Source: Burkholderiales bacterium (lineage in GTDB: Bacteria; Pseudomonadota; Gammaproteobacteria; Burkholderiales; Burkholderiaceae_C). Taken from it: a stretch of DNA of 64,000 bases. Below the pieces are notes generated by a model. That model was not told the DNA's origin, did no database searches, and saw only the letters and a program-made list of their open reading frames with translations. A program made the position numbers and the translations under genes. The stretch covers positions 248,001 through 312,000 of the forward strand of contig JAFKGD010000007.1 of NCBI GenBank assembly GCA_017307855.1. Direction: 5' to 3'. This document shows, piece after piece, positions 1 to 64,000 of the stretch (the first letter of the stretch is position 1; every line of letters starts with the position of its first letter).

Positions 1-2
1 TG

Positions 3-206
3 AAGTTCCTCTCGCTGATGAAGCCCAACTGGAACATCAGCCTGTTCCACTACCGCAACCAGGGCGCCGACTACGGCCGCATCCTCGTGGGCCTGCAGGT
101 GCCGGCGGCCGAGGAAAAGGCCTTCGCACGGTTCCTCGACACGTTGGGCTACCCGTACATCGAGGAAACCCACAACCCGGTCTACCGCCTGTTCCTGCAG
201 GCCTGA
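3..206 (+). CDS. ilvA: Threonine ammonia-lyase IlvA, C-terminal fragment (5' end outside window)
   Basis: Only the last 67 residues are present; the gene enters from the left edge in frame 3. The visible part contains the segments [20 protein letters not shown] and [13 protein letters not shown]. These match the end of the second ACT-like regulatory domain of biosynthetic threonine deaminase, which binds isoleucine/valine and feedback-regulates conversion of threonine to 2-oxobutanoate. The catalytic PLP domain is not in the window. The assignment rests on the family signature of this C-terminus, in which a very similar string closes most proteobacterial IlvA proteins. Confidence 0.88.
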
Positions 207-230
207 GCGGGCAAACCACACGGCACGACC

Positions 231-1133
231 ATGGGCGCATCCCTCGAAGGCAAGCTGGTCGTCGCGATCTCTTCGCGCGCATTGTTCGATTTCGAAGAAG
301 AGAACCGCATCTGGGAAGCCGGTGACGAGGCGGCCTACATGCGTCACCAGCTCGACCGCCTGACCCAGCCGGCGCGCCCCGGCATCGCGTTCCCGCTGGT
401 CAAGAAGCTGATGGCGTTCAACACCGCCGACACACAGCGCGTGGAGGTGGTCATGCTCTCGCGCAACGACCCCGCCAGCGGCATGCGCGTCTTCGCGTCG
501 GCACGCACGGCGGGGCTGCACATCGAACGCGGCGTGTTCACGCGCGGGCGCGATCCGTTTGGCTACCTGCGTCCGCTGGGCGCGCATCTTTTTCTCTCGG
601 CCAACGAGGCCGATGTGCGGCAGGCGCTGTCGATCGGCTTCCCGGCCGCGCGCGTGATGACCGACGCCACGCCGGCTGGCGACACCTATCCGCGCGAGGT
701 GCGCATCGCCTTCGACGGCGACGCCGTGCTGTTCTCCGACGAAGCCGAGCGCGTGTACCAGGCGCAGGGCCTGGCGGCTTTCCAGGAACACGAAAGCAGC
801 AAGGCCGCGCAGCCGCTGGCCGAAGGCCCGTTCAAGCCGTTGCTGGCCGCGCTGCACAAGCTGCAACAGCAGGCCGATGCCTCGGGCATGCGCATCCGCA
901 CGGCGCTGGTCACCGCGCGATCGTCACCGGCACACGAACGCGCGATACGCACGCTGCTCGACTGGGGCGTGACGGTGGACGAGGCCATGTTCCTCGGCGG
1001 GCTCGACAAGGGTTTCTTCCTGCGCGAGTTCGAACCCGACTTCTTCTTCGACGACCAGACAGGTCATGTGGCCTCGGCCGCGCGCCACGTGCCGGCCGGC
1101 CACGTGAGCTCGGGCATCTCCAATCCGGCCTGA
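231..1133 (+). CDS. Cytosolic 5'-nucleotidase (PF06189-type)
   Basis: A 300-residue protein of the bacterial 5'-nucleotidase family related to eukaryotic cytosolic 5'-nucleotidase type 1, expected to dephosphorylate nucleoside monophosphates in the cytoplasm. Recognisable segments are VVAISSRALFDFEEENRI at the N-terminus, VVMLSRNDPASGMRVF, RGRDPFGYLRPLGAHLFLSA and, near the C-terminus, MFLGGLDKGFFLREFEPDFF with FFDDQTGHV. The acidic FFDDQ patch is a plausible metal/phosphate site. The length is normal for the family. It starts 25 bp after ilvA on the same strand but is unrelated in function. The physiological substrate cannot be told from sequence. Confidence 0.85.
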   Translation: MGASLEGKLVVAISSRALFDFEEENRIWEAGDEAAYMRHQLDRLTQPARPGIAFPLVKKLMAFNTADTQRVEVVMLSRNDPASGMRVFASARTAGLHIERGVFTRGRDPFGYLRPLGAHLFLSANEADVRQALSIGFPAARVMTDATPAGDTYPREVRIAFDGDAVLFSDEAERVYQAQGLAAFQEHESSKAAQPLAEGPFKPLLAALHKLQQQADASGMRIRTALVTARSSPAHERAIRTLLDWGVTVDEAMFLGGLDKGFFLREFEPDFFFDDQTGHVASAARHVPAGHVSSGISNPA

Positions 1134-1253
1134 CCATACCGCGGCAGCGGCGTCCCCTCGCCCTCGCCCGCGCTCTCGCCGTCTCAGCCCTGGCTAAGCT
1201 GCGCGGCCACCCCGGCGCTACGATGGCGCGAAGCACAACAATGGGGTCCCCAC

Positions 1254-3008
1254 ATGAGCACTGAAGGCAGGTTTCGCCAGGCCGCTGCCACGGCCCGCCG
1301 TGTCTGGGCGCTGGCCGCGCCGTACTTCCGGTCCGAAGAAAAGTGGAAGGCGCGCGGCCTGCTCGCCGCCATCATCCTGCTCAACCTCGCGGCCGTGTAC
1401 ATGCTGGTTCAGATCAACGACTGGTACCGCGTGTTCTACGACGCACTGGAAAAGCGCGACCAGCCCGTGTTCTGGGCGCAACTCGGGCGCTTCGCCTGGC
1501 TGGCCCTGATCTATGTGGTGATCGCGGTCTACCGCTTCTATCTCACGCAGATGCTGGAGCTGCGCTGGCGCCAATGGATGACGCGCGAATACCTGCAGCG
1601 CTGGCTGGCCGGCCAGGCGTTCTATCGCATGGAGCTCGCGCGCTTCACGCCCGGCCGCGAAGCCGCCGACAACCCCGACCAGCGTATCCAGGAAGACCTC
1701 AACCTGTTCACCACCTATTCGGTGAGCCTGTCGATGGGACTGCTCAACGCCGTGGTCACGCTGGCCAGCTTCGTCGGCATCCTGTGGTCGCTCTCGGGCG
1801 CTTTCGGCTTCGATTGGCGCGGCCAGCACTACACCATCAGCGGTTTCATGGTGTGGATGGCCGTGCTGTACTGCGTGGTGGGCAGCGTGCTGGCGCACTA
1901 CATCGGTCGTTCGCAGATCTGGCTGAATTTCCGCCAGCAGCGGCTGGAGGCCGACTTCCGCCACCACATGATCCGCGTGCGCGAATACAGCGAATCGATC
2001 GCGCTGGACAAGGGAGAGCCGGTCGAACACCGCAACCTCGGCGAGCGCTTCGCCAATGTGCTGGCCAACTCGCTGCGCCTGATCCGTGCGCAGAAGAACC
2101 TCACCTGGTTCTCCACCTTCTTCGGCCAGGCGGCCGTGGTGTTCCCGTTCATCGTGGCCGCGCCGCGTTTCTTCAGTGGCGCGATCCAGCTCGGCGAGCT
2201 GATGCAGATCGCTTCCGCCTTCGACAAGGTGCAGACCTCGCTGTCGTGGTTCGTCGAAAGCTACAGCGAACTGGCCATCTGGCGCGCCACCACCGACCGC
2301 CTCACCAGCTTCGAAGCCGCCGTGAGCGCGGCGCAGCAGCAGGGCAGCGGGATGTTGCACCCCGAAGCCGGCGCGGCGCTGGCGGCCGACGACCTCACCG
2401 TCGCGCTGCCCGATGGCCAGGTGCTGCTCGCGGGCCAGGCGCTCGCCGTGCGACCGGGCGAGAGCGTGGTGATCGGCGGCCCCTCGGGCAGCGGCAAGTC
2501 GACACTGTTCCGCACGTTTGCCGGGCTGTGGCCGTTCGCGCGCGGGCGCGTCCAGGCGCCGGCGTCGGCCATGTTCATCCCGCAGCGCGCCTACTTTCCG
2601 GACGGCACGCTGCGCGCCGCGCTGGCCTATCCCGGCGAGCCCGGGGCGCACTCCGACGCGGCGCTGCGACAAGCGCTGGATGATGCGCAACTGCCTCAAC
2701 TCAAAGACCGGCTCGACGACGTCGATGCCTGGAGCCTGCGCCTGTCCGGCGGCGAGCAGCAGCGGCTGGCCATCGCGCGCGTGCTGCTGAAGAAGCCAGC
2801 CTGGGTGTTCGCCGACGAGGCCACCAGCGCGCTCGACGAGGATGCCGAGCAAGCCGTCTATCGCCGGCTGGTGTCGCTCACGAAGGAAGGCGGCGGCGCG
2901 CTGGTGTCGATTGCCCACCGCAGCAACGTGGCCGGCTTCCACGACCGGCGCTGGCAGCTGCAGGCCGCGCCGGCCGGCGCGCCCGCGCGCTACACGCTGG
3001 CGGCGTAG
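1254..3008 (+). CDS. SbmA/YddA-type ABC exporter, fused permease and ATPase
   Basis: A 584-residue half-transporter. The N-terminal ~340 residues form a six-helix membrane domain of the ABC_membrane_2/SbmA-BacA type, with the family segments [32 protein letters not shown] and [10 protein letters not shown]. The C-terminal ~200 residues are a nucleotide-binding domain with Walker [11 protein letters not shown], signature LSGGEQQR and Walker [12 protein letters not shown]. Homodimers of this class (E. coli YddA, mycobacterial Rv1819c) sit in the inner membrane, and reported substrates are hydrophilic peptides or cobalamin. The substrate here is unknown. The stop overlaps the convergent queC stop by 19 bp. 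Confidence 0.88.
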
Positions 3009-3688
3009 CGCTCGTAGCCGCGCGCGCGCAGCTCGCACGCCGGGCAGGCGCCGCAGCCGTAGCCCCAGGCGTGCCGATGGATGCGGTCGCCCAGGTAGCA
3101 GGTGTGCGTGTCTTCCAGGATCAGATCCACCAGCGGCTGGCCGCCCAGCTCGTGCGCCATCTGCCACGTCTGCGCCTTGTCGATCCACATCAGCGGCGTC
3201 TCGACGACGAGGCGCCGATCCATGCCTAGCGACAGGGCAAGTTGCATCGCCTTCATGGTGTCGTCGCGGCAGTCGGGGTAGCCGGAGTAATCCGTCTCGC
3301 ACACGCCGGTCACCAGCACCTCCAGACCGCGCCGGTAGGCCAGCGCGCCGGCGAGTGTGAGGAACATCAGGTTGCGGCCGGGGACGAAGGTATTGGGCAG
3401 GCCCGTGCGCTCCATCTCAAAGGCCATGTCGCGCGTGAGCGAGGTCTCGCTCACCTGGCCGAGCACCGACAGATCGAGCATGTGATCCTGCCCCAGGCGC
3501 GCACCCCATCGGGGAAAACGCTCGCGCACGGCGTCGAGCACCACAAGCCGCTGGCGCAACTCGACGTCGTGGCGCTGGCCGTAGTCGAAACCCACGGTTT
3601 CCACGCGCTGGTACCGCGCGAGTGCGTGGGCGAGGCAGGTGGTGGAGTCCTGGCCACCGGAGAAGAGGACGAGCGCGGTCGAATGCAT
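2990..3688 (-). CDS. queC: 7-cyano-7-deazaguanine synthase QueC
   Basis: A 232-residue ATP-dependent enzyme that converts 7-carboxy-7-deazaguanine plus ammonia to preQ0 in queuosine biosynthesis. The N-terminal PP-loop SGGQDSTTC is intact. The zinc-binding cysteine cluster [17 protein letters not shown] lies at the C-terminus, with the conserved [17 protein letters not shown] and [11 protein letters not shown] segments between. Length is typical. It is convergent with the ABC exporter and overlaps it by 19 bp. No other queuosine gene lies in the window, so it is a stand-alone member of the pathway here. Confidence 0.95.
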
Positions 3689-3746
3689 GAATCGCGAAAG
3701 ACGGTGGCCGCCCGCTGGCAGCCGAAGGCAGCGATTGTGCCCCCGA

Positions 3747-6314
3747 TCAACGCAGGCCGAGCGCCTTCATCGCCGTGCCCAGCGAACGCGAGGACCTGGC
3801 GTAGCCCTTCCATGGCGTATTGCCGATGGACATTCGCGGCGCCACATCCACCACGCGCCAGTGCGCGCCCGATGTGAGGTCGGGCAATTCATCCCAGCGC
3901 ACAGGCACCGAAACGCCCATGCCCGGCCGGGCGCGCGCGCTCCAGGCGGCGACGGTGGTCGCACCGCGTCCGTTGCGCAGGTAGTCGACGAAGATCTTGC
4001 CAACCCGGTTGCGCGGCCCGCTCTTCGCGACGAACCGGTCGGGCAGCATGCGCGCCAGATGCTGCACCACCGCCTGCGAGAAGCCCTTGGCTTCGTCCCA
4101 TCCGTAGAGCCGCTTGATCGGCACCACCACGTGCAACCCCTTGCCGCCGCTGGTCTTGAGGAACGGCACCAGGCCGAGCTCGTCCAGCAGGCAGCGGACG
4201 AGCTCGGCAGCCTCCTGCATCTGGGGCCACGCCACGCCCTCGCCCGGATCGAGGTCGAAGGTCAGGCGGTCGGGCCGCTCGATTCGGTCTTTCAGGGCAT
4301 TCCACGTGTGCAGCTCGATCATGTTCATCTGCGCCGCCGACAGCAGTCCCTCTGCGCCCGCCACCGCCATCAGCGGGCCGTGGCCGGGGTCGAGCGAGGG
4401 ATCGAGCTGGTCGATGCCTTGCATGAGGAATTTTTCCTGATGCTTCTGGAAGAACAGTTCGCCGCCGATGCCCTTGGGCGCCCGCAGCATGGCCACCGGG
4501 CGGTCGCGCAGATGTTCCAGGATGAGCGGCGCCACCGCCGCGTAGTGACGCGCGAGGTCGAGCTTCGTCACCCCGGCCTCGGCATCGATCACGCGATCGC
4601 CGTGGGTGAGGTGCATGCCCTCCGGCAGCGCGCCGCGCGATGTCCGGCGCGCGGTCGCGGCAGTTGCCGCTTCGATGTGCCGTGGCTCCTCCCGCACGAT
4701 GGCGCGTGGTTTCTTGTCGGAACGCAACCCATGGAAGACGGAGTGGCGGATGCGGCCTTCGCGTGTCCATTCGGCAAACGACACTTCTGCGAGCAGCTGC
4801 GGCTTGACCCAGTGCACACCCCTGGAAGACCGCATGCGGCCCCGGGTCGCGGTCACCGGACCGTCGAAGGGTGAGGCGTCGGTGTGCAGGGCCCGCAGCG
4901 CCTGCGTGATCTGCGCCAGCGTCTCCGTGCTGAAGCCGGTGCCGACATTGCCGGCGTACCGCAGTTTTCCCTTGTCGTCGTGCACCCCCAGCAGCAGCGA
5001 ACCCAGGCCTTCGCGCGATCCTTGTGGATCGGTGTAGCCACCGATCACGAACTCCTGGCGGTGACTGCACTTGAGCTTGATCCAGTCGGCATTGCGGCGG
5101 GAGGCATAGGGCGCGTCGCGTCGCTTGCCGATCACGCCTTCGAAGCCGATGCCGCAGGCCGACGTGACGAGATCGCGCGGCGGTGCCTCGAAATCCTCGC
5201 TGAAGCGCACAGGCCCCTGAGATGGCGCCTTCGCCACCACGGACCGCAGGCGCTCGCGGCGTTCGACCACCGGGAGAGCGCGCAGGTCCTCGCCGTCGGC
5301 GAAGGGCAGGTCGAAGACGTAGTACACCAGACCGGCAGTACGCGTGAGATCGAATGCGTTCTGCAGCGCCTGGAAGTCGGGCGCGCCGTCGGTGCCGGGT
5401 GCAATGATTTCGCCATCGATCCACCCTGACTTCAGCGGCAAGCGCGCCACGGCGCGTGCCAGATCGGGCAGCTTGTCGGTCCAGTCATGGCCATTGCGCG
5501 TGAAGAGCCGGGCGCGGTCACGTTCCACCCGGGCCAGCAGTCGATAGCCATCGAATTTGAGTTCGTAGATCCAGTCGCTACCCGCTGCGGGGGGCGCATC
5601 GACGAGGGTGGCGAGCTGGGGCGACAGCGATTCCGGCAGCAGAACGCTGCGCCCCTTGCGCACGCGCGCCGTCCCTTTGCCCGCCGCCTTGGCCGCCGCA
5701 ACGGACCCGGATGCTGCGCGGGACGCAGAGGCCGCCCGTGCCGATACGCTCGACGGCTCGGCGACGGTGATGTCGTAGTCCGCTGCGGGTCGCGCCGCGT
5801 CATCCCGCTCCTTGATCAGCAGCCAGGGGGGCTGTTTTTCCTTTCCCCGGCCATGCATGCGAACCAGCGTCCAGCCGCCTTCCAGCTTGTGCCCCCGCAG
5901 GTGGAACTTCAACTTGCCCTCGCGCAGGCCCTGGACGGGGTCGCCAACCGGAAGCCACTCGCCTCGATCCCAGACGATGACCTTGCCGGCGCCATAGTGA
6001 CCTTCTGGAATCGTTCCCTCGAACTGGTTGTAGTCGATGGGGTGGTCTTCCACCTGCACGGCCATGCGCTTGTCGTGCGGATCGAGACTGGGGCCCTTGG
6101 GGACGGCCCAGCTTTTCATCACGCCGCCCACTTCGAGTCGCAGGTCGTAGTGCAGACGCCGCGCCCAATGTTTCTGGATGACGAATGCAAGGCCTGGGGT
6201 CTCGCGCCGCCTCGCCCTGCCCTCACCCGCCGGCTCCGGGGTCGCGGTGAAATCGCGCTTGCCGCGGTAGGCATGCAGCGGATCGTCGCTTGGGGCTCTG
6301 GAGGACTTGGCCAT
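3747..6314 (-). CDS. ligD: ATP-dependent DNA ligase D (PE-ligase-polymerase)
   Basis: A multifunctional repair protein for bacterial Ku-dependent end joining. Domain order is as follows. An N-terminal 3'-phosphoesterase domain carries [20 protein letters not shown] and [15 protein letters not shown] central ATP ligase carries the nucleotidyl-lysine motif [10 protein letters not shown], then DGEIIAPG and EGVIGKR. A C-terminal archaeo-eukaryotic primase-type polymerase carries [27 protein letters not shown] and [18 protein letters not shown]. The reading frame extends to 6359 with further ATGs at 6359 and 6338. I prefer the ATG at 6314 (MAKSSRAP) because the family usually begins just before the YRGKRDF motif, but no strong ribosome binding site decides it. 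No ku gene is in the window. Confidence 0.93.
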
Positions 6315-6396
6315 ACGAAGGGTTTGCGGTATCGCCATGAACACGGCCCGGGCAGACACGAAGTCTGGCCGGGCCGCGCTCGCAGCGGAGGCTGCC

Positions 6397-6471
6397 TTAC
6401 AGAATCCCGATCAGCATCAGGATCAGGACCACAGAGAGCGGAACGCCGAGGAGCCAGAGGATGATGGGCAT
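6397..6471 (-). CDS. Small hydrophobic membrane protein, 24 residues
   Basis: A 24-residue ORF starting MPIILWLLGVPLSVVL and ending in GIL. It is almost entirely hydrophobic and long enough for one transmembrane helix. The start is supported by an AAGGAG ribosome binding site seven bases upstream on the minus strand (complement of ctcctt at 6479-6484). It lies between ligD and the topoisomerase gene, both on the same strand. It resembles very short membrane proteins often left unannotated in proteobacteria. I do not recognise a named family with certainty, and its function is unknown. Confidence 0.6.
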   Translation of the reverse strand: MPIILWLLGVPLSVVLILMLIGIL

Positions 6472-6611
6472 GAGGTTTCTCCTTGAGTGGATGGTGGATC
6501 GATGGTCAGTGGGCCGTGGCCCTATGGCCCGTTAGCCATGACTCGAAGTTAACGGTCAGCGGGCTCGCCGGCCGTCCGGCGTCGCCCCCAGAGGGCGTAG
6601 GCCCGTGCCTA

Positions 6612-7712
6612 CTACGGCTGCCGGGCACGTGCGCCCCCTGTCACAACCAGGGGGGCATCGTGACAGCAGGCCAGGAATGCGAGCAGGCGTCGCTCCGACC
6701 GGCGCAAGCCGGCCGGGTGGGCATTTGGCGCGCATCGCGCCAGCCATTCGCGCGCGGCATCCGGCTTGCGGGCCGCCAGCGTCGCGAGTGCCACCACGCG
6801 CGGATGGATATATGAGCGGCGGCACACGGCCGGTGTGTTGCCCAGTACGCCAGACACTTCGGCGAGCAACTGGCGCAGCGTGAATTTCTGCTGCCGCTCC
6901 AGCGCGCGCACGGTCAGGTCGAGCGCCAGCACGCTGGCGTGCCAGGTACGGAAGTACTTGGCACTGAAACCGGCGCCGCCGACGGTCTGCAGGTAGTCGT
7001 TGACCTCGGCCGAGCCGATGCAATGCGGCGCGCCGTTTTCGCCCACGTAGCGGAACAGCGCGCGGCCCGGCAGGCCCAGGCAGCGCCGCACGACGCGCGC
7101 TACGCGTGGGTCTTCCACACACAGGCTTTGCTCGACGCCGCTCTTGCCACGGAACTGAAGCTCCAGCCGCTGGCCGGCCAGGCGCACGTGGTGATCGCAC
7201 AGCGTGGTGAGACCGTAAGAGCCGTTCTCTCGCGCGTACTGGTCGTTGCCGATGCGGCCCAGCGTGGTGTCGAGCAACCGCACCACCGTGGCCAGCAGCG
7301 GCGCACGACCGTGCTCGCGCATTGCCAGATCGCGCGTCACGCGGCGGCGCAGGCGCGGCAAGGCGGCAGCGAAATCAGGCAGCCGCGAGAACTTGTCTTC
7401 CTCGCGCGCCTCACGCCAGGCCTGGTGATAGCGGTATTGCTTGCGACCCCGCGCATCCACGCCGGTAGCCTGCAGATGGCCATTGGGGCGCGGACAGATC
7501 CACACCTGCCGGTACGCCGGCGGTATGGCCAGGCTGCGGATGCGCTGCAGTTCCTGCTCGTCGGTGACCGGCTTGCCATTCGCACGCAGATAGAGGAAGC
7601 CCTTGCCACGGCGTCGCCGCGCGATGCCGGGCGCGGTGTCGCTGCTGCGCACCAGGCCGCCGGGCAGGCGGCGCGAAGAGGACGATGAAGGGTAAGTGTC
7701 GGTAGCGCTCAT
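6612..7712 (-). CDS. DNA topoisomerase IB (poxvirus/Deinococcus type)
   Basis: A 366-residue type IB topoisomerase, which relaxes supercoils through a 3'-phosphotyrosine intermediate. The N-terminal DNA-binding part carries GKGFLYLRANGKPVTDEQEL, IPPAYRQVWICPRPNGHLQA and GRKQYRYHQAW. The catalytic part carries LLDTTLGRIGNDQYARENGS, AKYFRTWHAS and NTPAVCRRSYIHP, where the last tyrosine is the expected nucleophile. The frame stays open upstream to 8060, but the ATG at 7712 (MSATDTYPSS) fits the family and avoids overlap with the divergent modE-like gene. It lies in a minus-strand run behind ligD; both act on DNA ends/topology, but a joint function is only inferred. Confidence 0.9.
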   Translation of the reverse strand: MSATDTYPSSSSSRRLPGGLVRSSDTAPGIARRRRGKGFLYLRANGKPVTDEQELQRIRSLAIPPAYRQVWICPRPNGHLQATGVDARGRKQYRYHQAWREAREEDKFSRLPDFAAALPRLRRRVTRDLAMREHGRAPLLATVVRLLDTTLGRIGNDQYARENGSYGLTTLCDHHVRLAGQRLELQFRGKSGVEQSLCVEDPRVARVVRRCLGLPGRALFRYVGENGAPHCIGSAEVNDYLQTVGGAGFSAKYFRTWHASVLALDLTVRALERQQKFTLRQLLAEVSGVLGNTPAVCRRSYIHPRVVALATLAARKPDAAREWLARCAPNAHPAGLRRSERRLLAFLACCHDAPLVVTGGARARQP

Positions 7713-7822
7713 GACCGCACTGTCGGCGCCCCTGCCGGCCCGGCGCTGCCAGCGTGCGCCACATCGCCGTGTCGGACGAACGCGTCGTCCGTGCACCCAT
7801 GTGCATCGGTTACGCTGCGGCC

Positions 7823-8170
7823 ATGACATCGAAAGTGCAGTTCCGCCTGCGCATATATCGCGACGACAGCATCGCCATCGGGCCGGGCAAGGTCGCGCTG
7901 CTCGAAGCCATTGCAGAGACAGGCTCCATCTCGGCCGCCGCGCGCCAGCTGGGCATGTCCTACCGGCGCGCGTGGCTGCTGATCGACGAGACCAACAGGG
8001 CGCTGGCACAACCCGCCGTGGCCACGGCCGCAGGCGGTGCGCATGGCGGCGGCACGGCACTCACGCCCGTCGGCGATCAGGTGATCCGCCACTACCGCGC
8101 GGTCGAGGCCACGGCGCGCACCGCCGCCGCCGCCGACCTGGCTGCCCTGACGCGGCTGCTGTCGCCCTGA
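7823..8170 (+). CDS. ModE-type winged-helix regulator lacking the molybdate-binding domains
   Basis: A 115-residue LysR-like winged-helix protein starting MTSKVQFRLRIYRDDSIAIG. It contains LLEAIAETGSISAAARQLGM and SYRRAWLLIDETNRAL, the diagnostic DNA-binding segment of ModE. Canonical ModE is ~260 residues with two C-terminal Mop/TOBE domains that bind molybdate; these are absent, so this is the N-terminal-domain-only form found in many betaproteobacteria. The frame opens earlier (7754), but the ATG at 7823 starts exactly where family members start. Its position next to modBAC and a Mo-box argues for control of molybdate uptake. How it senses molybdate without Mop domains is open. Confidence 0.82.
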   Translation: MTSKVQFRLRIYRDDSIAIGPGKVALLEAIAETGSISAAARQLGMSYRRAWLLIDETNRALAQPAVATAAGGAHGGGTALTPVGDQVIRHYRAVEATARTAAAADLAALTRLLSP

Positions 8171-8266
8171 GGCATCCGTGACGCCCGGCGCCGTAGAGCG
8201 CCAGACCATACGCCTCCGACCCCCAGACACCCTCTTTTCTGGGAGAAGTTCCTCGCCATGCATAAT

Positions 8267-8290
8267 CGCTATATTCGGATGAACACTACG
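8267..8290 (+). promoter_or_regulatory. Candidate ModE-binding Mo-box upstream of modB
   Basis: The 24-bp stretch begins CGCTATATT and ends ACACTACG, separated by seven bases. This is the layout of the known ModE operator (CGnTATATT ... ACATAACG, from memory). It ends two bases before the modB ATG, so bound regulator would cover the translation start and probably the promoter. The right half-site is imperfect. Confidence 0.6.
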
Positions 8291-8292
8291 AA

Positions 8293-8976
8293 ATGAGCTC
8301 GACGGGGCAATTCCTGGCTGGCATCGACTGGTCGCCGCTGGTGCTGTCGCTGCAGGTGGCCAGCGTGGCCACGGTGATCGCGCTGGTAGTCGGCGTGGCG
8401 CTGGGCTGGGTGTTCGCACGCCATCCGTTCCCGGGCGTTTCCGTGGTCGAGGCGATCTTCATGCTGCCCCTGGTGCTGCCGCCCACCGTACTGGGGTACG
8501 GCATCCTGGTGGCGGCCGGGCGCCGCAGCCCGCTGGGCACCTGGCTGCGCGAGCACTTCGACTACACCATCATCTTCAACTGGCACGGCGCCGTCGTGGC
8601 CTCGGCCGTGGTGGCGTTGCCGCTGGTGCTCAAGTCGGCCAGCGCGTCGTTCGCCAATGTCGACCGCTCGCTCGAGGCCGCGGCACGCACGCTGCGGCAG
8701 TCGCCGTGGTCGGTATTCGTGCGCGTGACCTTGCCGCTGGCCTGGCCGGGCATCCTGGCCGGCACGCTGCTGGCGTTCGCGCGCGCCATGGGCGAGTTCG
8801 GCGCCTCGCTGATGGTGGCGGGCTCGATTCCGAAACAGACACAGACGCTGTCGATGGCGATCTACGACGCCGTGCAGGCGGGGCAGGACGACCTCGCCCT
8901 GGTACTGGTGATCGTGACCTCGGTGCTGTCGGTGGCGATTTTGGTGCTGTCCAACCGGCTGTTCTCGCCACGCTGA
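8293..8976 (+). CDS. modB: Molybdate ABC transporter permease ModB
   Basis: A 227-residue inner-membrane permease with about five hydrophobic segments. Family motifs include LPLVLPPTVLGYGILVAAGR near residue 55-75 and the cytoplasmic EAA loop EAAARTLRQSPWSVFVRVTLP, followed by AWPGILAGTLLAFARAMGEFG. It would pair as a homodimer with two ModC ATPases to import molybdate delivered by ModA. It is the first structural gene after the Mo-box, and modA and modC follow closely on the same strand. Having modB ahead of modA departs from the common modABC order. Confidence 0.93.
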   Translation: MSSTGQFLAGIDWSPLVLSLQVASVATVIALVVGVALGWVFARHPFPGVSVVEAIFMLPLVLPPTVLGYGILVAAGRRSPLGTWLREHFDYTIIFNWHGAVVASAVVALPLVLKSASASFANVDRSLEAAARTLRQSPWSVFVRVTLPLAWPGILAGTLLAFARAMGEFGASLMVAGSIPKQTQTLSMAIYDAVQAGQDDLALVLVIVTSVLSVAILVLSNRLFSPR

Positions 8977-9019
8977 TTTCCCTTCCCTTCTTTCTCACAT
9001 GCGACCCGAGGAGCAACCC

Positions 9020-9778
9020 ATGCACAACTTCCGCCCTCTGCGCCGCCTGGCGCTGGCCGCCGCCCTGGTCGTGCCGCTGGCTGCCACGGCGCAGCAGATC
9101 ACCGTGTCGGCCGCCGCCAGCCTGACCGACGCGTTCAAGGAGCTCGCGCCGAAGTTCGAGGCCGCCCGGCCCGGCGTCACCGTGCGCCTGAACTTCGCGG
9201 CCTCGGGCGCGCTGCTGCAACAGATCGCGCAGGGCGCGCCGGTGGACGTGTTCGCCAGCGCCGACCAGGCCACGATGGACCGCGCCGCCACGCAGAACCT
9301 CATCGACAGCACCAGCCGCCGCAACTTCGTCACCAACAGCCTGGTACTGATCGAGCCTGTGCAGGGCGCCGCCGGTGTGAAGTCGCTGGCCGACTTGCAG
9401 GGTGCCGCGGTCAAACGCATCGCCGTCGGCAAGCCCGCCACCGTGCCCGTGGGCAATTACACGAAGCAGGTGCTGGAAGGCGCCAGCCTGTGGGCGCCGC
9501 TGGAGCCCAAGTTCGTGCAGGCCGACAGCGTGCGCCAGGTGCTCGACTACGTCTCGCGCGGCGAGGTGGAGGCCGGCTTCGTCTACCGCACCGACGCGGC
9601 GCTGATGGCCGACAAGGTGAAGGTCGTGCTCTCGCCACCCACCGCCACGCCCGTGAGCTACCCGATCGCCGTGGTGGCCGACAGCCGCCACAAGGCCACC
9701 GCCCGCGACTTCGCGGCCTTCATCGCCAGTGACGCGGCGCAACAGGTGCTGGCCCGCTACGGCTTCGGCAAGCCCTGA
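9020..9778 (+). CDS. modA: Molybdate-binding periplasmic protein ModA
   Basis: A 252-residue periplasmic binding protein. A Sec signal peptide with positively charged start and LRRLALAAALVVPLAATAQQ precedes the mature domain ITVSAAASLTDAFKELAPKF. Ligand-site segments AASGALLQQIAQGAPVDVFA and GKPATVPVGNYTKQVLEG are typical of ModA, which captures molybdate or tungstate. The ATG at 9020 follows a GAGGAG-type ribosome binding site; an upstream in-frame ATG at 8999 is less likely. It lies 43 bp after modB and 31 bp before modC, in one operon. Confidence 0.93.
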   Translation: MHNFRPLRRLALAAALVVPLAATAQQITVSAAASLTDAFKELAPKFEAARPGVTVRLNFAASGALLQQIAQGAPVDVFASADQATMDRAATQNLIDSTSRRNFVTNSLVLIEPVQGAAGVKSLADLQGAAVKRIAVGKPATVPVGNYTKQVLEGASLWAPLEPKFVQADSVRQVLDYVSRGEVEAGFVYRTDAALMADKVKVVLSPPTATPVSYPIAVVADSRHKATARDFAAFIASDAAQQVLARYGFGKP

Positions 9779-9809
9779 CTGCGCGCTGCCGGACGGAAGT
9801 GAAGCGGCC

Positions 9810-10586
9810 GTGATCGACATCGACCTGCACCTCTCGGTGGCCGATGGCCGGCGCAGCTTCGCGCTTCAAGTGGCCTTCGCCACCGACGCGCCCTTCGTGG
9901 CTTTGTACGGCCCTTCGGGCGCGGGCAAGTCGCTCACGCTGTCGGCCGTGGCGGGATTGCTGCGCCCACAGCACGGCCATGTGCGCGTGGCCGGCCGTAC
10001 GCTGTTCGACCGCGCTGCCGGCATCGACCTGCCGGCGCGCGCGCGCCGCGTGGGCTATCTCTTCCAGCACTACGGCCTGTTTCCGCACCTCTCGGTGCGT
10101 GAGAACGTGGGGTTCGGCCTGACCAGCTGGCGCCAGCGGCGGCTGTCGCCCGATGCGGCGGCGCGCGTCGACGGATTGCTGGAGAGCTTCGGCCTTTCGG
10201 CCCTGGCCGCGAGCCGGCCCGACACCCTCTCGGGCGGTCAGAAGCAGCGCGTGGCCCTCGCCCGCGCGCTGGCCTGCGAGCCGCAGGTGCTGCTGCTCGA
10301 CGAGCCCTTCGCCGCGCTCAACCCGATGCTGCGCCAGGGCCTGCGCCACGAACTGGCCGAGGTGCGGCGGCGCTGGAACATCCCGGTGCTGATGATCACG
10401 CACGACATCGACGACGTGATCGCGCTGGCCGACATGGCCTTCCTGCTCGACGGCGGCCGCGTGGTGCGCGAGGTGGACCTGCGCGGGGGCACGGCGCGCG
10501 ACCGCGCGCGTGCCGAACTGGGTGCGCCGCCACAGGACGATTCGCCCGAGGCGCGGCGCGCGCGCGAGTTGCTGGGCGGCGGCTGA
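9810..10586 (+). CDS. modC: Molybdate ABC transporter ATPase ModC, short form without TOBE domain
   Basis: A 258-residue ATPase with Walker A YGPSGAGKSL, the Q-loop region LFQHYGLFPHLSVRENV, signature TLSGGQKQRVALARAL and Walker B VLLLDEPFAALNPM. The protein ends soon after the H-loop MITHDIDDV. Canonical ModC (~350 residues) carries a C-terminal Mop/TOBE domain, missing here as it is in the ModE-like protein. The start is taken as GTG 9810 (reads IDIDLHLSV), because the frame runs upstream into modA without a better start. It energises import through ModB. Confidence 0.9.
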   Translation: MIDIDLHLSVADGRRSFALQVAFATDAPFVALYGPSGAGKSLTLSAVAGLLRPQHGHVRVAGRTLFDRAAGIDLPARARRVGYLFQHYGLFPHLSVRENVGFGLTSWRQRRLSPDAAARVDGLLESFGLSALAASRPDTLSGGQKQRVALARALACEPQVLLLDEPFAALNPMLRQGLRHELAEVRRRWNIPVLMITHDIDDVIALADMAFLLDGGRVVREVDLRGGTARDRARAELGAPPQDDSPEARRARELLGGG

Positions 10587-10715
10587 CCGCCACGAACGCG
10601 GGCAGGTGCGGCGGCGCGGCGCCTGCAGCCGAACGCGTTGGCATGGACAATGCGTGGTTCCAGCGCTGCCACACACCTTGCCGCCCCTGCACCGTACAGG
10701 GGTCCGGACATCCGA

Positions 10716-11933
10716 ATGTCATCTCCTGCTTCCCCCGTTGCCACGCCGCCCGGCCTTTCTGCGGCTGACCGCCACCTGCTGCGTCTCACGGTCTCGATCT
10801 TCGTGGCCTTCCTCTCCATGGGCCTGGCCATGCCCACGCTGCCGCTGCACCTGCGCGACACGCTGGGCGCAACGCCGTTCGTGGTGGGCCTGGTGGTGGC
10901 CTGCCAGTTCGTCGCCGCGCTGGTGTCGCGTGCCTGGTGCGGCCACATGGCCGACACGCGCGGCGCGCGCATGGCGCTGCACGTGGGCCTGGGCTTCGGC
11001 GTCGCCTCCGGCGCGCTGTATCTGCTGTCTTTGCTGTACGTGGATGTGCCGTGGCTGTCGATCGGCCTGCTGATGGCCGCGCGCGCCTGCATCGGCATCA
11101 CCGAGAGCTTCGCCGCCGTGTGCTCGCTGGCCTGGGGCACGGGCCTGATCGGCCCGGCGCGCGCGGGCAAGGTGATGTCGTGGGTGGGCATGGCGATGTT
11201 CGGCGCGTACATGGTAGGCGCGCCGCTGGGCGCCTATCTGTACGGGCAGGCCGGCTTCCTGAGCGTGGGCATCGCCGCGCTGCTGCTGCCCATGGGCGCG
11301 CTGGCACTGCTGGCCGGCATCCCCGGCGTGCCGGTGATCGCCGCGCTGCGGCTTCCCTTCGCGCGCGTGGTGGGCCTGGTCACCCTGCCCGGCCTGGGTC
11401 TGGCCTGCGCGGCGGTGGGCTTCGGGAGCGTGTCGGCCTTCATCGCGTTGCTGTTCGCCGACAACCGCTGGGGCGATGCCTCGCTGGCCTTCACCGCGTT
11501 CGGCGCGGCCTACATCGTGGCGCGGCTGCTGTTCGGCCACCTGCCCGACGCCATCGGTGGCGCGCGTGTGGCGCTGGCCGCCGTGGCCGTGGAAACCGTG
11601 GGCATGGTGGTGATCTGGACGATGGGCGGCGTGCATCCCGTGGGCGTGTACGTGGGCGCAGCGCTCACCGGCTTCGGCTTCTCGCTGGCCTTTCCCGGAT
11701 TCGGCGTCGAAGCGGTGCACCGCGCGCCGCCGGCCAACCGTGGCTCGGCCATGGGCGCCTATGTGGCCTTCCTCGACGTGGCGCTGGCCGTCACCGGGCC
11801 GCTCGCGGGCCTGGTGGCCGGTGCGTTCGGGCTGCGTTCGATCTACGGCTTCGGCGCATGCGTGGTCGCCGGCGGGGTGGCCGTGGCCTGGGTGCTGGCG
11901 CGCCAGGCACGGCGCGAGCCGGCCACGCACTGA
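10716..11933 (+). CDS. MFS transporter, YhhS/YfcJ-like
   Basis: A ~405-residue major facilitator with twelve predicted membrane segments. The N-terminal half shows VAFLSMGLAMPTLPLHLRDT and the loop 2-3 signature GHMADTRGARMALHVG. The second half shows a matching GHLPDAIGGARVAL loop. The arrangement resembles E. coli YhhS/YfcJ arabinose-efflux-like proteins, whose physiological substrates are poorly known. The start is ATG 10716 (MSSPASPVATPPG); an in-frame ATG at 10638 would add a non-membrane extension. It is separated from modC by 129 bp and is probably an independent transcript. Confidence 0.82.
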   Translation: MSSPASPVATPPGLSAADRHLLRLTVSIFVAFLSMGLAMPTLPLHLRDTLGATPFVVGLVVACQFVAALVSRAWCGHMADTRGARMALHVGLGFGVASGALYLLSLLYVDVPWLSIGLLMAARACIGITESFAAVCSLAWGTGLIGPARAGKVMSWVGMAMFGAYMVGAPLGAYLYGQAGFLSVGIAALLLPMGALALLAGIPGVPVIAALRLPFARVVGLVTLPGLGLACAAVGFGSVSAFIALLFADNRWGDASLAFTAFGAAYIVARLLFGHLPDAIGGARVALAAVAVETVGMVVIWTMGGVHPVGVYVGAALTGFGFSLAFPGFGVEAVHRAPPANRGSAMGAYVAFLDVALAVTGPLAGLVAGAFGLRSIYGFGACVVAGGVAVAWVLARQARREPATH

Positions 11934-11949
11934 GCGGGCAGCGGCCGCC

Positions 11950-12441
11950 TCAGGCGGCGGCCCGGTGCACGCGGCGCCCGGCCACCGGCGCGGCCTGCGC
12001 CTCGCGCTGCTGTTCGCGCAGCGCACGGCCTTCGAGGATGCGCGGCAGGTTGCCCTCGATCCAGTCGGCCAGGCCTTCCACGCGGCGCGCCACTTCCAGC
12101 CCCATCGGCGTGAGGCTGTATTCGACGTGCGGCGGCACCACCGGGTAGGCCCTGCGCAGCACGAAGCCATCGCCTTCCATCCACTGCAGCGTCTGCGCCA
12201 GCATCTTCTCGCTCACGCCGCCCACCTTGCGGCGCAGGTCGCTGAAGCGGTGCGTGCCCGCCAGCAGCGCCACCAGCACCAGCACGCCCCAGCGGCTGGT
12301 GACGTGCTGCAGCACCTCCCGCGAGGGGCAATCGACTGAAAACAGCTCGCCACGCTGCATGGCCTCGGCCAGCGAGAGCGGCTCGCAACCCTCTTCCTCG
12401 GCGCGGGTGGGGCGCGGCGGCGTGATGGTGGAGCGGGTCAT
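11950..12441 (-). CDS. HxlR-family (MarR-like winged helix) regulator
   Basis: A 163-residue DNA-binding protein. The core is a HxlR/DUF24 winged helix: a single cysteine in FSVDCPSREVLQHVTSRWG, then VLVALLAGTHRFSDLRRKVG and VSEKMLAQTLQWMEGDGFV with the wing PPHVEYSLTPMG. Regulators of this family, such as QorR and HypR, often sense quinones or electrophiles through that N-terminal cysteine. It is divergent from qorB with 87 bp between, the same pair as E. coli ytfH/ytfG, so control of qorB and itself is likely. The ribosome binding site GGAGG lies inside the operator palindrome. Confidence 0.88.
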   Translation of the reverse strand: MTRSTITPPRPTRAEEEGCEPLSLAEAMQRGELFSVDCPSREVLQHVTSRWGVLVLVALLAGTHRFSDLRRKVGGVSEKMLAQTLQWMEGDGFVLRRAYPVVPPHVEYSLTPMGLEVARRVEGLADWIEGNLPRILEGRALREQQREAQAAPVAGRRVHRAAA

Positions 12442-12444
12442 GGC

Positions 12445-12469
12445 ACTTACCTCCAGGTAGGTACTTACT
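12445..12469. promoter_or_regulatory. Candidate HxlR operator between hxlR and qorB
   Basis: The inverted repeat ACTTACCT-CC-AGGTAGGT (12445-12462, one mismatch between arms) is followed by a third half-site ACTTACT at 12463-12469. It covers the ribosome binding site of the minus-strand regulator and lies ~70 bp upstream of qorB. Position and dyad fit a HxlR-type dimer site; binding is inferred. Confidence 0.5.
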
Positions 12470-12528
12470 AAAAGTTTGCTTGGCCGATATTCTGCCTGCC
12501 TGTTCCCGTTCATCCAAGGAGTTTTGTC

Positions 12529-13389
<861 letters not shown>

Positions 13390-13401
13390 CGCGCCGCGCG
13401 C

Positions 13402-14508
13402 CTAGCGCAGGTCTTGCCACCAGCGCCGGTTCTCGCGCAGCCGGCCGAGCGTGAGCACCTCGCCGATCTCGGGCGTGGCCAGCGCGACGCCGGCCTTCTC
13501 CGCGAGGTCGGCCGCCCGGTCCATCGGCTCGCGCCACGGATGCAGGGCCAGGTCGAACGTGCTGTTGTGCACGAGGTAGAGCAGGCGCGCACCCACGTCG
13601 CGGAACGCCTGCACGGTCTCTTCGGGCGTCATGTGGGCCTGCGGCCAGTAGCTGTCGTAGGCGCCGTTTTCCATCAGGGCGATGTCGAAGGGGCCCAGGC
13701 GCTCGCCGATCTCCTTGAAGCCGGGGAAGTAGGCCGTGTCGCCACTGAAGTAGATACGCTGCCGGCCGCCCACGTCGAACGCCCACGAGGCCCAGAGCGT
13801 GCTGTTGCGGTCCCACAGGCCGCGGCCCGAAAAATGGTGCGCCGGCGCGGCCGTGGCCGTCACCTCGCCCACCGTGGCCTGCTGCCACCAGTCGAATTCC
13901 TCGATGCGCGACGCCTCGATGCCCCAGGCCCGCAGCCGCGCGCCCACGCCCAGCGGCACCAGGTAGCGCTGCACGCGGTCCTTGAGCGCCTCGATGGTGA
14001 ACGCGTCGAGGTGGTCGTAGTGATCGTGCGAGAGCACCAACGCCTCGATCGGCGGCACGTCGGCCAGCGCCAGCGGCGGCGCATGGAAGCGGCGCGGCCC
14101 CAGGAACGAGAACGGCGAGGCGCGTTCGCCGAACACGGGATCGATCAGCCACCACTTGCCGCGCAGCTTGAGCAGGTGCGACGAATGGCCGAGCCGGATC
14201 ACGTGGCTGCCGTCGTCGTCCAGCGCGTCCAGCGCCGCGCGGTCGAGCCGCCGCACGGGAATCGCATCCGTGGGCACGGTGTTGTCGGGCTTGCCACCGA
14301 AGATGAAGCGGGACCAGATGTCCCATCCGCTGCGGTTGGGCTGGGCGCCCGGGTTGGGCAGGTTCTCGTAGCGCTGGGTTTCGGCATTCAGGCGCGATGC
14401 GAGGGCGGCGCGCGGCGCGGCATCCTGCGGCCCGGCTGCAGGCGCCGTGGAGACGGCGGCCAGGCAGCCGCAGGCGGCCATGAACGAAGTGAAACGGCGA
14501 TAGCTCAT
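13402..14508 (-). CDS. Metallo-beta-lactamase-fold hydrolase, NAPE-PLD/UlaG-like, exported
   Basis: A 368-residue protein with a signal-peptide-like N-terminus SYRRFTSFMAACGCLAAVS followed by AAG. The cysteine in this region could make it a lipoprotein, but the lipobox is not ideal. The MBL core shows LGHSSHLLKLRGKWWLIDPV, the metal motif VLSHDHYDHLD, then ARLLYLVHNSTFDLALHPW near the C-terminus. Members of this group include N-acyl-phosphatidylethanolamine phospholipase D-like and lactonase-like enzymes; the true substrate is unknown. It is convergent with qorB with 12 bp between stops. An AGAGG ribosome binding site supports the 14508 start. Confidence 0.83.
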   Translation of the reverse strand: MSYRRFTSFMAACGCLAAVSTAPAAGPQDAAPRAALASRLNAETQRYENLPNPGAQPNRSGWDIWSRFIFGGKPDNTVPTDAIPVRRLDRAALDALDDDGSHVIRLGHSSHLLKLRGKWWLIDPVFGERASPFSFLGPRRFHAPPLALADVPPIEALVLSHDHYDHLDAFTIEALKDRVQRYLVPLGVGARLRAWGIEASRIEEFDWWQQATVGEVTATAAPAHHFSGRGLWDRNSTLWASWAFDVGGRQRIYFSGDTAYFPGFKEIGERLGPFDIALMENGAYDSYWPQAHMTPEETVQAFRDVGARLLYLVHNSTFDLALHPWREPMDRAADLAEKAGVALATPEIGEVLTLGRLRENRRWWQDLR

Positions 14509-14583
14509 CGGGCGACCTCTGGGCGTTGTTGTCGATCGGCGGTTGCCAGGCGCGGATTGTGGCGCCGCTTCAGGCCGGCCGCA

Positions 14584-15345
14584 TCACACCGAGCGCATCA
14601 GCCCGCCGTCCACCCGGATGTTCTGCCCCGTGATGTAGGCCGCGCCGTCCGAGACGAGAAAGGCGATCGTCGCCGCCACCTCGTCCGCCGTGCCATAGCG
14701 CTGCATCGGCACGCTGGCACGCCGCTCATCGCGCTGCGGCAGGCTGTCGATCCAGCCGGGCAGCACATTGTTCATGCGGATGTTGTCCTTGGCATACGTG
14801 TCGGCGAACAGCTTGGTGAACGAGGCCAGCCCGGCGCGGAACACCGCCGAGGTTGGGAAGGTATCGGCCGGCTCGAAGGTCCAGGCCGACGACAGGTTCA
14901 CGATCGCGCCGCCGCCCTGGCGCTGCAGGTGCGGCACCACCAGCCGCGTGGCGCGCACCACGTTGAGCAGGTAGGTTTCCATGCCCAGCTGCCACTGTTC
15001 GTCGGTGATGTCGAGGATGGGCGCGCGCGGGCCGTGGCCGGCGCCGTTCACCAGCACGTCGATGCGGCCCCATTGCGCCAGCGCGGCATCGACAAGTTTC
15101 TGCAGCGCGGCCGTGTCGCGGTTGGAGCCGGTGATGCCCACGCCACCGAGTTCTTTGGCGAGCGCCTCCCCCTTGCCCGAGCTGGAGAGGATGCCGACGT
15201 TGAAGCCGTCGGCAGACAGGCGGCGCGCAGAGGCGGCGCCCATGCCGGAGCCGGCGGCGATGACGAGGGCGGTTTTATTCTGATCAAATAATGTCGCAAA
15301 CTGCCCGCTAGGGCGCATGCGGTCTTCGCCAAGGTCGAAGGACAT
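14584..15345 (-). CDS. Atypical short-chain dehydrogenase lacking the YxxxK catalytic pair
   Basis: A 253-residue Rossmann-fold SDR. The cofactor motif is divergent (VIAAGSGMGAASARRL), followed by VNGAGHGPR, the catalytic-type serine in IVNLSSAW, and the C-terminal DGAAYITGQNIRVDGG. Where most SDRs have YxxSK the sequence is SAVFRAGLASF, so the catalytic Tyr and Lys are missing. The protein may bind NAD(P)(H) without classical oxidoreductase chemistry, or use other residues. The start at 15345 has a GGAG ribosome binding site five bases upstream; ATG 15318 is the alternative. It is the last intact gene before the degenerate region. Confidence 0.82.
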   Translation of the reverse strand: MSFDLGEDRMRPSGQFATLFDQNKTALVIAAGSGMGAASARRLSADGFNVGILSSSGKGEALAKELGGVGITGSNRDTAALQKLVDAALAQWGRIDVLVNGAGHGPRAPILDITDEQWQLGMETYLLNVVRATRLVVPHLQRQGGGAIVNLSSAWTFEPADTFPTSAVFRAGLASFTKLFADTYAKDNIRMNNVLPGWIDSLPQRDERRASVPMQRYGTADEVAATIAFLVSDGAAYITGQNIRVDGGLMRSV

Positions 15346-15592
15346 CGTACTCCGCCCAATGTCGAAAACTGCCGCCGCAGTCCGCGTGGCCTACCGCTGC
15401 GTTGCAGCAAATAGAGTCGAGAACTAGATCAGTAGACCGATCTTCTGCCGCCTTCGGGGGACCACACCCTCAGTTTTCGAGCGGAATGTTGGCCTTGCGG
15501 ATGACGCCTCTGCCTCATCTGAGAATCCTCCCTCAAGAACTTGGTCCATTCTTCAGGACACTTGACTTGCACTCAATTCCCAACGCCACCAA

Positions 15593-15838
15593 CTACGCGC
15601 GCAATTCGTCGGAGTAGATGGCGCGCACAACGAGGGCCAACGGCTTGGCGTGGACGTCCTCGGGCAACCCCTTCGGCCTCAAAAGACCGTCCCAGACAGG
15701 CACGACGAGTTTCGAGGAGTCTGCTTCTACAAACATCGAAACGCCGATGCATCGCGCCCGCGTTTCTAGAGTGACGCTGCTCAGCTTGGTCCGTCCCGCA
15801 TAGACCAGTGCGTTTGCAATCTCCACCAAAGTCGCCAT
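15593..15838 (-). CDS. Hypothetical 81-residue protein
   Basis: An ORF beginning MATLVEIANALVYAGRTKLS and ending RAIYSDELRA, preceded by a GGAGAGG stretch ten bases before the ATG. The composition is that of a small soluble protein. It sits alone between the SDR gene and the LuxR remnant, in a stretch where genes are decaying. I do not recognise a family. It may be a real orphan or a fragment of a longer lost gene. Confidence 0.35.
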   Translation of the reverse strand: MATLVEIANALVYAGRTKLSSVTLETRARCIGVSMFVEADSSKLVVPVWDGLLRPKGLPEDVHAKPLALVVRAIYSDELRA

Positions 15839-16160
15839 GATCTTGGCCTCTCCGCTGACAACGCTCCCAAGGCTGAAGCACCAGTGCCGACCACTCTACG
15901 GCTGGTTTGACGTGGAAGCACCCCCAGCCCCACCGCAGATTGAGAGCGACAAGACGGTGAGTGCGAATGCGGCATGGGCCACGGCGACCAGTTACTGGAC
16001 CGTCGACTCGCTACTGACGCGGTGAGGTTTTTCGGGTTGGCCCGTCCTGATTCCGTAGGACATCGAATCGGCCATTGGTCTAGAGAATCTCTACGTGCGC
16101 TACAGAGCGTATCAACGACCAGGGAGAGACAAGAAATCCAACGGAGAAAAGTGCTTTCAA
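15839..16160. other. Intergenic stretch without a recognisable gene
   Basis: This is the segment between the small hypothetical gene and the LuxR remnant. Short open frames occur on both strands, but none has a good start, family motif or supporting neighbour. It is probably decayed sequence belonging to the same degenerate zone. Confidence 0.5.
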
Positions 16161-16174
16161 CCTAAACGATATCG

Positions 16175-16770
16175 AGCGCAGCACTTGCGCCGAAAGCGCC
16201 CGCACCGCTGATTGAGTTCACCCATGCGGTGCTGAACACTCCCTTATGTAAGCCGCATCGATGACCGCGGTCGACTACCTGCGCATGGGATTCGACCTGC
16301 AGGATTCCAACATGCTGTTGCTTGGCAGACAGAAGCCAACGAGCGCATTGCAGTTGTGGTGCAGCCACCAGTTGGCCGAACACGTCTCCAACGAGGAGTA
16401 CCGCGCCGTCTGCTACGCAGAGACGGGAATTCGAGAACGACTCTCCCTGCTGGCGGTGTTCCGCGATGGCTGCCGCGTAGCCGTGAACCTCTGCCGCAGC
16501 CTTTCCCACCCTGATTTCGACGGAAAAGACATCTCTGCGTTGACTCAGAAGGCACGACTTACCTGCAGCGCGGTAAGACGCCACATGCAAGTGGCGAGGC
16601 AGGAGAGAGCGACAGCCAAGCTCTCCAGGCACACCATGGCGGCTCTCTCGGGACGAGAGCGGCAAGTCATCACCCACGTGCTGGAAGGAATGACAATGCC
16701 TGAAGTGGCACGGCAACTGCCCACCGCGAAAAGCAGGCTCAGTCCGAGACGTTGCTCCAAGGCAAAGTGA
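16175..16770 (+). pseudogene. LuxR-family regulator remnant, frameshifted
   Basis: The first part (16175-16258) reads PAPLIEFTHAVLNTPLCKPH and then stops. The frame changes by one base and continues from 16261 as TAVDYLRMGFDLQDSNMLL, through RERLSLLAVFRDGCRVAVNL and ALTQKARLTCSAVRRHM, to the helix-turn-helix segment LSGRERQVITHVLEGMTMPE with VARQLPTAKS. The recognition helix is then lost to a second frame change. This is typical of single-domain LuxR/GerE regulators with an N-terminal sensor region. No start codon is evident in the upstream frame. The gene is interpreted as inactive. Confidence 0.65.
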
Positions 16771-17401
16771 TTCTTGGGCAGTGAAGTCACTCAACGACGA
16801 CAGGGTTCACGTGCACATGACCGATGTAAGACGCGCCGAGGACGTTCGTTCGTTCATCGAAGCCGCGCGCCAAGCCTGGGGCCGCATCGACGTATTGTTC
16901 AGCAACGCTGGCAATGCTGGCGTCGTGGCGCCGCTCGCGGAGTACCCGGAAGACGTGTTTGACAGCGTGATGGCTGTACACGTTCGCGGCGCGTTTCTGG
17001 TCTGCAAGTACGCTCTTCCGCACATGGCCGACTTCGGCAGCATCATCATCACGAGCAGTGTGGCAGGCGTCATTGGAGCTGAGGGCGTGTACGCCTACAT
17101 CACTGCCAAGCATGCGCAGATTGGTCTGATGCGCTCCATCTCGAAGGAGGCAGGCCACCGGGGCATCCGAGTGAACACCCTTCACCCTGGACCGGTTTCC
17201 AATGACTTCCAGCTCGGCATAGAGCGGCAGATTTCGCAGGCCATCCAACGAGATGCCGCAACCATGTTTGACGAGTAGATTTCGCTGGGACGCCATGCCA
17301 CTCCTCCGGAAATCGCACGTTCGGCGTTGTATCTGGCGTCGGACATGAGCTCCTTCACTACCGGAAGTCTCCTGATGGTCGATGGCGGCCTGAGCACCTA
17401 G
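16741..17401 (+). pseudogene. Short-chain dehydrogenase remnant with internal deletion and stop codon
   Basis: An SDR-like N-terminus (ETLLQGKVILG, frame from ~16743) breaks off before the TGxxxGIG cofactor motif. From 16781 another frame gives VHVHMTDVRRAEDVRSFIEA, AWGRIDVLFSNAGNAG, IITSSVAGVIGAEGVYAYIT and RGIRVNTLHPGPVSNDF. A TAG at 17276-17278 interrupts the frame, which then continues as ISLGRHATPPEIARSALYLA and TTGSLLMVDGGLST to 17401. So most of the Rossmann N-terminus is deleted and the rest carries a nonsense codon. A stable product would lack cofactor binding. Confidence 0.75.
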
Positions 17402-17664
17402 ATGTACGTGAGACAGGCACGCGACTTTACGAACGTTCAACAGGTAGGCGTCTGGTGCGCTGCTGACGCCTCCAGGGGTACTAGACAATTCGGCCCAAGT
17501 GTCGCTATGCTTCGGCTCAAGCCGTTCCGCCGGCTTGCCCGCCCACGAGGCGAAGTCGTACTGACAGCGCGAGTTTCAAGACGAGTCCTGCCTTGACCTT
17601 CCAATGGTCGCCGCTGGCTCGGTGTGTGGGCGCATCGGACTTGCCGCGACCGCGGAGTCAAGTC

Positions 17665-18597
17665 ATGGCTACATCTTTCTCTCCCTTGCAGCTCGAGCGC
17701 TTCCGCCGCGAAGCGAAGAAGCTCGGCCGCGCACTCTCCATCTGCCACAGCGAAGCCCTGGACCGCATTGCGGTGCAGAACGGCTTCACCAACTGGTCGC
17801 TGCTGTCGAAGCACAGCGATAGCTCGTCGCAGGCTGTCGCGGACGCGCCGAAGCCGTTGCGCCCATCCGGTCCGTACCGCTACTACCTGCACGGAGACGT
17901 TGTGGAAGACGACCCTACGAAGTGCTATTGCGCCCGTTGTGACGTCTTTTGGCCACTGGACCACCTGGTGCCCACCAGCTATCACACCGACGGCAAGGAC
18001 GGCGAGCGCTTCCTCTCCAGCCTTGCTCAATGGAACACCTTGCCGGCCGAGGAGCGCGGCCGGAAGTACCGCCCTGACGGTGCCCCGAACGTGCTGGAGA
18101 CGCCTTTGCGTGCAACACAGGTCGCAAAAGAGGCTGCGCGCGCTCCATTCCATCGCTGGCTCGAAGGCCAGCGAGGTCGCAGTGACCCAATTGGTGATGT
18201 CGCTGGCGACATCCAGCGTGACAAATCCTTCCCTATCGGGGCTTCTACCTGGCGCGAGGTGGAAGACTACTTTGCGGGCTACGGCTCACACGTCGTTCGC
18301 GCCGCGCGTCAGGCCTGGCGCGAGTTTGAGGGCGGGGAGTTGCGCCATCGCACACTGGCTGAGGCATTGGCCGCAGAGCTCAAGCTGACTGTGGCCGAAG
18401 CGCACGAGCTGACCGATGCAGAGGCGATGGAACTGACGAACCACAGTGGGGACGTGCGCACGGGATTCGAGTTCGACTTCACCAACTACGCGTCTCCGAA
18501 GCTTGCGGCCAAACTGATGAAGAAGCGCGGTACGCTCAAGCTGACCGTTGACGAGTGGTTCTTCGACGACATCCGCGGTGCGGACTTTCCCAACTGA
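17665..18597 (+). CDS. Protein of unknown function with N-terminal Glyoxalase_8-like motif
   Basis: A 310-residue soluble protein from ATG 17665 (MATSFSPLQLERFRREAK). Residues ~8-45 read KKLGRALSICHSEALDRIAV then QNGFTNWSLLSKHS. That is the small helical motif seen at the N-terminus of several bacterial 'glyoxalase-related' or phage/toxin-associated proteins. A C-x2-C pair in KCYCARCDVFWP suggests metal binding. The C-terminal part has TWREVEDYFAGYGSHVVRAA and is rich in charged helices. No enzymatic motif was recognised. It stands alone between the gene graveyard and the catabolic island. Confidence 0.65.
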   Translation: MATSFSPLQLERFRREAKKLGRALSICHSEALDRIAVQNGFTNWSLLSKHSDSSSQAVADAPKPLRPSGPYRYYLHGDVVEDDPTKCYCARCDVFWPLDHLVPTSYHTDGKDGERFLSSLAQWNTLPAEERGRKYRPDGAPNVLETPLRATQVAKEAARAPFHRWLEGQRGRSDPIGDVAGDIQRDKSFPIGASTWREVEDYFAGYGSHVVRAARQAWREFEGGELRHRTLAEALAAELKLTVAEAHELTDAEAMELTNHSGDVRTGFEFDFTNYASPKLAAKLMKKRGTLKLTVDEWFFDDIRGADFPN

Positions 18598-18603
18598 GAA
18601 CCT

Positions 18604-18636
18604 GCGGCCGCCGAAGACCTAAGTCTTTGCGGCCGC
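18604..18636 (+). terminator. Stem-loop downstream of the unknown-function gene
   Basis: GCGGCCGCCGAAGAC pairs with GTCTTTGCGGCCGC across a CTAA loop, giving a long GC-rich hairpin seven bases after the stop at 18597. There is no clear U-tract, so intrinsic termination is plausible but not certain. Confidence 0.5.
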
Positions 18637-18775
18637 AAGGCGCACTTGGCCCGCTCGACCTCGGGCTCGGTACGCCCCGCTTTTGCGGCAGGGTCTGGGT
18701 CAATCGACTGTGGCATTCGACTTCTTTACGCGCTTCAGGGCTGGCTGATCACGGTCAATGGTTCCGAACATCGGA

Positions 18776-19486
18776 TCAAGACTTCCCCCTCGCGCCGCCC
18801 TTTTCCGGCGCAGCCGGTCGAATGCCATGGGCCAGCAGGCCGATGAATATGTCGGCGACCTGATCCCCACGCAGACGACCTTCTGCGTGGAACCACTGGG
18901 AAATCCCGCCGACGGCTCCCATGAACCAGAAGACCGCCAGCTTGGCATCGCACGGTGCGATGGATCCATCCCGTATGCCTTCTTCGAACACCTGGCGCAA
19001 CTCCAAATCGAACTTGCGGCGCCTCAAGGTGATCTTGCGCTGATCCGCCGCCGTCATCGCAGAGAAGTCGTGGAGGATGGCAGGGGCCCCCATCTCGTCG
19101 GTCAGCAGAGAGATGTAGTTCTTGATGAAGGTAGTGACGCGCCCATACCCGGTTCCCTCTGATGCAATGGCGTCTTTCAGCACCTGGTCACCAAGCCTCA
19201 TCGACAGTTCGTGGCACTCGTAGATCAGCTCCTGCTTGTTCTTGAAGTAGTAATAGAGAGCGGGCTTGGTGACATTGAGCGCGGCGGCAATCTCGTCCAG
19301 GGACACGTTCTTGTACCCATGGCGGCCAAAGGTGCGAGAAGCCTCGGCAATGACCGCCTGCTTCTTGAGCTGGTACTGCTCATCCGCGCCACCCACCGCG
19401 TTGTTCCACTTAACGCCCTTGCCTGGACGTCTGGCGGCGTTGCCGCGGGGTCTCGACTTAGGCTTGGCGTCAATCTGCGTGCTCAT
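18776..19486 (-). CDS. TetR-family transcriptional regulator
   Basis: A 236-residue regulator with a ~40-residue basic N-terminal extension and a TetR helix-turn-helix at about residues 45-90. The helix-turn-helix reads KKQAVIAEASRTFGRHGYKN, VSLDEIAAALNVTKPALYYY and FKNKQELIYEC. The C-terminal ligand domain is of the acyl-CoA/fatty-acid-responsive type seen near beta-oxidation genes. It is the last gene of the minus-strand acyl-CoA operon, 92 bp after the acyl-CoA dehydrogenase stop. It is a candidate repressor acting on the TTTACT-N4-AGTAAA sites, sensing an acyl-CoA intermediate; this is inferred from context. Confidence 0.87.
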   Translation of the reverse strand: MSTQIDAKPKSRPRGNAARRPGKGVKWNNAVGGADEQYQLKKQAVIAEASRTFGRHGYKNVSLDEIAAALNVTKPALYYYFKNKQELIYECHELSMRLGDQVLKDAIASEGTGYGRVTTFIKNYISLLTDEMGAPAILHDFSAMTAADQRKITLRRRKFDLELRQVFEEGIRDGSIAPCDAKLAVFWFMGAVGGISQWFHAEGRLRGDQVADIFIGLLAHGIRPAAPEKGGARGKS

Positions 19487-19578
19487 TCTTGCAGTGTCCT
19501 CTGCGCGTTAACCCGGATGCAGGCTGGGCTTCGATGATATCGGACAGGCTAATCGCAGCTTCAAGTCGCAAGCCCGAG

Positions 19579-20730
19579 TCATCCTGCCAAGATCTGGCGC
19601 GCAATAATCAGCCTCTGGATGTGGCTGGTGCCTTCGTAGATCTTCGTCACCCGCACGTCGCGGTAATAGCGCTCGACGGGGAAGTCATTCACGTAGCCGT
19701 AGCCGCCATGGACCTGCAGCGCAGCCGAACAGACCTTCTCTGCCATTTCGCTGGCAAATAGCTTGGCCATCGCAGCCTCTTTGATGGACGGCAGTTTCGC
19801 ATCCGTCAGGCGCGCGGCGTACAGCATGAACTGGCGGGCCACGTCCACCTGCGTGGCCATCTCCGCCAGGTCAAAGCTCACGGCCTGCAGTTCGGCGATC
19901 GGTTTGCCATAGGCCTCCCGCTCCTTCGCGTAGTGGATCGCGGCCTCCAAAGCAGCACGGGCAATGCCGATGGACAGCGCTGCGATCGCGATGCGGCCAT
20001 CCGACAGCAAGGAGAGCGCCTTGCCATAGCCACGCCCTTCCTCGCCAACCATGTTCTTCGCTGGCACACGCAGGTTGTCCAACTGGATCTGGGCGGTGTG
20101 AGCCGTGTGCTGACCCAGCTTGTTCTCGATTCGAAGGCACTGGTACCCCGGTTCCTTCGGATCCGCGATGAAGAGGCTGAAGCGGTCGCGGGAGCCCGGA
20201 TCGCCCGTGGCGGCGACCACCAGTGCGAAGCCGGCCTCGCTGCCGTTTGAGATCCATTGCTTGCTCCCATTGAGCACATAGCTGTTGCCCTCGCGCCGGG
20301 CCGTGGTGCGGATGGCGGCGGTGTCCGATCCAGCTTGGGGTTCGGACAGCAGGAAGGCCCCGATACGTTGCGCACTGGCCAGCTCGGGCAGAAAGGAGTT
20401 CATCTGCTCCTCGGTGCCAAACGACCGCAGCACGTGCGCGGCCGAGTTGTGCACATGCATCATGGTGGCAAAGCCGCCATCGGCTGCGGCGAATTCCTCA
20501 ATAGCCAGGCAGTACTCCACGAACGACAGCCCAGATCCGCCGTAGGCCTGGGGCGCCAGCATTCCCATGAAGCCGAGTTCAGCCACCGCCCGGATTTCAT
20601 CGTGAGGCCAGGCGCTGCTGCGGTCGCGCTCGGCAGCGGTGCTGGCCACCACCTCGTTGGCCACGCGGCGGGCCGACTCCCGGATCATCACTTCCTGTTC
20701 GCTCAAAAACGCATTCGACACGCTGCTCAT
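19579..20730 (-). CDS. Acyl-CoA dehydrogenase
   Basis: A 383-residue FAD-dependent acyl-CoA dehydrogenase, the standard ACAD length. It shows the FAD/substrate segments GAFLLSEPQAGSDTAAIRTT and NGSKQWISNGSEAGFALVVA, the mid-domain SIGIARAALEAAIHYAKERE, and C-terminal QVHGGYGYVNDFPVERYYRD followed by KIYEGTSHIQRL. The glutamate of YEGTS is at the catalytic base position of short/medium-chain enzymes. It would introduce the alpha-beta double bond in an acyl-CoA, passing electrons to ETF. It lies within the liv-associated minus-strand operon. Confidence 0.92.
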   Translation of the reverse strand: MSSVSNAFLSEQEVMIRESARRVANEVVASTAAERDRSSAWPHDEIRAVAELGFMGMLAPQAYGGSGLSFVEYCLAIEEFAAADGGFATMMHVHNSAAHVLRSFGTEEQMNSFLPELASAQRIGAFLLSEPQAGSDTAAIRTTARREGNSYVLNGSKQWISNGSEAGFALVVAATGDPGSRDRFSLFIADPKEPGYQCLRIENKLGQHTAHTAQIQLDNLRVPAKNMVGEEGRGYGKALSLLSDGRIAIAALSIGIARAALEAAIHYAKEREAYGKPIAELQAVSFDLAEMATQVDVARQFMLYAARLTDAKLPSIKEAAMAKLFASEMAEKVCSAALQVHGGYGYVNDFPVERYYRDVRVTKIYEGTSHIQRLIIARQILAG

Positions 20731-20775
20731 TGCTCATCCTTGAATTTTGTCTGTCGGTTCCGACGGGCCATGCCC

Positions 20776-21576
20776 TCAGCCCAACCACCGCTTGCGGCGG
20801 CGATAGTGCTTCATGTCCCTGAAGCTCTTGCGTTCACCTTCCACCGTCAGGCCCAGGTAGAACTCGCGCACGTCCTCGTTGCTCCGCAGGCTGGTCGACG
20901 GGCCTTCGAGCACGACGCGGCCACCCTCCATCACATAGCCGTAGTCGGCCAGCTCCAGCGCGACGCGCGTGTTCTGCTCGACGATCAGCAGCGTCAGGCC
21001 GCTGGCCTTGAGCTCGGACAGCAGGCCGTAGACCTCCTCCACCATGAGCGGGGCCAGGCCCAGCGAGGGTTCATCGATCATGACCAGCTTGGGCTTGGCC
21101 ATGAGGGCACGCCCGATCACCAGCAACTGCTGCTCGCCCCCGGACAGGTAGCCCGCCGTGCGGTGACGCAGGGCGGCAAGCCGCTTGATGCGACCATATA
21201 CCTCGTCCAGCAGGGCCCTGGCATCGCGCCCGGAGCCCATGTGTCCGCCGACCACCAGGTTCTGCTCCACCGTCATATGCCGCAGCACCTTGCGGCCCTC
21301 CATCACGTGCACCATGCCTCGACGGACTTGGTCGGCCGGATTGCCCCCCGCGATGTCGATACCATCGAAACTGATGGTGCCGGCCGTCACACGGCCGTCT
21401 TCCGTTTTGATCAGGTTCGATATGGCCTTCAACGTGGTGCTCTTGCCGGCACCGTTCGCCCCCAGGAGGGTCACGCATTGCCCGGCAGGCACTTTGGCCG
21501 AAATGCCTTTGACCGCGAGAATGACATCGCTGTACAGGACCTCGACGTTGTTCAGTTCAAGCACAGGGGACTCCAT
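20776..21576 (-). CDS. livF: Branched-chain-type ABC transporter ATPase LivF
   Basis: A ~266-residue ATPase with Walker A LLGANGAGKSTTLKAI, signature YLSGGEQQLLVIGRAL, Walker B LVMIDEPSLGLAPLMVEEVY and a short C-terminus typical of LivF. It forms the LivFG heterodimer energising LivHM. The frame opens at 21624, directly abutting the livK stop, with a 16-residue extension. I chose ATG 21576 (MESPVLELNNVEVLYS), which matches the family start, though no strong ribosome binding site separates the options. LivG of the same set is six genes away, split off by the CoA ligase. Confidence 0.9.
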   Translation of the reverse strand: MESPVLELNNVEVLYSDVILAVKGISAKVPAGQCVTLLGANGAGKSTTLKAISNLIKTEDGRVTAGTISFDGIDIAGGNPADQVRRGMVHVMEGRKVLRHMTVEQNLVVGGHMGSGRDARALLDEVYGRIKRLAALRHRTAGYLSGGEQQLLVIGRALMAKPKLVMIDEPSLGLAPLMVEEVYGLLSELKASGLTLLIVEQNTRVALELADYGYVMEGGRVVLEGPSTSLRSNEDVREFYLGLTVEGERKSFRDMKHYRRRKRWLG

Positions 21577-21624
21577 TGGAGTGGGCCTGGATCGGAATCG
21601 ATCCGGATCCAGGCCAGGGTTCAT

Positions 21625-22875
21625 TTACCACTTGTTCAGCACGGGCATGGGAACGTTCTGCTCCAGCAGCTTGTACTTGCCCTTTTCGACCGTGCCGATG
21701 TTCACGGCCAGGCCTTCGGTGGGGAAGGGCGCGTCCTTGCCATACTGGAGGTCGGGCAGCACGCCGAAGCTGCGTTCACTCGGCATCGGCGTGGTCAGCA
21801 GCGCCGCGCGCACGTCTTCGCCCTTGACGCCCTTGGCACCTTTGGTCTTGATCGCCTGCTCGACGGCACGGGCCACGATCAGTCCCTGGCTCATGCCCAT
21901 GATGCAGGCCGAGGTGTAGCTGACCTGCGCCTTGTACTTGGTGCGCAACTGCTCGAAGTAGGCGCGTGCCGGAGTGGGATCGTCCGTGGACATGGCCATG
22001 CCGTAGACCTCGAAGTTGCCCTCCATCTGCTCCAGCCCGCCCAGGGCCTTGCCCGAGGAAACCAGGCCGTTGTGGGCCGACATGACGATGGGGATGTTGG
22101 TCTTGCCCAGGCTCTGAAGTGCACGGCGGGTCGCCACCACGGAGGCCGTGTTGTTGAAGACCTGGAGCACGGTCGCGCCCTTGCGGACCAAGCGGTTCAC
22201 CTGCTGGGTGAGGTCAGTCGGCTGGGCTTCGGTGTAGACCGTCTCCACGACCTCCAGGATCTTGGGGTTGTCCTTCGCGAACTTCTCGGTGCCCTTGTGG
22301 ATGTCCACGTAGGCCGGGGAAACCTCGGACGAGATCACGCCGACCTTGATCGGCGCCGTGGAACCCGATTTTTTCTGCAGCCAGGTGTAGAAGGCCGCCA
22401 CTTCGTGCGGGTAGGTGGCGCGTGCGTTGAACACCCAGCTGTCGCTCTTCCAGGCGAAGCCATAGCCGGCGGTGGCCAGGATCTGAGGCACCTTGTCGTT
22501 GGGCAGGCGCTGCTGCAGTGCCGCCGCGTCCGAGCCGCCGATGCCCAGGATCGCCACGGGGTCGAGTTCCGATTTGATGCCGGGCCACAGGCTGGCCACC
22601 TGCGCGACATCGTAGCGCGTGTCGTACTCCTTGATGCGAAGCGCCACGCCCTGGGCCTTGCCCACCTCTTCGCTCCACCAGTCCAGAACGCCCTTGCGGC
22701 AGCCCGTCATGTCCTTCATGACATCGGCATAGGGCCCCGTGAAGTCGGCCAGGCCGGCGATGTTGTACGTGGTCTGCGCCTGGGCCGTGCCCGCCAGACC
22801 GAACACACCCGCGGCCAAGGCGCCGTATTGCGCCAGACGCGCGAGGGCCGACAGACATCCATTGTTTGTATTCAC
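21625..22875 (-). CDS. livK: ABC transporter substrate-binding protein (LivK/HAAT type)
   Basis: A 416-residue periplasmic protein with a signal peptide ending near GVFGLAGTAQAQ. The mature Peripla_BP_6 domain starts TTYNIAGLADFTGPYADVMK. Later segments include KVGVISSEVSPAYVDIHKGT and DDPTPARAYFEQLRTKY. Compared with amino-acid-binding LivJ/LivK, this belongs to the longer variants found beside CoA ligases, which are thought to bind carboxylic or aromatic acids rather than leucine. It lies between livM and livF. Confidence 0.88.
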   Translation of the reverse strand: MNTNNGCLSALARLAQYGALAAGVFGLAGTAQAQTTYNIAGLADFTGPYADVMKDMTGCRKGVLDWWSEEVGKAQGVALRIKEYDTRYDVAQVASLWPGIKSELDPVAILGIGGSDAAALQQRLPNDKVPQILATAGYGFAWKSDSWVFNARATYPHEVAAFYTWLQKKSGSTAPIKVGVISSEVSPAYVDIHKGTEKFAKDNPKILEVVETVYTEAQPTDLTQQVNRLVRKGATVLQVFNNTASVVATRRALQSLGKTNIPIVMSAHNGLVSSGKALGGLEQMEGNFEVYGMAMSTDDPTPARAYFEQLRTKYKAQVSYTSACIMGMSQGLIVARAVEQAIKTKGAKGVKGEDVRAALLTTPMPSERSFGVLPDLQYGKDAPFPTEGLAVNIGTVEKGKYKLLEQNVPMPVLNKW

Positions 22876-22956
22876 ACAAGTCTCCTGATTTTGATCACGC
22901 TGTCCAACACGAATCGACCGTCCTCCAGCGCAGCGGACGGCCGCGAAGATCCGGCA

Positions 22957-24015
22957 TCAGTAGGGGTAGGGCCACATCCGGTAGGAACGCTTGAGGATGT
23001 TCCAGCGGTGCATCAATCCACGCGGCTCGAAAATCAGGAAGCCGGCGATGATGCCGCCCAGGAAAATGTTCATCGCGGCGAAGACCACGTCGCCGCTCAG
23101 GAAGGAGAAGCTCTCGACCAGCGAAGGGCCCACGCTGGTGAAGGATTCCTGCGCAAGCCGGATGACGAACACGCCAATCAATGCGCCCGTCACCGAGCCC
23201 ATGCCGCCCACGATGATCATGGCGATGAACCAGATGGAGTGGATCAGGGTGAACTGGTCGATCGAGACGAAGCGCACGTAGTACGCCCACAGCCCTCCCC
23301 CGATGCCCGCGTAGAACGCACCCAGCAGGAAGGCCAGTGCCTTGGTGCGCACCACGTTGATGCCCATCATGCCGGAGGCGACATCGTCATCGCGAACGGC
23401 GGCGAAGATCCGACCGTGCCGGCTGCGGGCCACGCCGTAGGCGCCGGCGATCATGATGCAGGCGACCACCAGGCACAGGTAGTAGACGCCGGTGTCGGTG
23501 TCGAGCACCAGGCCGAACAGCCGGGCCGCTTCGACCGTGATGCCGTTGGAGCCTCCCAGCCAGGCCGCGGGCATGTTCAGCACCATGAAATGGAACAGGA
23601 TCTGTGCCGCGATCGTCGTCAGGGCCAGGTAGAAGCCCTTGATGCGCACGGCGGCCAAGCCGAACACCAGGCCGAACAGAGCCGCGCACACACCGCCCGC
23701 CGGCAGCGCGAGCCAGAACGGCAGGCCGCCCTTGGTTGCCAGCAGCGCGGTGGCGTACGCGCCCACTCCCATGAAGGCCGCCTGGCCCATGTTGATCTGG
23801 CCGGCCAGGCCGGTGTTGATCTGCAGGCCGATCACCACCACGGCGGTGATCAGCATCGACGTCATCACCGCCACCGCGCGGGCGTCGGCGACGAAGGGCA
23901 GCGAGAACATGGCCAGCACGAACAGGACCAGTGTCACGGCCTGGCGGCGCGTGCGCACCAGCGCTTGGTCCTGGGTAAACGAGGTCGCGAAGACGCCTGC
24001 GGGATCCATGCTCAT
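22957..24015 (-). CDS. livM: ABC transporter permease LivM
   Basis: A 352-residue polytopic membrane protein, roughly nine to ten segments. The LivM core includes INTGLAGQINMGQAAFMGVG, GFYLALTTIAAQILFHFMVL and the loop ARSRHGRIFAAVRDDDVASG with GINVVRTKALAFLLGAFYAG. It ends LEHPQ-type with RGLMHRWNILKRSYRMWPYP. It pairs with LivH, overlapping it by four bases (ATGA), which indicates translational coupling. The transported compound is probably an organic acid, given the CoA ligase in the same operon. Confidence 0.92.
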   Translation of the reverse strand: MSMDPAGVFATSFTQDQALVRTRRQAVTLVLFVLAMFSLPFVADARAVAVMTSMLITAVVVIGLQINTGLAGQINMGQAAFMGVGAYATALLATKGGLPFWLALPAGGVCAALFGLVFGLAAVRIKGFYLALTTIAAQILFHFMVLNMPAAWLGGSNGITVEAARLFGLVLDTDTGVYYLCLVVACIMIAGAYGVARSRHGRIFAAVRDDDVASGMMGINVVRTKALAFLLGAFYAGIGGGLWAYYVRFVSIDQFTLIHSIWFIAMIIVGGMGSVTGALIGVFVIRLAQESFTSVGPSLVESFSFLSGDVVFAAMNIFLGGIIAGFLIFEPRGLMHRWNILKRSYRMWPYPY

Positions 24016-24896
24016 ACCCTCTCAATGGTTTTCCAGCCGAACAGGCCGGTGGGACGGATCAACAACATCAGCAGCATGATGATGAAAGGGAAGACCGAGC
24101 CCAGCGCCCCGCCCACCAGGGGATCGAGGTAGGCCGATGCCAGCCCCTGGATGACGCCGACCAGAATGCCGGCCAGCAGCAGCCCGGCCAGCGACTCCAG
24201 GCCCGCCAGCAAGGCCACCGGCAGCGCCGCCAGCCCGATGTCGGAGCTCATCATGTTGATGGAGCGGCCGCTCAGGTGGACCATGGCGCCCAGCGTCGAG
24301 AGCGCGGCGCCCAGCATCCAGGCGAAGGCGATCGAGCGCTGCACCGAGATACCCATGGACATGGCCACCTGGTGGTCTTCGGCCACGGCCGTCATCGTCA
24401 AGCCCATGCGGGTCCGGTTGAAGAACCAGGACAGGCCAAAGCCGAAGGCGATAGTCAGCAGGCCGCCGTACAGCAGCGAGCGGGAGATGACCACGTCACC
24501 CAGGATGATGGGTTCGATCGGAAAGATGATCGGGAACGCGCGCACCTGGGGGCCAAAGAACACCAGCACGATGCCGCGGATCAGGATCAGCAGCCCGATG
24601 GTCACCATCACCATCGAGAAGACGGATTCGCCCACGAGGCGAGCGAAGAAGATCCGCTCGATCATCAGCCCGAAGATCGCCGCGCTCGCGAAGGCCACGG
24701 GCAGACCAAGCCACATCGGCATGCCCATCTGGATGATGGTCCACCACACCATGTAACCACCGAAGACGACCAGCTCTCCCTGCGCGAAGTTGAACACCTT
24801 GGACGCGCGGTAGATCACCACGAAGCCCATGGCCATCAGGGCGTAGAGAAGACCGGTCAATGCCCCGTTGATGAGGTAGTTCAGAAAATCGCTCAT
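24012..24896 (-). CDS. livH: ABC transporter permease LivH
   Basis: A 294-residue permease starting MSDFLNYLINGALTGLLYAL, the usual LivH opening. It continues MGFVVIYRASKVFNFAQGEL and the EAA-like region AEDHQVAMSMGISVQRSIAF, then ends PLVGGALGSVFPFI. It overlaps livM by four bases downstream and the CoA ligase by four bases upstream. The operon reads livG, CoA ligase, livH, livM, livK, livF without gaps large enough for another promoter except around livK. Confidence 0.92.
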   Translation of the reverse strand: MSDFLNYLINGALTGLLYALMAMGFVVIYRASKVFNFAQGELVVFGGYMVWWTIIQMGMPMWLGLPVAFASAAIFGLMIERIFFARLVGESVFSMVMVTIGLLILIRGIVLVFFGPQVRAFPIIFPIEPIILGDVVISRSLLYGGLLTIAFGFGLSWFFNRTRMGLTMTAVAEDHQVAMSMGISVQRSIAFAWMLGAALSTLGAMVHLSGRSINMMSSDIGLAALPVALLAGLESLAGLLLAGILVGVIQGLASAYLDPLVGGALGSVFPFIIMLLMLLIRPTGLFGWKTIERV

Positions 24897-26860
24897 GCAG
24901 GCCTCCTGCGCTGGGGTTCGGTCGAGGTGTTTGCACCGGATCCGTCGGCATCGTGAATGAACACGTTCGCGTTGAAGTTGCTCCGGCGTCCGTCCTGGTA
25001 GGTCACGGGGATGTCGATCCGCACCTCACGGGAGCCGTCGTACAGGCCCTGGATCAGGGCGCCGTAGCGCTCCTCCAGGAACTCGCGCCGCAGCTTGCGC
25101 GAACGCGTCAGCTCGCCTTCGTCGGGATCAAGTTCCTTGGGGAAGTTGGCGAATCGCTTCACCCGCGCATGCGCAGGCAGGAACTGGTTGACACGCGCGA
25201 TTTCCTGGCTGATCAGGGCCGCGATCTCGGGCCGCTGCGACAGATCGGTGAAGGTCGAGAAACCGATGCGCTTGTCTTCGGCCCAGCGCGACAGCACGGC
25301 CATGTCGATGTTGATGAGCGCGGCCACGAAATCGCGCTGCTCATCGCCCACGGTCATGATGTCCTTGATGAAGGGGCTGAAGCGAAGGCGCGTCTCGACG
25401 AATTGGGGCGGAAAGGTGTCACCGCTGCGCAGCCGCTTCAGGTCGGACAGCCGCTCCAGAAAGACCAGCTCTCCTCGCTCGGTCCTGGTCACGGCATCGC
25501 CGGTGTGGAACCAGCCGGCCTTGACCTTGGACTCGACCGAGCCCTCCCGTCGGTAGTAGCCCAGAAAGGGACTCCCACCCCGGATCTGGAGCTCGCCGTC
25601 GGAGCTCACCCGCCATTCGAGCGGTGCGCCCGCCTGCGGGTGCGCCTGCATCCAGTGCCCTACGGTTTCCAGATCGAAGCGCTCGCCCTGGTGGCAGGTG
25701 AGCAGGCCAGTTTCGGTGGAGCCGTAGATGTTCCGCAGCGGCACGCCCATGGCGTGGAACATGCGAAACACGTCGGGCGCCATGGTGGCCCCCCCGCAAC
25801 TGGCGATTCGCAACCGGGTCAGGCCCAGTTGGTCGCGCAACGGCCGCAGGACCAGGGCTTCGGCCAGGGGGAACTGCAGGCGATCCAGCCAGCCGACCGG
25901 CTTGCCATCCAGGCGGCCGACGTGGAAGGCATGCCCCACCTTCAAGCCCCATTCGTACACGGCACGCCGCACCGGCCCGGCGTCCAGCATGTGAGCCTGC
26001 ACCGACGAGGCCATGCTTTCCCATTGGCGCGGGGCGAAGGTCATGGCCTCGACCGCCAGTTCCCGGATGTTGGCCAGCACCTGCTCGGGGCTTTCCGGGA
26101 AGTTGACCACCATGGGCAAGCCCAGGCCCATGGAAATCCCGTTGATCTGCTCAGTGGCCCAGGCCGGCGCGATGTAGCTCAGGTACTCCATGCCCGGCTG
26201 GGCATCGGTGGCCTGGATCAGGCGCTGCGCGTTGTCGATCAGGAAGCGGTGCGTGAGCACCACCCCCTTGGGTTTGCCGGTGGTGCCCGAGGTGTAGGAC
26301 AACACCGCCACATCGTCGGGCGTGCCCTGCGCCACCAGCGAGCGGTACAATTCAGGGGCCTGCGCATCCAGCTCGCGCCCTTGCTGCTGCACCGCCCCGA
26401 AGGTGCTAAGGACGGGGTCCTTGTAGGACCACATGCCCGTGTCGTCCCAGTACACGATGTGGCGCAGCAGCCCCAGTCCGTCCTTGACCTCCAGGCCCTT
26501 GTCCACCTGTTCCTGGTCCTGAGCGAACAGGCAGACCGTCTCACTGTCTTCCAGCAGGTACCGGACTTCCTCCGCCGTCAGGTCTGGATACAGCGAGACC
26601 ACCTTGCAGCCCAGCGCGTGCGCCGCGAATTCGGCCCAGTAGTGCTGCGGCTCGTTCTCGCCCATGATGGCCACGGTGGCGCCGCGCTGCACGCCCATGC
26701 GGTGCAGCCCCAGGGTCAGCTCCAGCACATGGCGCTGCACCGCCGAGAAGCTGTACTCGCGCCAGATGCCGCGCTGCTTGTGGCGTTGGGACAGCCGATC
26801 GGGCGTGGCCTGCGCACGGCGCTGCAACAGCTGCGGCAGGGTTTCGATCTGGAGCTTCAT
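24893..26860 (-). CDS. AMP-forming acyl-CoA ligase (long-chain FadD15-like)
   Basis: A 655-residue adenylate-forming enzyme. Motif A3 is VLSYTSGTTGKPKGVVLTHR, A5 is NIYGSTETGLLTCHQGE, and A7 is GWFHTGDAVTRTERGELVFL with LERLSDLKRLRSGD. It has the long form seen in eukaryote-like long-chain acyl-CoA synthetases. It would activate an imported carboxylic acid to its CoA thioester with ATP. It is embedded between livG and livH with four-base overlaps on both sides, a strong sign that transport and activation are coupled (vectorial acylation). Confidence 0.92.
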   Translation of the reverse strand: MKLQIETLPQLLQRRAQATPDRLSQRHKQRGIWREYSFSAVQRHVLELTLGLHRMGVQRGATVAIMGENEPQHYWAEFAAHALGCKVVSLYPDLTAEEVRYLLEDSETVCLFAQDQEQVDKGLEVKDGLGLLRHIVYWDDTGMWSYKDPVLSTFGAVQQQGRELDAQAPELYRSLVAQGTPDDVAVLSYTSGTTGKPKGVVLTHRFLIDNAQRLIQATDAQPGMEYLSYIAPAWATEQINGISMGLGLPMVVNFPESPEQVLANIRELAVEAMTFAPRQWESMASSVQAHMLDAGPVRRAVYEWGLKVGHAFHVGRLDGKPVGWLDRLQFPLAEALVLRPLRDQLGLTRLRIASCGGATMAPDVFRMFHAMGVPLRNIYGSTETGLLTCHQGERFDLETVGHWMQAHPQAGAPLEWRVSSDGELQIRGGSPFLGYYRREGSVESKVKAGWFHTGDAVTRTERGELVFLERLSDLKRLRSGDTFPPQFVETRLRFSPFIKDIMTVGDEQRDFVAALINIDMAVLSRWAEDKRIGFSTFTDLSQRPEIAALISQEIARVNQFLPAHARVKRFANFPKELDPDEGELTRSRKLRREFLEERYGALIQGLYDGSREVRIDIPVTYQDGRRSNFNANVFIHDADGSGANTSTEPQRRRPA

Positions 26861-27654
26861 GGCCCGTCCTCCCCGAGATAGGCCTTCATGACGGCAGGAT
26901 CGGCCTGGATCTCCTTGGGGGTTCCTTCGGCGATCTTGCGGCCGAAGTCGAGCACCGCAATGCGGTCGGCCAGGTCCATCACCACGCCCATGTCGTGCTC
27001 CACCAGTACGACCGGAATGCGTTTGGCCTCGCGCACGTCTAGGATGAAGCGCGCCAGGTCCTCTTTTTCCTCCGCGTTCATGCCCGCCATGGGCTCGTCC
27101 ATCAAGAGGATGCGAGGATCCTGAGCCAGCGCCCGGCCCAGGTCGACGCGCTTGCGAAGGCCATAGCCGAGGCTGCCCACCGGGGCATGGCGGATGGCCT
27201 CGATTTCCAGGAACTCGATGATTTCCTCCACCACTTCCCGATGGGCCACCTCTTCGCGCCGGGCCGCGCCAAAGTAGAAGAACGACTGCGCCAGGTTCGT
27301 GCGCATGTGCAGGTGGCGGCCCACCATCAGGTTCTCGACCACCGTCATGCCCGAGAAGATGTGCGTGCCCTGGAAGGTCCTGGCCAGGCCCTGGCCCGCA
27401 ACCTCGTGCACCGCCATCTGGCGCACGCTGCGCCCGCCGAGCGTGATGTCACCTTTCTTGGGGCGGTAGAAGCCGCTCAGGCAGTTCATGAGCGAGGACT
27501 TGCCCGCGCCGTTCGGGCCGATGATGGCCAGCAACTCGTCCTTGCGCACGTCGATGGACACGTCGTTGAGCGCGACGATGCCACCGAACTGCAGCAGCAG
27601 GTTGCGGGCCGAGAGCACGACGTCGTCGTGGTGGGCAGGGTGGGCGGCCGTCAT
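26857..27654 (-). CDS. livG: Branched-chain-type ABC transporter ATPase LivG
   Basis: A 265-residue ATPase with Walker A IIGPNGAGKSSLMNCLSGF, the LivG insertion ARTFQGTHIFSGMTVVENLM, a modified signature SLGYGLRKRVDLGRAL, and Walker B ILLMDEPMAGMNAEEKEDLA. The BCA_ABC_TP C-terminal tail LDFGRKIAEGTPKEIQADPA is present. The degenerate YGLRKR in place of LSGGQ is common in this LivG subgroup. It overlaps the CoA ligase start by four bases. Confidence 0.92.
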   Translation of the reverse strand: MTAAHPAHHDDVVLSARNLLLQFGGIVALNDVSIDVRKDELLAIIGPNGAGKSSLMNCLSGFYRPKKGDITLGGRSVRQMAVHEVAGQGLARTFQGTHIFSGMTVVENLMVGRHLHMRTNLAQSFFYFGAARREEVAHREVVEEIIEFLEIEAIRHAPVGSLGYGLRKRVDLGRALAQDPRILLMDEPMAGMNAEEKEDLARFILDVREAKRIPVVLVEHDMGVVMDLADRIAVLDFGRKIAEGTPKEIQADPAVMKAYLGEDGP

Positions 27655-27732
27655 GCCGAATGACCTTTGCCAGGTTGGATCATGTCCATCGGGTCTCCTT
27701 GTTCAGGTCGTGGCGCGCTTGCACGATGGGCA

Positions 27733-28494
27733 TCAGAGCCGGGCCCCGCCGTCGATGCTTAGCGTGGTGGCATTCAGGTAGGCGTTCTCCACCACGTGGC
27801 AAACCAGGGCCGAGAACTCCGGCGCCTGCCCCATGCGGTTCGGGAACAGGATCACGTTGTCGATGATGTTTTGCGCCACCTTGGCCGGCATGCCGGCCGA
27901 CATGCCGGTCTCGAACAGGCCGGGCGCTAGCGCGACGACGCGCACCCCGTGCGACGCCAGGTCGCGTGCCACCGGTAGCGTCAGACCCATGACAGCGGCC
28001 TTGCTCGCGCTATAGGCGGCCTGCCCCATCTGCCCCTGCCAGGCCGCGCCGGACGATGTGTTGACGATCACGCCACGCTCTCCATCCTCGTTGGGCTCGT
28101 TGGCCGCCATCGCACGTGCGGCGTGCCGGATGACGTTGAAGGTGCCGGTGAGGTTGACGCCGATCACTCGGTTCCAGAGATCCAGCGGAAAGAGCTCACC
28201 CTTGGACAAGGTCTTGCACGGCCCCAGGATGCCCGCGCAGTTCACGGCCACGTGCAAGCCACCGAAGGTGTCGACCGCAAACGCCACGGCGGCCGCCACA
28301 CTGGCGTCGTCGGCCACATCCACTTTCAGGGTGTGCACGCGCTCGCCCAGCGGGGCCATCTCGCGTACCAGGCGTTCTTCGTCCAGATCGACGGCCACCA
28401 CTTGGGCGCCTGCTTCGACCAGGGCTTTGCAAGTCGCCAGGCCGAGGCCTGATCCCGCGCCGGTCACCAGCGCTACCGTGTTCTTGATGTCCAT
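27733..28494 (-). CDS. SDR, 3-hydroxyacyl-CoA dehydrogenase type 2-like (HSD17B10-like)
   Basis: A 253-residue SDR starting MDIKNTVALVTGAGSGLGLA with an intact TGxxxGxG cofactor motif. NCAGILGP, the serine in VIVNTSSGAAWQGQ and the catalytic YSASK (QAAYSASKAAVMGLTLPVAR) are all present. The C-terminus has APGLFETGMSAGMPAKV and NATTLSIDGGARL. The pattern matches NAD-dependent 3-hydroxyacyl-CoA dehydrogenase type II, which handles branched or methyl-substituted hydroxyacyl-CoA. It starts 26 bp after the thiolase stop in the same operon. Confidence 0.9.
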   Translation of the reverse strand: MDIKNTVALVTGAGSGLGLATCKALVEAGAQVVAVDLDEERLVREMAPLGERVHTLKVDVADDASVAAAVAFAVDTFGGLHVAVNCAGILGPCKTLSKGELFPLDLWNRVIGVNLTGTFNVIRHAARAMAANEPNEDGERGVIVNTSSGAAWQGQMGQAAYSASKAAVMGLTLPVARDLASHGVRVVALAPGLFETGMSAGMPAKVAQNIIDNVILFPNRMGQAPEFSALVCHVVENAYLNATTLSIDGGARL

Positions 28495-28520
28495 GTTGCT
28501 TGTCGCTTTGGGTAGGGCGC

Positions 28521-29759
28521 TCAACGCGCCAGGATGGTGATGCAGGCCACGGCTTCCTCGATGCCCTCGAGGCCCCCGCCGTTTTCTGCCAGGGCGATGC
28601 GCGCGCCTTCTACCTGCCGGGTACCGGCTTCCGCGCGCAGTTGAGTCACCAGCTCGTGCACCTGTGCCAGCCCCGTCGCGCCGACCGGATGCCCCTTGGA
28701 CTCCAGGCCGCCAGAGGGGTTGATGGGAATGCGCCCACCGATGCGGGTGTCGCCCCGCTCGGCGATCACACCGCCCTGGCCGAACTCGCAGAAGCCCAGG
28801 TTTTCGGACTGGATGATTTCGCCCATGGCCGTGGCATCGTGGACTTCGGCCACGGAGATGTCGTCCGGCCCCACACCGGCCAGTTCGTACGCCCGGCGGG
28901 CCGCCAGTGCGGTGCAATGGCTGGCATGGTCGTCCTCGCTGCGGTCCGAGCCGCTTTGAACGAGGGCTGCCAGCACCCGGATCGCCCGGCGCGTGTCGAT
29001 GCCCAGCCGCTGGAGCGCGGACCGGCTACACACGATGACCGCAGCGGCGCCATCCGACACCGGCGAGCACATCGGCAGCGTCAAAGGGTAGGTGATGGGC
29101 GGGGCGCCCAGCACGTCTTCGATGCTGTAGGCCACTTGGTACTGCGACAGCGGGTTGTGCACCGAATGCGCGTGGTTCTTGGCCGAGACGGCCGCCAGCT
29201 GGCGCTGCGTAGTGCCGAAGCTGCGCATGTGGGAACGGGCGAAGGCCGCGTACACATCCATGAACACGCTGTAGGGCTTGGGCGAAGTGGAGCCCTCCGG
29301 CACCACCACGTCGCGCCCGAGCAGCATCAGGTTTTCGCGAATCTCGCCTGCCCTCGACAGATCCCAGGCGCTGTCGAAGACCGAGAACATCTTCTGCTTG
29401 TCCGCGGTGAACATCTTCTCCGAACCGATGGCCAGAGCCACCTCGCCGGCACCGGAGCGGACGTGGTTGCACGCCAGCACGAACGCGGACGAGCCGCTGG
29501 CGCAGGCGTTTTCTACGTTGACCACCGGAATGCGGCCGATCCCCATGGCACGCAGGGCGATCTGCCCGCGGATCATGTGCTGACCATCCATGTGGCCCTG
29601 CGAGGTGTTGCCGAAGAAGGCTGCCTGCAAGTCCTCCCGCCGGATCCCGGCGTCCAGCAACGCCGCCTCAGTGGCCTCGCGCGTCAGCTGCTTGATGTCC
29701 TTGTTCAGATGCCGGCCAAACGGGGTCATCCCCACACCAACGACGTAGATGTCTTCCAA
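28521..29759 (-). CDS. Thiolase-family acetyl-CoA acyltransferase
   Basis: A ~412-residue thiolase with nucleophile NACASGSSAFVLACNHVRSG and the histidine loop NPSGGLESKGHPVGATGLAQ. The usual C-terminal CxGGG is replaced by AENGGGLEG, as in SCP2/lipid-transfer-type thiolases. I place the start at TTG 29759 (reads EDIYVVGVGMTPFGR). An AGGAG ribosome binding site lies seven bases upstream, and a promoter with TSS near 29808 would leave the alternative ATG 29807 at the transcript end. It is the first gene of the ten-gene minus-strand operon and probably performs the final cleavage of the beta-oxidation spiral. Confidence 0.88.
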   Translation of the reverse strand: MEDIYVVGVGMTPFGRHLNKDIKQLTREATEAALLDAGIRREDLQAAFFGNTSQGHMDGQHMIRGQIALRAMGIGRIPVVNVENACASGSSAFVLACNHVRSGAGEVALAIGSEKMFTADKQKMFSVFDSAWDLSRAGEIRENLMLLGRDVVVPEGSTSPKPYSVFMDVYAAFARSHMRSFGTTQRQLAAVSAKNHAHSVHNPLSQYQVAYSIEDVLGAPPITYPLTLPMCSPVSDGAAAVIVCSRSALQRLGIDTRRAIRVLAALVQSGSDRSEDDHASHCTALAARRAYELAGVGPDDISVAEVHDATAMGEIIQSENLGFCEFGQGGVIAERGDTRIGGRIPINPSGGLESKGHPVGATGLAQVHELVTQLRAEAGTRQVEGARIALAENGGGLEGIEEAVACITILAR

Positions 29760-29814
29760 CGCGCTTCTCCTGTACTGGATCGATGGTTGGCGCCGCATCA
29801 GCGCCAATCTACTA

Positions 29815-29843
29815 TAAATAAAAGTGATTTACTATATAGTCAA
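29815..29843 (-). promoter_or_regulatory. Promoter of the minus-strand acyl-CoA operon with overlapping operator
   Basis: On the minus strand TTGACT (29838-29843) and TATTTA (29815-29820) are spaced by 17 bases, a plausible sigma-70 promoter ~50 bp before the thiolase start. The dyad TTTACT-ATAT-AGTCAA (29828-29843) overlaps the -35 element, as expected for a repressor site. The same dyad recurs at 30970-30985. Confidence 0.6.
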
Positions 29844-29879
29844 ATTCACGCAAGCCGCCTAGGGAAATCCCGAGGCTGA

Positions 29880-30947
29880 TCAGGCCCTGGTGGCGCGGTC
29901 CGCCAGCGCGGCGAAGCGCAGCCCTCTGACGGTCTCGACATCGCCCGCCGGTGTCACGTGGTAGAGGCCACGCGCCACGTTGTGAGGGTGCCTGGCCGCC
30001 TCGGCCATGTTCAAGACCGGCGCGTAGCAGGCGTCTGTGCCTTCCAGCAACTGCGTCCAGTGCGCACTGGGCCGCGATGCAAAGAGCGCCGCCATGCGCG
30101 CCTTCAATGCAGGCCAAGCGGACCGGTCCATCTGCTCGGACAGCACCACGTCGCTCAGCCCGAGCCGCTCCAGCAGCAGTGCGTAGAACGGTGGCTCGAT
30201 CGCTCCCACGGTGACGTAGCGACCATCGGCGCAGAGGTAGCGGTCGTAGAAGGGCGAGTCATGGAACACACTCGGCACGCCTGCATCGAAGCCGCCCGCG
30301 GCGCTGACGAGCTGTACCAGCGGCGACAGCATGGCCAGCACATCCACGATGGCGCCATCCACCACGCAGCCCTGCCCGCTCGTCCTGGCGGCCAGCAGGC
30401 CCGACACCATGCCCAGCGAGAAGCCCAGTGCGCCCGCCGCATCGCCGAGCACCGTGGGAGGCAATATGGGCGGGTGGCCGGGGCGCTCCGTCAGCGCCAT
30501 CAGGCCCGTGAGCGCCACGTAGTTCATGTCGTGGCCGGCGGCCTGGGCCAGCGGTCCGTCCTGTCCCCAGCCGGTCATGCGCCCATATACCAGGCGCGGG
30601 TTCAAGCGCCCGCAGACGCCGGGCCCCAGGCCTAGGCGTTCCATGACACCCGGCCGGTTGCCCTCGATCAAGCCATCGCTGGCCGCGACGATCTCCAACG
30701 CGCGGTCCCTGTCGTTTTCCTGCTTCAGGTTCAGAACCACCCGACGCTTGCCACGCGACAGCAAGCCGTCCTCGCGCGGCGTCATGTCCTTCGGCAAAGC
30801 GCCAGGACCCGGACGAGCCACGACCGTGACATCCGCGCCCAGCTGCGCCAGAAACAGGCCGGCCAGCGGCCCCGGGCCGATGCCCTCGAACTCAACGATC
30901 CTGATCCCCTTCAGCGGAGATCCCTGCGATGCAATCGGTGGATTCAT
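29880..30947 (-). CDS. Alpha-methylacyl-CoA racemase (CaiB/BaiF superfamily)
   Basis: A 355-residue family III CoA-transferase-fold protein. Three active-site segments of methylacyl-CoA racemase are recognisable: GHDMNYVALTGLMAL (His/Asp pair), VLGDAAGAL (Asp) and VGAIEPPFYALLLE (Glu). Together they favour racemase over CoA-transferase. It would interconvert (2R)- and (2S)-methylacyl-CoA so branched substrates can enter beta-oxidation. ATG 30947 (MNPPIASQG) follows an AGAAAGG ribosome binding site; an upstream ATG (MINRKVD) is possible. It is divergent from the enoyl-CoA hydratase gene. Confidence 0.88.
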   Translation of the reverse strand: MNPPIASQGSPLKGIRIVEFEGIGPGPLAGLFLAQLGADVTVVARPGPGALPKDMTPREDGLLSRGKRRVVLNLKQENDRDRALEIVAASDGLIEGNRPGVMERLGLGPGVCGRLNPRLVYGRMTGWGQDGPLAQAAGHDMNYVALTGLMALTERPGHPPILPPTVLGDAAGALGFSLGMVSGLLAARTSGQGCVVDGAIVDVLAMLSPLVQLVSAAGGFDAGVPSVFHDSPFYDRYLCADGRYVTVGAIEPPFYALLLERLGLSDVVLSEQMDRSAWPALKARMAALFASRPSAHWTQLLEGTDACYAPVLNMAEAARHPHNVARGLYHVTPAGDVETVRGLRFAALADRATRA

Positions 30948-30969
30948 GTCGACCTTTCTGTTGATCATT

Positions 30970-30985
30970 TTTACTGTAAAGTAAA
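30970..30985. promoter_or_regulatory. Palindromic operator TTTACT-GTAA-AGTAAA in the divergent promoter
   Basis: A perfect 6-bp inverted repeat with a 4-bp spacer lies 22 bp upstream of the racemase start and 67 bp upstream of the enoyl-CoA hydratase start. It matches the site at 29828-29843 at eleven of the twelve arm positions. One regulator, probably the TetR at 18776-19486, could control both transcripts. Confidence 0.6.
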
Positions 30986-31052
30986 TTGAACGACCATGCA
31001 GTAATGGAATCCCCTGAGAGCCAAACCGACCCTTGAATCGCAGAATCCGCCC

Positions 31053-31871
31053 ATGAAGAACCAAGCCCAGGAAATGGAAACGATGCCGCCCGCCGCTGTT
31101 GCCGCGGAAGTCCGCCAAGGTGCGATGTGGATCCGCCTGAACCGGCCGGACGCGATGAACGCCCTTACGCCCGAAGTGCTCGGCGGCCTCGATCAGGCCT
31201 TGAACGACGCCGAGAAGAACCCAGACGTGCGCGCGGTGGTTCTCACCGGCACGGGCCGGGCTTTTTGCGCCGGGGCCGACCTCAAGTACGTTCGGTCGCA
31301 ATCGGATCTGGATCTGGACGGCCCGCGCCGCTTCCTCGACACCGTGCTGGCCACGATGAACCGGCTGGACAGTTTCCCCAAGCCGGTGATCGCCGCACTC
31401 AACGGGCTGGCCCTGGCGGGCGGCCTCGAGCTGGTGCTCTGCTGCGACCTGGTGCTCGCCGTTCGCGGCGCCAAGATCGGCGATGCCCACGCCAACTACG
31501 GTTTGCTGCCTGGTGGAGGGGGGTCGGTGCGCCTGCCCCGCATCATCGGGGCCACACGCGCCAAGTACCTGCTGTTCACCGGCGACTTCCTCACTGCGGA
31601 AGAACTGATGGAGGCCGGCCTGGTTAACCAGGTGGTGGCCCCTGGTGAACTGGAAACGGCCACCCAGGCGCTCGTGGACAAGATTGCCGCCAAGAGCCCG
31701 CTGGGCCTGAGGCGCATGAAAGCGCTGGTCGACGACGGCCTGCAACAACCCATCGAGACCGCGCTGCGCCTAGAGCTGCTCGCCTCGGAGGTGCATGCGC
31801 ACAGCGCCGATCTGCGCGAGGGCTTGCTGGCCTTCGAAGAGAAGCGCTCACCGCGGTTCACCGGCCAGTAA
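31053..31871 (+). CDS. Enoyl-CoA hydratase/isomerase family protein
   Basis: A 272-residue crotonase. The oxyanion-hole segments are AFCAGADLKYVRS and ALNGLALAGGLELVLCCDLV, and the first catalytic glutamate is conserved in GGLELV. The second (usually in a PEINLGxxP context) is replaced in HANYGLLPGGGGSVRLPR. So it may be a hydratase with altered chemistry, an isomerase, or act on an unusual acyl-CoA. It heads a three-gene plus-strand operon with the PaaK-like and acyl-CoA dehydrogenase genes. Confidence 0.9.
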   Translation: MKNQAQEMETMPPAAVAAEVRQGAMWIRLNRPDAMNALTPEVLGGLDQALNDAEKNPDVRAVVLTGTGRAFCAGADLKYVRSQSDLDLDGPRRFLDTVLATMNRLDSFPKPVIAALNGLALAGGLELVLCCDLVLAVRGAKIGDAHANYGLLPGGGGSVRLPRIIGATRAKYLLFTGDFLTAEELMEAGLVNQVVAPGELETATQALVDKIAAKSPLGLRRMKALVDDGLQQPIETALRLELLASEVHAHSADLREGLLAFEEKRSPRFTGQ

Positions 31872-31885
31872 GGGAGCGCCGGGCC

Positions 31886-33112
31886 ATGACGCATTCCCTC
31901 CCATCCGATCGTCTCGGCGCGCTGCGCGCGGCGCAGCAGCACGCCTTCGAGCGGGCGCCCGCCATCCGCGAGATCTACGAGCGCGCGCGCATGACGCCAC
32001 AGGACATCCGCAGCGCGGCGGACCTGGCGCGCCTGCCCGTCACGAGCAAGGACGCGCTACTGGAGCGCCAACGCCGGGCGCCGCCCTTTGGCGGCTTCCT
32101 GACAGTCGATGAAGCGGCGATCCAGCGCATCTTCGTGTCACCCGGCCCCATCTACGAACCCCAGTTGGTGGACGACCAGGACGGCCACGGTTTCGCCCAC
32201 TGCTTCCAGCGCGCAGGCCTCGGCCCGCAGGACCGAGTGCTGAACACCTGGTCGTACCACCTGGTGCCCGCCGGCGTGCTGCTCGATCAGGGCATCGCCG
32301 CCACAGGCGCCACCGTCGTCCCCTGCGGCCCAGGTGGCGCCGAGCAGCAGGCCCAGCTGATCCTGGAACTGGGCATCACCTGCATCTGTGCCTCCACCGC
32401 CTTCTTTCTCACACTGATCCGGACCCTGGAGAACATGGGACACGCGCTGCCGTGCGCCTGGAAGCTCAAGTCGGCGTTCCTCGGCGGGGAGATGGGCGAC
32501 TGGATGGGCAAGCGACGCGCGCTCGAGAGCCGGTACGGCATCAAGATCTTCTCCGCATACGCCACCGGTGACTTCGGCCTCATCGGCTACGAAGAAGCGG
32601 ACGAGGAAGGCTACACCGTGCAACCGGAAAGGTTGGTCCAGATCTGCGACCCGCAAACCGGCGTTCCCCTGCCCTTGGGTGAAACCGGTGAAATCGTGGT
32701 CACCACCATGAACCGTGGCTGGCCACTCGTGCGGTTTGGCACCGGCGACGTGGCCAGCGGACGCGCCGCCTCAGCGGATGGTTTCGTCAGCCACATCAAC
32801 CTTCTGGAAGGCCGGGTCGGACAGGGTGTAAAGGCCCGGGAAATCTTCATCTATCCGCGCAACGTCGAGGAGGTGTTGGCGCAGGTTCCGCCTATCCAGC
32901 GAGCTCAAGTGGTGGTCACGAGCCAGCAGCATCGCGAAACGATCACCTTGCGTGGCGTCTTGAACCCAGGCGGAGAGGCGGCAATGGCCGAGAAGGCTCT
33001 TCACGAGATCTTCAAGCAACGCACCCGTTTGAAGCTGGACGCTATCGAATGGATATCAGCCGACGATCTGGCCGTTGATGCCCCCTTGCTGGTCGATCGG
33101 AAGCACTCCTAG
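31886..33112 (+). CDS. PaaK-like (phenylacetate-CoA ligase family) protein with degenerate ATP motif
   Basis: A 408-residue protein with the PaaK architecture. The conserved regions are LPVTSKDALLERQRRAPPFG, QRAGLGPQDRVLNTWSYHLV, FLGGEMGDWMGKRRALESRY and ETGEIVVTTMNRGWPLVRFG with GTGDVA, then VKAREIFIYPRNVEEVL. The phosphate-binding loop, normally SSGTTGxPT, reads SPGPIYEPQ, so glycine-rich ATP binding is doubtful. It may bind or transfer an acyl group without adenylation, or be a pathway-specific ligase variant. It is followed by an acyl-CoA dehydrogenase 23 bp downstream. Confidence 0.78.
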   Translation: MTHSLPSDRLGALRAAQQHAFERAPAIREIYERARMTPQDIRSAADLARLPVTSKDALLERQRRAPPFGGFLTVDEAAIQRIFVSPGPIYEPQLVDDQDGHGFAHCFQRAGLGPQDRVLNTWSYHLVPAGVLLDQGIAATGATVVPCGPGGAEQQAQLILELGITCICASTAFFLTLIRTLENMGHALPCAWKLKSAFLGGEMGDWMGKRRALESRYGIKIFSAYATGDFGLIGYEEADEEGYTVQPERLVQICDPQTGVPLPLGETGEIVVTTMNRGWPLVRFGTGDVASGRAASADGFVSHINLLEGRVGQGVKAREIFIYPRNVEEVLAQVPPIQRAQVVVTSQQHRETITLRGVLNPGGEAAMAEKALHEIFKQRTRLKLDAIEWISADDLAVDAPLLVDRKHS

Positions 33113-33135
33113 TGCGGGGATACAAGGAGTAAGCG

Positions 33136-34920
33136 ATGTCCGTTTACACCGCGCCTTTGCGCGACATGCTGTTCACGATGAAAGAAGTGGGAGGCCTGGA
33201 GGCGATCTGCGCCCAGCCCGGCCATGAGGAGACCACGCCTGAATTGGTCGAGGCAATTTTGCGGGAGGCTGCCAACTATGCCGCTGGCGTGCTGGATCCG
33301 CTGAATCGTCCGGGCGACGTGCAGGGCGCGCGCTGGAACGATGGCGAGGTCACGTCTGCCGATGGATTTCGCGAAGCCTGGTCCAGCTTCTGCGAGAACG
33401 GCTGGATCGGCATGCCGGCCTCCACCGAATGGGGCGGCCAAGGCCTGCCGACGCTGGTGTCCACCGCCGTGCTGGAGATGTGGAAGTCGTCCAACCTGGC
33501 CTTCAGCCTCTGCCAGATGCTCACGCTCGGTGCCGTGGAGGCGATCGCCCACCACGGCAGCGGCGCCCTCAAGCAGCGCTTTCTCGAGCCGATGATCGCA
33601 GGTCGCTGGACCGGTACCATGAATCTCACCGAACCGCAGGCCGGATCCGATCTGGCCGCGCTGCGCAGCCGCGCCGTACCCGAGGGGGATCACTACCGCA
33701 TCAGCGGCAACAAGATCTTCATCACCTGGGGAGAGCACGACATGGCCGAGAACATCGTGCACCTGGTGCTCGCTCGCCTGCCCGATGCGCCGCCGGGCGT
33801 CAAAGGCATCTCGCTGTTCCTGTGCCCGAAATTCCTGGTCAACGGCGACGGCTCCCTGGGTGAACGCAATGACCTTTCCTGCACTTCGATCGAGCACAAG
33901 CTGGGCATCCATGGCAGCCCCACGGCGTCCATGAGCTTCGGCGAGCGCGGGGGCGCCATCGGCTATCTCGTCGGTGAGCCGCACCAGGGGCTGGCCTGCA
34001 TGTTCACGATGATGAACCACGCGCGGTTGAATGTGGGGCTGGAGGGCGTGGGCGTTTCCGAGCGCGCCTACCAGCATGCTCGGGCCTATGCGCTCGAGCG
34101 CGTGCAGGGCAAGCCGGCGCTGGCCGTCAGCGGCACCATCGCCGGCCACCCCGACGTGCGGCGCATGCTGATGGACATGAAGGCGCGAACCGAGGCGATG
34201 CGCGCGCTGGCCTATTTCTGCGCCGGCCAGATGGACCGTGCCGCCGGTCACCCCGACACCCAGGAGCGCGCGCAGGCACAGGCCCTTGTCGGCCTGCTGA
34301 CGCCAGTGGTCAAAGGCTGGTGCACTGACAGCGCGCAGGGCATCACCTCCGACGGCGTGCAGATCCATGGCGGCATGGGCTACGTCGAGGAAACCGGTGC
34401 TGCGCAGTACTTCCGCGACGCCCGCATCACGACGATCTATGAAGGCACCACGGGCATCCAGGCCAACGACCTGATTGGCCGCAAGCTGGCGCGCGAGGGT
34501 GGGCGCACGCTGAAGGCGTTACTGGCTCGTATCGACAGCGATGCGCGCCGGCTGATGGATGCGCGCGACCCGGAACTCGAGCCAATCGGGGATGCGCTGA
34601 TGAAAACAGCTCATGCCCTGGAGGAAAGCGCTGATTGGCTGCTCGTCCACAGTGATGCGCAGTCGCAGGATTGTGCCGCAGGCGCAGTACCCTTCCTTCG
34701 ACTGGCGGGCACCGTGATCGGGGGCTGGCTGTCGGCGCGCATGGCTGAGGCCGCGACGGCGCAACTGGCGGCGGGCGCTGGCGATGCGGGCTTCCTGAGT
34801 GCCAAGCGCATCACGGCCAGTCACTACGCGACGCACGTCCTAGTGGAGGCTTCCGCGCTGCGCGACATCGTGATCAATGGAGCGGCCAGCACGTTGGCAT
34901 TGTCGGACGACCAGCTCTGA
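33136..34920 (+). CDS. Acyl-CoA dehydrogenase, large form with extra C-terminal domain
   Basis: A 594-residue ACAD longer than the classical type, with an N-terminal AidB/FadE5-like start (MSVYTAPLRDMLFTMKEVGG) and a C-terminal ~130-residue extra helical domain. FAD/substrate motifs are MNLTEPQAGSDLAALRSRAV and YRISGNKIFITWGEHDMAEN. The catalytic loop DARITTIYEGTTGIQANDLI is intact. Such enzymes often act on bulky acyl-CoAs such as aromatic or long-chain ones. It ends the three-gene operon; the next gene is on the opposite strand. Confidence 0.9.
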   Translation: MSVYTAPLRDMLFTMKEVGGLEAICAQPGHEETTPELVEAILREAANYAAGVLDPLNRPGDVQGARWNDGEVTSADGFREAWSSFCENGWIGMPASTEWGGQGLPTLVSTAVLEMWKSSNLAFSLCQMLTLGAVEAIAHHGSGALKQRFLEPMIAGRWTGTMNLTEPQAGSDLAALRSRAVPEGDHYRISGNKIFITWGEHDMAENIVHLVLARLPDAPPGVKGISLFLCPKFLVNGDGSLGERNDLSCTSIEHKLGIHGSPTASMSFGERGGAIGYLVGEPHQGLACMFTMMNHARLNVGLEGVGVSERAYQHARAYALERVQGKPALAVSGTIAGHPDVRRMLMDMKARTEAMRALAYFCAGQMDRAAGHPDTQERAQAQALVGLLTPVVKGWCTDSAQGITSDGVQIHGGMGYVEETGAAQYFRDARITTIYEGTTGIQANDLIGRKLAREGGRTLKALLARIDSDARRLMDARDPELEPIGDALMKTAHALEESADWLLVHSDAQSQDCAAGAVPFLRLAGTVIGGWLSARMAEAATAQLAAGAGDAGFLSAKRITASHYATHVLVEASALRDIVINGAASTLALSDDQL

Positions 34921-35037
34921 AAGATGAGCAGACGATGAACGATCAGAACGGCTACGACGTCCGAAGATCTGCAGACGGGTATGAACGCCTGCTTCTCGAA
35001 GACCATCACCGCAGCGGATATCGCTACGGCTGTAGTA

Positions 35038-35745
35038 CTAATCGCGGTTCCAGGCGGCCATCAACATCGCGCCGACCTCGTCAGCACCAACATCTTTCTT
35101 TGCGAATGTGCGCCGCGCGGTAGTCCGGCCTGTCCGCGTGCCATCCTGAGTCACTTTCGGAGTGGCTGAGTCGATCAGAAGTCCACCCAGCAATACCCGG
35201 TAGAACTCCTGAAAGGCCTCCTCGATGGTCAGGTTGGCCTGGGCGAGGAAGGCCGGGCGGCGCAGCCTCAGCGCGGCGCCCAGGATGAGTTCGGACACCA
35301 CCAACCCGTGGCAGGGCGCGAACACGCCCTGCTGCACTCCCTCGTCGATCAGTTGGGACAGCCTCATGGTGCGCGCCTGTTGGTAGCGGTCGAAGATGCT
35401 CCTGGCGGTCGCGGAGTATTCCAGATCCTTCAGGAACTGGACGCCGATCCGGCCGGCCGCCTGAACACCTACGTTGAGGTAGGCGGCGAGCGCCGCTGTC
35501 AGATCCTGCTCACGGCCGACCAGCGCTTCGCTCTGGCCCAGGATGCGGTTGAAGAAGTGCTCAGCCGCCGCGCAGAAGATCTCTTCCTTCGTCTGCGCAA
35601 CGTCGTAGAGGCGCCGCCGCGAACAGTGCAGCCGTGCGGCGATCTCGCCCACCGTCAGGCCGTTGATGCCCTCCGCGAGCAGCAGATCGGTCAACGCATC
35701 CATGAAGTCGTCGTCGGTGAGATTCTTTCTCATAAGGGTTTTCAC
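35038..35745 (-). CDS. TetR-family transcriptional regulator (second)
   Basis: A 235-residue TetR protein. The helix-turn-helix covers residues ~10-55: LTDDDFMDALTDLLLAEGIN, GLTVGEIAARLHCSRRRLYD and VAQTKEEIFCAAAEHFF. The C-terminal domain is predicted alpha-helical and ends with a basic segment. It is divergent from the SCP2-type thiolase operon, with 189 bp between start codons containing the GGTACC dyads described separately. Autoregulation and control of the second liv operon are the natural inference; the ligand is unknown. Confidence 0.88.
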   Translation of the reverse strand: MKTLMRKNLTDDDFMDALTDLLLAEGINGLTVGEIAARLHCSRRRLYDVAQTKEEIFCAAAEHFFNRILGQSEALVGREQDLTAALAAYLNVGVQAAGRIGVQFLKDLEYSATARSIFDRYQQARTMRLSQLIDEGVQQGVFAPCHGLVVSELILGAALRLRRPAFLAQANLTIEEAFQEFYRVLLGGLLIDSATPKVTQDGTRTGRTTARRTFAKKDVGADEVGAMLMAAWNRD

Positions 35746-35754
35746 CAGTCAAAT

Positions 35755-35825
35755 TCGGTACCAAATCATTTGACATGGTACCGATGAAGGGCATCTAATG
35801 GTACCAATTTATGCGAAATAGTACC
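35755..35825. promoter_or_regulatory. Array of GGTACC half-sites between tetR and the thiolase operon
   Basis: The arms TCGGTACCA (35755-35763) and TGGTACCGA (35776-35784) form a perfect 9-bp inverted repeat with a 12-bp spacer. Two further copies follow, GGTACC at 35800 and AGTACC at 35820. Core-to-core steps are 20, 23 and 20 bp, i.e. two helical turns within each pair. This fits two operators for the divergent TetR. Confidence 0.6.
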
Positions 35826-35934
35826 CACTGAAAAGCATGCACAACGTCCTTCCCGCTGTTGCGGACAGCATGCGGATTGTGCGGTGCGCTTCGATTCAAC
35901 GTACGTTTTGATGAATCAACCCGGAGGTATCGCA

Positions 35935-37122
35935 ATGTCAGAACCCGTTCTCGTCGCCGGTGTCGGCATGACCCCTTTCAAGAAACCCGGAGACAACCTG
36001 CCGTATCCGGAAATGGCCGCGCAGGCGATCCGCCAGGCGCTGCAGGACGCCGGCCTCGCCTACTCCGACGTGCAGGACGTCTATGCGGGTTATGTCTATG
36101 GCGACTCGGCCAGCGGCCAGCGCGCTGTCTATGAAGTCGGCATGACCGGCGTGCCGGTGATCAACGTCAACAACAATTGCGCCTCCGGCTCCACTGCGCT
36201 GTACCTGGCGCGCAAGGCAGTGGCCAACGGCTCGGTCGACTGCGCCCTCGCGGTGGGCTTCGAGCAGATGCCTTCCGGTGCCCTGAAGAACTATTGGGAT
36301 GACCGGCCCGACCCGCTTGATCGCTTCAACGGGGTCATGGACGAAGTGTTCGGCCATCCGGAGCTGCCCATGGCGATCCGCTACTTCGCCGCGGCGGGCC
36401 GCGAGCACATGGACCGGTACGGCACCTCGCTGGAAACCTTCGCCAAGATCCGCGCCAAGGCGAGCCGCCATGCCGCGCGCAATCCGCTGGCGCTGTTCCG
36501 CAAGGAGGTGACGGAGGAAGAAGTGATGGCTAGCTCGTCCCTGGTGCCCGGCACCATGACCCGCCTGATGGCCTGCCCGCCAACCTGCGGCGCCGCGGCG
36601 GCGGTATTTGTCAGCAAGAAGTTCGCGCAGAAGATGGGGCTGGGCACCAACGTCCAGGTGCTGGCGCAGTCGCTGGTGTCCGACCGTCCCGGCACGTTCG
36701 ACGAGAAGTCGGGGATTTCCGTCGTGGGCTTCGACATGACGCGCGAGGCCGCCCACCAGGTCTACAAGGCGGCGGGCGTGGGGCCGCAGGACATCGACGT
36801 GTGCGAACTGCACGACTGCTTCGCGCAGAACGAGCTGCTCAGCTACGAGGGCTTGGGGTTCTGCCCCGTCGGAGAGGCCCAGGCCTTCGTCGAGGCCAAC
36901 GGCAACACCTATGGCGGCGCGGTCGTCGTCAACCCCTCGGGCGGGTTGCTGTCCAAAGGCCATCCGCTGGGCGCGACCGGCCTGGCGCAGTGTTACGAGC
37001 TGACCCACCAGATCCGCGGTAGCGCCGAAGAACGCCAGGTTGAGGGTGCGCGATTCGCCCTGCAGCACAACGCGGGCCTGGGTGGCGTCACCGTGGTAAC
37101 CCTGTACGGGCGCGCAGGCTGA
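35935..37122 (+). CDS. SCP2-type thiolase
   Basis: A 395-residue thiolase of the lipid-transfer/SCPx class. It has nucleophile NNNCASGSTALYLARKAVA, the segment DIDVCELHDCFAQNELLSYE, the histidine loop NPSGGLLSKGHPLGATGLAQ and the C-terminal signature ALQHNAGLGGVTVV, which is diagnostic for this class. These enzymes cleave branched or cyclic 3-ketoacyl-CoA. ATG 35935 (MSEPVLVAGVG) has a GGAGG ribosome binding site, so the in-frame upstream start at 35884 is not favoured. It leads the plus-strand liv operon. Confidence 0.9.
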   Translation: MSEPVLVAGVGMTPFKKPGDNLPYPEMAAQAIRQALQDAGLAYSDVQDVYAGYVYGDSASGQRAVYEVGMTGVPVINVNNNCASGSTALYLARKAVANGSVDCALAVGFEQMPSGALKNYWDDRPDPLDRFNGVMDEVFGHPELPMAIRYFAAAGREHMDRYGTSLETFAKIRAKASRHAARNPLALFRKEVTEEEVMASSSLVPGTMTRLMACPPTCGAAAAVFVSKKFAQKMGLGTNVQVLAQSLVSDRPGTFDEKSGISVVGFDMTREAAHQVYKAAGVGPQDIDVCELHDCFAQNELLSYEGLGFCPVGEAQAFVEANGNTYGGAVVVNPSGGLLSKGHPLGATGLAQCYELTHQIRGSAEERQVEGARFALQHNAGLGGVTVVTLYGRAG

Positions 37123-37387
37123 GCGAGGCATCCGCTCGAACGTGCTGATGCCCGACCTGATGAATACGCCCATGGTTCGGCAACCTTCACTGGCCTTGGC
37201 GGACGGATATCAGGAGGCCTCGCTGGAAGAAACGCTGGCCAAGCGGGACCGGCAGCGTCCCATGGGCCGCATGGGAGAGGCATGGGACGTGGCCTACACG
37301 GCCCTGTGGCTGGCGAGTGACGAATCCAAGTACGTCACTTCCGCTGAAATCATGGTTGATGGCGGCATTTTCGCCGGCATCGGCTGA
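37123..37387 (+). pseudogene. Short-chain dehydrogenase C-terminal remnant
   Basis: Immediately after the thiolase stop a frame reads ERGIRSNVLMPDLMNTPMV and later GRMGEAWDVAYTALWLASDE with YVTSAEIMVDGGIFAGIG, ending at 37387. This is the last ~85 residues of an SDR (substrate loop plus the C-terminal TG-like and VDGG motifs). The Rossmann N-terminus and catalytic residues are absent. It is probably what is left of an SDR gene after a deletion that fused its tail to the thiolase locus. A GTG at 37142 could start a short product, but this is unlikely to be functional. Confidence 0.7.
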
Positions 37388-37424
37388 CCTGGAATTCATG
37401 GTGACCAACGACAGGAGACAGATC

Positions 37425-38621
37425 ATGGGTAGCGTTGCGAAATGGTTCAAGAAGAGCATGGTGGTCGCCGCGGCGGCGGCCATGGGGTTGGTGTCCAACG
37501 GGTACGCCCAGACCAAGCCGGAAAAGTTCAAGATCGGTGGCGTGCTGTCGCTGTCCGGCCCCTACGGGCTGCTGGGCGAGGACATGCGTCGAGGCGCGCA
37601 GGTCGCTGTCGAGGAGCGCGGTGGCAAGGTGCTGGGCGTCCCCATCGAAATCACCTGGGAGGACGATGAGACCAAGCCCCAGCCGGCCGTGCAGAAGGCC
37701 ACCAAGCTGATCTCCGAGGGCTCGCACATGATCTTCGGCGCGCTCAGCTCCGCCTCCACGCTCGCCGTCATGAACCTGACCAAGCAGCGCAAGGTTCCCC
37801 ACCTCGTCACCATTTCGGCGGACGACAAAATCACCGTGCCTGGCGGCTCCCGCTACACCTTCCGCACGTCGAACAACCTGGGCATGGAAAACCGCATGGC
37901 GCTGGTGTACATGCAGGACAAGAAGCTCAAGAAGATCTACGCCGTCACCGCCGATTACCAAGCCACCCGCGACGGCTATGAGTGGATCAAGAGCCAGGTC
38001 GGGTCCACCGGTGTACAGATCGTGGGCGAGGACTTTCCGCCCCTGGGCAACCGCGACTACTCGTCGATCGTGGACAAGATCGCCAAGTCCGACGCCGACG
38101 GCGTGCTGCTGATGCTGACGGGTTCGGACGTGGTCACCCTACTCAAACAGGCGGGCCAGGTGAACCTGGGCAAGAGCAAGGTGCTTTTCGGACCTGTGGT
38201 TGCCGATGAAACCATGGCAGCGGCCGCTGGGCCGGCCTCGCTGGGCGTCAATTCCGGCTTGCGCTATGACCACACCATCGACACCGCCGCCAACCGCAAG
38301 TTCGTCGAAGCCTACCGCAAGAAGTTCGGCGTCTCTCCCAGCATGACGGCCGGGGAAGCCTACGACGGCATGGCCTGGTGGCTGGACACGGTGGAAAAGA
38401 CTGGCTCCTGGGACAAGGAAAAGTGGGTGGACGCCTTCGCCACCAGCGTCCGCGAGAACTCCGTGGAGGGCAAGAAGACCATGCGCGCCTGCGACCACCA
38501 GGCCTTGCAGCCGGGCTTCTGGGGCGAGGTGGTGCAGGGCACCCCGCCGGCCCCCCTCCTGACGATGAAAATCACCAAGGTCTTCCCCGAAGAGAAGCTG
38601 TTCGAGGCCTGCAAGAGCTGA
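37425..38621 (+). CDS. livK: ABC transporter substrate-binding protein (LivK type, second set)
   Basis: A 398-residue periplasmic binding protein. The signal peptide reads KKSMVVAAAAAMGLVSNGYA and the mature domain begins KFKIGGVLSLSGPYGLLGED, a Peripla_BP_6 opening. IFGALSSASTLAVMNLTKQR and ENRMALVYMQDKKLKKIYAV follow. An AGGAGAC ribosome binding site supports ATG 37425. It differs clearly from the first LivK of this window, so the two transporters are not a recent duplication. It is followed by a GC-rich hairpin and then livH. Confidence 0.88.
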   Translation: MGSVAKWFKKSMVVAAAAAMGLVSNGYAQTKPEKFKIGGVLSLSGPYGLLGEDMRRGAQVAVEERGGKVLGVPIEITWEDDETKPQPAVQKATKLISEGSHMIFGALSSASTLAVMNLTKQRKVPHLVTISADDKITVPGGSRYTFRTSNNLGMENRMALVYMQDKKLKKIYAVTADYQATRDGYEWIKSQVGSTGVQIVGEDFPPLGNRDYSSIVDKIAKSDADGVLLMLTGSDVVTLLKQAGQVNLGKSKVLFGPVVADETMAAAAGPASLGVNSGLRYDHTIDTAANRKFVEAYRKKFGVSPSMTAGEAYDGMAWWLDTVEKTGSWDKEKWVDAFATSVRENSVEGKKTMRACDHQALQPGFWGEVVQGTPPAPLLTMKITKVFPEEKLFEACKS

Positions 38622-38631
38622 GGGCTGTTGC

Positions 38632-38644
38632 GGGGCGCCGCCCC
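38632..38644 (+). terminator. GC hairpin between livK and livH
   Basis: GGGGCG-C-CGCCCC forms a perfect 6-bp stem eleven bases after the livK stop, without a U-tract. Hairpins here commonly protect the binding-protein mRNA or attenuate read-through, so that the binding protein is made in excess over the permease. Confidence 0.4.
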
Positions 38645-38669
38645 GGCCCCCCGCACTTGGTGAATCACT

Positions 38670-39527
38670 ATGTCAACTATCGTGATTGGCTTGAGCCTGG
38701 GCATGCTGCTCTTCCTGTTGGCGGCGGGTCTGACGCTCATCTTCGGCATGCTGGGCGTGATCAACTTCGCCCACGGTGCCATCTACATGTTGGGCGCCTA
38801 CGTCTCGTATGAAACGGGGCGGCGAACGGGCTCGTTTCTCATGGGGGTGCTGGCTGCCACGTTCTTCACCGCGCTGGCGGGCGCGGTGATCGAGAAGCTG
38901 ACGCTGCGCCCGCTCTACGAGCGCCCGCACTTCTACCAGTTGATCCTGACCTTCGGTCTGATCCTGATCCTGAGCGACCTGGTGCGATTCGTCTGGGGTC
39001 CTGGCTACCAGGAAGTAGCGATTCCGCAGCTGTGGAACGGCACCGTGGACATGCTGGGCAGCACGATCCCGATGTACCGGCTGTTCGTGATCGGGTTCGG
39101 CGCACTTGTCTCGGCGGGCCTGTACCTGGTGCTGGAGAAAAGCACCTTCGGCATGCTCGTGCGGGCCGCCAGCAGCGACGCGGAAATGGTGCGCATCCTG
39201 GGCCTGCCGGTGGGCACGATCCGCATGGCGGTCTTCGCCACAGGTTGTGGCCTGTCGGGCTTGGCGGGCGCAATTGCTGCGCCGCTGTTCCCCATCGAAT
39301 TGGGCATGGCGACCAACACCATCATCGACTGCTTCATCGTCGTGATCCTGGGCGGCCTCGGGAACATCCGGGGGGCGATTGCCGCGTCCATGCTGATCGG
39401 CATGGTGCGTGCGCTGGGCTATGTGTACCTGCCCGGCTGGGTGGACATCATGACCTTCGTGCTGCTGATTGGCACCCTTTTGACGCGGCCGCAGGGCCTG
39501 TTCTACCGGACGGCGAGGACGGCATGA
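38670..39527 (+). CDS. livH: ABC transporter permease LivH (second set)
   Basis: A 285-residue permease starting MSTIVIGLSLGMLLFLLAAG, with LTLIFGMLGVINFAHGAIYM and the coupling-loop region AASSDAEMVRILGLPVGTIR. It ends VLLIGTLLTRPQGLFYRT. About eight hydrophobic segments are visible. It overlaps the next gene by four bases (ATGA). It forms the membrane channel with LivM. Confidence 0.92.
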   Translation: MSTIVIGLSLGMLLFLLAAGLTLIFGMLGVINFAHGAIYMLGAYVSYETGRRTGSFLMGVLAATFFTALAGAVIEKLTLRPLYERPHFYQLILTFGLILILSDLVRFVWGPGYQEVAIPQLWNGTVDMLGSTIPMYRLFVIGFGALVSAGLYLVLEKSTFGMLVRAASSDAEMVRILGLPVGTIRMAVFATGCGLSGLAGAIAAPLFPIELGMATNTIIDCFIVVILGGLGNIRGAIAASMLIGMVRALGYVYLPGWVDIMTFVLLIGTLLTRPQGLFYRTARTA

Positions 39528-40492
39528 AACTCACCAGATTCGACATCTGCTTTGGCCTGCTGCTGGCCGCGGCGGGCATCTTGCTGCCCTTCCTTCACCC
39601 AGGGGAGGCGCTGATCCAACTGGTCACCCTGGCGGCCATCTGGGCGATCTTCGCCGTCGGCTTTGACTTCGTCTTCGGCGCGCTGGGCATGGTGTCGTTC
39701 GGGCACGCCACCTTCCTCGGGGTGGGCGGCTATGCCGTGGCCCTGGCGACGCAGAAGTACGGGTTGCCCTTCTCCGCTGGCGTCGGCCTGGCCATCATCG
39801 TGGGGGCCGCGTTCGCCTTGCTGTTCAGCTTCTTTGCGCTGCGGGTGTCCGGCATTTTCTTCGCGCTGGTGACCCTGGCGTTGTCCCAGTTGATCTTCAT
39901 CCTGGCGGACAGCAAGCTGCGCGGCTTCACCGGCGGGTCGGACGGCATCTCGGGCGTGGAGCGGCCGGGTTTCCTGGGCATCGACTTCTACGACCCCGTC
40001 CACTACTACTGGTTCGTGCTGGGCGTGTATGCCCTAGTCATGTTGGCGGTGATCTCGCTGCGCAGCTCGCCGTTCGGCCGCGTGATCGCGGCGATCCGCG
40101 GCAACGAGACCCGCGCCGACCAACTGGGCTTCAACGTCAATCGATACAAGCAGATCACCTTCGTGATCTCGGGTGGCCTGAGCGGCCTGGCGGGGGCTCT
40201 GCTGGCCTCGCTGCTGATGTACATGAACCCGCAGATGCTGCACTGGACGACCTCTGGGGACGTGATCATCATGACCCTGCTGGGCGGCTCCGGCTCGCTA
40301 TGGGGCGCCACTGTCGGCGTGATCGCCTTCGAGGTGCTCAAGGAGTGGCTGAGCAGTTGGACCGAGTACTGGTACGGCGTGCTGGGCCTGGTGTTCATCC
40401 TCACGACCATATTCTTCCCGCGGGGCATCGTCGGCGAACTGGAGAAGGGCTTTGCGGTGTACCAGAAGAACCGGCGGAGAAGTCCCCGATGA
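39524..40492 (+). CDS. livM: ABC transporter permease LivM (second set)
   Basis: A 322-residue permease starting at the ATG inside the livH stop. Typical segments are FGALGMVSFGHATFLGVGGY, SGIFFALVTLALSQLIFILA and the coupling loop SPFGRVIAAIRGNETRADQL with GFNVNRYKQITFVISG. It ends TIFFPRGIVGELEKG. It is shorter than the LivM of the first set. It overlaps livG by four bases. Confidence 0.92.
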   Translation: MKLTRFDICFGLLLAAAGILLPFLHPGEALIQLVTLAAIWAIFAVGFDFVFGALGMVSFGHATFLGVGGYAVALATQKYGLPFSAGVGLAIIVGAAFALLFSFFALRVSGIFFALVTLALSQLIFILADSKLRGFTGGSDGISGVERPGFLGIDFYDPVHYYWFVLGVYALVMLAVISLRSSPFGRVIAAIRGNETRADQLGFNVNRYKQITFVISGGLSGLAGALLASLLMYMNPQMLHWTTSGDVIIMTLLGGSGSLWGATVGVIAFEVLKEWLSSWTEYWYGVLGLVFILTTIFFPRGIVGELEKGFAVYQKNRRRSPR

Positions 40493-41241
40493 GCCAGGCG
40501 GCACTGCGATGCGAGGGCGTGACCGTCAGCTACGGCGCCCTGAAGGCGGTCAACGACGTCAGCCATGAGTTCCAGGAGGGCCGCATCTACGGCCTGATCG
40601 GGCCCAACGGCGCGGGCAAGACGACGCTGCTGAATGTGCTCGCCGGGCGGCAGATGCGCCATTCCGGCAAGGTTTACTGCGGCGGCCGGGACATCAGCCA
40701 GCGCCCAGCCCACGAGCGGGCCCGCATGGGCATCGGGCGCAGCTTCCAGATCATCAAGATCTTCGGCGAGATGACGGTGGCGGAGAACCTGATGGTCGCG
40801 GCTCAGTCGCGCAGGCCGGGGTTCCAGCCCTTTTGGATGAGCCGCCACTTTGACCGGCAATTCCGCGAGCAACTGGATGCCATTTTGGAGCTGACGGGGC
40901 TGACGGCCCACCGCGACGACATCGCGGGTACGCTGCCCTACGGCCTGCAGCGCTCGCTGGAGCTGGGCGTGACCCTGCTGCCCGACCCCAAAATCCTGCT
41001 GCTGGACGAGCCACTGGCCGGCATCGGCCACCATGAGATCCAGGCCGCACTGGCCCTGATCCGTAAGGCCGCGCAGGGGAGGACGGTGCTGCTGATCGAG
41101 CACAACATGGACGTGGTGATGTCGCTTTCCCACGAAATTGTGGTCATGAGCAACGGCTCGGTCATTGCGTGCGGCTCTCCCGAGGCTATCCGCCGGAACG
41201 AATCGGTGCGCTCGATTTACCTCGGGGAGGACGCGCAGTGA
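40489..41241 (+). CDS. livG: ABC transporter ATPase LivG (second set)
   Basis: A 250-residue ATPase with Walker A LIGPNGAGKTTLLNVLAGR, the LivG motif GIGRSFQIIKIFGEMTVAEN, a degenerate signature LPYGLQRSLELGVTLLPDP, Walker B ILLLDEPLAGIGHHEIQ and the H-loop LIEHNMDVVM. As in the first set, LSGGQ is replaced. The start overlaps livM and the end overlaps livF by four bases, so the five transporter genes are translationally coupled except after livK. Confidence 0.92.
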   Translation: MSQAALRCEGVTVSYGALKAVNDVSHEFQEGRIYGLIGPNGAGKTTLLNVLAGRQMRHSGKVYCGGRDISQRPAHERARMGIGRSFQIIKIFGEMTVAENLMVAAQSRRPGFQPFWMSRHFDRQFREQLDAILELTGLTAHRDDIAGTLPYGLQRSLELGVTLLPDPKILLLDEPLAGIGHHEIQAALALIRKAAQGRTVLLIEHNMDVVMSLSHEIVVMSNGSVIACGSPEAIRRNESVRSIYLGEDAQ

Positions 41242-41945
41242 TCGAACTCGAAAAAGCCAGTATCAAGTACGGCCAGGCCCTGGCGCTGGAAGAAATCTCA
41301 GTGCGGATCGATTTTCATGAGATCGTCGCCATCGTCGGGCGCAACGGCGCGGGCAAGACCACCTTGCTGAAAGCCCTGATCGGCCTGATGCCGCTGGTGG
41401 CCGGCCGGCGCCTGCTGGGTGAGCAGGACATTTCGGGCCTGGGCGTGGAAGCCATCGCCAAGCTCGGCGTGGCGCTGGTGCCGGACACGCGCCGCATCTT
41501 CCCCAACCTTTCGGTGCTGGAGAACCTGAAGATGGGCGCGCTGGCCCACCAGCCGGGGCACTGGACCCTCGATCGGGTGCTGGACGTGTTCCCGCGGTTG
41601 CGGGAGCGGCTGAACTTTGGCGGTGACCAGCTTTCCGGCGGCGAGCAGCAGATGCTGTCGATCGGGCGCGCCCTGCTGGGCAACCCGCGCATGCTGCTGC
41701 TCGACGAACCCACCGAGGGGCTGGCGCCGGTCATCGTAGCCCAGCTGGTCCGGGTGTTCAGCGAGGTCCATCGCCAGGGCACCGGCATCGTGCTGGTGGA
41801 ACAGAACCTCAAGGTGCCGATGAAGCTGGCCCACCGTCAGTACGTGCTGGACCACGGCCAGGTCGCCTGGTCCGGCACGGCCCAGGAGTTGGATGCGCAG
41901 CGCGCCCACGTCGAGGGTCTCATCACGACGGGCGCGGCGGCGTGA
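41238..41945 (+). CDS. livF: ABC transporter ATPase LivF (second set)
   Basis: A 235-residue ATPase starting with GTG inside the livG stop (reads IELEKASIKYGQALALEEIS). Walker A is IVGRNGAGKTTLLKALIGL, signature QLSGGEQQMLSIGRAL, Walker B MLLLDEPTEGLAPVIVAQ, and the H-loop LVEQN. It completes the second LivKHMGF transporter and is followed by catabolic genes on the same strand. Confidence 0.92.
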   Translation: MIELEKASIKYGQALALEEISVRIDFHEIVAIVGRNGAGKTTLLKALIGLMPLVAGRRLLGEQDISGLGVEAIAKLGVALVPDTRRIFPNLSVLENLKMGALAHQPGHWTLDRVLDVFPRLRERLNFGGDQLSGGEQQMLSIGRALLGNPRMLLLDEPTEGLAPVIVAQLVRVFSEVHRQGTGIVLVEQNLKVPMKLAHRQYVLDHGQVAWSGTAQELDAQRAHVEGLITTGAAA

Positions 41946-41979
41946 CCGCTCCGTGTTCACAAAAATCTCAAGTCAAGGC

Positions 41980-42579
41980 ATGCCCATGAACGTCCACACC
42001 GCCGCGCGCATCGTGCCCCTGCATGAAAACGACCCCCGCTCCCAAGACCCCGTGCTGGAAGAGTTGGTGGATTTCGTCGGCTATCGCCCGAATGCGCTGC
42101 TGACCATGGCGCGCAAGCCCGGCGTGGTGCCCGCGCTGCTCAAGCTGCTAGGCGTGACGCTGCGCGGCGACGGCCTGCTCACGGAGCCACTGCGCTTCCT
42201 GGTCGCCGCGGAAGCCGCGCGCGGCGCGCGTTGCCGCTATACGACGACACACCTCGTCCATGCCGCCCACCACCTGGGCATCGGTTGGGACAAGCTGGCC
42301 GCGCTGCCGTCCTACTTGGACGATCCCCGGTACACCGGGCAGGAGCGCAAGGCGCTGGCCATCGCCACCGCGGGCGGCACCCTGCCGGTGCGCGAACCAG
42401 CCCAGGCCATCGGGCAGGCCCGGCAGGTCTTCACCGAGGAGGAAGTCGTCGAGATCGTGTCCTGCGTGGCCATGGTCGGATGGTTCAACCGCTGGAACGG
42501 CCTGATGGGATCGGTGCTGGAGCCAGTTCCCTCGGAGGCGCTGGCCCACGTTCCCTGGCTCAAGAACCTGGAAGTCTGA
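41980..42579 (+). CDS. Carboxymuconolactone decarboxylase/AhpD-like protein with one Cys lost
   Basis: A 199-residue all-helical CMD-family protein. The core is PLRFLVAAEAARGARCRYTT followed by THLVHAAHHLGIGWDK. AhpD-type members carry CxxC at this point; here the second position is Thr (CRYT), leaving one cysteine with nearby histidines, so peroxidase-type thiol chemistry is unlikely. The C-terminus shows EEVVEIVSCVAMVGWFNRWN. Within a CoA catabolic operon it may be a hydratase/decarboxylase-like accessory, but no reaction can be assigned. Confidence 0.8.
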   Translation: MPMNVHTAARIVPLHENDPRSQDPVLEELVDFVGYRPNALLTMARKPGVVPALLKLLGVTLRGDGLLTEPLRFLVAAEAARGARCRYTTTHLVHAAHHLGIGWDKLAALPSYLDDPRYTGQERKALAIATAGGTLPVREPAQAIGQARQVFTEEEVVEIVSCVAMVGWFNRWNGLMGSVLEPVPSEALAHVPWLKNLEV

Positions 42580-42622
42580 GCCTGCCCCACATCGATATTC
42601 CAAGGAATGGAGAAAGAGACCC

Positions 42623-44224
42623 ATGTACAGCCGTATCCACGAACCCCACGCATGCACGCTGACCGATGCCCTGCGCGAATGGGCCACCAGCCACCCTGGC
42701 GCGCCCTGGCTGGAGGACAGCCGGGGCAGCACCCTCACTGCGGAGCAGGCCTTCGCGAGCAGCCAGCGGTTTGCCGGCTTCCTACACCAACTGGGCGTGC
42801 AGCCTGAGGAGCGCGTCGGCGTCTTCATGTTCAACAGCTGCGCCATGGTGGCGACCACGTTCGGCATCGGCTACCTGCGGGCCACAGCGGTGATGCTCAA
42901 CACCGAGCTGCGCTCCTCATTCCTTCGTCACCAGTTGAACGACTGCCAACTGGCCACCATAGTGGTGGACGCATCGCTGGTCGAACACATCGCCATCCTG
43001 GCGGAGGAACTGCCCCACCTGCGCACCCTGATCGTGGTGGGCGATGCGCCCGCCGCCGTGCCCGAGCACTTGCGCCAGGTGGCCTGGACGGACAGCAACG
43101 CCTGCGCGCCTTGGGAGGGCCCCGCGCCGAGGCCCGAGGACATCTTCTGCATCATGTACACCTCCGGCACCACCGGGCCGAGCAAGGGCGTGCTGATGCC
43201 GCACTGCCACTGCGCACTGCTTGGGCTGGGGTCGATACGCAGCCTGGAAATCACCGAAACCGACAAGTACTACATCTGCCTGCCCCTGTTCCATGCCAAC
43301 GGCCTGTTCCTGCAACTGGGGGCCACGGTGCTGGCGGGCATCCCGGCCTTCCTGAAGCAGCGCTTCAGCGCCAGCACTTGGCTGGCCGACATCCGGGAAT
43401 CCGGTGCCACGCTGACCAACCACCTCGGCACCACAGCCATGTTCGTCATCAATCAGCCGCCCACGGAGCAGGACCGCAACCACCGCTTGCGCGCCAGCCT
43501 GAGCGCACCCAACCCCGCCCAGCACGAAGCCGTGTTCCGCGAGCGCTTCGGCGTGAAGGACGTCCTGTCCGGGTTCGGCATGACCGAGGTCGGCATTCCC
43601 ATCTGGGGACGCATCGGGCAGCCGGCGCCGAACGCGGCCGGCTGGGCGCACGAGGACCGATTCGAGATCTGCATCGCCGACCCAGAGACCGACGTACCCG
43701 TGCCGGTCGGGCAGGTGGGCGAAATCCTGGTGCGGCCCAAGGTGCCCTTCGGCTTCATGGCGGGCTACTTGAACGTCCCGGCGAAAACGGTCGAGGCATG
43801 GCGCAACCTCTGGTTTCACACGGGCGACGCCGGCACGCGGGACGCGCAGGGGCTCATTACCTTCGTGGACCGCATCAAGGACTGCATTCGCCGACGTGGC
43901 GAGAACATCTCGGCCACAGAAGTCGAGGCCGTGGTGGGCCAGTTGCCGGGTATCCACGAAGTGGCGGCCTACGCCGTTCCGGCGCAGGGCGCGGGCGGGG
44001 AGGATGAGGTGATGCTGGCCCTGGTGCCCCGCGAAGGCGCGGTGCTGGACATGGCGGACATCGTCCGCCAGGCCAGCGCTCAGCTGCCGCGCTTTGCCAA
44101 GCCGCGTTACTTGCGCCAGATGGACAGCTTGCCGAAGACGGCGACCGGAAAGATCCAGCGCGCCGTCCTGCGCCAGCAAGGCAGCGTTGACGCCTACGAC
44201 GCCGAGGCGGCAACCGCCCGGTAA
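42623..44224 (+). CDS. AMP-forming acyl-CoA ligase
   Basis: A 533-residue adenylate-forming ligase. Motif A3 is IMYTSGTTGPSKGVLMPHCH, the A5 region is SGFGMTEVGIPIWGRIG, A7 is NLWFHTGDAGTRDAQGLITF with VDRIKDCIRRRGENISATEV, and the catalytic lysine is in LPKTATGKIQRAVLR. It resembles the CaiC/medium-chain-like ligases of catabolic clusters. It is the activating enzyme of the second transporter operon, parallel to the ligase of the first. Confidence 0.92.
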   Translation: MYSRIHEPHACTLTDALREWATSHPGAPWLEDSRGSTLTAEQAFASSQRFAGFLHQLGVQPEERVGVFMFNSCAMVATTFGIGYLRATAVMLNTELRSSFLRHQLNDCQLATIVVDASLVEHIAILAEELPHLRTLIVVGDAPAAVPEHLRQVAWTDSNACAPWEGPAPRPEDIFCIMYTSGTTGPSKGVLMPHCHCALLGLGSIRSLEITETDKYYICLPLFHANGLFLQLGATVLAGIPAFLKQRFSASTWLADIRESGATLTNHLGTTAMFVINQPPTEQDRNHRLRASLSAPNPAQHEAVFRERFGVKDVLSGFGMTEVGIPIWGRIGQPAPNAAGWAHEDRFEICIADPETDVPVPVGQVGEILVRPKVPFGFMAGYLNVPAKTVEAWRNLWFHTGDAGTRDAQGLITFVDRIKDCIRRRGENISATEVEAVVGQLPGIHEVAAYAVPAQGAGGEDEVMLALVPREGAVLDMADIVRQASAQLPRFAKPRYLRQMDSLPKTATGKIQRAVLRQQGSVDAYDAEAATAR

Positions 44225-44239
44225 ACACAGAAGCACACC

Positions 44240-45073
44240 ATGTCGGAAAAATTGCGGGGCAAGGTGGCCGTGGTCACCGGATCGGGCCGGGGCATCGGCC
44301 GGGCGATGGCCCTCAAGCTCGCGAGCGAAGGCGCCCGGCTCGTCCTCAACGACCTCGACAACGAGCCCGCCATGGCCGTGCGCGAGGAAATCATCGCGCT
44401 GGGCGGCGAGGCGGTGGCCTGCTGCGGCAGCGTGGCGGACGCAGATTTCGCGGACCGGCTGATCGGCACGGCCACCAGCGCGTTCGGCGGGCTGGACATT
44501 CTTGTGAACAACGCAGGCTACACCTGGGACAACGTCATCCAGAAGATGACCGACGAGCAATGGCACGCGATGATCGACGTGCACCTGACCGCGCCGTTCC
44601 GCATTCTGCGGGCGGCGCAGCCGGTGATCCGGGCGCTGAGCCGGACCGACGCCGAGGCCGGCCGCCGCGTGGTGCGCAAGGTGGTCAACATCTCCTCGGT
44701 CGCGGGTGTCTTCGGCAACGTGGGGCAGGTCAACTACTCTGCCGCCAAGGCCGGCATCGTGGGCCTGACCATGACGCTGGCCAAGGAGTGGGGTCGCCTG
44801 AACACCACGGTCAACTGCGTGGCCTACGGCCTCATCGGGACCCGCATGACCGAGGCCACCACCGATGCCGGCGCCGCCATCCAGGTCGATGGACGCGCGA
44901 TCAAGGTGGGCGTGAACCCGGACCTGATGGCCATGCTTGAGCGCAGCATCCCGCTGGGCCGGGCCGGCACGCCCGAGGAGGCCGCCGGCGCGGCCTACCT
45001 GTTCTGCATTCCTGAGTCTGACTACGTGAGCGGCCAGACCCTGCTGTGCACGGGCGGGCTCACCGGCATCTGA
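44240..45073 (+). CDS. Short-chain dehydrogenase/reductase (FabG/HSD17B4-like)
   Basis: A 277-residue SDR starting MSEKLRGKVAVVTGSGRGIG with intact TGxxxGIG, NNAGYTWDNVIQKM, KVVNISSVAGVFGNVGQVNY and the catalytic YSAAK. The C-terminus is EEAAGAAYLFCIPESDYVSG with TLLCTGGLTGI. It is likely a 3-hydroxyacyl-CoA dehydrogenase or related NAD(P)-dependent enzyme in the same pathway. It lies 15 bp after the ligase and 9 bp before the metallohydrolase. Confidence 0.9.
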   Translation: MSEKLRGKVAVVTGSGRGIGRAMALKLASEGARLVLNDLDNEPAMAVREEIIALGGEAVACCGSVADADFADRLIGTATSAFGGLDILVNNAGYTWDNVIQKMTDEQWHAMIDVHLTAPFRILRAAQPVIRALSRTDAEAGRRVVRKVVNISSVAGVFGNVGQVNYSAAKAGIVGLTMTLAKEWGRLNTTVNCVAYGLIGTRMTEATTDAGAAIQVDGRAIKVGVNPDLMAMLERSIPLGRAGTPEEAAGAAYLFCIPESDYVSGQTLLCTGGLTGI

Positions 45074-45082
45074 CCTTGCACC

Positions 45083-46135
45083 ATGACGAAGCCCGACACT
45101 GCTGCGCTGACCTACCCGTTCGAGCCGCCCGCGCCGCGCCACACGGTCGAACTCGCCCCCGGCGTGCGCTGGATCCGCCTGTCGATGCCATTCCGGCTCG
45201 ACCACATCAACGTCTGGACCATCGACACGCGCGATGGCTGGGTGCTGGTGGACACCGGCCTGAACGATCCCGCCACCGTGGCCGACTGGTTGGCCCTCAT
45301 GGCGCAGGGTCCGCTGGCGCGCCCCCTGCAGGGGGTGTACGCCACGCACATGCACCCCGACCACATCGGATTGGCCGGCTGGTTCACGCGCCGTGCAGGC
45401 ATACCATTGCACATGAGCCGGCTGGAATACCTGAGTTGCCGCGTGATGCATGCCGACACGAATCGCGAGGCGCCGCCCGACGGCGTGCTGTTCCACCGCC
45501 GCGCCGGCTGGTCGGAAGCGGCCATCGAAGGCTACCGCAGCCGCTTTGGCAGCTTCGGCAAGCACATCCACGCGCTACCCGAGAGCTTCCGGCGCCTGCA
45601 GGATTGCGATCTGGTGCCATTGGGCCCGCACGACTGGCGGGTCATCACCACCGGCGGCCATTCGCCGGAGCATGCCTGCCTGTACTGCCACAACCTGAAT
45701 TTGCTGATCGCGGGCGACCAAGTGCTGCCGCGAATCTCGTCGAACGTATCGGTGTTCGCCACCGAACCTCAGGCCAATCCGCTCAAGGAGTGGTACGAGT
45801 CGCTGGACAAGCTGGCGCGGGAGGTGCCCGCCGATGTGCTGGTGTTGCCCTCCCACAACGAGCCCTTCTACGGGCTGCACCAACGCCTGGACTCGCTCAG
45901 GGCCAGCCAGGACCAGGCGCTGGAGCGGCTGCGCCAATCGCTATGCAACGGGCCGCAACGGATCGTGGACGTGTTCCCCGCCCTCTTTCACCGCGCCATA
46001 GGGGCGCAGGATGGACAGCAACTGAGTCTCGCCACGGGCGAGGCCGTGGCTTGCATGAACTACCTCATCGCGGAAAGCGCCGTGGAATGCGCCGTGAGTG
46101 GAGACGGCGTCGCATGGTATGCACTGAAGTCGTGA
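45083..46135 (+). CDS. Metallo-beta-lactamase-fold hydrolase
   Basis: A 350-residue MBL protein with the metal motif YATHMHPDHIGLAGWF (HxHxDH), then ITTGGHSPEHACLYC and LIAGDQVLPRISSNVSVFA, and VLVLPSHNEPFYGLHQRL. The architecture resembles glyoxalase-II-like or acyl-thioester hydrolases found at the ends of acyl-CoA catabolic operons, so a thioesterase role is plausible but unproven. It is the last intact gene of the island; the Tn3-type scar starts ~190 bp later. Confidence 0.85.
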   Translation: MTKPDTAALTYPFEPPAPRHTVELAPGVRWIRLSMPFRLDHINVWTIDTRDGWVLVDTGLNDPATVADWLALMAQGPLARPLQGVYATHMHPDHIGLAGWFTRRAGIPLHMSRLEYLSCRVMHADTNREAPPDGVLFHRRAGWSEAAIEGYRSRFGSFGKHIHALPESFRRLQDCDLVPLGPHDWRVITTGGHSPEHACLYCHNLNLLIAGDQVLPRISSNVSVFATEPQANPLKEWYESLDKLAREVPADVLVLPSHNEPFYGLHQRLDSLRASQDQALERLRQSLCNGPQRIVDVFPALFHRAIGAQDGQQLSLATGEAVACMNYLIAESAVECAVSGDGVAWYALKS

Positions 46136-46325
46136 AGGTCGCGCTACTCTCCAATCTCAGGCTAGCAATCATGATGTCAACGAGTGCGCGACTTCGATAC
46201 TCCATGCGCCACATCGCTCCGGGCAGCATGGCGAGGATTTCGCACGGACGATAGGTCTGTTCGATTGGCTGAATCTGGGCAGCCACCGCGCGAGGCCGGT
46301 CGGCAGATGCGAAGGTTCCGATCAA

Positions 46326-46364
46326 GGGGTCCTTTTGATTTCAGTGCAAAAAGTGACGTATAAC
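46326..46364 (+). repeat. Tn3-family (IS1071-like) terminal inverted repeat
   Basis: The end starts GGGGTCCTTTTGATTTCAG and continues TGCAAAAAGTGACG. The GGGGTC start, the TTTCAGTGCAA core and AAGTGACG match, as I recall it, the terminal repeat of IS1071/Tn3-family elements with a few mismatches. No second copy was found within the window. Confidence 0.7.
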
Positions 46365-46763
46365 TCTCCAGTACTGACGCGGGGGGGTGGTCGGTAAGTC
46401 ATTGATTGTTCGAACATTGCTGTTCACTTCGCCGCAGCGAATCGTTTTCGGCCCCCAAATCGTCGAGGAGCGCGGCCATGCAAGGCTTGCAAACGTCTTA
46501 CCTGTGCCTGCGCGACATCGCGTGCGAACTCAGCGAGTTCGAGTTGCAGGCGTTTTTCAGCTGCAGTGCACCGAGCACTAGTTGCTGGCGCGATGGCGCA
46601 GCGGCAGCCTCAAGCTGGGCTTGGCACTGCAGATCGGCTTCGCGCTCATGAGCGGCCGGTCCTTGAACAGTGTGCGGGTCGTGCCCCCAAAATTGCTGCG
46701 CCACCTTGACCACGAACTGGGGCTGATGGTGCGCTCCGCGCTGATGATGCGCGCCCAGGTCTG
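46326..46763 (+). mobile_element. Truncated Tn3-family transposon end with transposase (DUF4158) remnant
   Basis: After the terminal repeat, a frame from 46478 reads MQGLQTSYLCLRDIACELSE and FELQAFFSCSAP. It is then lost and resumes in another frame from ~46582 as SGSLKLGLALQIGFALMSGR with SLNSVRVVPPKLLRHLDHEL. This corresponds to the first ~110 residues of a Tn3-family TnpA (DUF4158 domain) with a deletion/frameshift. The remainder of the transposase, the resolvase and the right end are missing; the sequence abuts the autotransporter gene. No active transposase is encoded. Confidence 0.7.
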
Positions 46764-48715
46764 ACGCTCGGCGCCGCGGGCGATGCCATCGCCGATGCGC
46801 TGGTGCCAGTTGCCCAGCATCACGGCGTTCCCCAGGCGCAGTTGCTCGGGCAGCGCGGCGAACAGCGGCACCTCCACGCGGTAGGCGGGCGTGGCGGCAT
46901 CGGCCGCCAGCGCGCTGGAGCGCAGGAACCAGTTCTCCCCCGCGCCGTTGGCGTCCGCCGCGTACAGGCGGTACTCGTAGGCGCCTGCGTCGACGTGATC
47001 ACCCGCGAGCCGGAAGGCGTCTCGGGTGGTCTGGGCCGTGGTGGTGGCGCCGTTGATGGCGCTGATGACCTCGATGCCGTCGCCCGTGGTCAACGCGCCC
47101 AGGCCGCCGAGGTTGGTGACCTGCACGGTGGTGGTGCCGCTGGCGCTGGCACCGGCGCCATCGAGCACCAGGCGGTCGCTGACGCTGCTGCTGTCGCCCA
47201 AGGCGGTGCCGATCCTCAGCAGCGCGTTGTGGCCCACGTAGGCGCCGCTCACCGTCAGCCGGCTGCCCGGCGCGGCGCCCAGCAGCGCGACGGTGCCCGC
47301 GTTGTCCAGGCTGGCCACGGTCTGGTCCAGGCCCGCCGTGTCGAGCGTGGCGCCGGCCGCCACCGTGTGCGCGGAGGCCGCGCTGAAGGCGTTGGCCACG
47401 CCGGCGCGCAAGGTGCCGGCGGTGATGGTGGTGGCGCCCGCGTAGGTGCTGAGACCGGACATCGTCAGCGCCCCCAGGCCGAGCTTGTTGAAGCTGGCCG
47501 CGCCGGTGAAGGCGGTGCCGATGCCCACCGCATGGTTGTTCGTGTCGAGCCACACGCCCTCAGCGCCCCCGGCCAGTGTGGTGAAGCCGCGCAGAAAGTC
47601 CGACTCGTCCCAGGTCACCCGCAGGATGCCGCCGTTGAGGTCGAGCGTGGCGGCGCCGTCGCCCCGGATCACCACGTCGGTTTCAAGTACGCCGCGCGCG
47701 AGCGCATTGCCGTTGAGGTGCAGCGTGCCGGTGGAGCCGGCCTGAACGGCGATGCGGGCCAGTGACGTTCGCACCGTGCCGCTGTCTTCGATGGTCAGTT
47801 CGCCGGTGCCCTCGTAGCCGACGTTCAGTTGCGCGGAGAAATCGAAGCTCGACGCGCGCCCACTGACGGCGTCTTGCCCCGACACCGTGGCCGTGCCGTT
47901 GCCGCCCACCTGGTAACCGATGTAGGCGGTGTGGCCCGTGATCGCACCGCCGTCTTCAACGAACAAGTCACCAGGGTCCAGAAAACCCACATACAGGTTG
48001 TTGCCGAGTTCCCAGGTCGAGACGCGGCCATTGCCGTCGCTGCCCCTGACCGTGACCGTACCGCTGGAAACGCCCGGGCCCACGCCGGTGGTGCCGCCGA
48101 TGGCGCCCTGGACACTGCGCACCAGGCCTCCGTTCTCCATGAGCAGCGAGCCCGCGCCGGCATTGCCCACGGTGAGGGTAACGGCATTGATCCAGGTCGA
48201 GCGGTTGCCATGGACGTCAACGCCCGAGACGGTGGCCGATGCCGTGCCGCCGCCCGAGGCGATGTTGCCGAACGCGTTGCTCACCAGGCCGCCATTCAGG
48301 ATGGAGAGGGACGCCGTGCCGCCCGCGCCGACGGCCAGATCGCCCGGCATGGTCCAACTCGACACGCTGCCGCTGGCATCGCTGCCCGTGACGGTGACAG
48401 TGCCGTCGCCCCCGGTGTAGCCGAGCGCGCCGGTCGCGCTGCTCGCCGTGGCGCCGCCCTGGATGGTCAAGGTGCCCACGCCGCCGGTGTCGCCGACATA
48501 GATCTCGCCACCCGGCACGTCCCAGGTCGGCGTCGAGACAGGGGCCGGATTCACGTCACCGATGGCCGTGATCGATTGCGCCATGGGGCGCCCAGGGTCG
48601 CGCAGACCAGGGCCAGCACCGCCGTCGACAGGCGCGAGCGCCGGTGGCGCAAGGATCCATCGCGACGCTGCCCCCGCACCGGGTGGCACACGGCATCGTT
48701 TGTCTTCCTTGTCAT
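46578..48715 (-). pseudogene. Autotransporter with T5SS/PEP-CTERM-type repeats, frameshifted signal and lost beta-barrel
   Basis: From ATG 48715 (MTRKTNDAVC) a frame encodes a signal-peptide-like stretch, RRSRLSTAVLALVCATLGAP, preceded by GGAGG. At the C-run near 48587-48592 the passenger continues in a different frame as MAQSITAIGDVNPAPVSTP. The passenger has five ~55-residue repeats (e.g. GEIYVGDTGGVGTLTIQGGA), one autotransporter-associated strand repeat (LTMSGLSTYAGATTITAGTL) and a pertactin-like end (AYEYRLYAADANGAGENWFL). The beta-barrel stops after ~30 residues (LGNWHQRIGDGIARG) where the Tn3 remnant begins; the last residues are antisense transposase. A surface-exposed product is unlikely. 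Confidence 0.8.
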
Positions 48716-48793
48716 GACAGCTCTTGCCTCCCTAAGGTCAGTCAGCGCGGACAGGTGCCAGCGCTACTGTAATGGAAGCAGCGCGTGTCAGCC

Positions 48794-48979
48794 TCAGTGG
48801 CGCCGCGCGCCGTCGCGATAGGCCTGCGGCGTGACGGCGTGCTGGCGCGCGAACGCGCGCTGCAGCGCGTCCACCGAACGGAAACCGCTGCGGCTGGCGA
48901 TGCGGTCCTGCGTCCAGTGCGTCTGCACCAGCAACTGCGCCGGCGTGTGGCACAGCTCAGCCGCGAAGGCGCGAGCAAG
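48794..48979 (-). pseudogene. AraC-family regulator C-terminal remnant
   Basis: On the minus strand the frame reads ARAFAAELCHTPAQLLVQ, then jumps directly to THWTQDRIASRSGFRSVD and ALQRAFARQHAVTPQAYRDG before a stop. This is the second helix-turn-helix of an AraC/GlxA-type regulator. About ten residues normally linking the two parts are missing, and the sensor domain is absent. It probably regulated a neighbouring gene now lost. Confidence 0.6.
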
Positions 48980-49302
48980 GCGCCGGAGACGACATTGATG
49001 CCATTGGAGTCCAGAAACAGGTTACCGGCCTCGAGGGTGAAGGCACGAGGCGCAATGAAGTAGATCAGCGGCGCGCCGGGCGTTGGCGCGCGCGCCCACT
49101 GACAAGCGCCAACAAATCTCGCCGAGTCCGAATACCTGGGTGCTGCAAAGCTCGGTATCTGCAGCGTCACTTCTAGGCCACGATGATGCGGCTTGGCTTG
49201 AGGCAGCCGCACGGCAATGCGCCTCGATTCCCCCGATGAGGGCCCATCTCTGCCCCACTAGACAAGACCCTCATTTGCTCAACACCGATACCCAAACACT
49301 GC
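48980..49302. other. Non-coding or decayed stretch
   Basis: No convincing gene is seen. A minus-strand frame with IYFIAPRAFTLEAGNLFLD and SNGINVVSG is open but unrecognised, and may be another fragment from the same rearranged zone. Confidence 0.4.
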
Positions 49303-50241
49303 TCAAAGCACCAGTTTGCCGGTCGTCCTCGAGGGCTCAATCCTCGCCTCCATCCCCGCAGTGAATTGCAAGTGGTCGGCCTCCATGCCGTCCGAGAAGA
49401 TGACCCCGTTGTCCGGCATGCGCGAGCGCACCCGCAGCGGCGCGCCCGCCAGCACCCGCCCGTGCACCAGCGTGGCCTGAGAGGTGCGCGTGGGGAACGG
49501 CTCGCGCACCGCGAACACCAGGGCCCGCTCCTCCCAGGGCATGGGCTGGTAGTCCTCGTCGTCGGTGCTGGCGCCCAGGCTGCGCGCGATCGCGAGCGAC
49601 CCGGTGACGATGCTTTTGAGCCAGGCGGTGGAGCCCAGGCCGGTGGAGACGATCAACCCCGAGGAGGACTGGAACTCGGTGGTCGACCCGTGCGACAGCT
49701 CGTACAGCGCCGAGGTGTGGCTGCGCGGACCGACGAACAGGTCGTTCACCGCGCGCAGCACCTGGCCGTCGCTCAGTCGTGCCTCGGCCATGGTCACCGT
49801 GCGGGTGTCGCGCCGGTCCGCCGCCACGCCCGGCAGGATGGCGGCGAGATCGGCCGGCTGGAACGGCAGCAGCACGCCGTCCCAGCGCGAGGGCTCGGGG
49901 TTGAGCCCCACCAGCGGCTGGCCCTCGAGGTACTTCATGGTGTTGGCCACCAGGCCGTCCTGGCCCAGGGCCACCACGATGTCGCTCGGCGCGAAGACGA
50001 AGTTGGCCAGCAGCGAACGGTCGACGATCTGGTAGCGCCCCCAGGCCTGCAGGGCCTGCACCGTCACCCGCAGGCTGGCCGCGTAGGCCTCGTTCTCCTT
50101 GAGGTAGTCCGAGAAGTCGGCCCCCAGGTGCTCCACATAGAACCTCGCCTGCCCGAGCGTGTTGTGGCGCGCGATGAGGGTATCGAGCCGCGTGCGCCGC
50201 GTCACCAGCACCACCCGCCGATCGCTGGCGGCGGTGGTCAC
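49303..50241 (-). CDS. NAD kinase-like protein (ATP-NAD kinase superfamily)
   Basis: A 312-residue protein with the diacylglycerol/NAD-kinase-like fold. Recognisable elements are ADFSDYLKENEAYAASLRVT, DIVVALGQDGLVANTMKYL in place of the canonical GGDGT loop, PLVGLNPEPSRWDGVLLPF, and SSGLIVSTGLGSTAWLKSIV, matching the NADK TGSTAY region. The GGDG motif reads GQDG, so kinase activity may be altered. The start overlaps the SPFH stop by four bases, so the two proteins are coupled. Context with NrtR and nicotinamidase supports a role in NAD(P) metabolism. Confidence 0.75.
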   Translation of the reverse strand: MTTAASDRRVVLVTRRTRLDTLIARHNTLGQARFYVEHLGADFSDYLKENEAYAASLRVTVQALQAWGRYQIVDRSLLANFVFAPSDIVVALGQDGLVANTMKYLEGQPLVGLNPEPSRWDGVLLPFQPADLAAILPGVAADRRDTRTVTMAEARLSDGQVLRAVNDLFVGPRSHTSALYELSHGSTTEFQSSSGLIVSTGLGSTAWLKSIVTGSLAIARSLGASTDDEDYQPMPWEERALVFAVREPFPTRTSQATLVHGRVLAGAPLRVRSRMPDNGVIFSDGMEADHLQFTAGMEARIEPSRTTGKLVL

Positions 50242-51290
50242 GCCGACCTCCGCGTGACCGCCGACGCCGCGGCCCCACCGCCCGCGCCCAACAGGGAGTT
50301 GAGCAACTCGGGCGACAGGTTGAGCTGCCCGATTCGCTCGGCCCGCTCGGCGATGCCGCCGAAGGCCTGGGCGATGAGCTGGCCCGGCTGCATGCCCACG
50401 GCCGCCAGCGCCTGCACCACCCGGGGGTCGGCCTTCTCCAGCGCGTCCATCACGGCGCGCACCTTGTGCGCCTGGGCCTCGGCCGCCTGGCGCGTGTTCT
50501 CGGCTTCGCTGGCCACGAAGGCCTTGCGCTGGTTCTCCAGCTCGATGTCGGCGCCCATCTGCTCGGCGCGCAACTCGTTCTGGCGCCGCATGGCCGCGGC
50601 CCGGGCCTCCATCTGTGTCTCCTGGATCTCGCGCTTCTTCACCTCCACCGCGATCTCGGTGTCCAGCTCGTTCTGGCGGATGGCCCGCTCGTTCTGCACG
50701 CCGGCCATGCGCCGCTGCGAGATGGCGTCGTCGGCCGCCTTGAGATTGGCCTCCCGCGCCTCGGCCTCCAGCGCGCGGGCGATGTCGGGCGTGGGCTTGA
50801 TCGCCACCACCGCCACCCCCAGGATCTCCAGCCCCAGCGCCTGCACCTCGGGCTGGCGGCCCAGTTGCTCCTGAACGGCGCGCGCGACCTCGGCCGTGGC
50901 CTTGAGCGCGTTGCGCAGCGACAGGCCCTGGATCACCTGTTGCACGATGGCGCGCACCTGCATCACCACCCGGTCCTGCAGGCGCTCCGGGTCCTCCGAG
51001 GCGTAGGTGGTGCCGTCGGGCTCGAGCGAGAAGTCCATCAACTTGTAGATGCGGCCCGGGTCGCCCACCCGGTAGGTGAGCTCGCCCTGCACCGTCACGC
51101 CCTGGAAGTCGCTGGTCACCAGGTCCAGCATGAAGCCGGCGTCGCGGCTGGCGATCGGCACCGCGACCAGGGAAGTGGTGGGTGCGTAGTAGAAGAAGGA
51201 CAGCCCGGCCCCTTCGCGCACGAGCTTGCCGCCGCGGAACTGCATGAGGTGGGTGGTGGGCTGCGACTTGATGAAGCGGATGCCAAGCAT
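50238..51290 (-). CDS. SPFH (stomatin/prohibitin/band 7) domain protein
   Basis: A 350-residue SPFH protein. The band-7 domain covers roughly residues 20-190 (TSLVAVPIASRDAGFMLDLV, VQGELTYRVGDPGRIYKLMD). A long charged coiled coil follows (AIRQNELDTEIAVEVKKREI, ENQRKAFVASEAENTRQAAE), then a glycine/alanine-rich tail. There is no obvious N-terminal membrane helix, so it may be a peripheral scaffold. ATG 51290 has an AAGGAG ribosome binding site. It is divergent from nrtR across the double palindrome and coupled to the NAD-kinase-like gene. Confidence 0.85.
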   Translation of the reverse strand: MLGIRFIKSQPTTHLMQFRGGKLVREGAGLSFFYYAPTTSLVAVPIASRDAGFMLDLVTSDFQGVTVQGELTYRVGDPGRIYKLMDFSLEPDGTTYASEDPERLQDRVVMQVRAIVQQVIQGLSLRNALKATAEVARAVQEQLGRQPEVQALGLEILGVAVVAIKPTPDIARALEAEAREANLKAADDAISQRRMAGVQNERAIRQNELDTEIAVEVKKREIQETQMEARAAAMRRQNELRAEQMGADIELENQRKAFVASEAENTRQAAEAQAHKVRAVMDALEKADPRVVQALAAVGMQPGQLIAQAFGGIAERAERIGQLNLSPELLNSLLGAGGGAAASAVTRRSA

Positions 51291-51305
51291 TTGGGGCTCC
51301 TTATT

Positions 51306-51347
51306 GAGTTGTACTGTACAACTCTTATGGGTTGTATAGTACAACTC
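51306..51347. promoter_or_regulatory. Two 19-bp palindromes, candidate NrtR operators
   Basis: Site 1 (51306-51324), GAGTTGTACTGTACAACTC, is a perfect inverted repeat with a single central base. Site 2 (51329-51347), GGGTTGTATAGTACAACTC, differs in its left arm at two positions. Centres are 23 bp apart. They sit between the divergent SPFH and nrtR starts, where NrtR would repress both transcripts. Confidence 0.72.
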
Positions 51348-51365
51348 AAACCGGAGATGTCAAGC

Positions 51366-52109
51366 ATGGCCAGCCAACGATCCCCTTCTCGCGTTGCGGC
51401 ACCCGACTTCGAGCGACCGCTGGTCACCGTCGACGTCGTGATCTTCACGGTGCTCGACGAGCAGTTGAAGGTGCTGCTGGTGCGCCGCCCGGAGGCAGCC
51501 ACCGATCCATTCCCGGGCCGCCTGGCCCTGCCGGGCGGATTCGTCAACGTGGACCTGGACGCCAGCCTGGCCGACTGTGCGCTGCGCAAGCTGGGCGAGA
51601 AGACCGGGTTCAGCGCGCCCTACCTGGAACAACTGGGCAGTTGGGGCAGTGCGACGCGCGACCCCCGCGGGTGGTGCACCACCCATGTCTACTTCGCCCT
51701 GGTCCCACCGCCCGCCGACAGCGAGGAGATGGCGTCGGCGGCGTCGGAGTGGATCGAGGTCAACGCGGCCCTGCGCAAGCGCCTGGCCTTCGACCACGCG
51801 GAGATCCTGGCCGCGGCGGTGGAGCGCCTGCGCGGCAAGGTGGAGTACACCTCGCTGCCGGCCTTCCTGCTGGAGGAGCCCTTCACGCTGCCGCAGTTGC
51901 AGCGCACCTACGAGATCGTGCTCGGCCGCCCCATGGACAAGAGCGCGTTTCGCAAGCGCATGCTCGATGCGCAGTTCCTGCTCGAGGCGGGTTCGATCGC
52001 GGGCGACGCGGGGCGTGCGGCCATGGGCTATCGCATCCTCGACCGCGAGCGCGCCGCGGTCTTTCCGCGCACCTTCCGATCGGTCGAATCGCCTGCCAGC
52101 AAGGAGTGA
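51366..52109 (+). CDS. nrtR: NrtR-type regulator (Nudix domain plus winged helix)
   Basis: A 247-residue protein. An N-terminal Nudix-like domain (VDVVIFTVLDEQLKVLLVRR, GRLALPGGFVNVDLDASLAD, CALRKLGEKTGFSAPYLEQL) carries a degraded Nudix box, as in NrtR, which binds ADP-ribose without hydrolysing it. The C-terminal winged helix is FTLPQLQRTYEIVLGRPMDK and SAFRKRMLDAQFLL. NrtR represses NAD biosynthesis genes and is released by ADP-ribose. ATG 51366 follows a GGAG site; ATG 51357 is possible. It is followed 5 bp later by nicotinamidase. Confidence 0.88.
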   Translation: MASQRSPSRVAAPDFERPLVTVDVVIFTVLDEQLKVLLVRRPEAATDPFPGRLALPGGFVNVDLDASLADCALRKLGEKTGFSAPYLEQLGSWGSATRDPRGWCTTHVYFALVPPPADSEEMASAASEWIEVNAALRKRLAFDHAEILAAAVERLRGKVEYTSLPAFLLEEPFTLPQLQRTYEIVLGRPMDKSAFRKRMLDAQFLLEAGSIAGDAGRAAMGYRILDRERAAVFPRTFRSVESPASKE

Positions 52110-52114
52110 CTGCC

Positions 52115-52933
52115 ATGCGCACCCAACTGCTCATCATCGATCCCCAGAACGACTTCTGCGACATCGAGGGCGCCGCCCTGCCGGTGGCCGGCGCCAACGA
52201 AGACCTCAAGCGCCTGGCCGGCCTCATTGACTCGAACGCAAGCCGCATCGGCGGCATCACGGTCACGCTGGACTCGCACGCCAGCGTGGCGGTCGAGCGC
52301 ACCACCTTCTGGCTCGGCCCGGACGGACAGCCCGTGGCGCCGTTCAGCTTCATCACCGCGGACGATGTGCGAGCCGGCTCCTACCGGCCGCGCGACGCCC
52401 GCCTGACCGAACAGGTGATCGGCATGCTCGAGCAACTGGCCGCGGCCGGCAAGGCGGGCATGGTGGTCTGGCCGGTGCACTGCGTCACCGGCACCTGGGG
52501 CCACAACATCCAGGGCGATCTGGCGCGCAGCCTCGCGGCCTGGGAAATGGCGCACCAGCGCGCCGTCACCAAGGTGCTCAAGGGTGAATACCCACTGAGC
52601 GAGCACTTCGGTGTGTTCGAGGCCGACGCGCCCGTGGCCTCGGTGCCGGCCACGCAGTTCAACACCACGCTGGCCACCGCACTGGCCGACGGTGCCGAGG
52701 TGATCGCGATCGCGGGCCAGGCCTCGAGCCACTGCGTGGCGGCCAGCTACGACCAGTTCATGCGGTTCCTGGGCAGGAGGACGCCCGCGGCCACGCCCCG
52801 GGTGGTCCTGCTTCGCGACTGCATGAGCCCGGTGCCCGGATTCGAATCACTCGCCGACGACCTGTTCGACCGGGCGCGCGCGGCAGGCACCGAGGTGATG
52901 ACGGTCGATGAATTCGCCCGCAGCCTCGTCTGA
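52115..52933 (+). CDS. pncA: Nicotinamidase (cysteine hydrolase family)
   Basis: A 272-residue isochorismatase-like hydrolase. The catalytic Asp is in LLIIDPQNDFCDIEGAALP, the catalytic Lys probably in KVLKGEYPLSEHFG, and the nucleophilic Cys in AGQASSHCVAASYDQFMRFL. TVTLDSHASVAVERTTFW holds part of the metal site. It would deamidate nicotinamide to nicotinate for NAD salvage. The ribosome binding site AAGGAG lies at the end of nrtR, so the two form an operon. It is the last chromosomal gene before the Tn7-like element. Confidence 0.85.
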   Translation: MRTQLLIIDPQNDFCDIEGAALPVAGANEDLKRLAGLIDSNASRIGGITVTLDSHASVAVERTTFWLGPDGQPVAPFSFITADDVRAGSYRPRDARLTEQVIGMLEQLAAAGKAGMVVWPVHCVTGTWGHNIQGDLARSLAAWEMAHQRAVTKVLKGEYPLSEHFGVFEADAPVASVPATQFNTTLATALADGAEVIAIAGQASSHCVAASYDQFMRFLGRRTPAATPRVVLLRDCMSPVPGFESLADDLFDRARAAGTEVMTVDEFARSLV

Positions 52934-52977
52934 GGTGGGAAAAAGAACGGAGCGACAACAAGTGTCTCGCGCTCTAA

Positions 52978-53029
52978 GAATTTGCGGCATATCCGAAGTC
53001 GTGTACGGAGTATCCGATAGCGCAAATTC
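52978..53029. repeat. Nested inverted and direct repeats at the element/pncA junction
   Basis: GAATTTGCG (52978-52986) and CGCAAATTC (53021-53029) are inverted, with two direct TATCCGA copies (52990 and 53011, 21 bp apart) between them. The spacing of two helical turns and the position just after pncA fit either TnsB-binding sites at a transposon end or the operator of the downstream ATPase gene. Confidence 0.4.
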
Positions 53030-53201
53030 GTCGTCCGCTCGCGTTCGTCGGCCACTTCGAACTCGAAGCTTGCTTCGCGATGCAACGTGACGTAGCCTGA
53101 CTTCGTGGGCGCTTTGTCCCACGACTCGGGGGTTGCTCTCCGAACGTCCTGCAACACCGCAGGACCTGCACCGCAACCGTTCCACCTTTTTGGAGGCGAA
53201 C

Positions 53202-54947
53202 ATGGTTGCAGATGCCAAGGAGCGCACCGACGCTCGACCCACTTCTTCACTCATTGGCGGACGAGGCTTCCGCCACCCGTTGCTGCTCATCGCAACGGAC
53301 ACGAACAACGCACCTCGGCGATTCGGCGCGTTTCGACGCCTGATCAGACGAGCGCTCTCATCCCCTGTGGAGAGCCCCAGGCGTTCAGAACTTGCCATCA
53401 GGGTCCTCGAAGAGCTCGAGGCCCTTGAGCTCGATGATGACAGCGTTCGGAATTTTCGCAACGAGTGGCTGCACGAGATGGGCCGAAACACGCGAAACGC
53501 CTATCTGCTTGAGGCGTTCGCCATGGTCCAGTTGGCCATGAGTGATCTGGCGCTCGCTCATGGTGCATGGCAAGTGGCGCCGACGTCGCTGGGCAACTAT
53601 GGGCTGCCCAGGCTTGTGCTCGCAGAGACGGCTTCGGCGAGTGCGCCGCCCAAACTTCTGGTTCCCGCATCGGTAGCTGAAACACTCCTCAAGTGCATCG
53701 ACTTGGCGATGGAGGCTGAGCGGGACGCAAAGCTTTCGACTTGGTCCACGCGAGACTGTTTGGCGGTCATCCGTGCCATTGCGGTCCTATCGGTCAACGA
53801 CACGCAGCACTTTCCGTTGCGCGCAGAAGCGGCTCGCAAGCAGTTCTTCGAGAGTGTGGGCATGGGGCTTTGGATTGCGTTGACCAAGCACCTGCGCCAA
53901 CGACGGGATGCCATGGAATGTGCGACTTTATGGAATGGTCGACTGCAGCAGATCGTCGCGCTGAACGTCTTTGGAGGTGACCAAATCGCTGCAATGGCCT
54001 CCACAGCGCAAGGCGCGTTTTCGACCATCGATGGAAGCGCCGACGCCACGCAAACAGCGCATGTGCTTCGGGTGGTTCACGGACCGATCAATCCCGGCAA
54101 CTGCAAGGAAGACAGGGAGGTCATCAAGCAGTACGAGCCATTGCTGGGTTACCTGCCAGTGGCGCACATGCCGCCACTACATCACGTCGAAGAGATCCTG
54201 ATCGCCATGAGGGCCGAGTTCCCCTGGGCGGACGCGGCTATCGACGAACTGGGGGTCTTGCTGCAATCCCGTTGCTTGTTCGGCGTGCAACAACTGCAGC
54301 TACCTCCTGTGCTCGTGGTTGGGTTCCCGGGGTCCGGCAAGACACGATTTGTACGTCGCATCGCGGAACTACTCAAGCTGCCGTTCTTGCCGCTGGGAAT
54401 TGGTGGCATGCATGACAGCAAACCGATTACCGGAACGCCGAGGGGTTGGGCCTCTGGCGAACCGTCGCCACTCTTGAATCTGATGTTGCGGCACCAGAGC
54501 GCGAGCGGCCTTGTGTTGCTCGATGAACTGGACAAAGTGACAAGTCGTACGAGCAATAGCGCGCCCATCACGTCTGTGCTTTTGGGTCTCCTCGAATCGG
54601 AGTCAGCCAAGCGCTGGCACGACACGTTCCTTCAGACGACCTGCGACATGACTCGGCTGAGTTTCTGGGCCACGGCGAACGGGCTTGGCAACATTCCGCG
54701 ACCACTGCTTTCGAGGTTCATCATCGTGTACATGCCTGAGCCTCGGCGGGAGCACATGCCCGTTCTGGCGCGAGGTGTGGTGGAAGACATCAGAATTGAA
54801 TGGGGTCTCCCAGCAGGCGTACTTCCTATACCACCAAGCTCGGTCTATTCGAATGCGAGGCTCAATGCCAGGGAGGTTCGGCGCATGGTTACGCGGTTTC
54901 TGTATGAGTGGGGACAGGAGCATCGGCGGCCAGAGAGGCTGCATTGA
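53202..54947 (+). CDS. Lon-like AAA+ ATPase without protease domain
   Basis: A 581-residue protein. The first ~310 residues are alpha-helical and unrecognised. The AAA+ module has Walker A VVGFPGSGKTR at residues 372-382, Walker B LVLLDELDKV around 438-446, a sensor-1-like FWATANGLGNIPRPLLSRF and a C-terminal lid. The region ahead of Walker A (FPWADAAIDELG) and the DELDK box resemble the Lon ATPase, but no Ser-Lys protease domain follows. ATG 53202 has a GGAGG site. It could be a remodelling or anti-phage ATPase carried by the element; its role in transposition is unknown. Confidence 0.78.
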   Translation: MVADAKERTDARPTSSLIGGRGFRHPLLLIATDTNNAPRRFGAFRRLIRRALSSPVESPRRSELAIRVLEELEALELDDDSVRNFRNEWLHEMGRNTRNAYLLEAFAMVQLAMSDLALAHGAWQVAPTSLGNYGLPRLVLAETASASAPPKLLVPASVAETLLKCIDLAMEAERDAKLSTWSTRDCLAVIRAIAVLSVNDTQHFPLRAEAARKQFFESVGMGLWIALTKHLRQRRDAMECATLWNGRLQQIVALNVFGGDQIAAMASTAQGAFSTIDGSADATQTAHVLRVVHGPINPGNCKEDREVIKQYEPLLGYLPVAHMPPLHHVEEILIAMRAEFPWADAAIDELGVLLQSRCLFGVQQLQLPPVLVVGFPGSGKTRFVRRIAELLKLPFLPLGIGGMHDSKPITGTPRGWASGEPSPLLNLMLRHQSASGLVLLDELDKVTSRTSNSAPITSVLLGLLESESAKRWHDTFLQTTCDMTRLSFWATANGLGNIPRPLLSRFIIVYMPEPRREHMPVLARGVVEDIRIEWGLPAGVLPIPPSSVYSNARLNAREVRRMVTRFLYEWGQEHRRPERLH

Positions 54948-55214
54948 AGCGCCGACTTCGCCATCCTAGACCTAGTGCCCAACCGTGAACGGCATATTCA
55001 GAGGCGTCGAATGGCGGCTGAACGCACTGAGATGCTGTCTTCAGAGTAGAACGTACGCGGCAAAATGGAATTCACTTCGACGTACGCCTGCATGCTGCAT
55101 GGCCTCCATACGCAACGGAAGCTGCCGCAACCACTCTTGCGGCCAGTGCTTGGCATCTCCTTCAATCCCAACCATGGTGGTACGACGTCCTCGATCAATC
55201 TGACAGTTCAGTAT
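54948..55214. other. Intergenic region between the AAA+ ATPase and the tandem repeats
   Basis: Small frames exist on both strands, but none has a supported start or motif. Nothing recognisable is seen here, although the region could hold a transposon end. Confidence 0.4.
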
Positions 55215-55315
55215 GGTGAGAAGAACTCGTTCGTTGTTCTCACCTTTGGTGAACGGTGAGAAGAACTCGTTCATTGTTCTCACCGCTGGTGAAAGGTGAG
55301 AAGAAGGAGTTCACC
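55215..55315 (+). repeat. Tandem 40-bp repeats with internal dyad, two and a half copies
   Basis: Units start at 55215, 55255 and 55295 with GGTGAGAAGAACTCGTTC. The first two end in TTGTTCTCACC, so each 30-bp core is an inverted repeat (GGTGAGAA ... TTCTCACC). The third is cut short to GGTGAGAAGAAGGAGTTCACC. They end 100 bp before the XRE start. Either XRE operators or TnsB-binding repeats at an element end would explain them. Confidence 0.7.
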
Positions 55316-55414
55316 TATTGCCATGTCAACTTCTTGATCTCAACCAGCGACCTGGTCACATACTTTCCGAGCCGTCAAACACAGAAGTTCCGATCAAGGC
55401 GCGAGGTCCCACAC

Positions 55415-55861
55415 ATGAGAATGGCTCTTGAGCCGAACCATCTCGGATGTCCGTCGCCGGACCATCCGCCAGTTCGCGGCGGAGCCAGTAACCGGACCGG
55501 AAAGGTGTCTCAGCCACCTAGCAGCTTTGGCGAAATGCTGTACCGGCTGCGTACCACTAGACGTTTTAGCCAAGCGAGTATGGCTTCTCTGCTTGGTCTC
55601 TCCACGAGCTACTACAGTGAGCTCGAAAACTCAAAGCGATTGGCCACCCCAAGTCGCGTCACAAGCATTGCCTCGTACCTGGAATTAAGCGACGACGATC
55701 GGCAGATGCTGGTTAGCCTAGCCATTCAGGACATGTACTCCGGAAATCCCCTTCCTCCGAGAGTGAGCGCCTGCATTCTCACCCTTAGATCAAGATCCAA
55801 CCAGCTACCGGATGATGTCCTGGATCGTGTGATGTCCCTTTTGCAGGAGGAAACCATGTGA
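55415..55861 (+). CDS. XRE-family helix-turn-helix regulator
   Basis: A 148-residue protein from ATG 55415 (MRMALEPNHLGCPSPDH). It has a Cro/C1-type helix-turn-helix at about residues 36-85: FGEMLYRLRTTRRFSQASMA, SLLGLSTSYYSELENSKRLA and TPSRVTSIASYLELSDDDRQ. The C-terminal segment PDDVLDRVMSLLQEETM is short. A GAGG ribosome binding site precedes it. The frame is open to 55256, but that would start inside the repeats. It sits between the tandem repeats and tnsA and is the natural candidate to bind those repeats and control the element. Confidence 0.78.
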   Translation: MRMALEPNHLGCPSPDHPPVRGGASNRTGKVSQPPSSFGEMLYRLRTTRRFSQASMASLLGLSTSYYSELENSKRLATPSRVTSIASYLELSDDDRQMLVSLAIQDMYSGNPLPPRVSACILTLRSRSNQLPDDVLDRVMSLLQEETM

Positions 55862-56163
55862 AATCAAGCAGACAGATCCCGCTCTGGGGACCTGTCTACC
55901 TGAAGCCTCGGAGAAGTCCCCTCAGCACTGGCACGCCAAGGGTACTCAATCCAAGCACCGGGTCAAGGCAAGTTCGCCCCGTAGCGAAACTCTCTGGCAA
56001 GCCGCAACAACGACCGTGTCAGGCCCACGGGGTTCCGCCGGCTATCACCTCACTCTCGCTCACGAGTTCTTCGTTCGCGCAACTCATCACGCAGGAAAGG
56101 ACGGTCCCAGTTCGCACTGGGTGCGTGATCGCACACGACCATCGTAGGAGGCTGAACATGTAG
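55858..56163 (+). CDS. Possible 101-residue protein coupled to the XRE gene
   Basis: A GTG at 55858 overlaps the XRE stop by four bases (GTGA), opening a frame that reads KSSRQIPLWGPVYLKPRRSP and ends HDHRRRLN. The composition is rich in Pro, Arg and Ser, with no fold or motif recognised. The overlap is suggestive of translational coupling, but the composition is what random GC-rich frames look like. It may instead be a leader region for tnsA. Confidence 0.25.
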   Translation: MKSSRQIPLWGPVYLKPRRSPLSTGTPRVLNPSTGSRQVRPVAKLSGKPQQRPCQAHGVPPAITSLSLTSSSFAQLITQERTVPVRTGCVIAHDHRRRLNM

Positions 56164-56165
56164 AC

Positions 56166-56200
56166 AAAGAAAAACGGCGACCCGCTGTAACGGGTCGCCG
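56166..56200 (-). terminator. Strong hairpin with T-tract reading on the minus strand
   Basis: CGGCGACCCG-CTGTAA-CGGGTCGCCG forms a perfect 10-bp stem. The A-rich run at 56166-56174 becomes a T-tract for minus-strand transcripts, so it would stop transcription leaving the element toward the XRE gene. No minus-strand gene ends here, so it may insulate the operon. Confidence 0.65.
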
Positions 56201-56308
56201 CCGGTTCTCCGGGGATTCCGAAGAAGTCTTTGCAGGACTGCTTCAGTGTACGAGTCGTCAAGCGGTCTCGTCAATCCCCTTTCGTTTCTCCTTTTTCTCG
56301 GGGATTGC

Positions 56309-57202
56309 ATGAGAACGACGAAACGCTTTACGCCCAAGGTGCTGGAACGCTTCGAACGCCAAGGCAGGGGATCAGGCACCTACGACCTCTATGTCCCTTG
56401 GCACCAAGTCGGGCGCGGTGATCCGGCTTCCGTTGGAAGAAGCCACCTCCATATCTGGAACGGCCGACAACGGCACTTGTTGAGCGATCAAGAACTCGTT
56501 GGCCTGTACTTCATCCGGATGCTGACCGATGTGACGGACTGCCTTGAGCAGTATCGGCTATCCATCGAACCATCCAATCATCCGCTGCTCGACTACGACC
56601 AAGGCAACCCACTTAGGCTATTTCCAGGGACGGTCGGACTTTGTCTGCAGCTGGGTGTCAAACACCCGAGAACCAGCGGCGATGGCGCCACAGCTCTGTG
56701 GCGCATGTCCACCGACTTCTTCGTGGTTAGGCGTGGAGGAGATGGGCGCTTCAACGCAACAGCGGTGGCCTGCAAGCAAGATGCCCGATTACCAAAACGC
56801 AAGATGAATCTACTTGAGGTCGAGAGGGCGTACTGGGAATGCAGAGGCATCGACTGGCTCCTCATCACTCCCGAGGTCTTTCACCCCGCCGTCGCGGACA
56901 ACTTAAAAACTGTCGCATGTTGGACGCGCCACCGTGATACCACCGAGCAGGAGAGGACGTTCGCATCAAAGCTCGTCGAGCTCAATCAGTTCAGATCCAT
57001 TACTGAGTTGATTCATCTCCTCACCAAGCATCTCGGCTCGGAGCCGCAAGCGCAGAAGGCTCTGTGGCAATCCGTCGTACACGGCCCTCTGTCCGTCGAT
57101 CTCCGTCGACCTATCAAGTTTCATGTTCCCTTCCGCTTGATAGAACGCGAGGCCTTTCTGGCCTACAACCCTATCGAGATGCGGAGGACCTCGTGGAAAT
57201 GA
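56309..57202 (+). CDS. tnsA: TnsA-type transposase endonuclease subunit
   Basis: A 297-residue restriction-endonuclease-fold protein that in Tn7 cuts the 5' strands at the element ends. The catalytic triad is visible: E62 in LLSDQELVGLYFI, D136 in MSTDFFVV and K156 in TAVACKQDARL. These are close to E63, D114 and K132 of Tn7 TnsA. The family element CLEQYRLSIEPSNHPLLDY lies between, and the C-terminal half is the TnsC-contacting region in Tn7. With TnsA present, transposition should be cut-and-paste. The stop overlaps the tnsB start (ATGA). Confidence 0.88.
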   Translation: MRTTKRFTPKVLERFERQGRGSGTYDLYVPWHQVGRGDPASVGRSHLHIWNGRQRHLLSDQELVGLYFIRMLTDVTDCLEQYRLSIEPSNHPLLDYDQGNPLRLFPGTVGLCLQLGVKHPRTSGDGATALWRMSTDFFVVRRGGDGRFNATAVACKQDARLPKRKMNLLEVERAYWECRGIDWLLITPEVFHPAVADNLKTVACWTRHRDTTEQERTFASKLVELNQFRSITELIHLLTKHLGSEPQAQKALWQSVVHGPLSVDLRRPIKFHVPFRLIEREAFLAYNPIEMRRTSWK

Positions 57203-59487
57203 TCGCCGACTCGACGTTCCGTGTGGTCAATCGCTCGCGAAGTCGAAGCAACATACTTCCAGGCATCTACCGGGTGATACTCGACGCCCCTGAGTTGGAT
57301 GTGACATGCGCGGTCCTCCTCTACTCTGAGGCAAGTTCTCCGACGAAGTCCAAGGGAGGGAGAGCACGTGTAACGATAGAGCGCCTCCGGCGACCTCGAA
57401 AGAAGCCACCCGCGCGGCTGGTCGGCAATCTCCTGTGGCTCGACCGCACGCAACTCCAGGAGCTTCACTCGGCGAAGCTCCTTTTGCCAGTTTCTGTTGA
57501 GCGTCGTTTTGTACCGAATGGATCCGATCCATCGTCAAAGGGTCGCGGAGGAAATAGAGAGCTGGCAAGAATCGATCACGAGGACCGGATCGCCAAGATG
57601 GCGCTCTTTCTGGACTTGGTAAAACTCCAAGAGTGCATCATCGTTCACAAGAGCATTGCTCCACTTGTGAGTGAAACGATGCAAACCAAGCGGGTCAGTC
57701 GCGCCTACATCTACAAGCATTGGTCGTCTTTGTGCAGATGGGGCATGCACGAGTCGAGCCTGTACCCCTTGCGTCATCGCTGTGGCGCCCCAGGGGAAGC
57801 GAGGCCGTGCGACCCGCCCAAGAACGAGGCGCCCACTCGAGGCAAGGCGGGGCGGAAATCTACCGCACAAAGAATCGCACGCGCCACTGGAGTTCCCATT
57901 GCTTCGATTCAGCCTGGCATGAGCACGGACTGGCGCTTGCGGATTCTTGCTGCAGACAAACAGATCCCCAGGCCTAAGCCGCCGATGCCAGCGCGGATAA
58001 AGCTGATCTTGGGCTCATCCTTTGTTGCAACGGCCAAGGATGTTGATGGTGAAGTGAAGTACGAACTAGGCCCGCAGGGATCGTATCCGAACGCCCAGCA
58101 GATTCGACGCGTGCTCATGTGGGATTCGAGTCAGCTCGAGCGTCTAGCGGAGCAAACTACAAAACATCATTTCAACAGCCAGTTGAGAGGTCTGACTGCA
58201 CGAAGCTGGAAGGGTGTACCCGGTCCGGCGCACACCTGGGCGATCGATTCAACGATAGGAGACATCTATCTTCGATCATCGGTGAAACGAGCCTGGATTA
58301 TCGGTCGTCCCATTGTGTACATCATTGTCGACATCTGGTCGACGGCCATCATGGGCTTCTACATTTGCCTCACGGGTCCCAGCTGGTCGACCGCAAAGGT
58401 CGCCATCTTCAACGCGTGCATGTCGCATTCACTTTCCACACGAATTCCTCAGTTCGCGCTGGCAACGCAGTTGGTTCCAGCCCCAACTCTCTGCTACCGC
58501 CTCCTGTGTGACCGCGGCGAGTATCTCTCGGCCGGACACAAGCACACAGCACTCAAGCTCGACTACGACGTCGCCTACACACCTCCCTACCGCGGGGATC
58601 TGAAGGGTACGGTCGAGGTGCAGTTTCGCATCATCAAGGACGAGCAATTCTGGTTCATTCCAGGCGCAATGGACGCTCGTCGACATGAACTCGAGCTGCG
58701 CAAGGTCGATCCGCGAAAGTGCACCTTTACGTTGAAAGACTACGCGGACTACTTATCGATTGCGTTTGCGGATTACAACTTCACTGCAAACCGTAGCGAT
58801 CGAATGACGGGCGAGATGAGAGCTGCCGGCGTGTTCCCATCTCCGGCAGGCCTTTGGCGCTGGGGTCACTCTGTCGGGGCTGCGTATCAGCGTCAAGTGT
58901 TTGAGCATGACCTCGTCGCTGAGCTGCTCCCCGCGGCTACGGCGCGTGTCAAATCAGATGGGGTTTGGCATGCTGGTTGCATGTACACCTCCAATCATAT
59001 TCATGAGCTTGAATGGACCACCCGCGCGCGGAACTTCGGCGGCTGGAACGTACCCGTTCATCATCACCCTGGTGGCATGGAAACGATTTGGACGCCGTCG
59101 CCCAAGGACCACCAGATGTTTGAGATGACCTTGACCGGCGAGTCGAGGGCATCGCCTCACTACAGTATGGATGAGTGGGCAGACGTACTCGCAAAAGAGG
59201 TCATGGACAGGCCCGCTGAAGAACATGCACGGCTTGCGGCCTCCATTCAGTCACGAAGGCGCCTTCAAGAGATCCGGGACAATGCAAATCGCTTGACTCA
59301 AGAAGCGATCGACAAGTTCGACGGGCCGATGCCCACAATGACAGAGGCTCGCCACTTGGAGGAAGCTGCATCACTTGCGCATCCTATGGCGGAGTCTTGC
59401 CCTTTGGAAGTACCTCGGTATGAAGCGGAGATCGCCCACGACGCGATGATGTCCACACTGCTCGAACGCGCAAACCGAGACAGGTAG
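57199..59487 (+). CDS. tnsB: TnsB-type DDE transposase
   Basis: A 762-residue Mu/TnsB-type integrase. The N-terminal ~330 residues are helix-turn-helix DNA-binding domains that should recognise the element ends. The RNase H-like core carries D350 (HTWAIDSTIGDIYLR), D438 (LLCDRGEYLSAG) and E473 (LKGTVEVQFRIIKDEQFW). A Mu-type beta-barrel region and charged C-terminal helices follow (ETIWTPSPKDHQMFE). It joins the 3' ends to target DNA. It starts inside the tnsA stop and ends directly before the tnsC ATG. Confidence 0.92.
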   Translation: MIADSTFRVVNRSRSRSNILPGIYRVILDAPELDVTCAVLLYSEASSPTKSKGGRARVTIERLRRPRKKPPARLVGNLLWLDRTQLQELHSAKLLLPVSVERRFVPNGSDPSSKGRGGNRELARIDHEDRIAKMALFLDLVKLQECIIVHKSIAPLVSETMQTKRVSRAYIYKHWSSLCRWGMHESSLYPLRHRCGAPGEARPCDPPKNEAPTRGKAGRKSTAQRIARATGVPIASIQPGMSTDWRLRILAADKQIPRPKPPMPARIKLILGSSFVATAKDVDGEVKYELGPQGSYPNAQQIRRVLMWDSSQLERLAEQTTKHHFNSQLRGLTARSWKGVPGPAHTWAIDSTIGDIYLRSSVKRAWIIGRPIVYIIVDIWSTAIMGFYICLTGPSWSTAKVAIFNACMSHSLSTRIPQFALATQLVPAPTLCYRLLCDRGEYLSAGHKHTALKLDYDVAYTPPYRGDLKGTVEVQFRIIKDEQFWFIPGAMDARRHELELRKVDPRKCTFTLKDYADYLSIAFADYNFTANRSDRMTGEMRAAGVFPSPAGLWRWGHSVGAAYQRQVFEHDLVAELLPAATARVKSDGVWHAGCMYTSNHIHELEWTTRARNFGGWNVPVHHHPGGMETIWTPSPKDHQMFEMTLTGESRASPHYSMDEWADVLAKEVMDRPAEEHARLAASIQSRRRLQEIRDNANRLTQEAIDKFDGPMPTMTEARHLEEAASLAHPMAESCPLEVPRYEAEIAHDAMMSTLLERANRDR

Positions 59488-60753
59488 ATGAAGGCAGAGG
59501 ACCCTTCAAACCCATACGCGGGCAACCTCCTCACGGAGTGTTTGCCAGGCATTCAATCGTCGGACGCCACTCTCAGTTCCCTGCTCTATCTGCCACCGGA
59601 ACCCACAGATCTGGGCTCGACTCCGAAGCATGTTCGTCTGCATGACTTGATGTCTGTTCGTGATTTGCATGTCCCGACGTTGGTCGAGCGACGCCTGTTT
59701 CATTCAATCGATCTGATGGTACGCCAGGGATACAGCTACAGAGACCCCAGACAAGCGTCTACCTGGGCCTCAGTTAGTGGAGATGCGACTCGCGCCGGCA
59801 TTCGAATTCCACAAGCAACCGCGGCAGCAGTAGAGGGGCTGTCTGGTGTCGGCAAAACACAGGCCTGCCTTCGATGCCTACATGCCTTTGGCCCTCAGGT
59901 CATTCGTCATGAACGATTCCCAAAGGTCATCGGGGGGTTGACCCAAGTCCTGTGGCTGTCCGTAGAGGCTCCACCCTCTGGGCGCTCATCGGACCTTGCG
60001 CGTGCGCTGATGCTTGCGTGGGACGAGGCCACTGGCGGTCGGCGATTCGACAACTGGCTGGCGAAGGAACGAATTCCAGATGGAATGCGAGCTTTGGACG
60101 AATGGCGGCAAGTCGCCGTGTCTGGCTTCCTTGGGATTCTTCATCTCGATGAAATTCAGAATCTCTTCAAGATCTCGTCCCTGAAGCAACGAGTCAACCG
60201 CGCTGGCACCGCAGAACGGCCGGAAATCAGCATCGTAGAAGATCGCGTCGTGCGCTGGTTCCTCAATCTCGTCAACACAGGCCAGATACCAGTGCTTGTG
60301 TCCGGTACGCCGGATGGAATCGGTGCTCTGACCTCGCGCTTGAGTACCTTGCAGCGACTGAATACTGCCGGTTACCATCGGTTCGAACAGTTCTCCGATC
60401 ACACTGCGCCAAGATTTAGGTCCCAGTTTCTGGACGTGCTTGCGCGGTATCAGTATGTTCAGAAGAAGCTCCCGATCGACGACAACCTTGCCAAGCTGAT
60501 CATTGATCTGACCGCAGGCATTCAACGAGTCATCATCGCACTGTGGATCGCTGCTCACCGCGTTGCCTTCGAACGCGCGGATGACAGCTTGCGGCTCGAA
60601 GACTTCATCACGGCAGCTCAAACCTGGCTCGAGCCGCTCGCACCAGCCGTCGCGGCGATTCGGGAAGGAAGCCCATCCAAGATGGCCATGTATGAAGACC
60701 TCGTGCTGCGCGACACGCCATTCTGGTCGGAGTTTTGGAGTCGGTTCTCGTGA
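59488..60753 (+). CDS. tnsC: TnsC-type AAA+ transposition regulator
   Basis: A 421-residue ATPase of the TniB/TnsC type. Walker A is VEGLSGVGKTQACL (residues 115-128), Walker B is ILHLDEIQNLF (D221, E222), and sensor-1-like PVLVSGTPDGIGALTSRLST follows. The extended N-terminus and the C-terminal AMYEDLVLRDTPFWSEFW are likely contacts for the TniQ proteins and TnsAB. It is expected to polymerise on DNA and transmit target choice. It abuts tnsB with no gap and is convergent with tniQ, 99 bp away. Confidence 0.9.
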   Translation: MKAEDPSNPYAGNLLTECLPGIQSSDATLSSLLYLPPEPTDLGSTPKHVRLHDLMSVRDLHVPTLVERRLFHSIDLMVRQGYSYRDPRQASTWASVSGDATRAGIRIPQATAAAVEGLSGVGKTQACLRCLHAFGPQVIRHERFPKVIGGLTQVLWLSVEAPPSGRSSDLARALMLAWDEATGGRRFDNWLAKERIPDGMRALDEWRQVAVSGFLGILHLDEIQNLFKISSLKQRVNRAGTAERPEISIVEDRVVRWFLNLVNTGQIPVLVSGTPDGIGALTSRLSTLQRLNTAGYHRFEQFSDHTAPRFRSQFLDVLARYQYVQKKLPIDDNLAKLIIDLTAGIQRVIIALWIAAHRVAFERADDSLRLEDFITAAQTWLEPLAPAVAAIREGSPSKMAMYEDLVLRDTPFWSEFWSRFS

Positions 60754-60852
60754 GTCTCACTTGTCTTGGGAAGGCGCTACCACTGTTGCAGTCCCCCCAG
60801 TGCCCCGTCCATTGCTTTCCGGTTTACCTATCAGCAACTATGCGAATCTGAG

Positions 60853-61773
60853 TCAATGACTTTTCGTGCACTCTCTTGTTGAGAGAACCATCCCTGAAAT
60901 CGCTTCTTCACTCGTCTCGTACAAGGCCGCGAATACAAGGGCGGCCGACAGCGTAGAGAACATCGCACTCCCTGAGACGTCATCGCTGAACACATGTCTC
61001 GTGAGTCCTTCTTGACTCAAGGCATCGAGCCATCGCCGGTCATAGCAGGCCTGGACTTCTTCTAGTTTTAGCAGGTGACGGACAAGGGTGCAGGCTTCAG
61101 TATTGATCCCAAGATCTTCGGCTCGATACTTGGCTGCAGAAAAGACGGCATCGAGGGGGAGGACAACAACGCCGCCTAGCAGGTGCGAACAGATATCGAA
61201 GAACCGGTACGTCGCGCAATCCGTCGCATCCTTCTCGAACATCAAGTCACTCTCAACCTTGGCCTGCGGCAGCATCTGGGCCGGCGAGGCGTAGAACGCC
61301 TCCGCCTGGCTTATGCCAACGCGAGACAGTGTGGCGCCATGTTTGTCACATCTCCATTGCCCAGGCAGTTGGTGTTCTCGACGCCAGTAGGCATAGCCGT
61401 GAAAGCCAAGATCCTCGCGCACGCATTCTTGGCAAAGATAAGCTTGCGGTCTTGGCACTCGCAACGTGCCCCCGCTGATCATGGAAGCACGGTACTTTCC
61501 TTGCCCCAGCATCCCTCCGGAGACGTCTTTTGTCACTGCACGACGAAGAGGAAACATTGTGTGATGCCGAACATATGACTCAAGGTCCATTGCTGCGATC
61601 TTCGCCAAGAGTTCGACGCGAGGTACGTCACAGAAGTTGACCGATTGCCCTGTGAATAGGCGTAACGCTTGACGTCCATCCGCGACGTTCCGACTCAATC
61701 CGTTCCACCGGAGGACGGCCCCCCAATAGCCGATGGCAAGCTCGCCAGGCTTGGGGGCAGGTACGACGAGCAA
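60853..61773 (-). CDS. tniQ: TniQ-family target-selection protein, short form
   Basis: A 306-residue TniQ protein. The N-terminus VPAPKPGELAIGYWGAVLRW is the TniQ opening (normally ES.GYL). A zinc-binding unit follows: LCQECVREDLGFHGYAYWRR with GQWRCDKHGATLSRVG, giving CxxC and CxxH. The translation start is TTG 61773 with AGAAGG nine bases upstream. It is much shorter than the TnsD at 62213 and lacks its long C-terminal DNA-binding part, resembling the TniQ of Tn402-like or CRISPR-associated elements. It is the last gene of the minus-strand operon, 18 bp after the HTH gene. Confidence 0.85.
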   Translation of the reverse strand: MLVVPAPKPGELAIGYWGAVLRWNGLSRNVADGRQALRLFTGQSVNFCDVPRVELLAKIAAMDLESYVRHHTMFPLRRAVTKDVSGGMLGQGKYRASMISGGTLRVPRPQAYLCQECVREDLGFHGYAYWRREHQLPGQWRCDKHGATLSRVGISQAEAFYASPAQMLPQAKVESDLMFEKDATDCATYRFFDICSHLLGGVVVLPLDAVFSAAKYRAEDLGINTEACTLVRHLLKLEEVQACYDRRWLDALSQEGLTRHVFSDDVSGSAMFSTLSAALVFAALYETSEEAISGMVLSTRECTKSH

Positions 61774-61791
61774 TCTGGGGGCCCTTCTAGC

Positions 61792-62136
61792 CTACAACCG
61801 ACTGATCGGCGTAGGTCGCAATGCAGAGAGGGACCGAATGACGGTTGACAATGCCTTTGCGTGCCCGGCCGATCCGTCCCACGCAGAACGCAACGCGTCG
61901 ACAAGCTCTTCGTTGCCCCTCACCGCATCGGCCGTCACGCCGACTTCGAAGCGCTCGACGTAGAGGCACACATCTTCAAGCAAGCGAGATCTACGCAGCC
62001 CTCGCCCGTTCAAGATCCGGCTTACCTGCGACTGACTGGCACCAACGGCAGACGCAATTTGCGCCTGGGAAATGCCGCGCTGTCTGCACGCCTCCCTAGC
62101 GTTGAGCAACCTGGCGAGCGACGCTGTTTCGAGCAT
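61792..62136 (-). CDS. Helix-turn-helix regulator between tnsD and tniQ
   Basis: A 114-residue XRE/Xre-like protein. The helix-turn-helix is ACRQRGISQAQIASAVGASQ and SQVSRILNGRGLRRSRLLED. The C-terminal half is alpha-helical with no known motif. The ATG at 62136 lies at or next to the predicted transcription start, so the mRNA may be leaderless; a 12-residue longer version from 62172 is less likely. Small XRE-type regulators also accompany tniQ in several Tn7-like elements, so control of tniQ is probable. Confidence 0.8.
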   Translation of the reverse strand: MLETASLARLLNAREACRQRGISQAQIASAVGASQSQVSRILNGRGLRRSRLLEDVCLYVERFEVGVTADAVRGNEELVDALRSAWDGSAGHAKALSTVIRSLSALRPTPISRL

Positions 62137-62142
62137 CCATAA

Positions 62143-62172
62143 AGCATAATCTAGCGCATATTTGCATGTCAA
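62143..62172 (-). promoter_or_regulatory. Sigma-70-like promoter for the HTH-tniQ transcript
   Basis: Minus-strand TTGACA (62167-62172) and TATGCT (62143-62148) are spaced by 18 bp, in the 40-bp gap between the tnsD stop and the HTH start. The predicted start falls within a few bases of the ATG at 62136. This promoter would let HTH-tniQ be expressed separately from tnsD. Confidence 0.6.
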
Positions 62173-62212
62173 CCATCATGCACAAAGACAGGAAAGCGGC
62201 CGGGCTGCGCAA

Positions 62213-63955
62213 TCAGAGTAGCTCGCTCGGGGAAGTGGAAGTTGCGCGTCTTGTAAGGACGGTCTCGAGCGCTCGCTGCGTCAAGGGCAGCCGTTGTAGT
62301 TGACCTAGTTTCGCCTTCAGCTCTGGAAGGACCTGGTACAACTGCCAGAGTCGCAACGTTGTTGCCCCGTTCTTCGACAGCGACAGCGCAGTCTGAAAGA
62401 CACGTGCACTGAGCTCCAAATCACGGACATCCCAACGAACCGCTGGGCTCGCCCTGCGGGCACTTTCTTTCGGAGCAGGCGGAAGGTTGGCCCGAAGCCA
62501 GGCGGTGTCGTTGCGATACAGCCACGCATAAGCGGCTGGCTCCAGTTTTCTCATCCACTTCAAGCCCTGATGTTCGCCACTTGCCAGAAGGGATAGCCAC
62601 GTCGAACGTGCGCGCTCTCGGGATCTCGCTTTCCTAGCAGCGACCCATTGGGCGTGCAGCCCCACCTCGGTCATGAGGATGCGAGTGATGGTCCCACTCG
62701 AAATGCTATACCGCTGAGCGAGTTCATTTCTGTCGTCGCCAAATTGAAGCGCCTGCAAGATTGAAAGCAGGCTTTCCGCCGTCAGCTTCTTCGACCTACG
62801 CTTCGTGGAAATCCCAGAAGATGCTGCCCATGCCATGGCGGTCTTGACGTCCACTCCGTACTCACGCGCTGCTGATGTGGCAGACGCCCCTTCGCTCATG
62901 AACGCCACCAGTCGAACGCGCACGTCCTCCTTATCAGTTGCCCCCTGACTGAGTTCCTTGTTCACCTCCGGCCAACAGTCCCTTTCGCTGGGATGCGCGA
63001 GTTCCGCTCGAAGATCATCCACGTCGTCAAACAGCCAGCTCGCGACGACCATCCATCGAAGCGGATGCGTTCCACTTCTCATCGGCCGCAGAAGTCGACC
63101 CAATTGTGATTTCGCCTCTTCAACGGAGCTCGGCAGAGCTGCTAGTTCCGGAATACGTCGAAGTGGTCGTACATGCTGAAGGAAGGAGCTTGCGGCATCT
63201 TCGAGCCGCAGCCTGCCCGATGTAAGAAGCCAGCCATTGGCCAGCATGCGGGATCTCACCGCGGCCTGGAAGCGATGCCGGCTCAACCAGCCATCCTCCG
63301 TTATGGACTCCACCAGATCGACGGTCATGGTTGCGAGCTTGAGTGCACTTGCTTGCATCCAGTCCGTTCTCAAAGCCTCAAGACTGTGTTGATCTTCCTC
63401 AGCAGGAAGATGCCACTGGAAACGAGCCACCCCGGTCGCTTTCAGCGCCGACTCCTGCACAGGAATCTTGTGCTCCGGGCACATCCAGACCCCGGGGTAT
63501 TGAAGATGGCCTCGCCAATAGACCCAACCACACTCCACGAGATCACGATGCCTGCACTGAGGGCAAGACTTGAGCGGGTGATGCGCACGAAACCGACTCG
63601 TCAGAAGCCCCAATCGATACTTCAGATGTGCCACGGAGGCGCTTCGCATCATGACAACTGCATCCTGCACTTCACCCGCGCCTCGAAACGGAGCGTAGAA
63701 CTTCAGCACAGTACGCTGTCTGGCAATCTCGTTCGCCGAACCAAGAAGCCCTTGCGTTCGATCCGCGAACACATCCAACGCGCAGGGAAAGTCATGTTGC
63801 GTCCCTCGCCTCGGTGAACCGAAAAGAATCTCCGTAGACTGGGATGAGTTCGAAAATCCCCAGAGGCGATGATGCCGACTGCAGAGGCTGAACAGGGTCT
63901 CGCCCGTCAACCAAGGAAGAACCGCAGAATTGAATGGCAGAAGCTCCATGGCCAT
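62213..63955 (-). CDS. tnsD: TnsD/TniQ-family target-site selector, long form
   Basis: A 580-residue TnsD protein. The N-terminal TniQ domain begins NSAVLPWLTGETLFSLCSRH. The zinc unit is KSCPQCRHRDLVECGWVYWR with WMCPEHKIPVQESAL. A long C-terminal part has helix-turn-helix segments (GASATSAAREYGVDVKTAMA; RNELAQRYSISSGTITRILM) and the TnsD block KLEPAAYAWLYRNDTAWLRA. In Tn7, TnsD binds a specific chromosomal attachment sequence and directs insertion beside it. The target gene is not known; pncA adjoins the element on the left. ATG 63955 leaves 45 bp to the window edge. Confidence 0.88.
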   Translation of the reverse strand: MAMELLPFNSAVLPWLTGETLFSLCSRHHRLWGFSNSSQSTEILFGSPRRGTQHDFPCALDVFADRTQGLLGSANEIARQRTVLKFYAPFRGAGEVQDAVVMMRSASVAHLKYRLGLLTSRFRAHHPLKSCPQCRHRDLVECGWVYWRGHLQYPGVWMCPEHKIPVQESALKATGVARFQWHLPAEEDQHSLEALRTDWMQASALKLATMTVDLVESITEDGWLSRHRFQAAVRSRMLANGWLLTSGRLRLEDAASSFLQHVRPLRRIPELAALPSSVEEAKSQLGRLLRPMRSGTHPLRWMVVASWLFDDVDDLRAELAHPSERDCWPEVNKELSQGATDKEDVRVRLVAFMSEGASATSAAREYGVDVKTAMAWAASSGISTKRRSKKLTAESLLSILQALQFGDDRNELAQRYSISSGTITRILMTEVGLHAQWVAARKARSRERARSTWLSLLASGEHQGLKWMRKLEPAAYAWLYRNDTAWLRANLPPAPKESARRASPAVRWDVRDLELSARVFQTALSLSKNGATTLRLWQLYQVLPELKAKLGQLQRLPLTQRALETVLTRRATSTSPSELL

Positions 63956-64000
63956 AGCAGCTCAGGTCGACGATCCGTCGCCAGGGAGGGGCATGGGAGC

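Follow-up and report, generated by a model that had tools for sequence, protein, structure and literature searches.

The 64,000-nucleotide stretch of Burkholderiales DNA examined here (the window) carries a Tn7-like gene set of tnsA, tnsB, tnsC and a TniQ-domain protein, together with a long cargo region and two XRE-type regulator genes. Its features, and the matches or searches that define them, are as follows:

15276..15440, plus strand: transposon left end, terminus TATTCTGATCAAATAATGTCG..., set by the limit of identity to two other assemblies (G821 and G822) and by the 5-bp duplications there
15441..52940, no strand given: cargo, within the shared unit; named from Pfam on 9 ORFs and, separately, one weak isochorismatase match, with the remaining names from reading the ORFs
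53133..54947, plus strand: 604-aa AAA+ protein with a Lon-like ATPase region (Pfam AAA, 2.2e-10; NCBIfam lon, 1e-24, far under the cut-off)
55215..55312, no strand given: three 40-bp spaced repeats, GGTGAGAAGAACTCGTTC (repeat search)
55256..55861, plus strand: second XRE-type regulator, 5' of tnsA (Pfam HTH_31, 9.6e-11)
56309 (ATG)..57202, plus strand: tnsA (Pfam TnsA N-terminal domain PF08722, 1.7e-8, searched with the longer ORF from 56246)
57199..59487, plus strand: tnsB, 762 aa (Tn7 TnsB, PDB 7pik, 1.2e-37)
59488..60753, plus strand: tnsC, 421 aa (Pfam AAA_22, PF13401, 5.6e-7)
60853..61773, minus strand: tniQ, 306 aa, a TniQ core lacking a C-terminal DNA-binding extension (PF06527, 2.1e-8; alignment)
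61792..62136, minus strand: XRE-type helix-turn-helix (HTH) gene encoding 114 aa, a candidate autorepressor of the HTH-tniQ pair (Pfam HTH_31, 1.3e-7; in five other genomes a homolog immediately precedes tniQ)
62137..62175, minus strand: predicted promoter/operator TTGACATGCAAATATGCGCTAGATTATGCTTTATGG with TATGC half-sites (sequence motif)
62213..63955, minus strand: tnsD, 580 aa, glmS-homing selector (PF15978, 5.8e-49; attTn7 insertions in G821 and G822)

This layout agrees with an earlier, sequence-only reading that placed tnsABC on the plus strand and tniQ, an XRE-like gene and tnsD on the minus strand of a Tn7-like element, the ORFs, Pfam and the 7pik match being in accord (TnsB itself has no Pfam match). 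The tight coupling described there is also present, namely a 4-bp ATGA overlap of tnsA and tnsB and a zero gap between tnsB and tnsC, and its two TniQ-family selectors of 580 and 306 aa are borne out by the Pfam matches above. The regulator preceding tnsA probably starts further in than the ORF given, and the repeats at 55215..55312 are a possible operator for it.

The element itself is far larger than the span of 52950 to 64000 first proposed. Its boundaries are 15276 and 72699 (57,424 bp; numbering continued past the window), the right end having been found by reading the sequence past 64000, and an end near 52950 was ruled out by the absence of repeated TnsB-type sites there. The unit is present end to end in three assemblies (that of the window, G821 and G822) at 99.98-100% identity, whereas the chromosome flanking the element in the latter two, both Hydrogenophaga, is only 77-85% identical, and the identity of G821 and G822 to the window breaks off at exactly 15276. 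Perfect 5-bp target duplications are found in G821 (ATCGA) and G822 (TCACC), where the right end lies 23 and 24 bp, respectively, from the glmS stop codon, the attTn7 position. These near-identical copies over diverged flanks, taken with the duplications and the glmS spacing, thus identify a complete Tn7-like transposon that was recently mobile and homes to glmS. A pattern search locates three spaced TnsB-type sites at the left end (near 15293, 15361 and 15416), and the right end bears three that abut at 20 bp; the right terminus is TGT, and the left is TAT in all three copies. The window copy differs from those of G821 and G822 by an indel of 30 bp near 15422. Loci L054 and L055 were ruled out as same-species copies by their flanking DNA.

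The insertion in the window's own genome is odd. The target duplication is absent (GGTTT versus CCAGA at the junctions), and the right end lies inside glmS, in place of the conserved tail of the sole glmS copy. Right-end copies number one per genome, and no insertion by a second pathway was seen. Among plasmid records, the tnsABC DNA has no match, the HTH gene has none in 72,556 records at E 1e-3, and TnsD and TniQ have only matches below 60% identity.

The cargo comprises two clusters of branched-chain-type ABC transporter and acyl-CoA catabolism genes (AMP ligases, acyl-CoA dehydrogenase and thiolase), along with a repeat-rich 703-aa ORF and Band7-like, Nudix-like and nicotinamidase-like genes. 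A CRISPR or other targeting partner past 64000 had been raised as one possibility; this is unsupported. That part of the element holds two gene pairs, one SbcCD/Rad50-like and the other an anti-phage DUF4297-HerA pair, and a single ORF that neither Pfam nor PADLOC matches. No CRISPR-like repeat was detected, no 20-mer occurs three times or more anywhere in the element, and the window contains no rRNA, tRNA or riboswitch features.

A long TnsD and a short TniQ reside in a single element, the arrangement by which dual TniQ-TnsD loci are recognized, and the uninterrupted 57.4-kb unit common to three genomes gives no sign that they belong to separate elements, as had been considered. The short TniQ matches the fold of Tn7 TnsD(1-318) (8glu; 3.3e-6). 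The two selectors are placed in separate clades and do not resemble products of recent duplication. TnsD shares only 22% identity with that of L104, a TnsE-type Tn7 relative, and cassette exchange is suggested for the window TnsD (AU p 0.065 and 0.123). The convergent layout is not unique, as it recurs in L034 and L105-L107, where tnsD and/or tniQ also oppose tnsABC; the less usual part is the XRE gene placed between tnsD and tniQ.

This gene lies directly 5' of tniQ in six loci, with a 4-bp overlap in 3/6, and among the three of these with a visible TnsB the cores share 13-17% identity and appear mutually unrelated. A single origin for all six HTH-linked TniQs was rejected (AU p 1.2e-5), as was an HTH-TniQ fusion in G296, where the 489-aa ORF has no TniQ match. 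The fold neighbours of the HTH protein are XRE repressors and control proteins, by weak matches (best E 0.17, probability up to 0.98). Its start is more likely the ATG at 62136 than the TTG at 62172. The sequence TTGACA-N18-TATGCT immediately 5' of this start makes the private promoter of the sequence-only reading plausible. The convergent order of its proposed tnsD-HTH-tniQ operon holds, but with a promoter of their own, HTH and tniQ need not form a single operon with tnsD. Pairs of TATGC/GCATA half-sites occur within 45 bp 5' of the HTH start in 6/6 loci, as scored with a motif derived post hoc from the same six promoters and with start codons reassigned in three of them (the window, L067 and L075), whereas 0.05-0.78% of the 45-bp windows across these loci contain such pairs; in a simple shuffle test the half-sites of L064 gave p 0.13. 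Only two such pairs, at most 40 bp apart, occur in an 81-kb stretch, one in the HTH promoter and the other inside herA.

Taken as a whole, the locus is probably best read as a complete, recently mobile Tn7-like element in which TnsD directs homing and a second selector, TniQ, is held under an XRE autorepressor. Homing to the 3' end of glmS is shown by the element ends, the 5-bp duplications and the spacing from glmS in G821 and G822; by analogy with Tn7, TnsD would direct it, TnsA and TnsB would cut and paste the element and TnsC would act as the bridge. The short TniQ would be a second selector for targets of another class; by comparison with other Tn7 relatives that have two pathways, these are probably mobile DNA. 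The XRE-type protein is predicted from the motif to bind the half-sites of its own promoter and, like the Xre regulators of type I-F3 elements, may keep HTH-tniQ repressed in a cell where the element has already settled; on arrival in a naive cell this repression would be lifted, with a resulting burst of second-pathway activity. Against the autorepressor reading, the translational overlap of HTH and tniQ is also compatible with a complex of the two proteins, and no insertion attributable to the second pathway was seen.

Alternatively, the XRE protein may read DNA on behalf of the extension-less TniQ, as TnsF does for the TniQ of Tn6022. The retention of the pair in six loci, three of them with such dissimilar TnsB cores, and its overlapping genes would suit a joint selector of this kind, as would the window TniQ ending after its core, an HTH better conserved than TniQ between the window and G292 (64% versus 34%) and a recognition helix, QSQ(V/I)SR, that is invariant in 6/6 loci. 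However, the HTH is optional, since no homolog of it occurs in the sister elements L105 (TniQ of 303 aa) and L106-L108 (370-477 aa), where the best tblastn match has E 1.4; other HTH-linked TniQs carry long C-terminal extensions of their own; and the half-site motif is located in the HTH promoter, with none seen at glmS or sigma-factor sites. Such a division of labour is therefore considered unlikely. If true, unrelated Tn7-like cores would be exchanging a DNA-reading partner in cassette form, and retargeting would be possible through change to one 114-residue protein.

More doubtful is a reading of the short TniQ as a duplicate in decay, with TnsD alone working and the XRE gene a bystander regulator: TniQ is divergent and lacks the extension, and all insertions seen are at glmS, but every zinc-finger Cys/His residue that aligns as invariant is intact in it, its reading frame has stayed open and all six loci preserve the HTH-tniQ order. 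Least probable is a partner encoded elsewhere in the element, such as the Lon-like AAA+ protein, or by the host, as partners used by the TniQ core proteins of CRISPR transposons and Tn6022 (PMC10293859) would allow, since PADLOC matched no Cas model besides TniQ itself among 28 element ORFs.

The locus bears on the second route of non-CRISPR Tn7 relatives that have a second, short TniQ, namely on how its targets are chosen and when it is used, and exemplifies selector genes with a history unlike that of the transposase core. Because the element is complete, with ends placed to the base, a known homing site, three near-identical copies and a predicted operator, both target choice and timing are testable in a laboratory strain. 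Searches of open-licence papers listed neither an XRE-TniQ target pair nor a sigma-factor Tn7 site among the entries shown.

Elements with both TnsD and TniQ are already known (1,048 loci; Faure 2023), and dual TniQ-TnsD loci are common in print (PMC10293859). Like Tn7, the present element sits at glmS with a 5-bp duplication, carries TnsB-type sites that are spaced at the left end (three) and abut at the right, and has TnsB and TnsD homology and two selectors. Unlike Tn7, its second selector is a TniQ, no TnsE being recognized (without a profile search), its selectors are convergent to tnsABC, its tns genes are internal and its left terminus is TAT rather than TGT. It shares a long TnsD and a short TniQ near one tnsABC with the dual loci, including CAST-less Tn7017 relatives, but places TnsD and TniQ in different clades and an XRE gene with its own putative operator before tniQ. 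RtaC/RtbC of the type I-F3 CRISPR transposons may be analogous as XRE regulators of a second pathway within a Tn7-like element, although no CRISPR parts were seen here. Tn6022 likewise sets a short TniQ beside a DNA-binding gene, but its TnsF is a 498-aa zinc-finger/recombinase-fold protein, in contrast to the 114-aa XRE protein of this element.

The element is a Tn7-like transposon of the dual-selector kind, well delimited and recently mobile. The window lies within contig C14 of its genome, DNA beyond the window was also read, and glmS follows past the window on the minus strand. Two comparison assemblies, Hydrogenophaga borbori LA-38 (G821) and the MAG Hydrogenophaga sp. ACE_PRO41 (G822), are 99.98-100% identical to positions 15276-72699 (numbered onward past the window end) over fetched pieces that cover the element end to end, and these limits are proven because, at either end, the match to both assemblies breaks off at one and the same base. 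The aligned part of their glmS-side chromosome is 77-85% identical to that of the window's genome. In the comparison copies the left flank repeats the right (ATCGA in G821, TCACC in G822), the right end follows the glmS stop at a distance of 23 bp in G821 and 24 bp in G822, and each of the three genomes holds one copy of this end. A stretch of about 30 bp at 15422, near the left end, is present in both comparison copies and missing from that of the window. In Tn7, the sites of the left arm are spaced and those of the right arm abut. Here, the glmS-side end carries three abutting 20-bp repeats and the left end three spaced sites at about 15293-15428, resembling the Tn7 right and left arms, respectively; the Tn7 layout is given in PMC10702557.

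All of the genes named in the sequence-only reading are present in the order and on the strands it described, with tnsA and tnsB overlapping by 4 bp and tnsB and tnsC abutting. Its left start for the element, at 52950, does not hold, as the gene to the left of that position is not an end. The principal features are:

15276-72699, the complete element, 57,424 bp
53133-54947, AAA+ protein of 604 aa containing a Lon-like ATPase region; it lies just within the tns block
61792-62136, minus strand, small XRE/HTH gene between tniQ and tnsD
68192-71193 (L003:6192-9193, in the stretch running past the window end), DUF4297-HerA anti-phage pair in the right cargo, above curated NCBIfam cut-offs

The left cargo comprises two transport and acyl-CoA clusters (Pfam, 9 ORFs), and the right cargo also includes an SbcCD/Rad50-like pair. 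PADLOC matches among additional ORFs of the element are generic hits to ABC-type ATPases and one HTH.

The copy in the window's genome is inserted in an odd manner: neither transposon end has lost a base, but the flanks (GGTTT and CCAGA) show no target duplication. The right end is joined to glmS, which occurs once in this genome, within its last codons; the C-terminus of the gene product is VFLTNKVENSEIESKTKQ, translated from the transposon end (L003:10644-10710, or 72644-72710), and not AKSVTVE, the C-terminus in 18 of 18 related genes read (a nineteenth, from G008, is a fragment and stands outside this count). In E. coli GlmS, the tail lost here includes a catalytic lysine. The genome has this one GlmS-like gene and, in addition, an amidotransferase match at 32%, and a pattern search did not find the lost tail codons elsewhere in the genome. 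The left end takes the place of the start of an SDR gene, relatives of which start a few residues upstream. Recombination between two copies of the element fits this arrangement, as do an aberrant insertion with deletion and an assembly chimera. Elsewhere, genome G005 bears a second glmS 3' tail after the glmS stop (L012:3333-3520), as if insertions or excisions had recurred at attTn7, and in G007 a Tn7-type end follows glmS at about 23 bp, along with a TnsB piece 48% identical to that of the window (L084:11240-13190).

The most likely start codon of the small XRE gene is ATG 62136, for a protein of 114 residues; upstream of this codon, the longer ORF covers a promoter-like stretch. With the XRE protein as query (E 1e-5), matches were found in 7 of 399 genomes of the order, and tniQ adjoins the match in five of the six whose neighbourhoods were read (the window's genome, G292, G135, G039 and G322), G296 being the exception; the seventh genome is G229. 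An XRE profile (E 1e-6) matched 3 of 369 genomes of the class, namely that of the window, G424, with the order tnsD-HTH-tniQ on one strand, and G773, where no TniQ match lies near the three XRE places and one has a weak TnsB-like match nearby (2e-4). In each of the six linked loci, tniQ is the next gene downstream of the XRE gene. The overlap between the two is 4 bp in G292, G135 and G039, and likewise in G322 and G424 if the longest ORF is taken; 18 bp separate them in the window. The recurrent XRE-tniQ pair is a probable regulatory module, of which no earlier description was found in the literature searched.

A putative operator precedes the module, as at least two TATGC/GCATA half-sites fall within 45 bp before the XRE start codon in 6/6 linked loci, and as many occur in 0.05%-0.78% of all 45-bp windows across these loci; since the motif was picked from these same promoters and three start codons were shifted, these figures describe and do not test. 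The window promoter aligns with that of G292 throughout its length, and an unlinked XRE gene (L078) has no half-sites upstream. Half-site pairs within 40 bp occur only twice in the 81 kb around the element, once in the XRE-tniQ promoter and once inside herA. Another XRE gene, with repeats of its own, lies upstream of tnsABC in the window, and G039 and G322 likewise have one beside tnsA. No XRE homolog was found (best E 1.4) in five loci whose TniQ falls within the same broad clade (G167, G162, G364, G390 and a fragment in G135), including G167, where a 303-residue TniQ neighbours a TnsD 36% identical to that of the window; these loci therefore speak for the XRE protein as an optional regulator. 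In Foldseek searches, its model (mean pLDDT 76) gave weak matches only, to repressors and control proteins, and the TniQ model (pLDDT 73) matched the TniQ core of Tn7 TnsD.

Trees of TnsB and TnsC unite the cores of loci L066, L034, L105, L106 and L107 in one clade (100/100), which the TnsD tree rejects (AU p 5.4e-5), and selectors and cores thus have different histories in this set. For the window's own selector and core, the signal falls short of significance: AU tests gave p 0.065 for its TnsD with Tn7-type TnsDs, 0.123 and 0.227 for its TnsB and TnsC with the other core clade, 0.142 for a TnsD clade of L034 and L105-L107 without the window, and 0.243 for a TnsB clade of Tn7 types without it. 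Its TnsD is 36% identical to that of L107 and 22% to that of the Tn7 type L104; for TnsB, the values are 15% and 22%. Four of the six HTH-linked TniQs fall, together with five unlinked ones, in a set of nine rows (98/96), the L075 TniQ adjoins this set (89/91), and that of L065 lies elsewhere (84/92). A single clade of all six was rejected (p 1.2e-5, on a tree with long branches).

Two further elements, which differ in their TnsB-site sequences, have their ends 82 and 84 bp from a sigma-70-family gene, on its upstream side (L063:8591, L064:4574); by Pfam domains and length this gene looks like rpoH. This position may be a homing site, because the 389-aa TniQ proteins of the two are sisters (100/99).

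The literature covered includes PMC12150760, PMC8649781 and PMC10702557. Dual tniQ-tnsD arrangements are known from 1,048 loci in PMC10293859, the consulted portion of which names no XRE partner. The portion of PMC11406308 consulted describes a two-pathway lifestyle, mentions XRE in the legend of a figure showing how TniQ domains are organised, and reports that I-F3 elements are regulated by the Xre proteins RtaC/RtbC.
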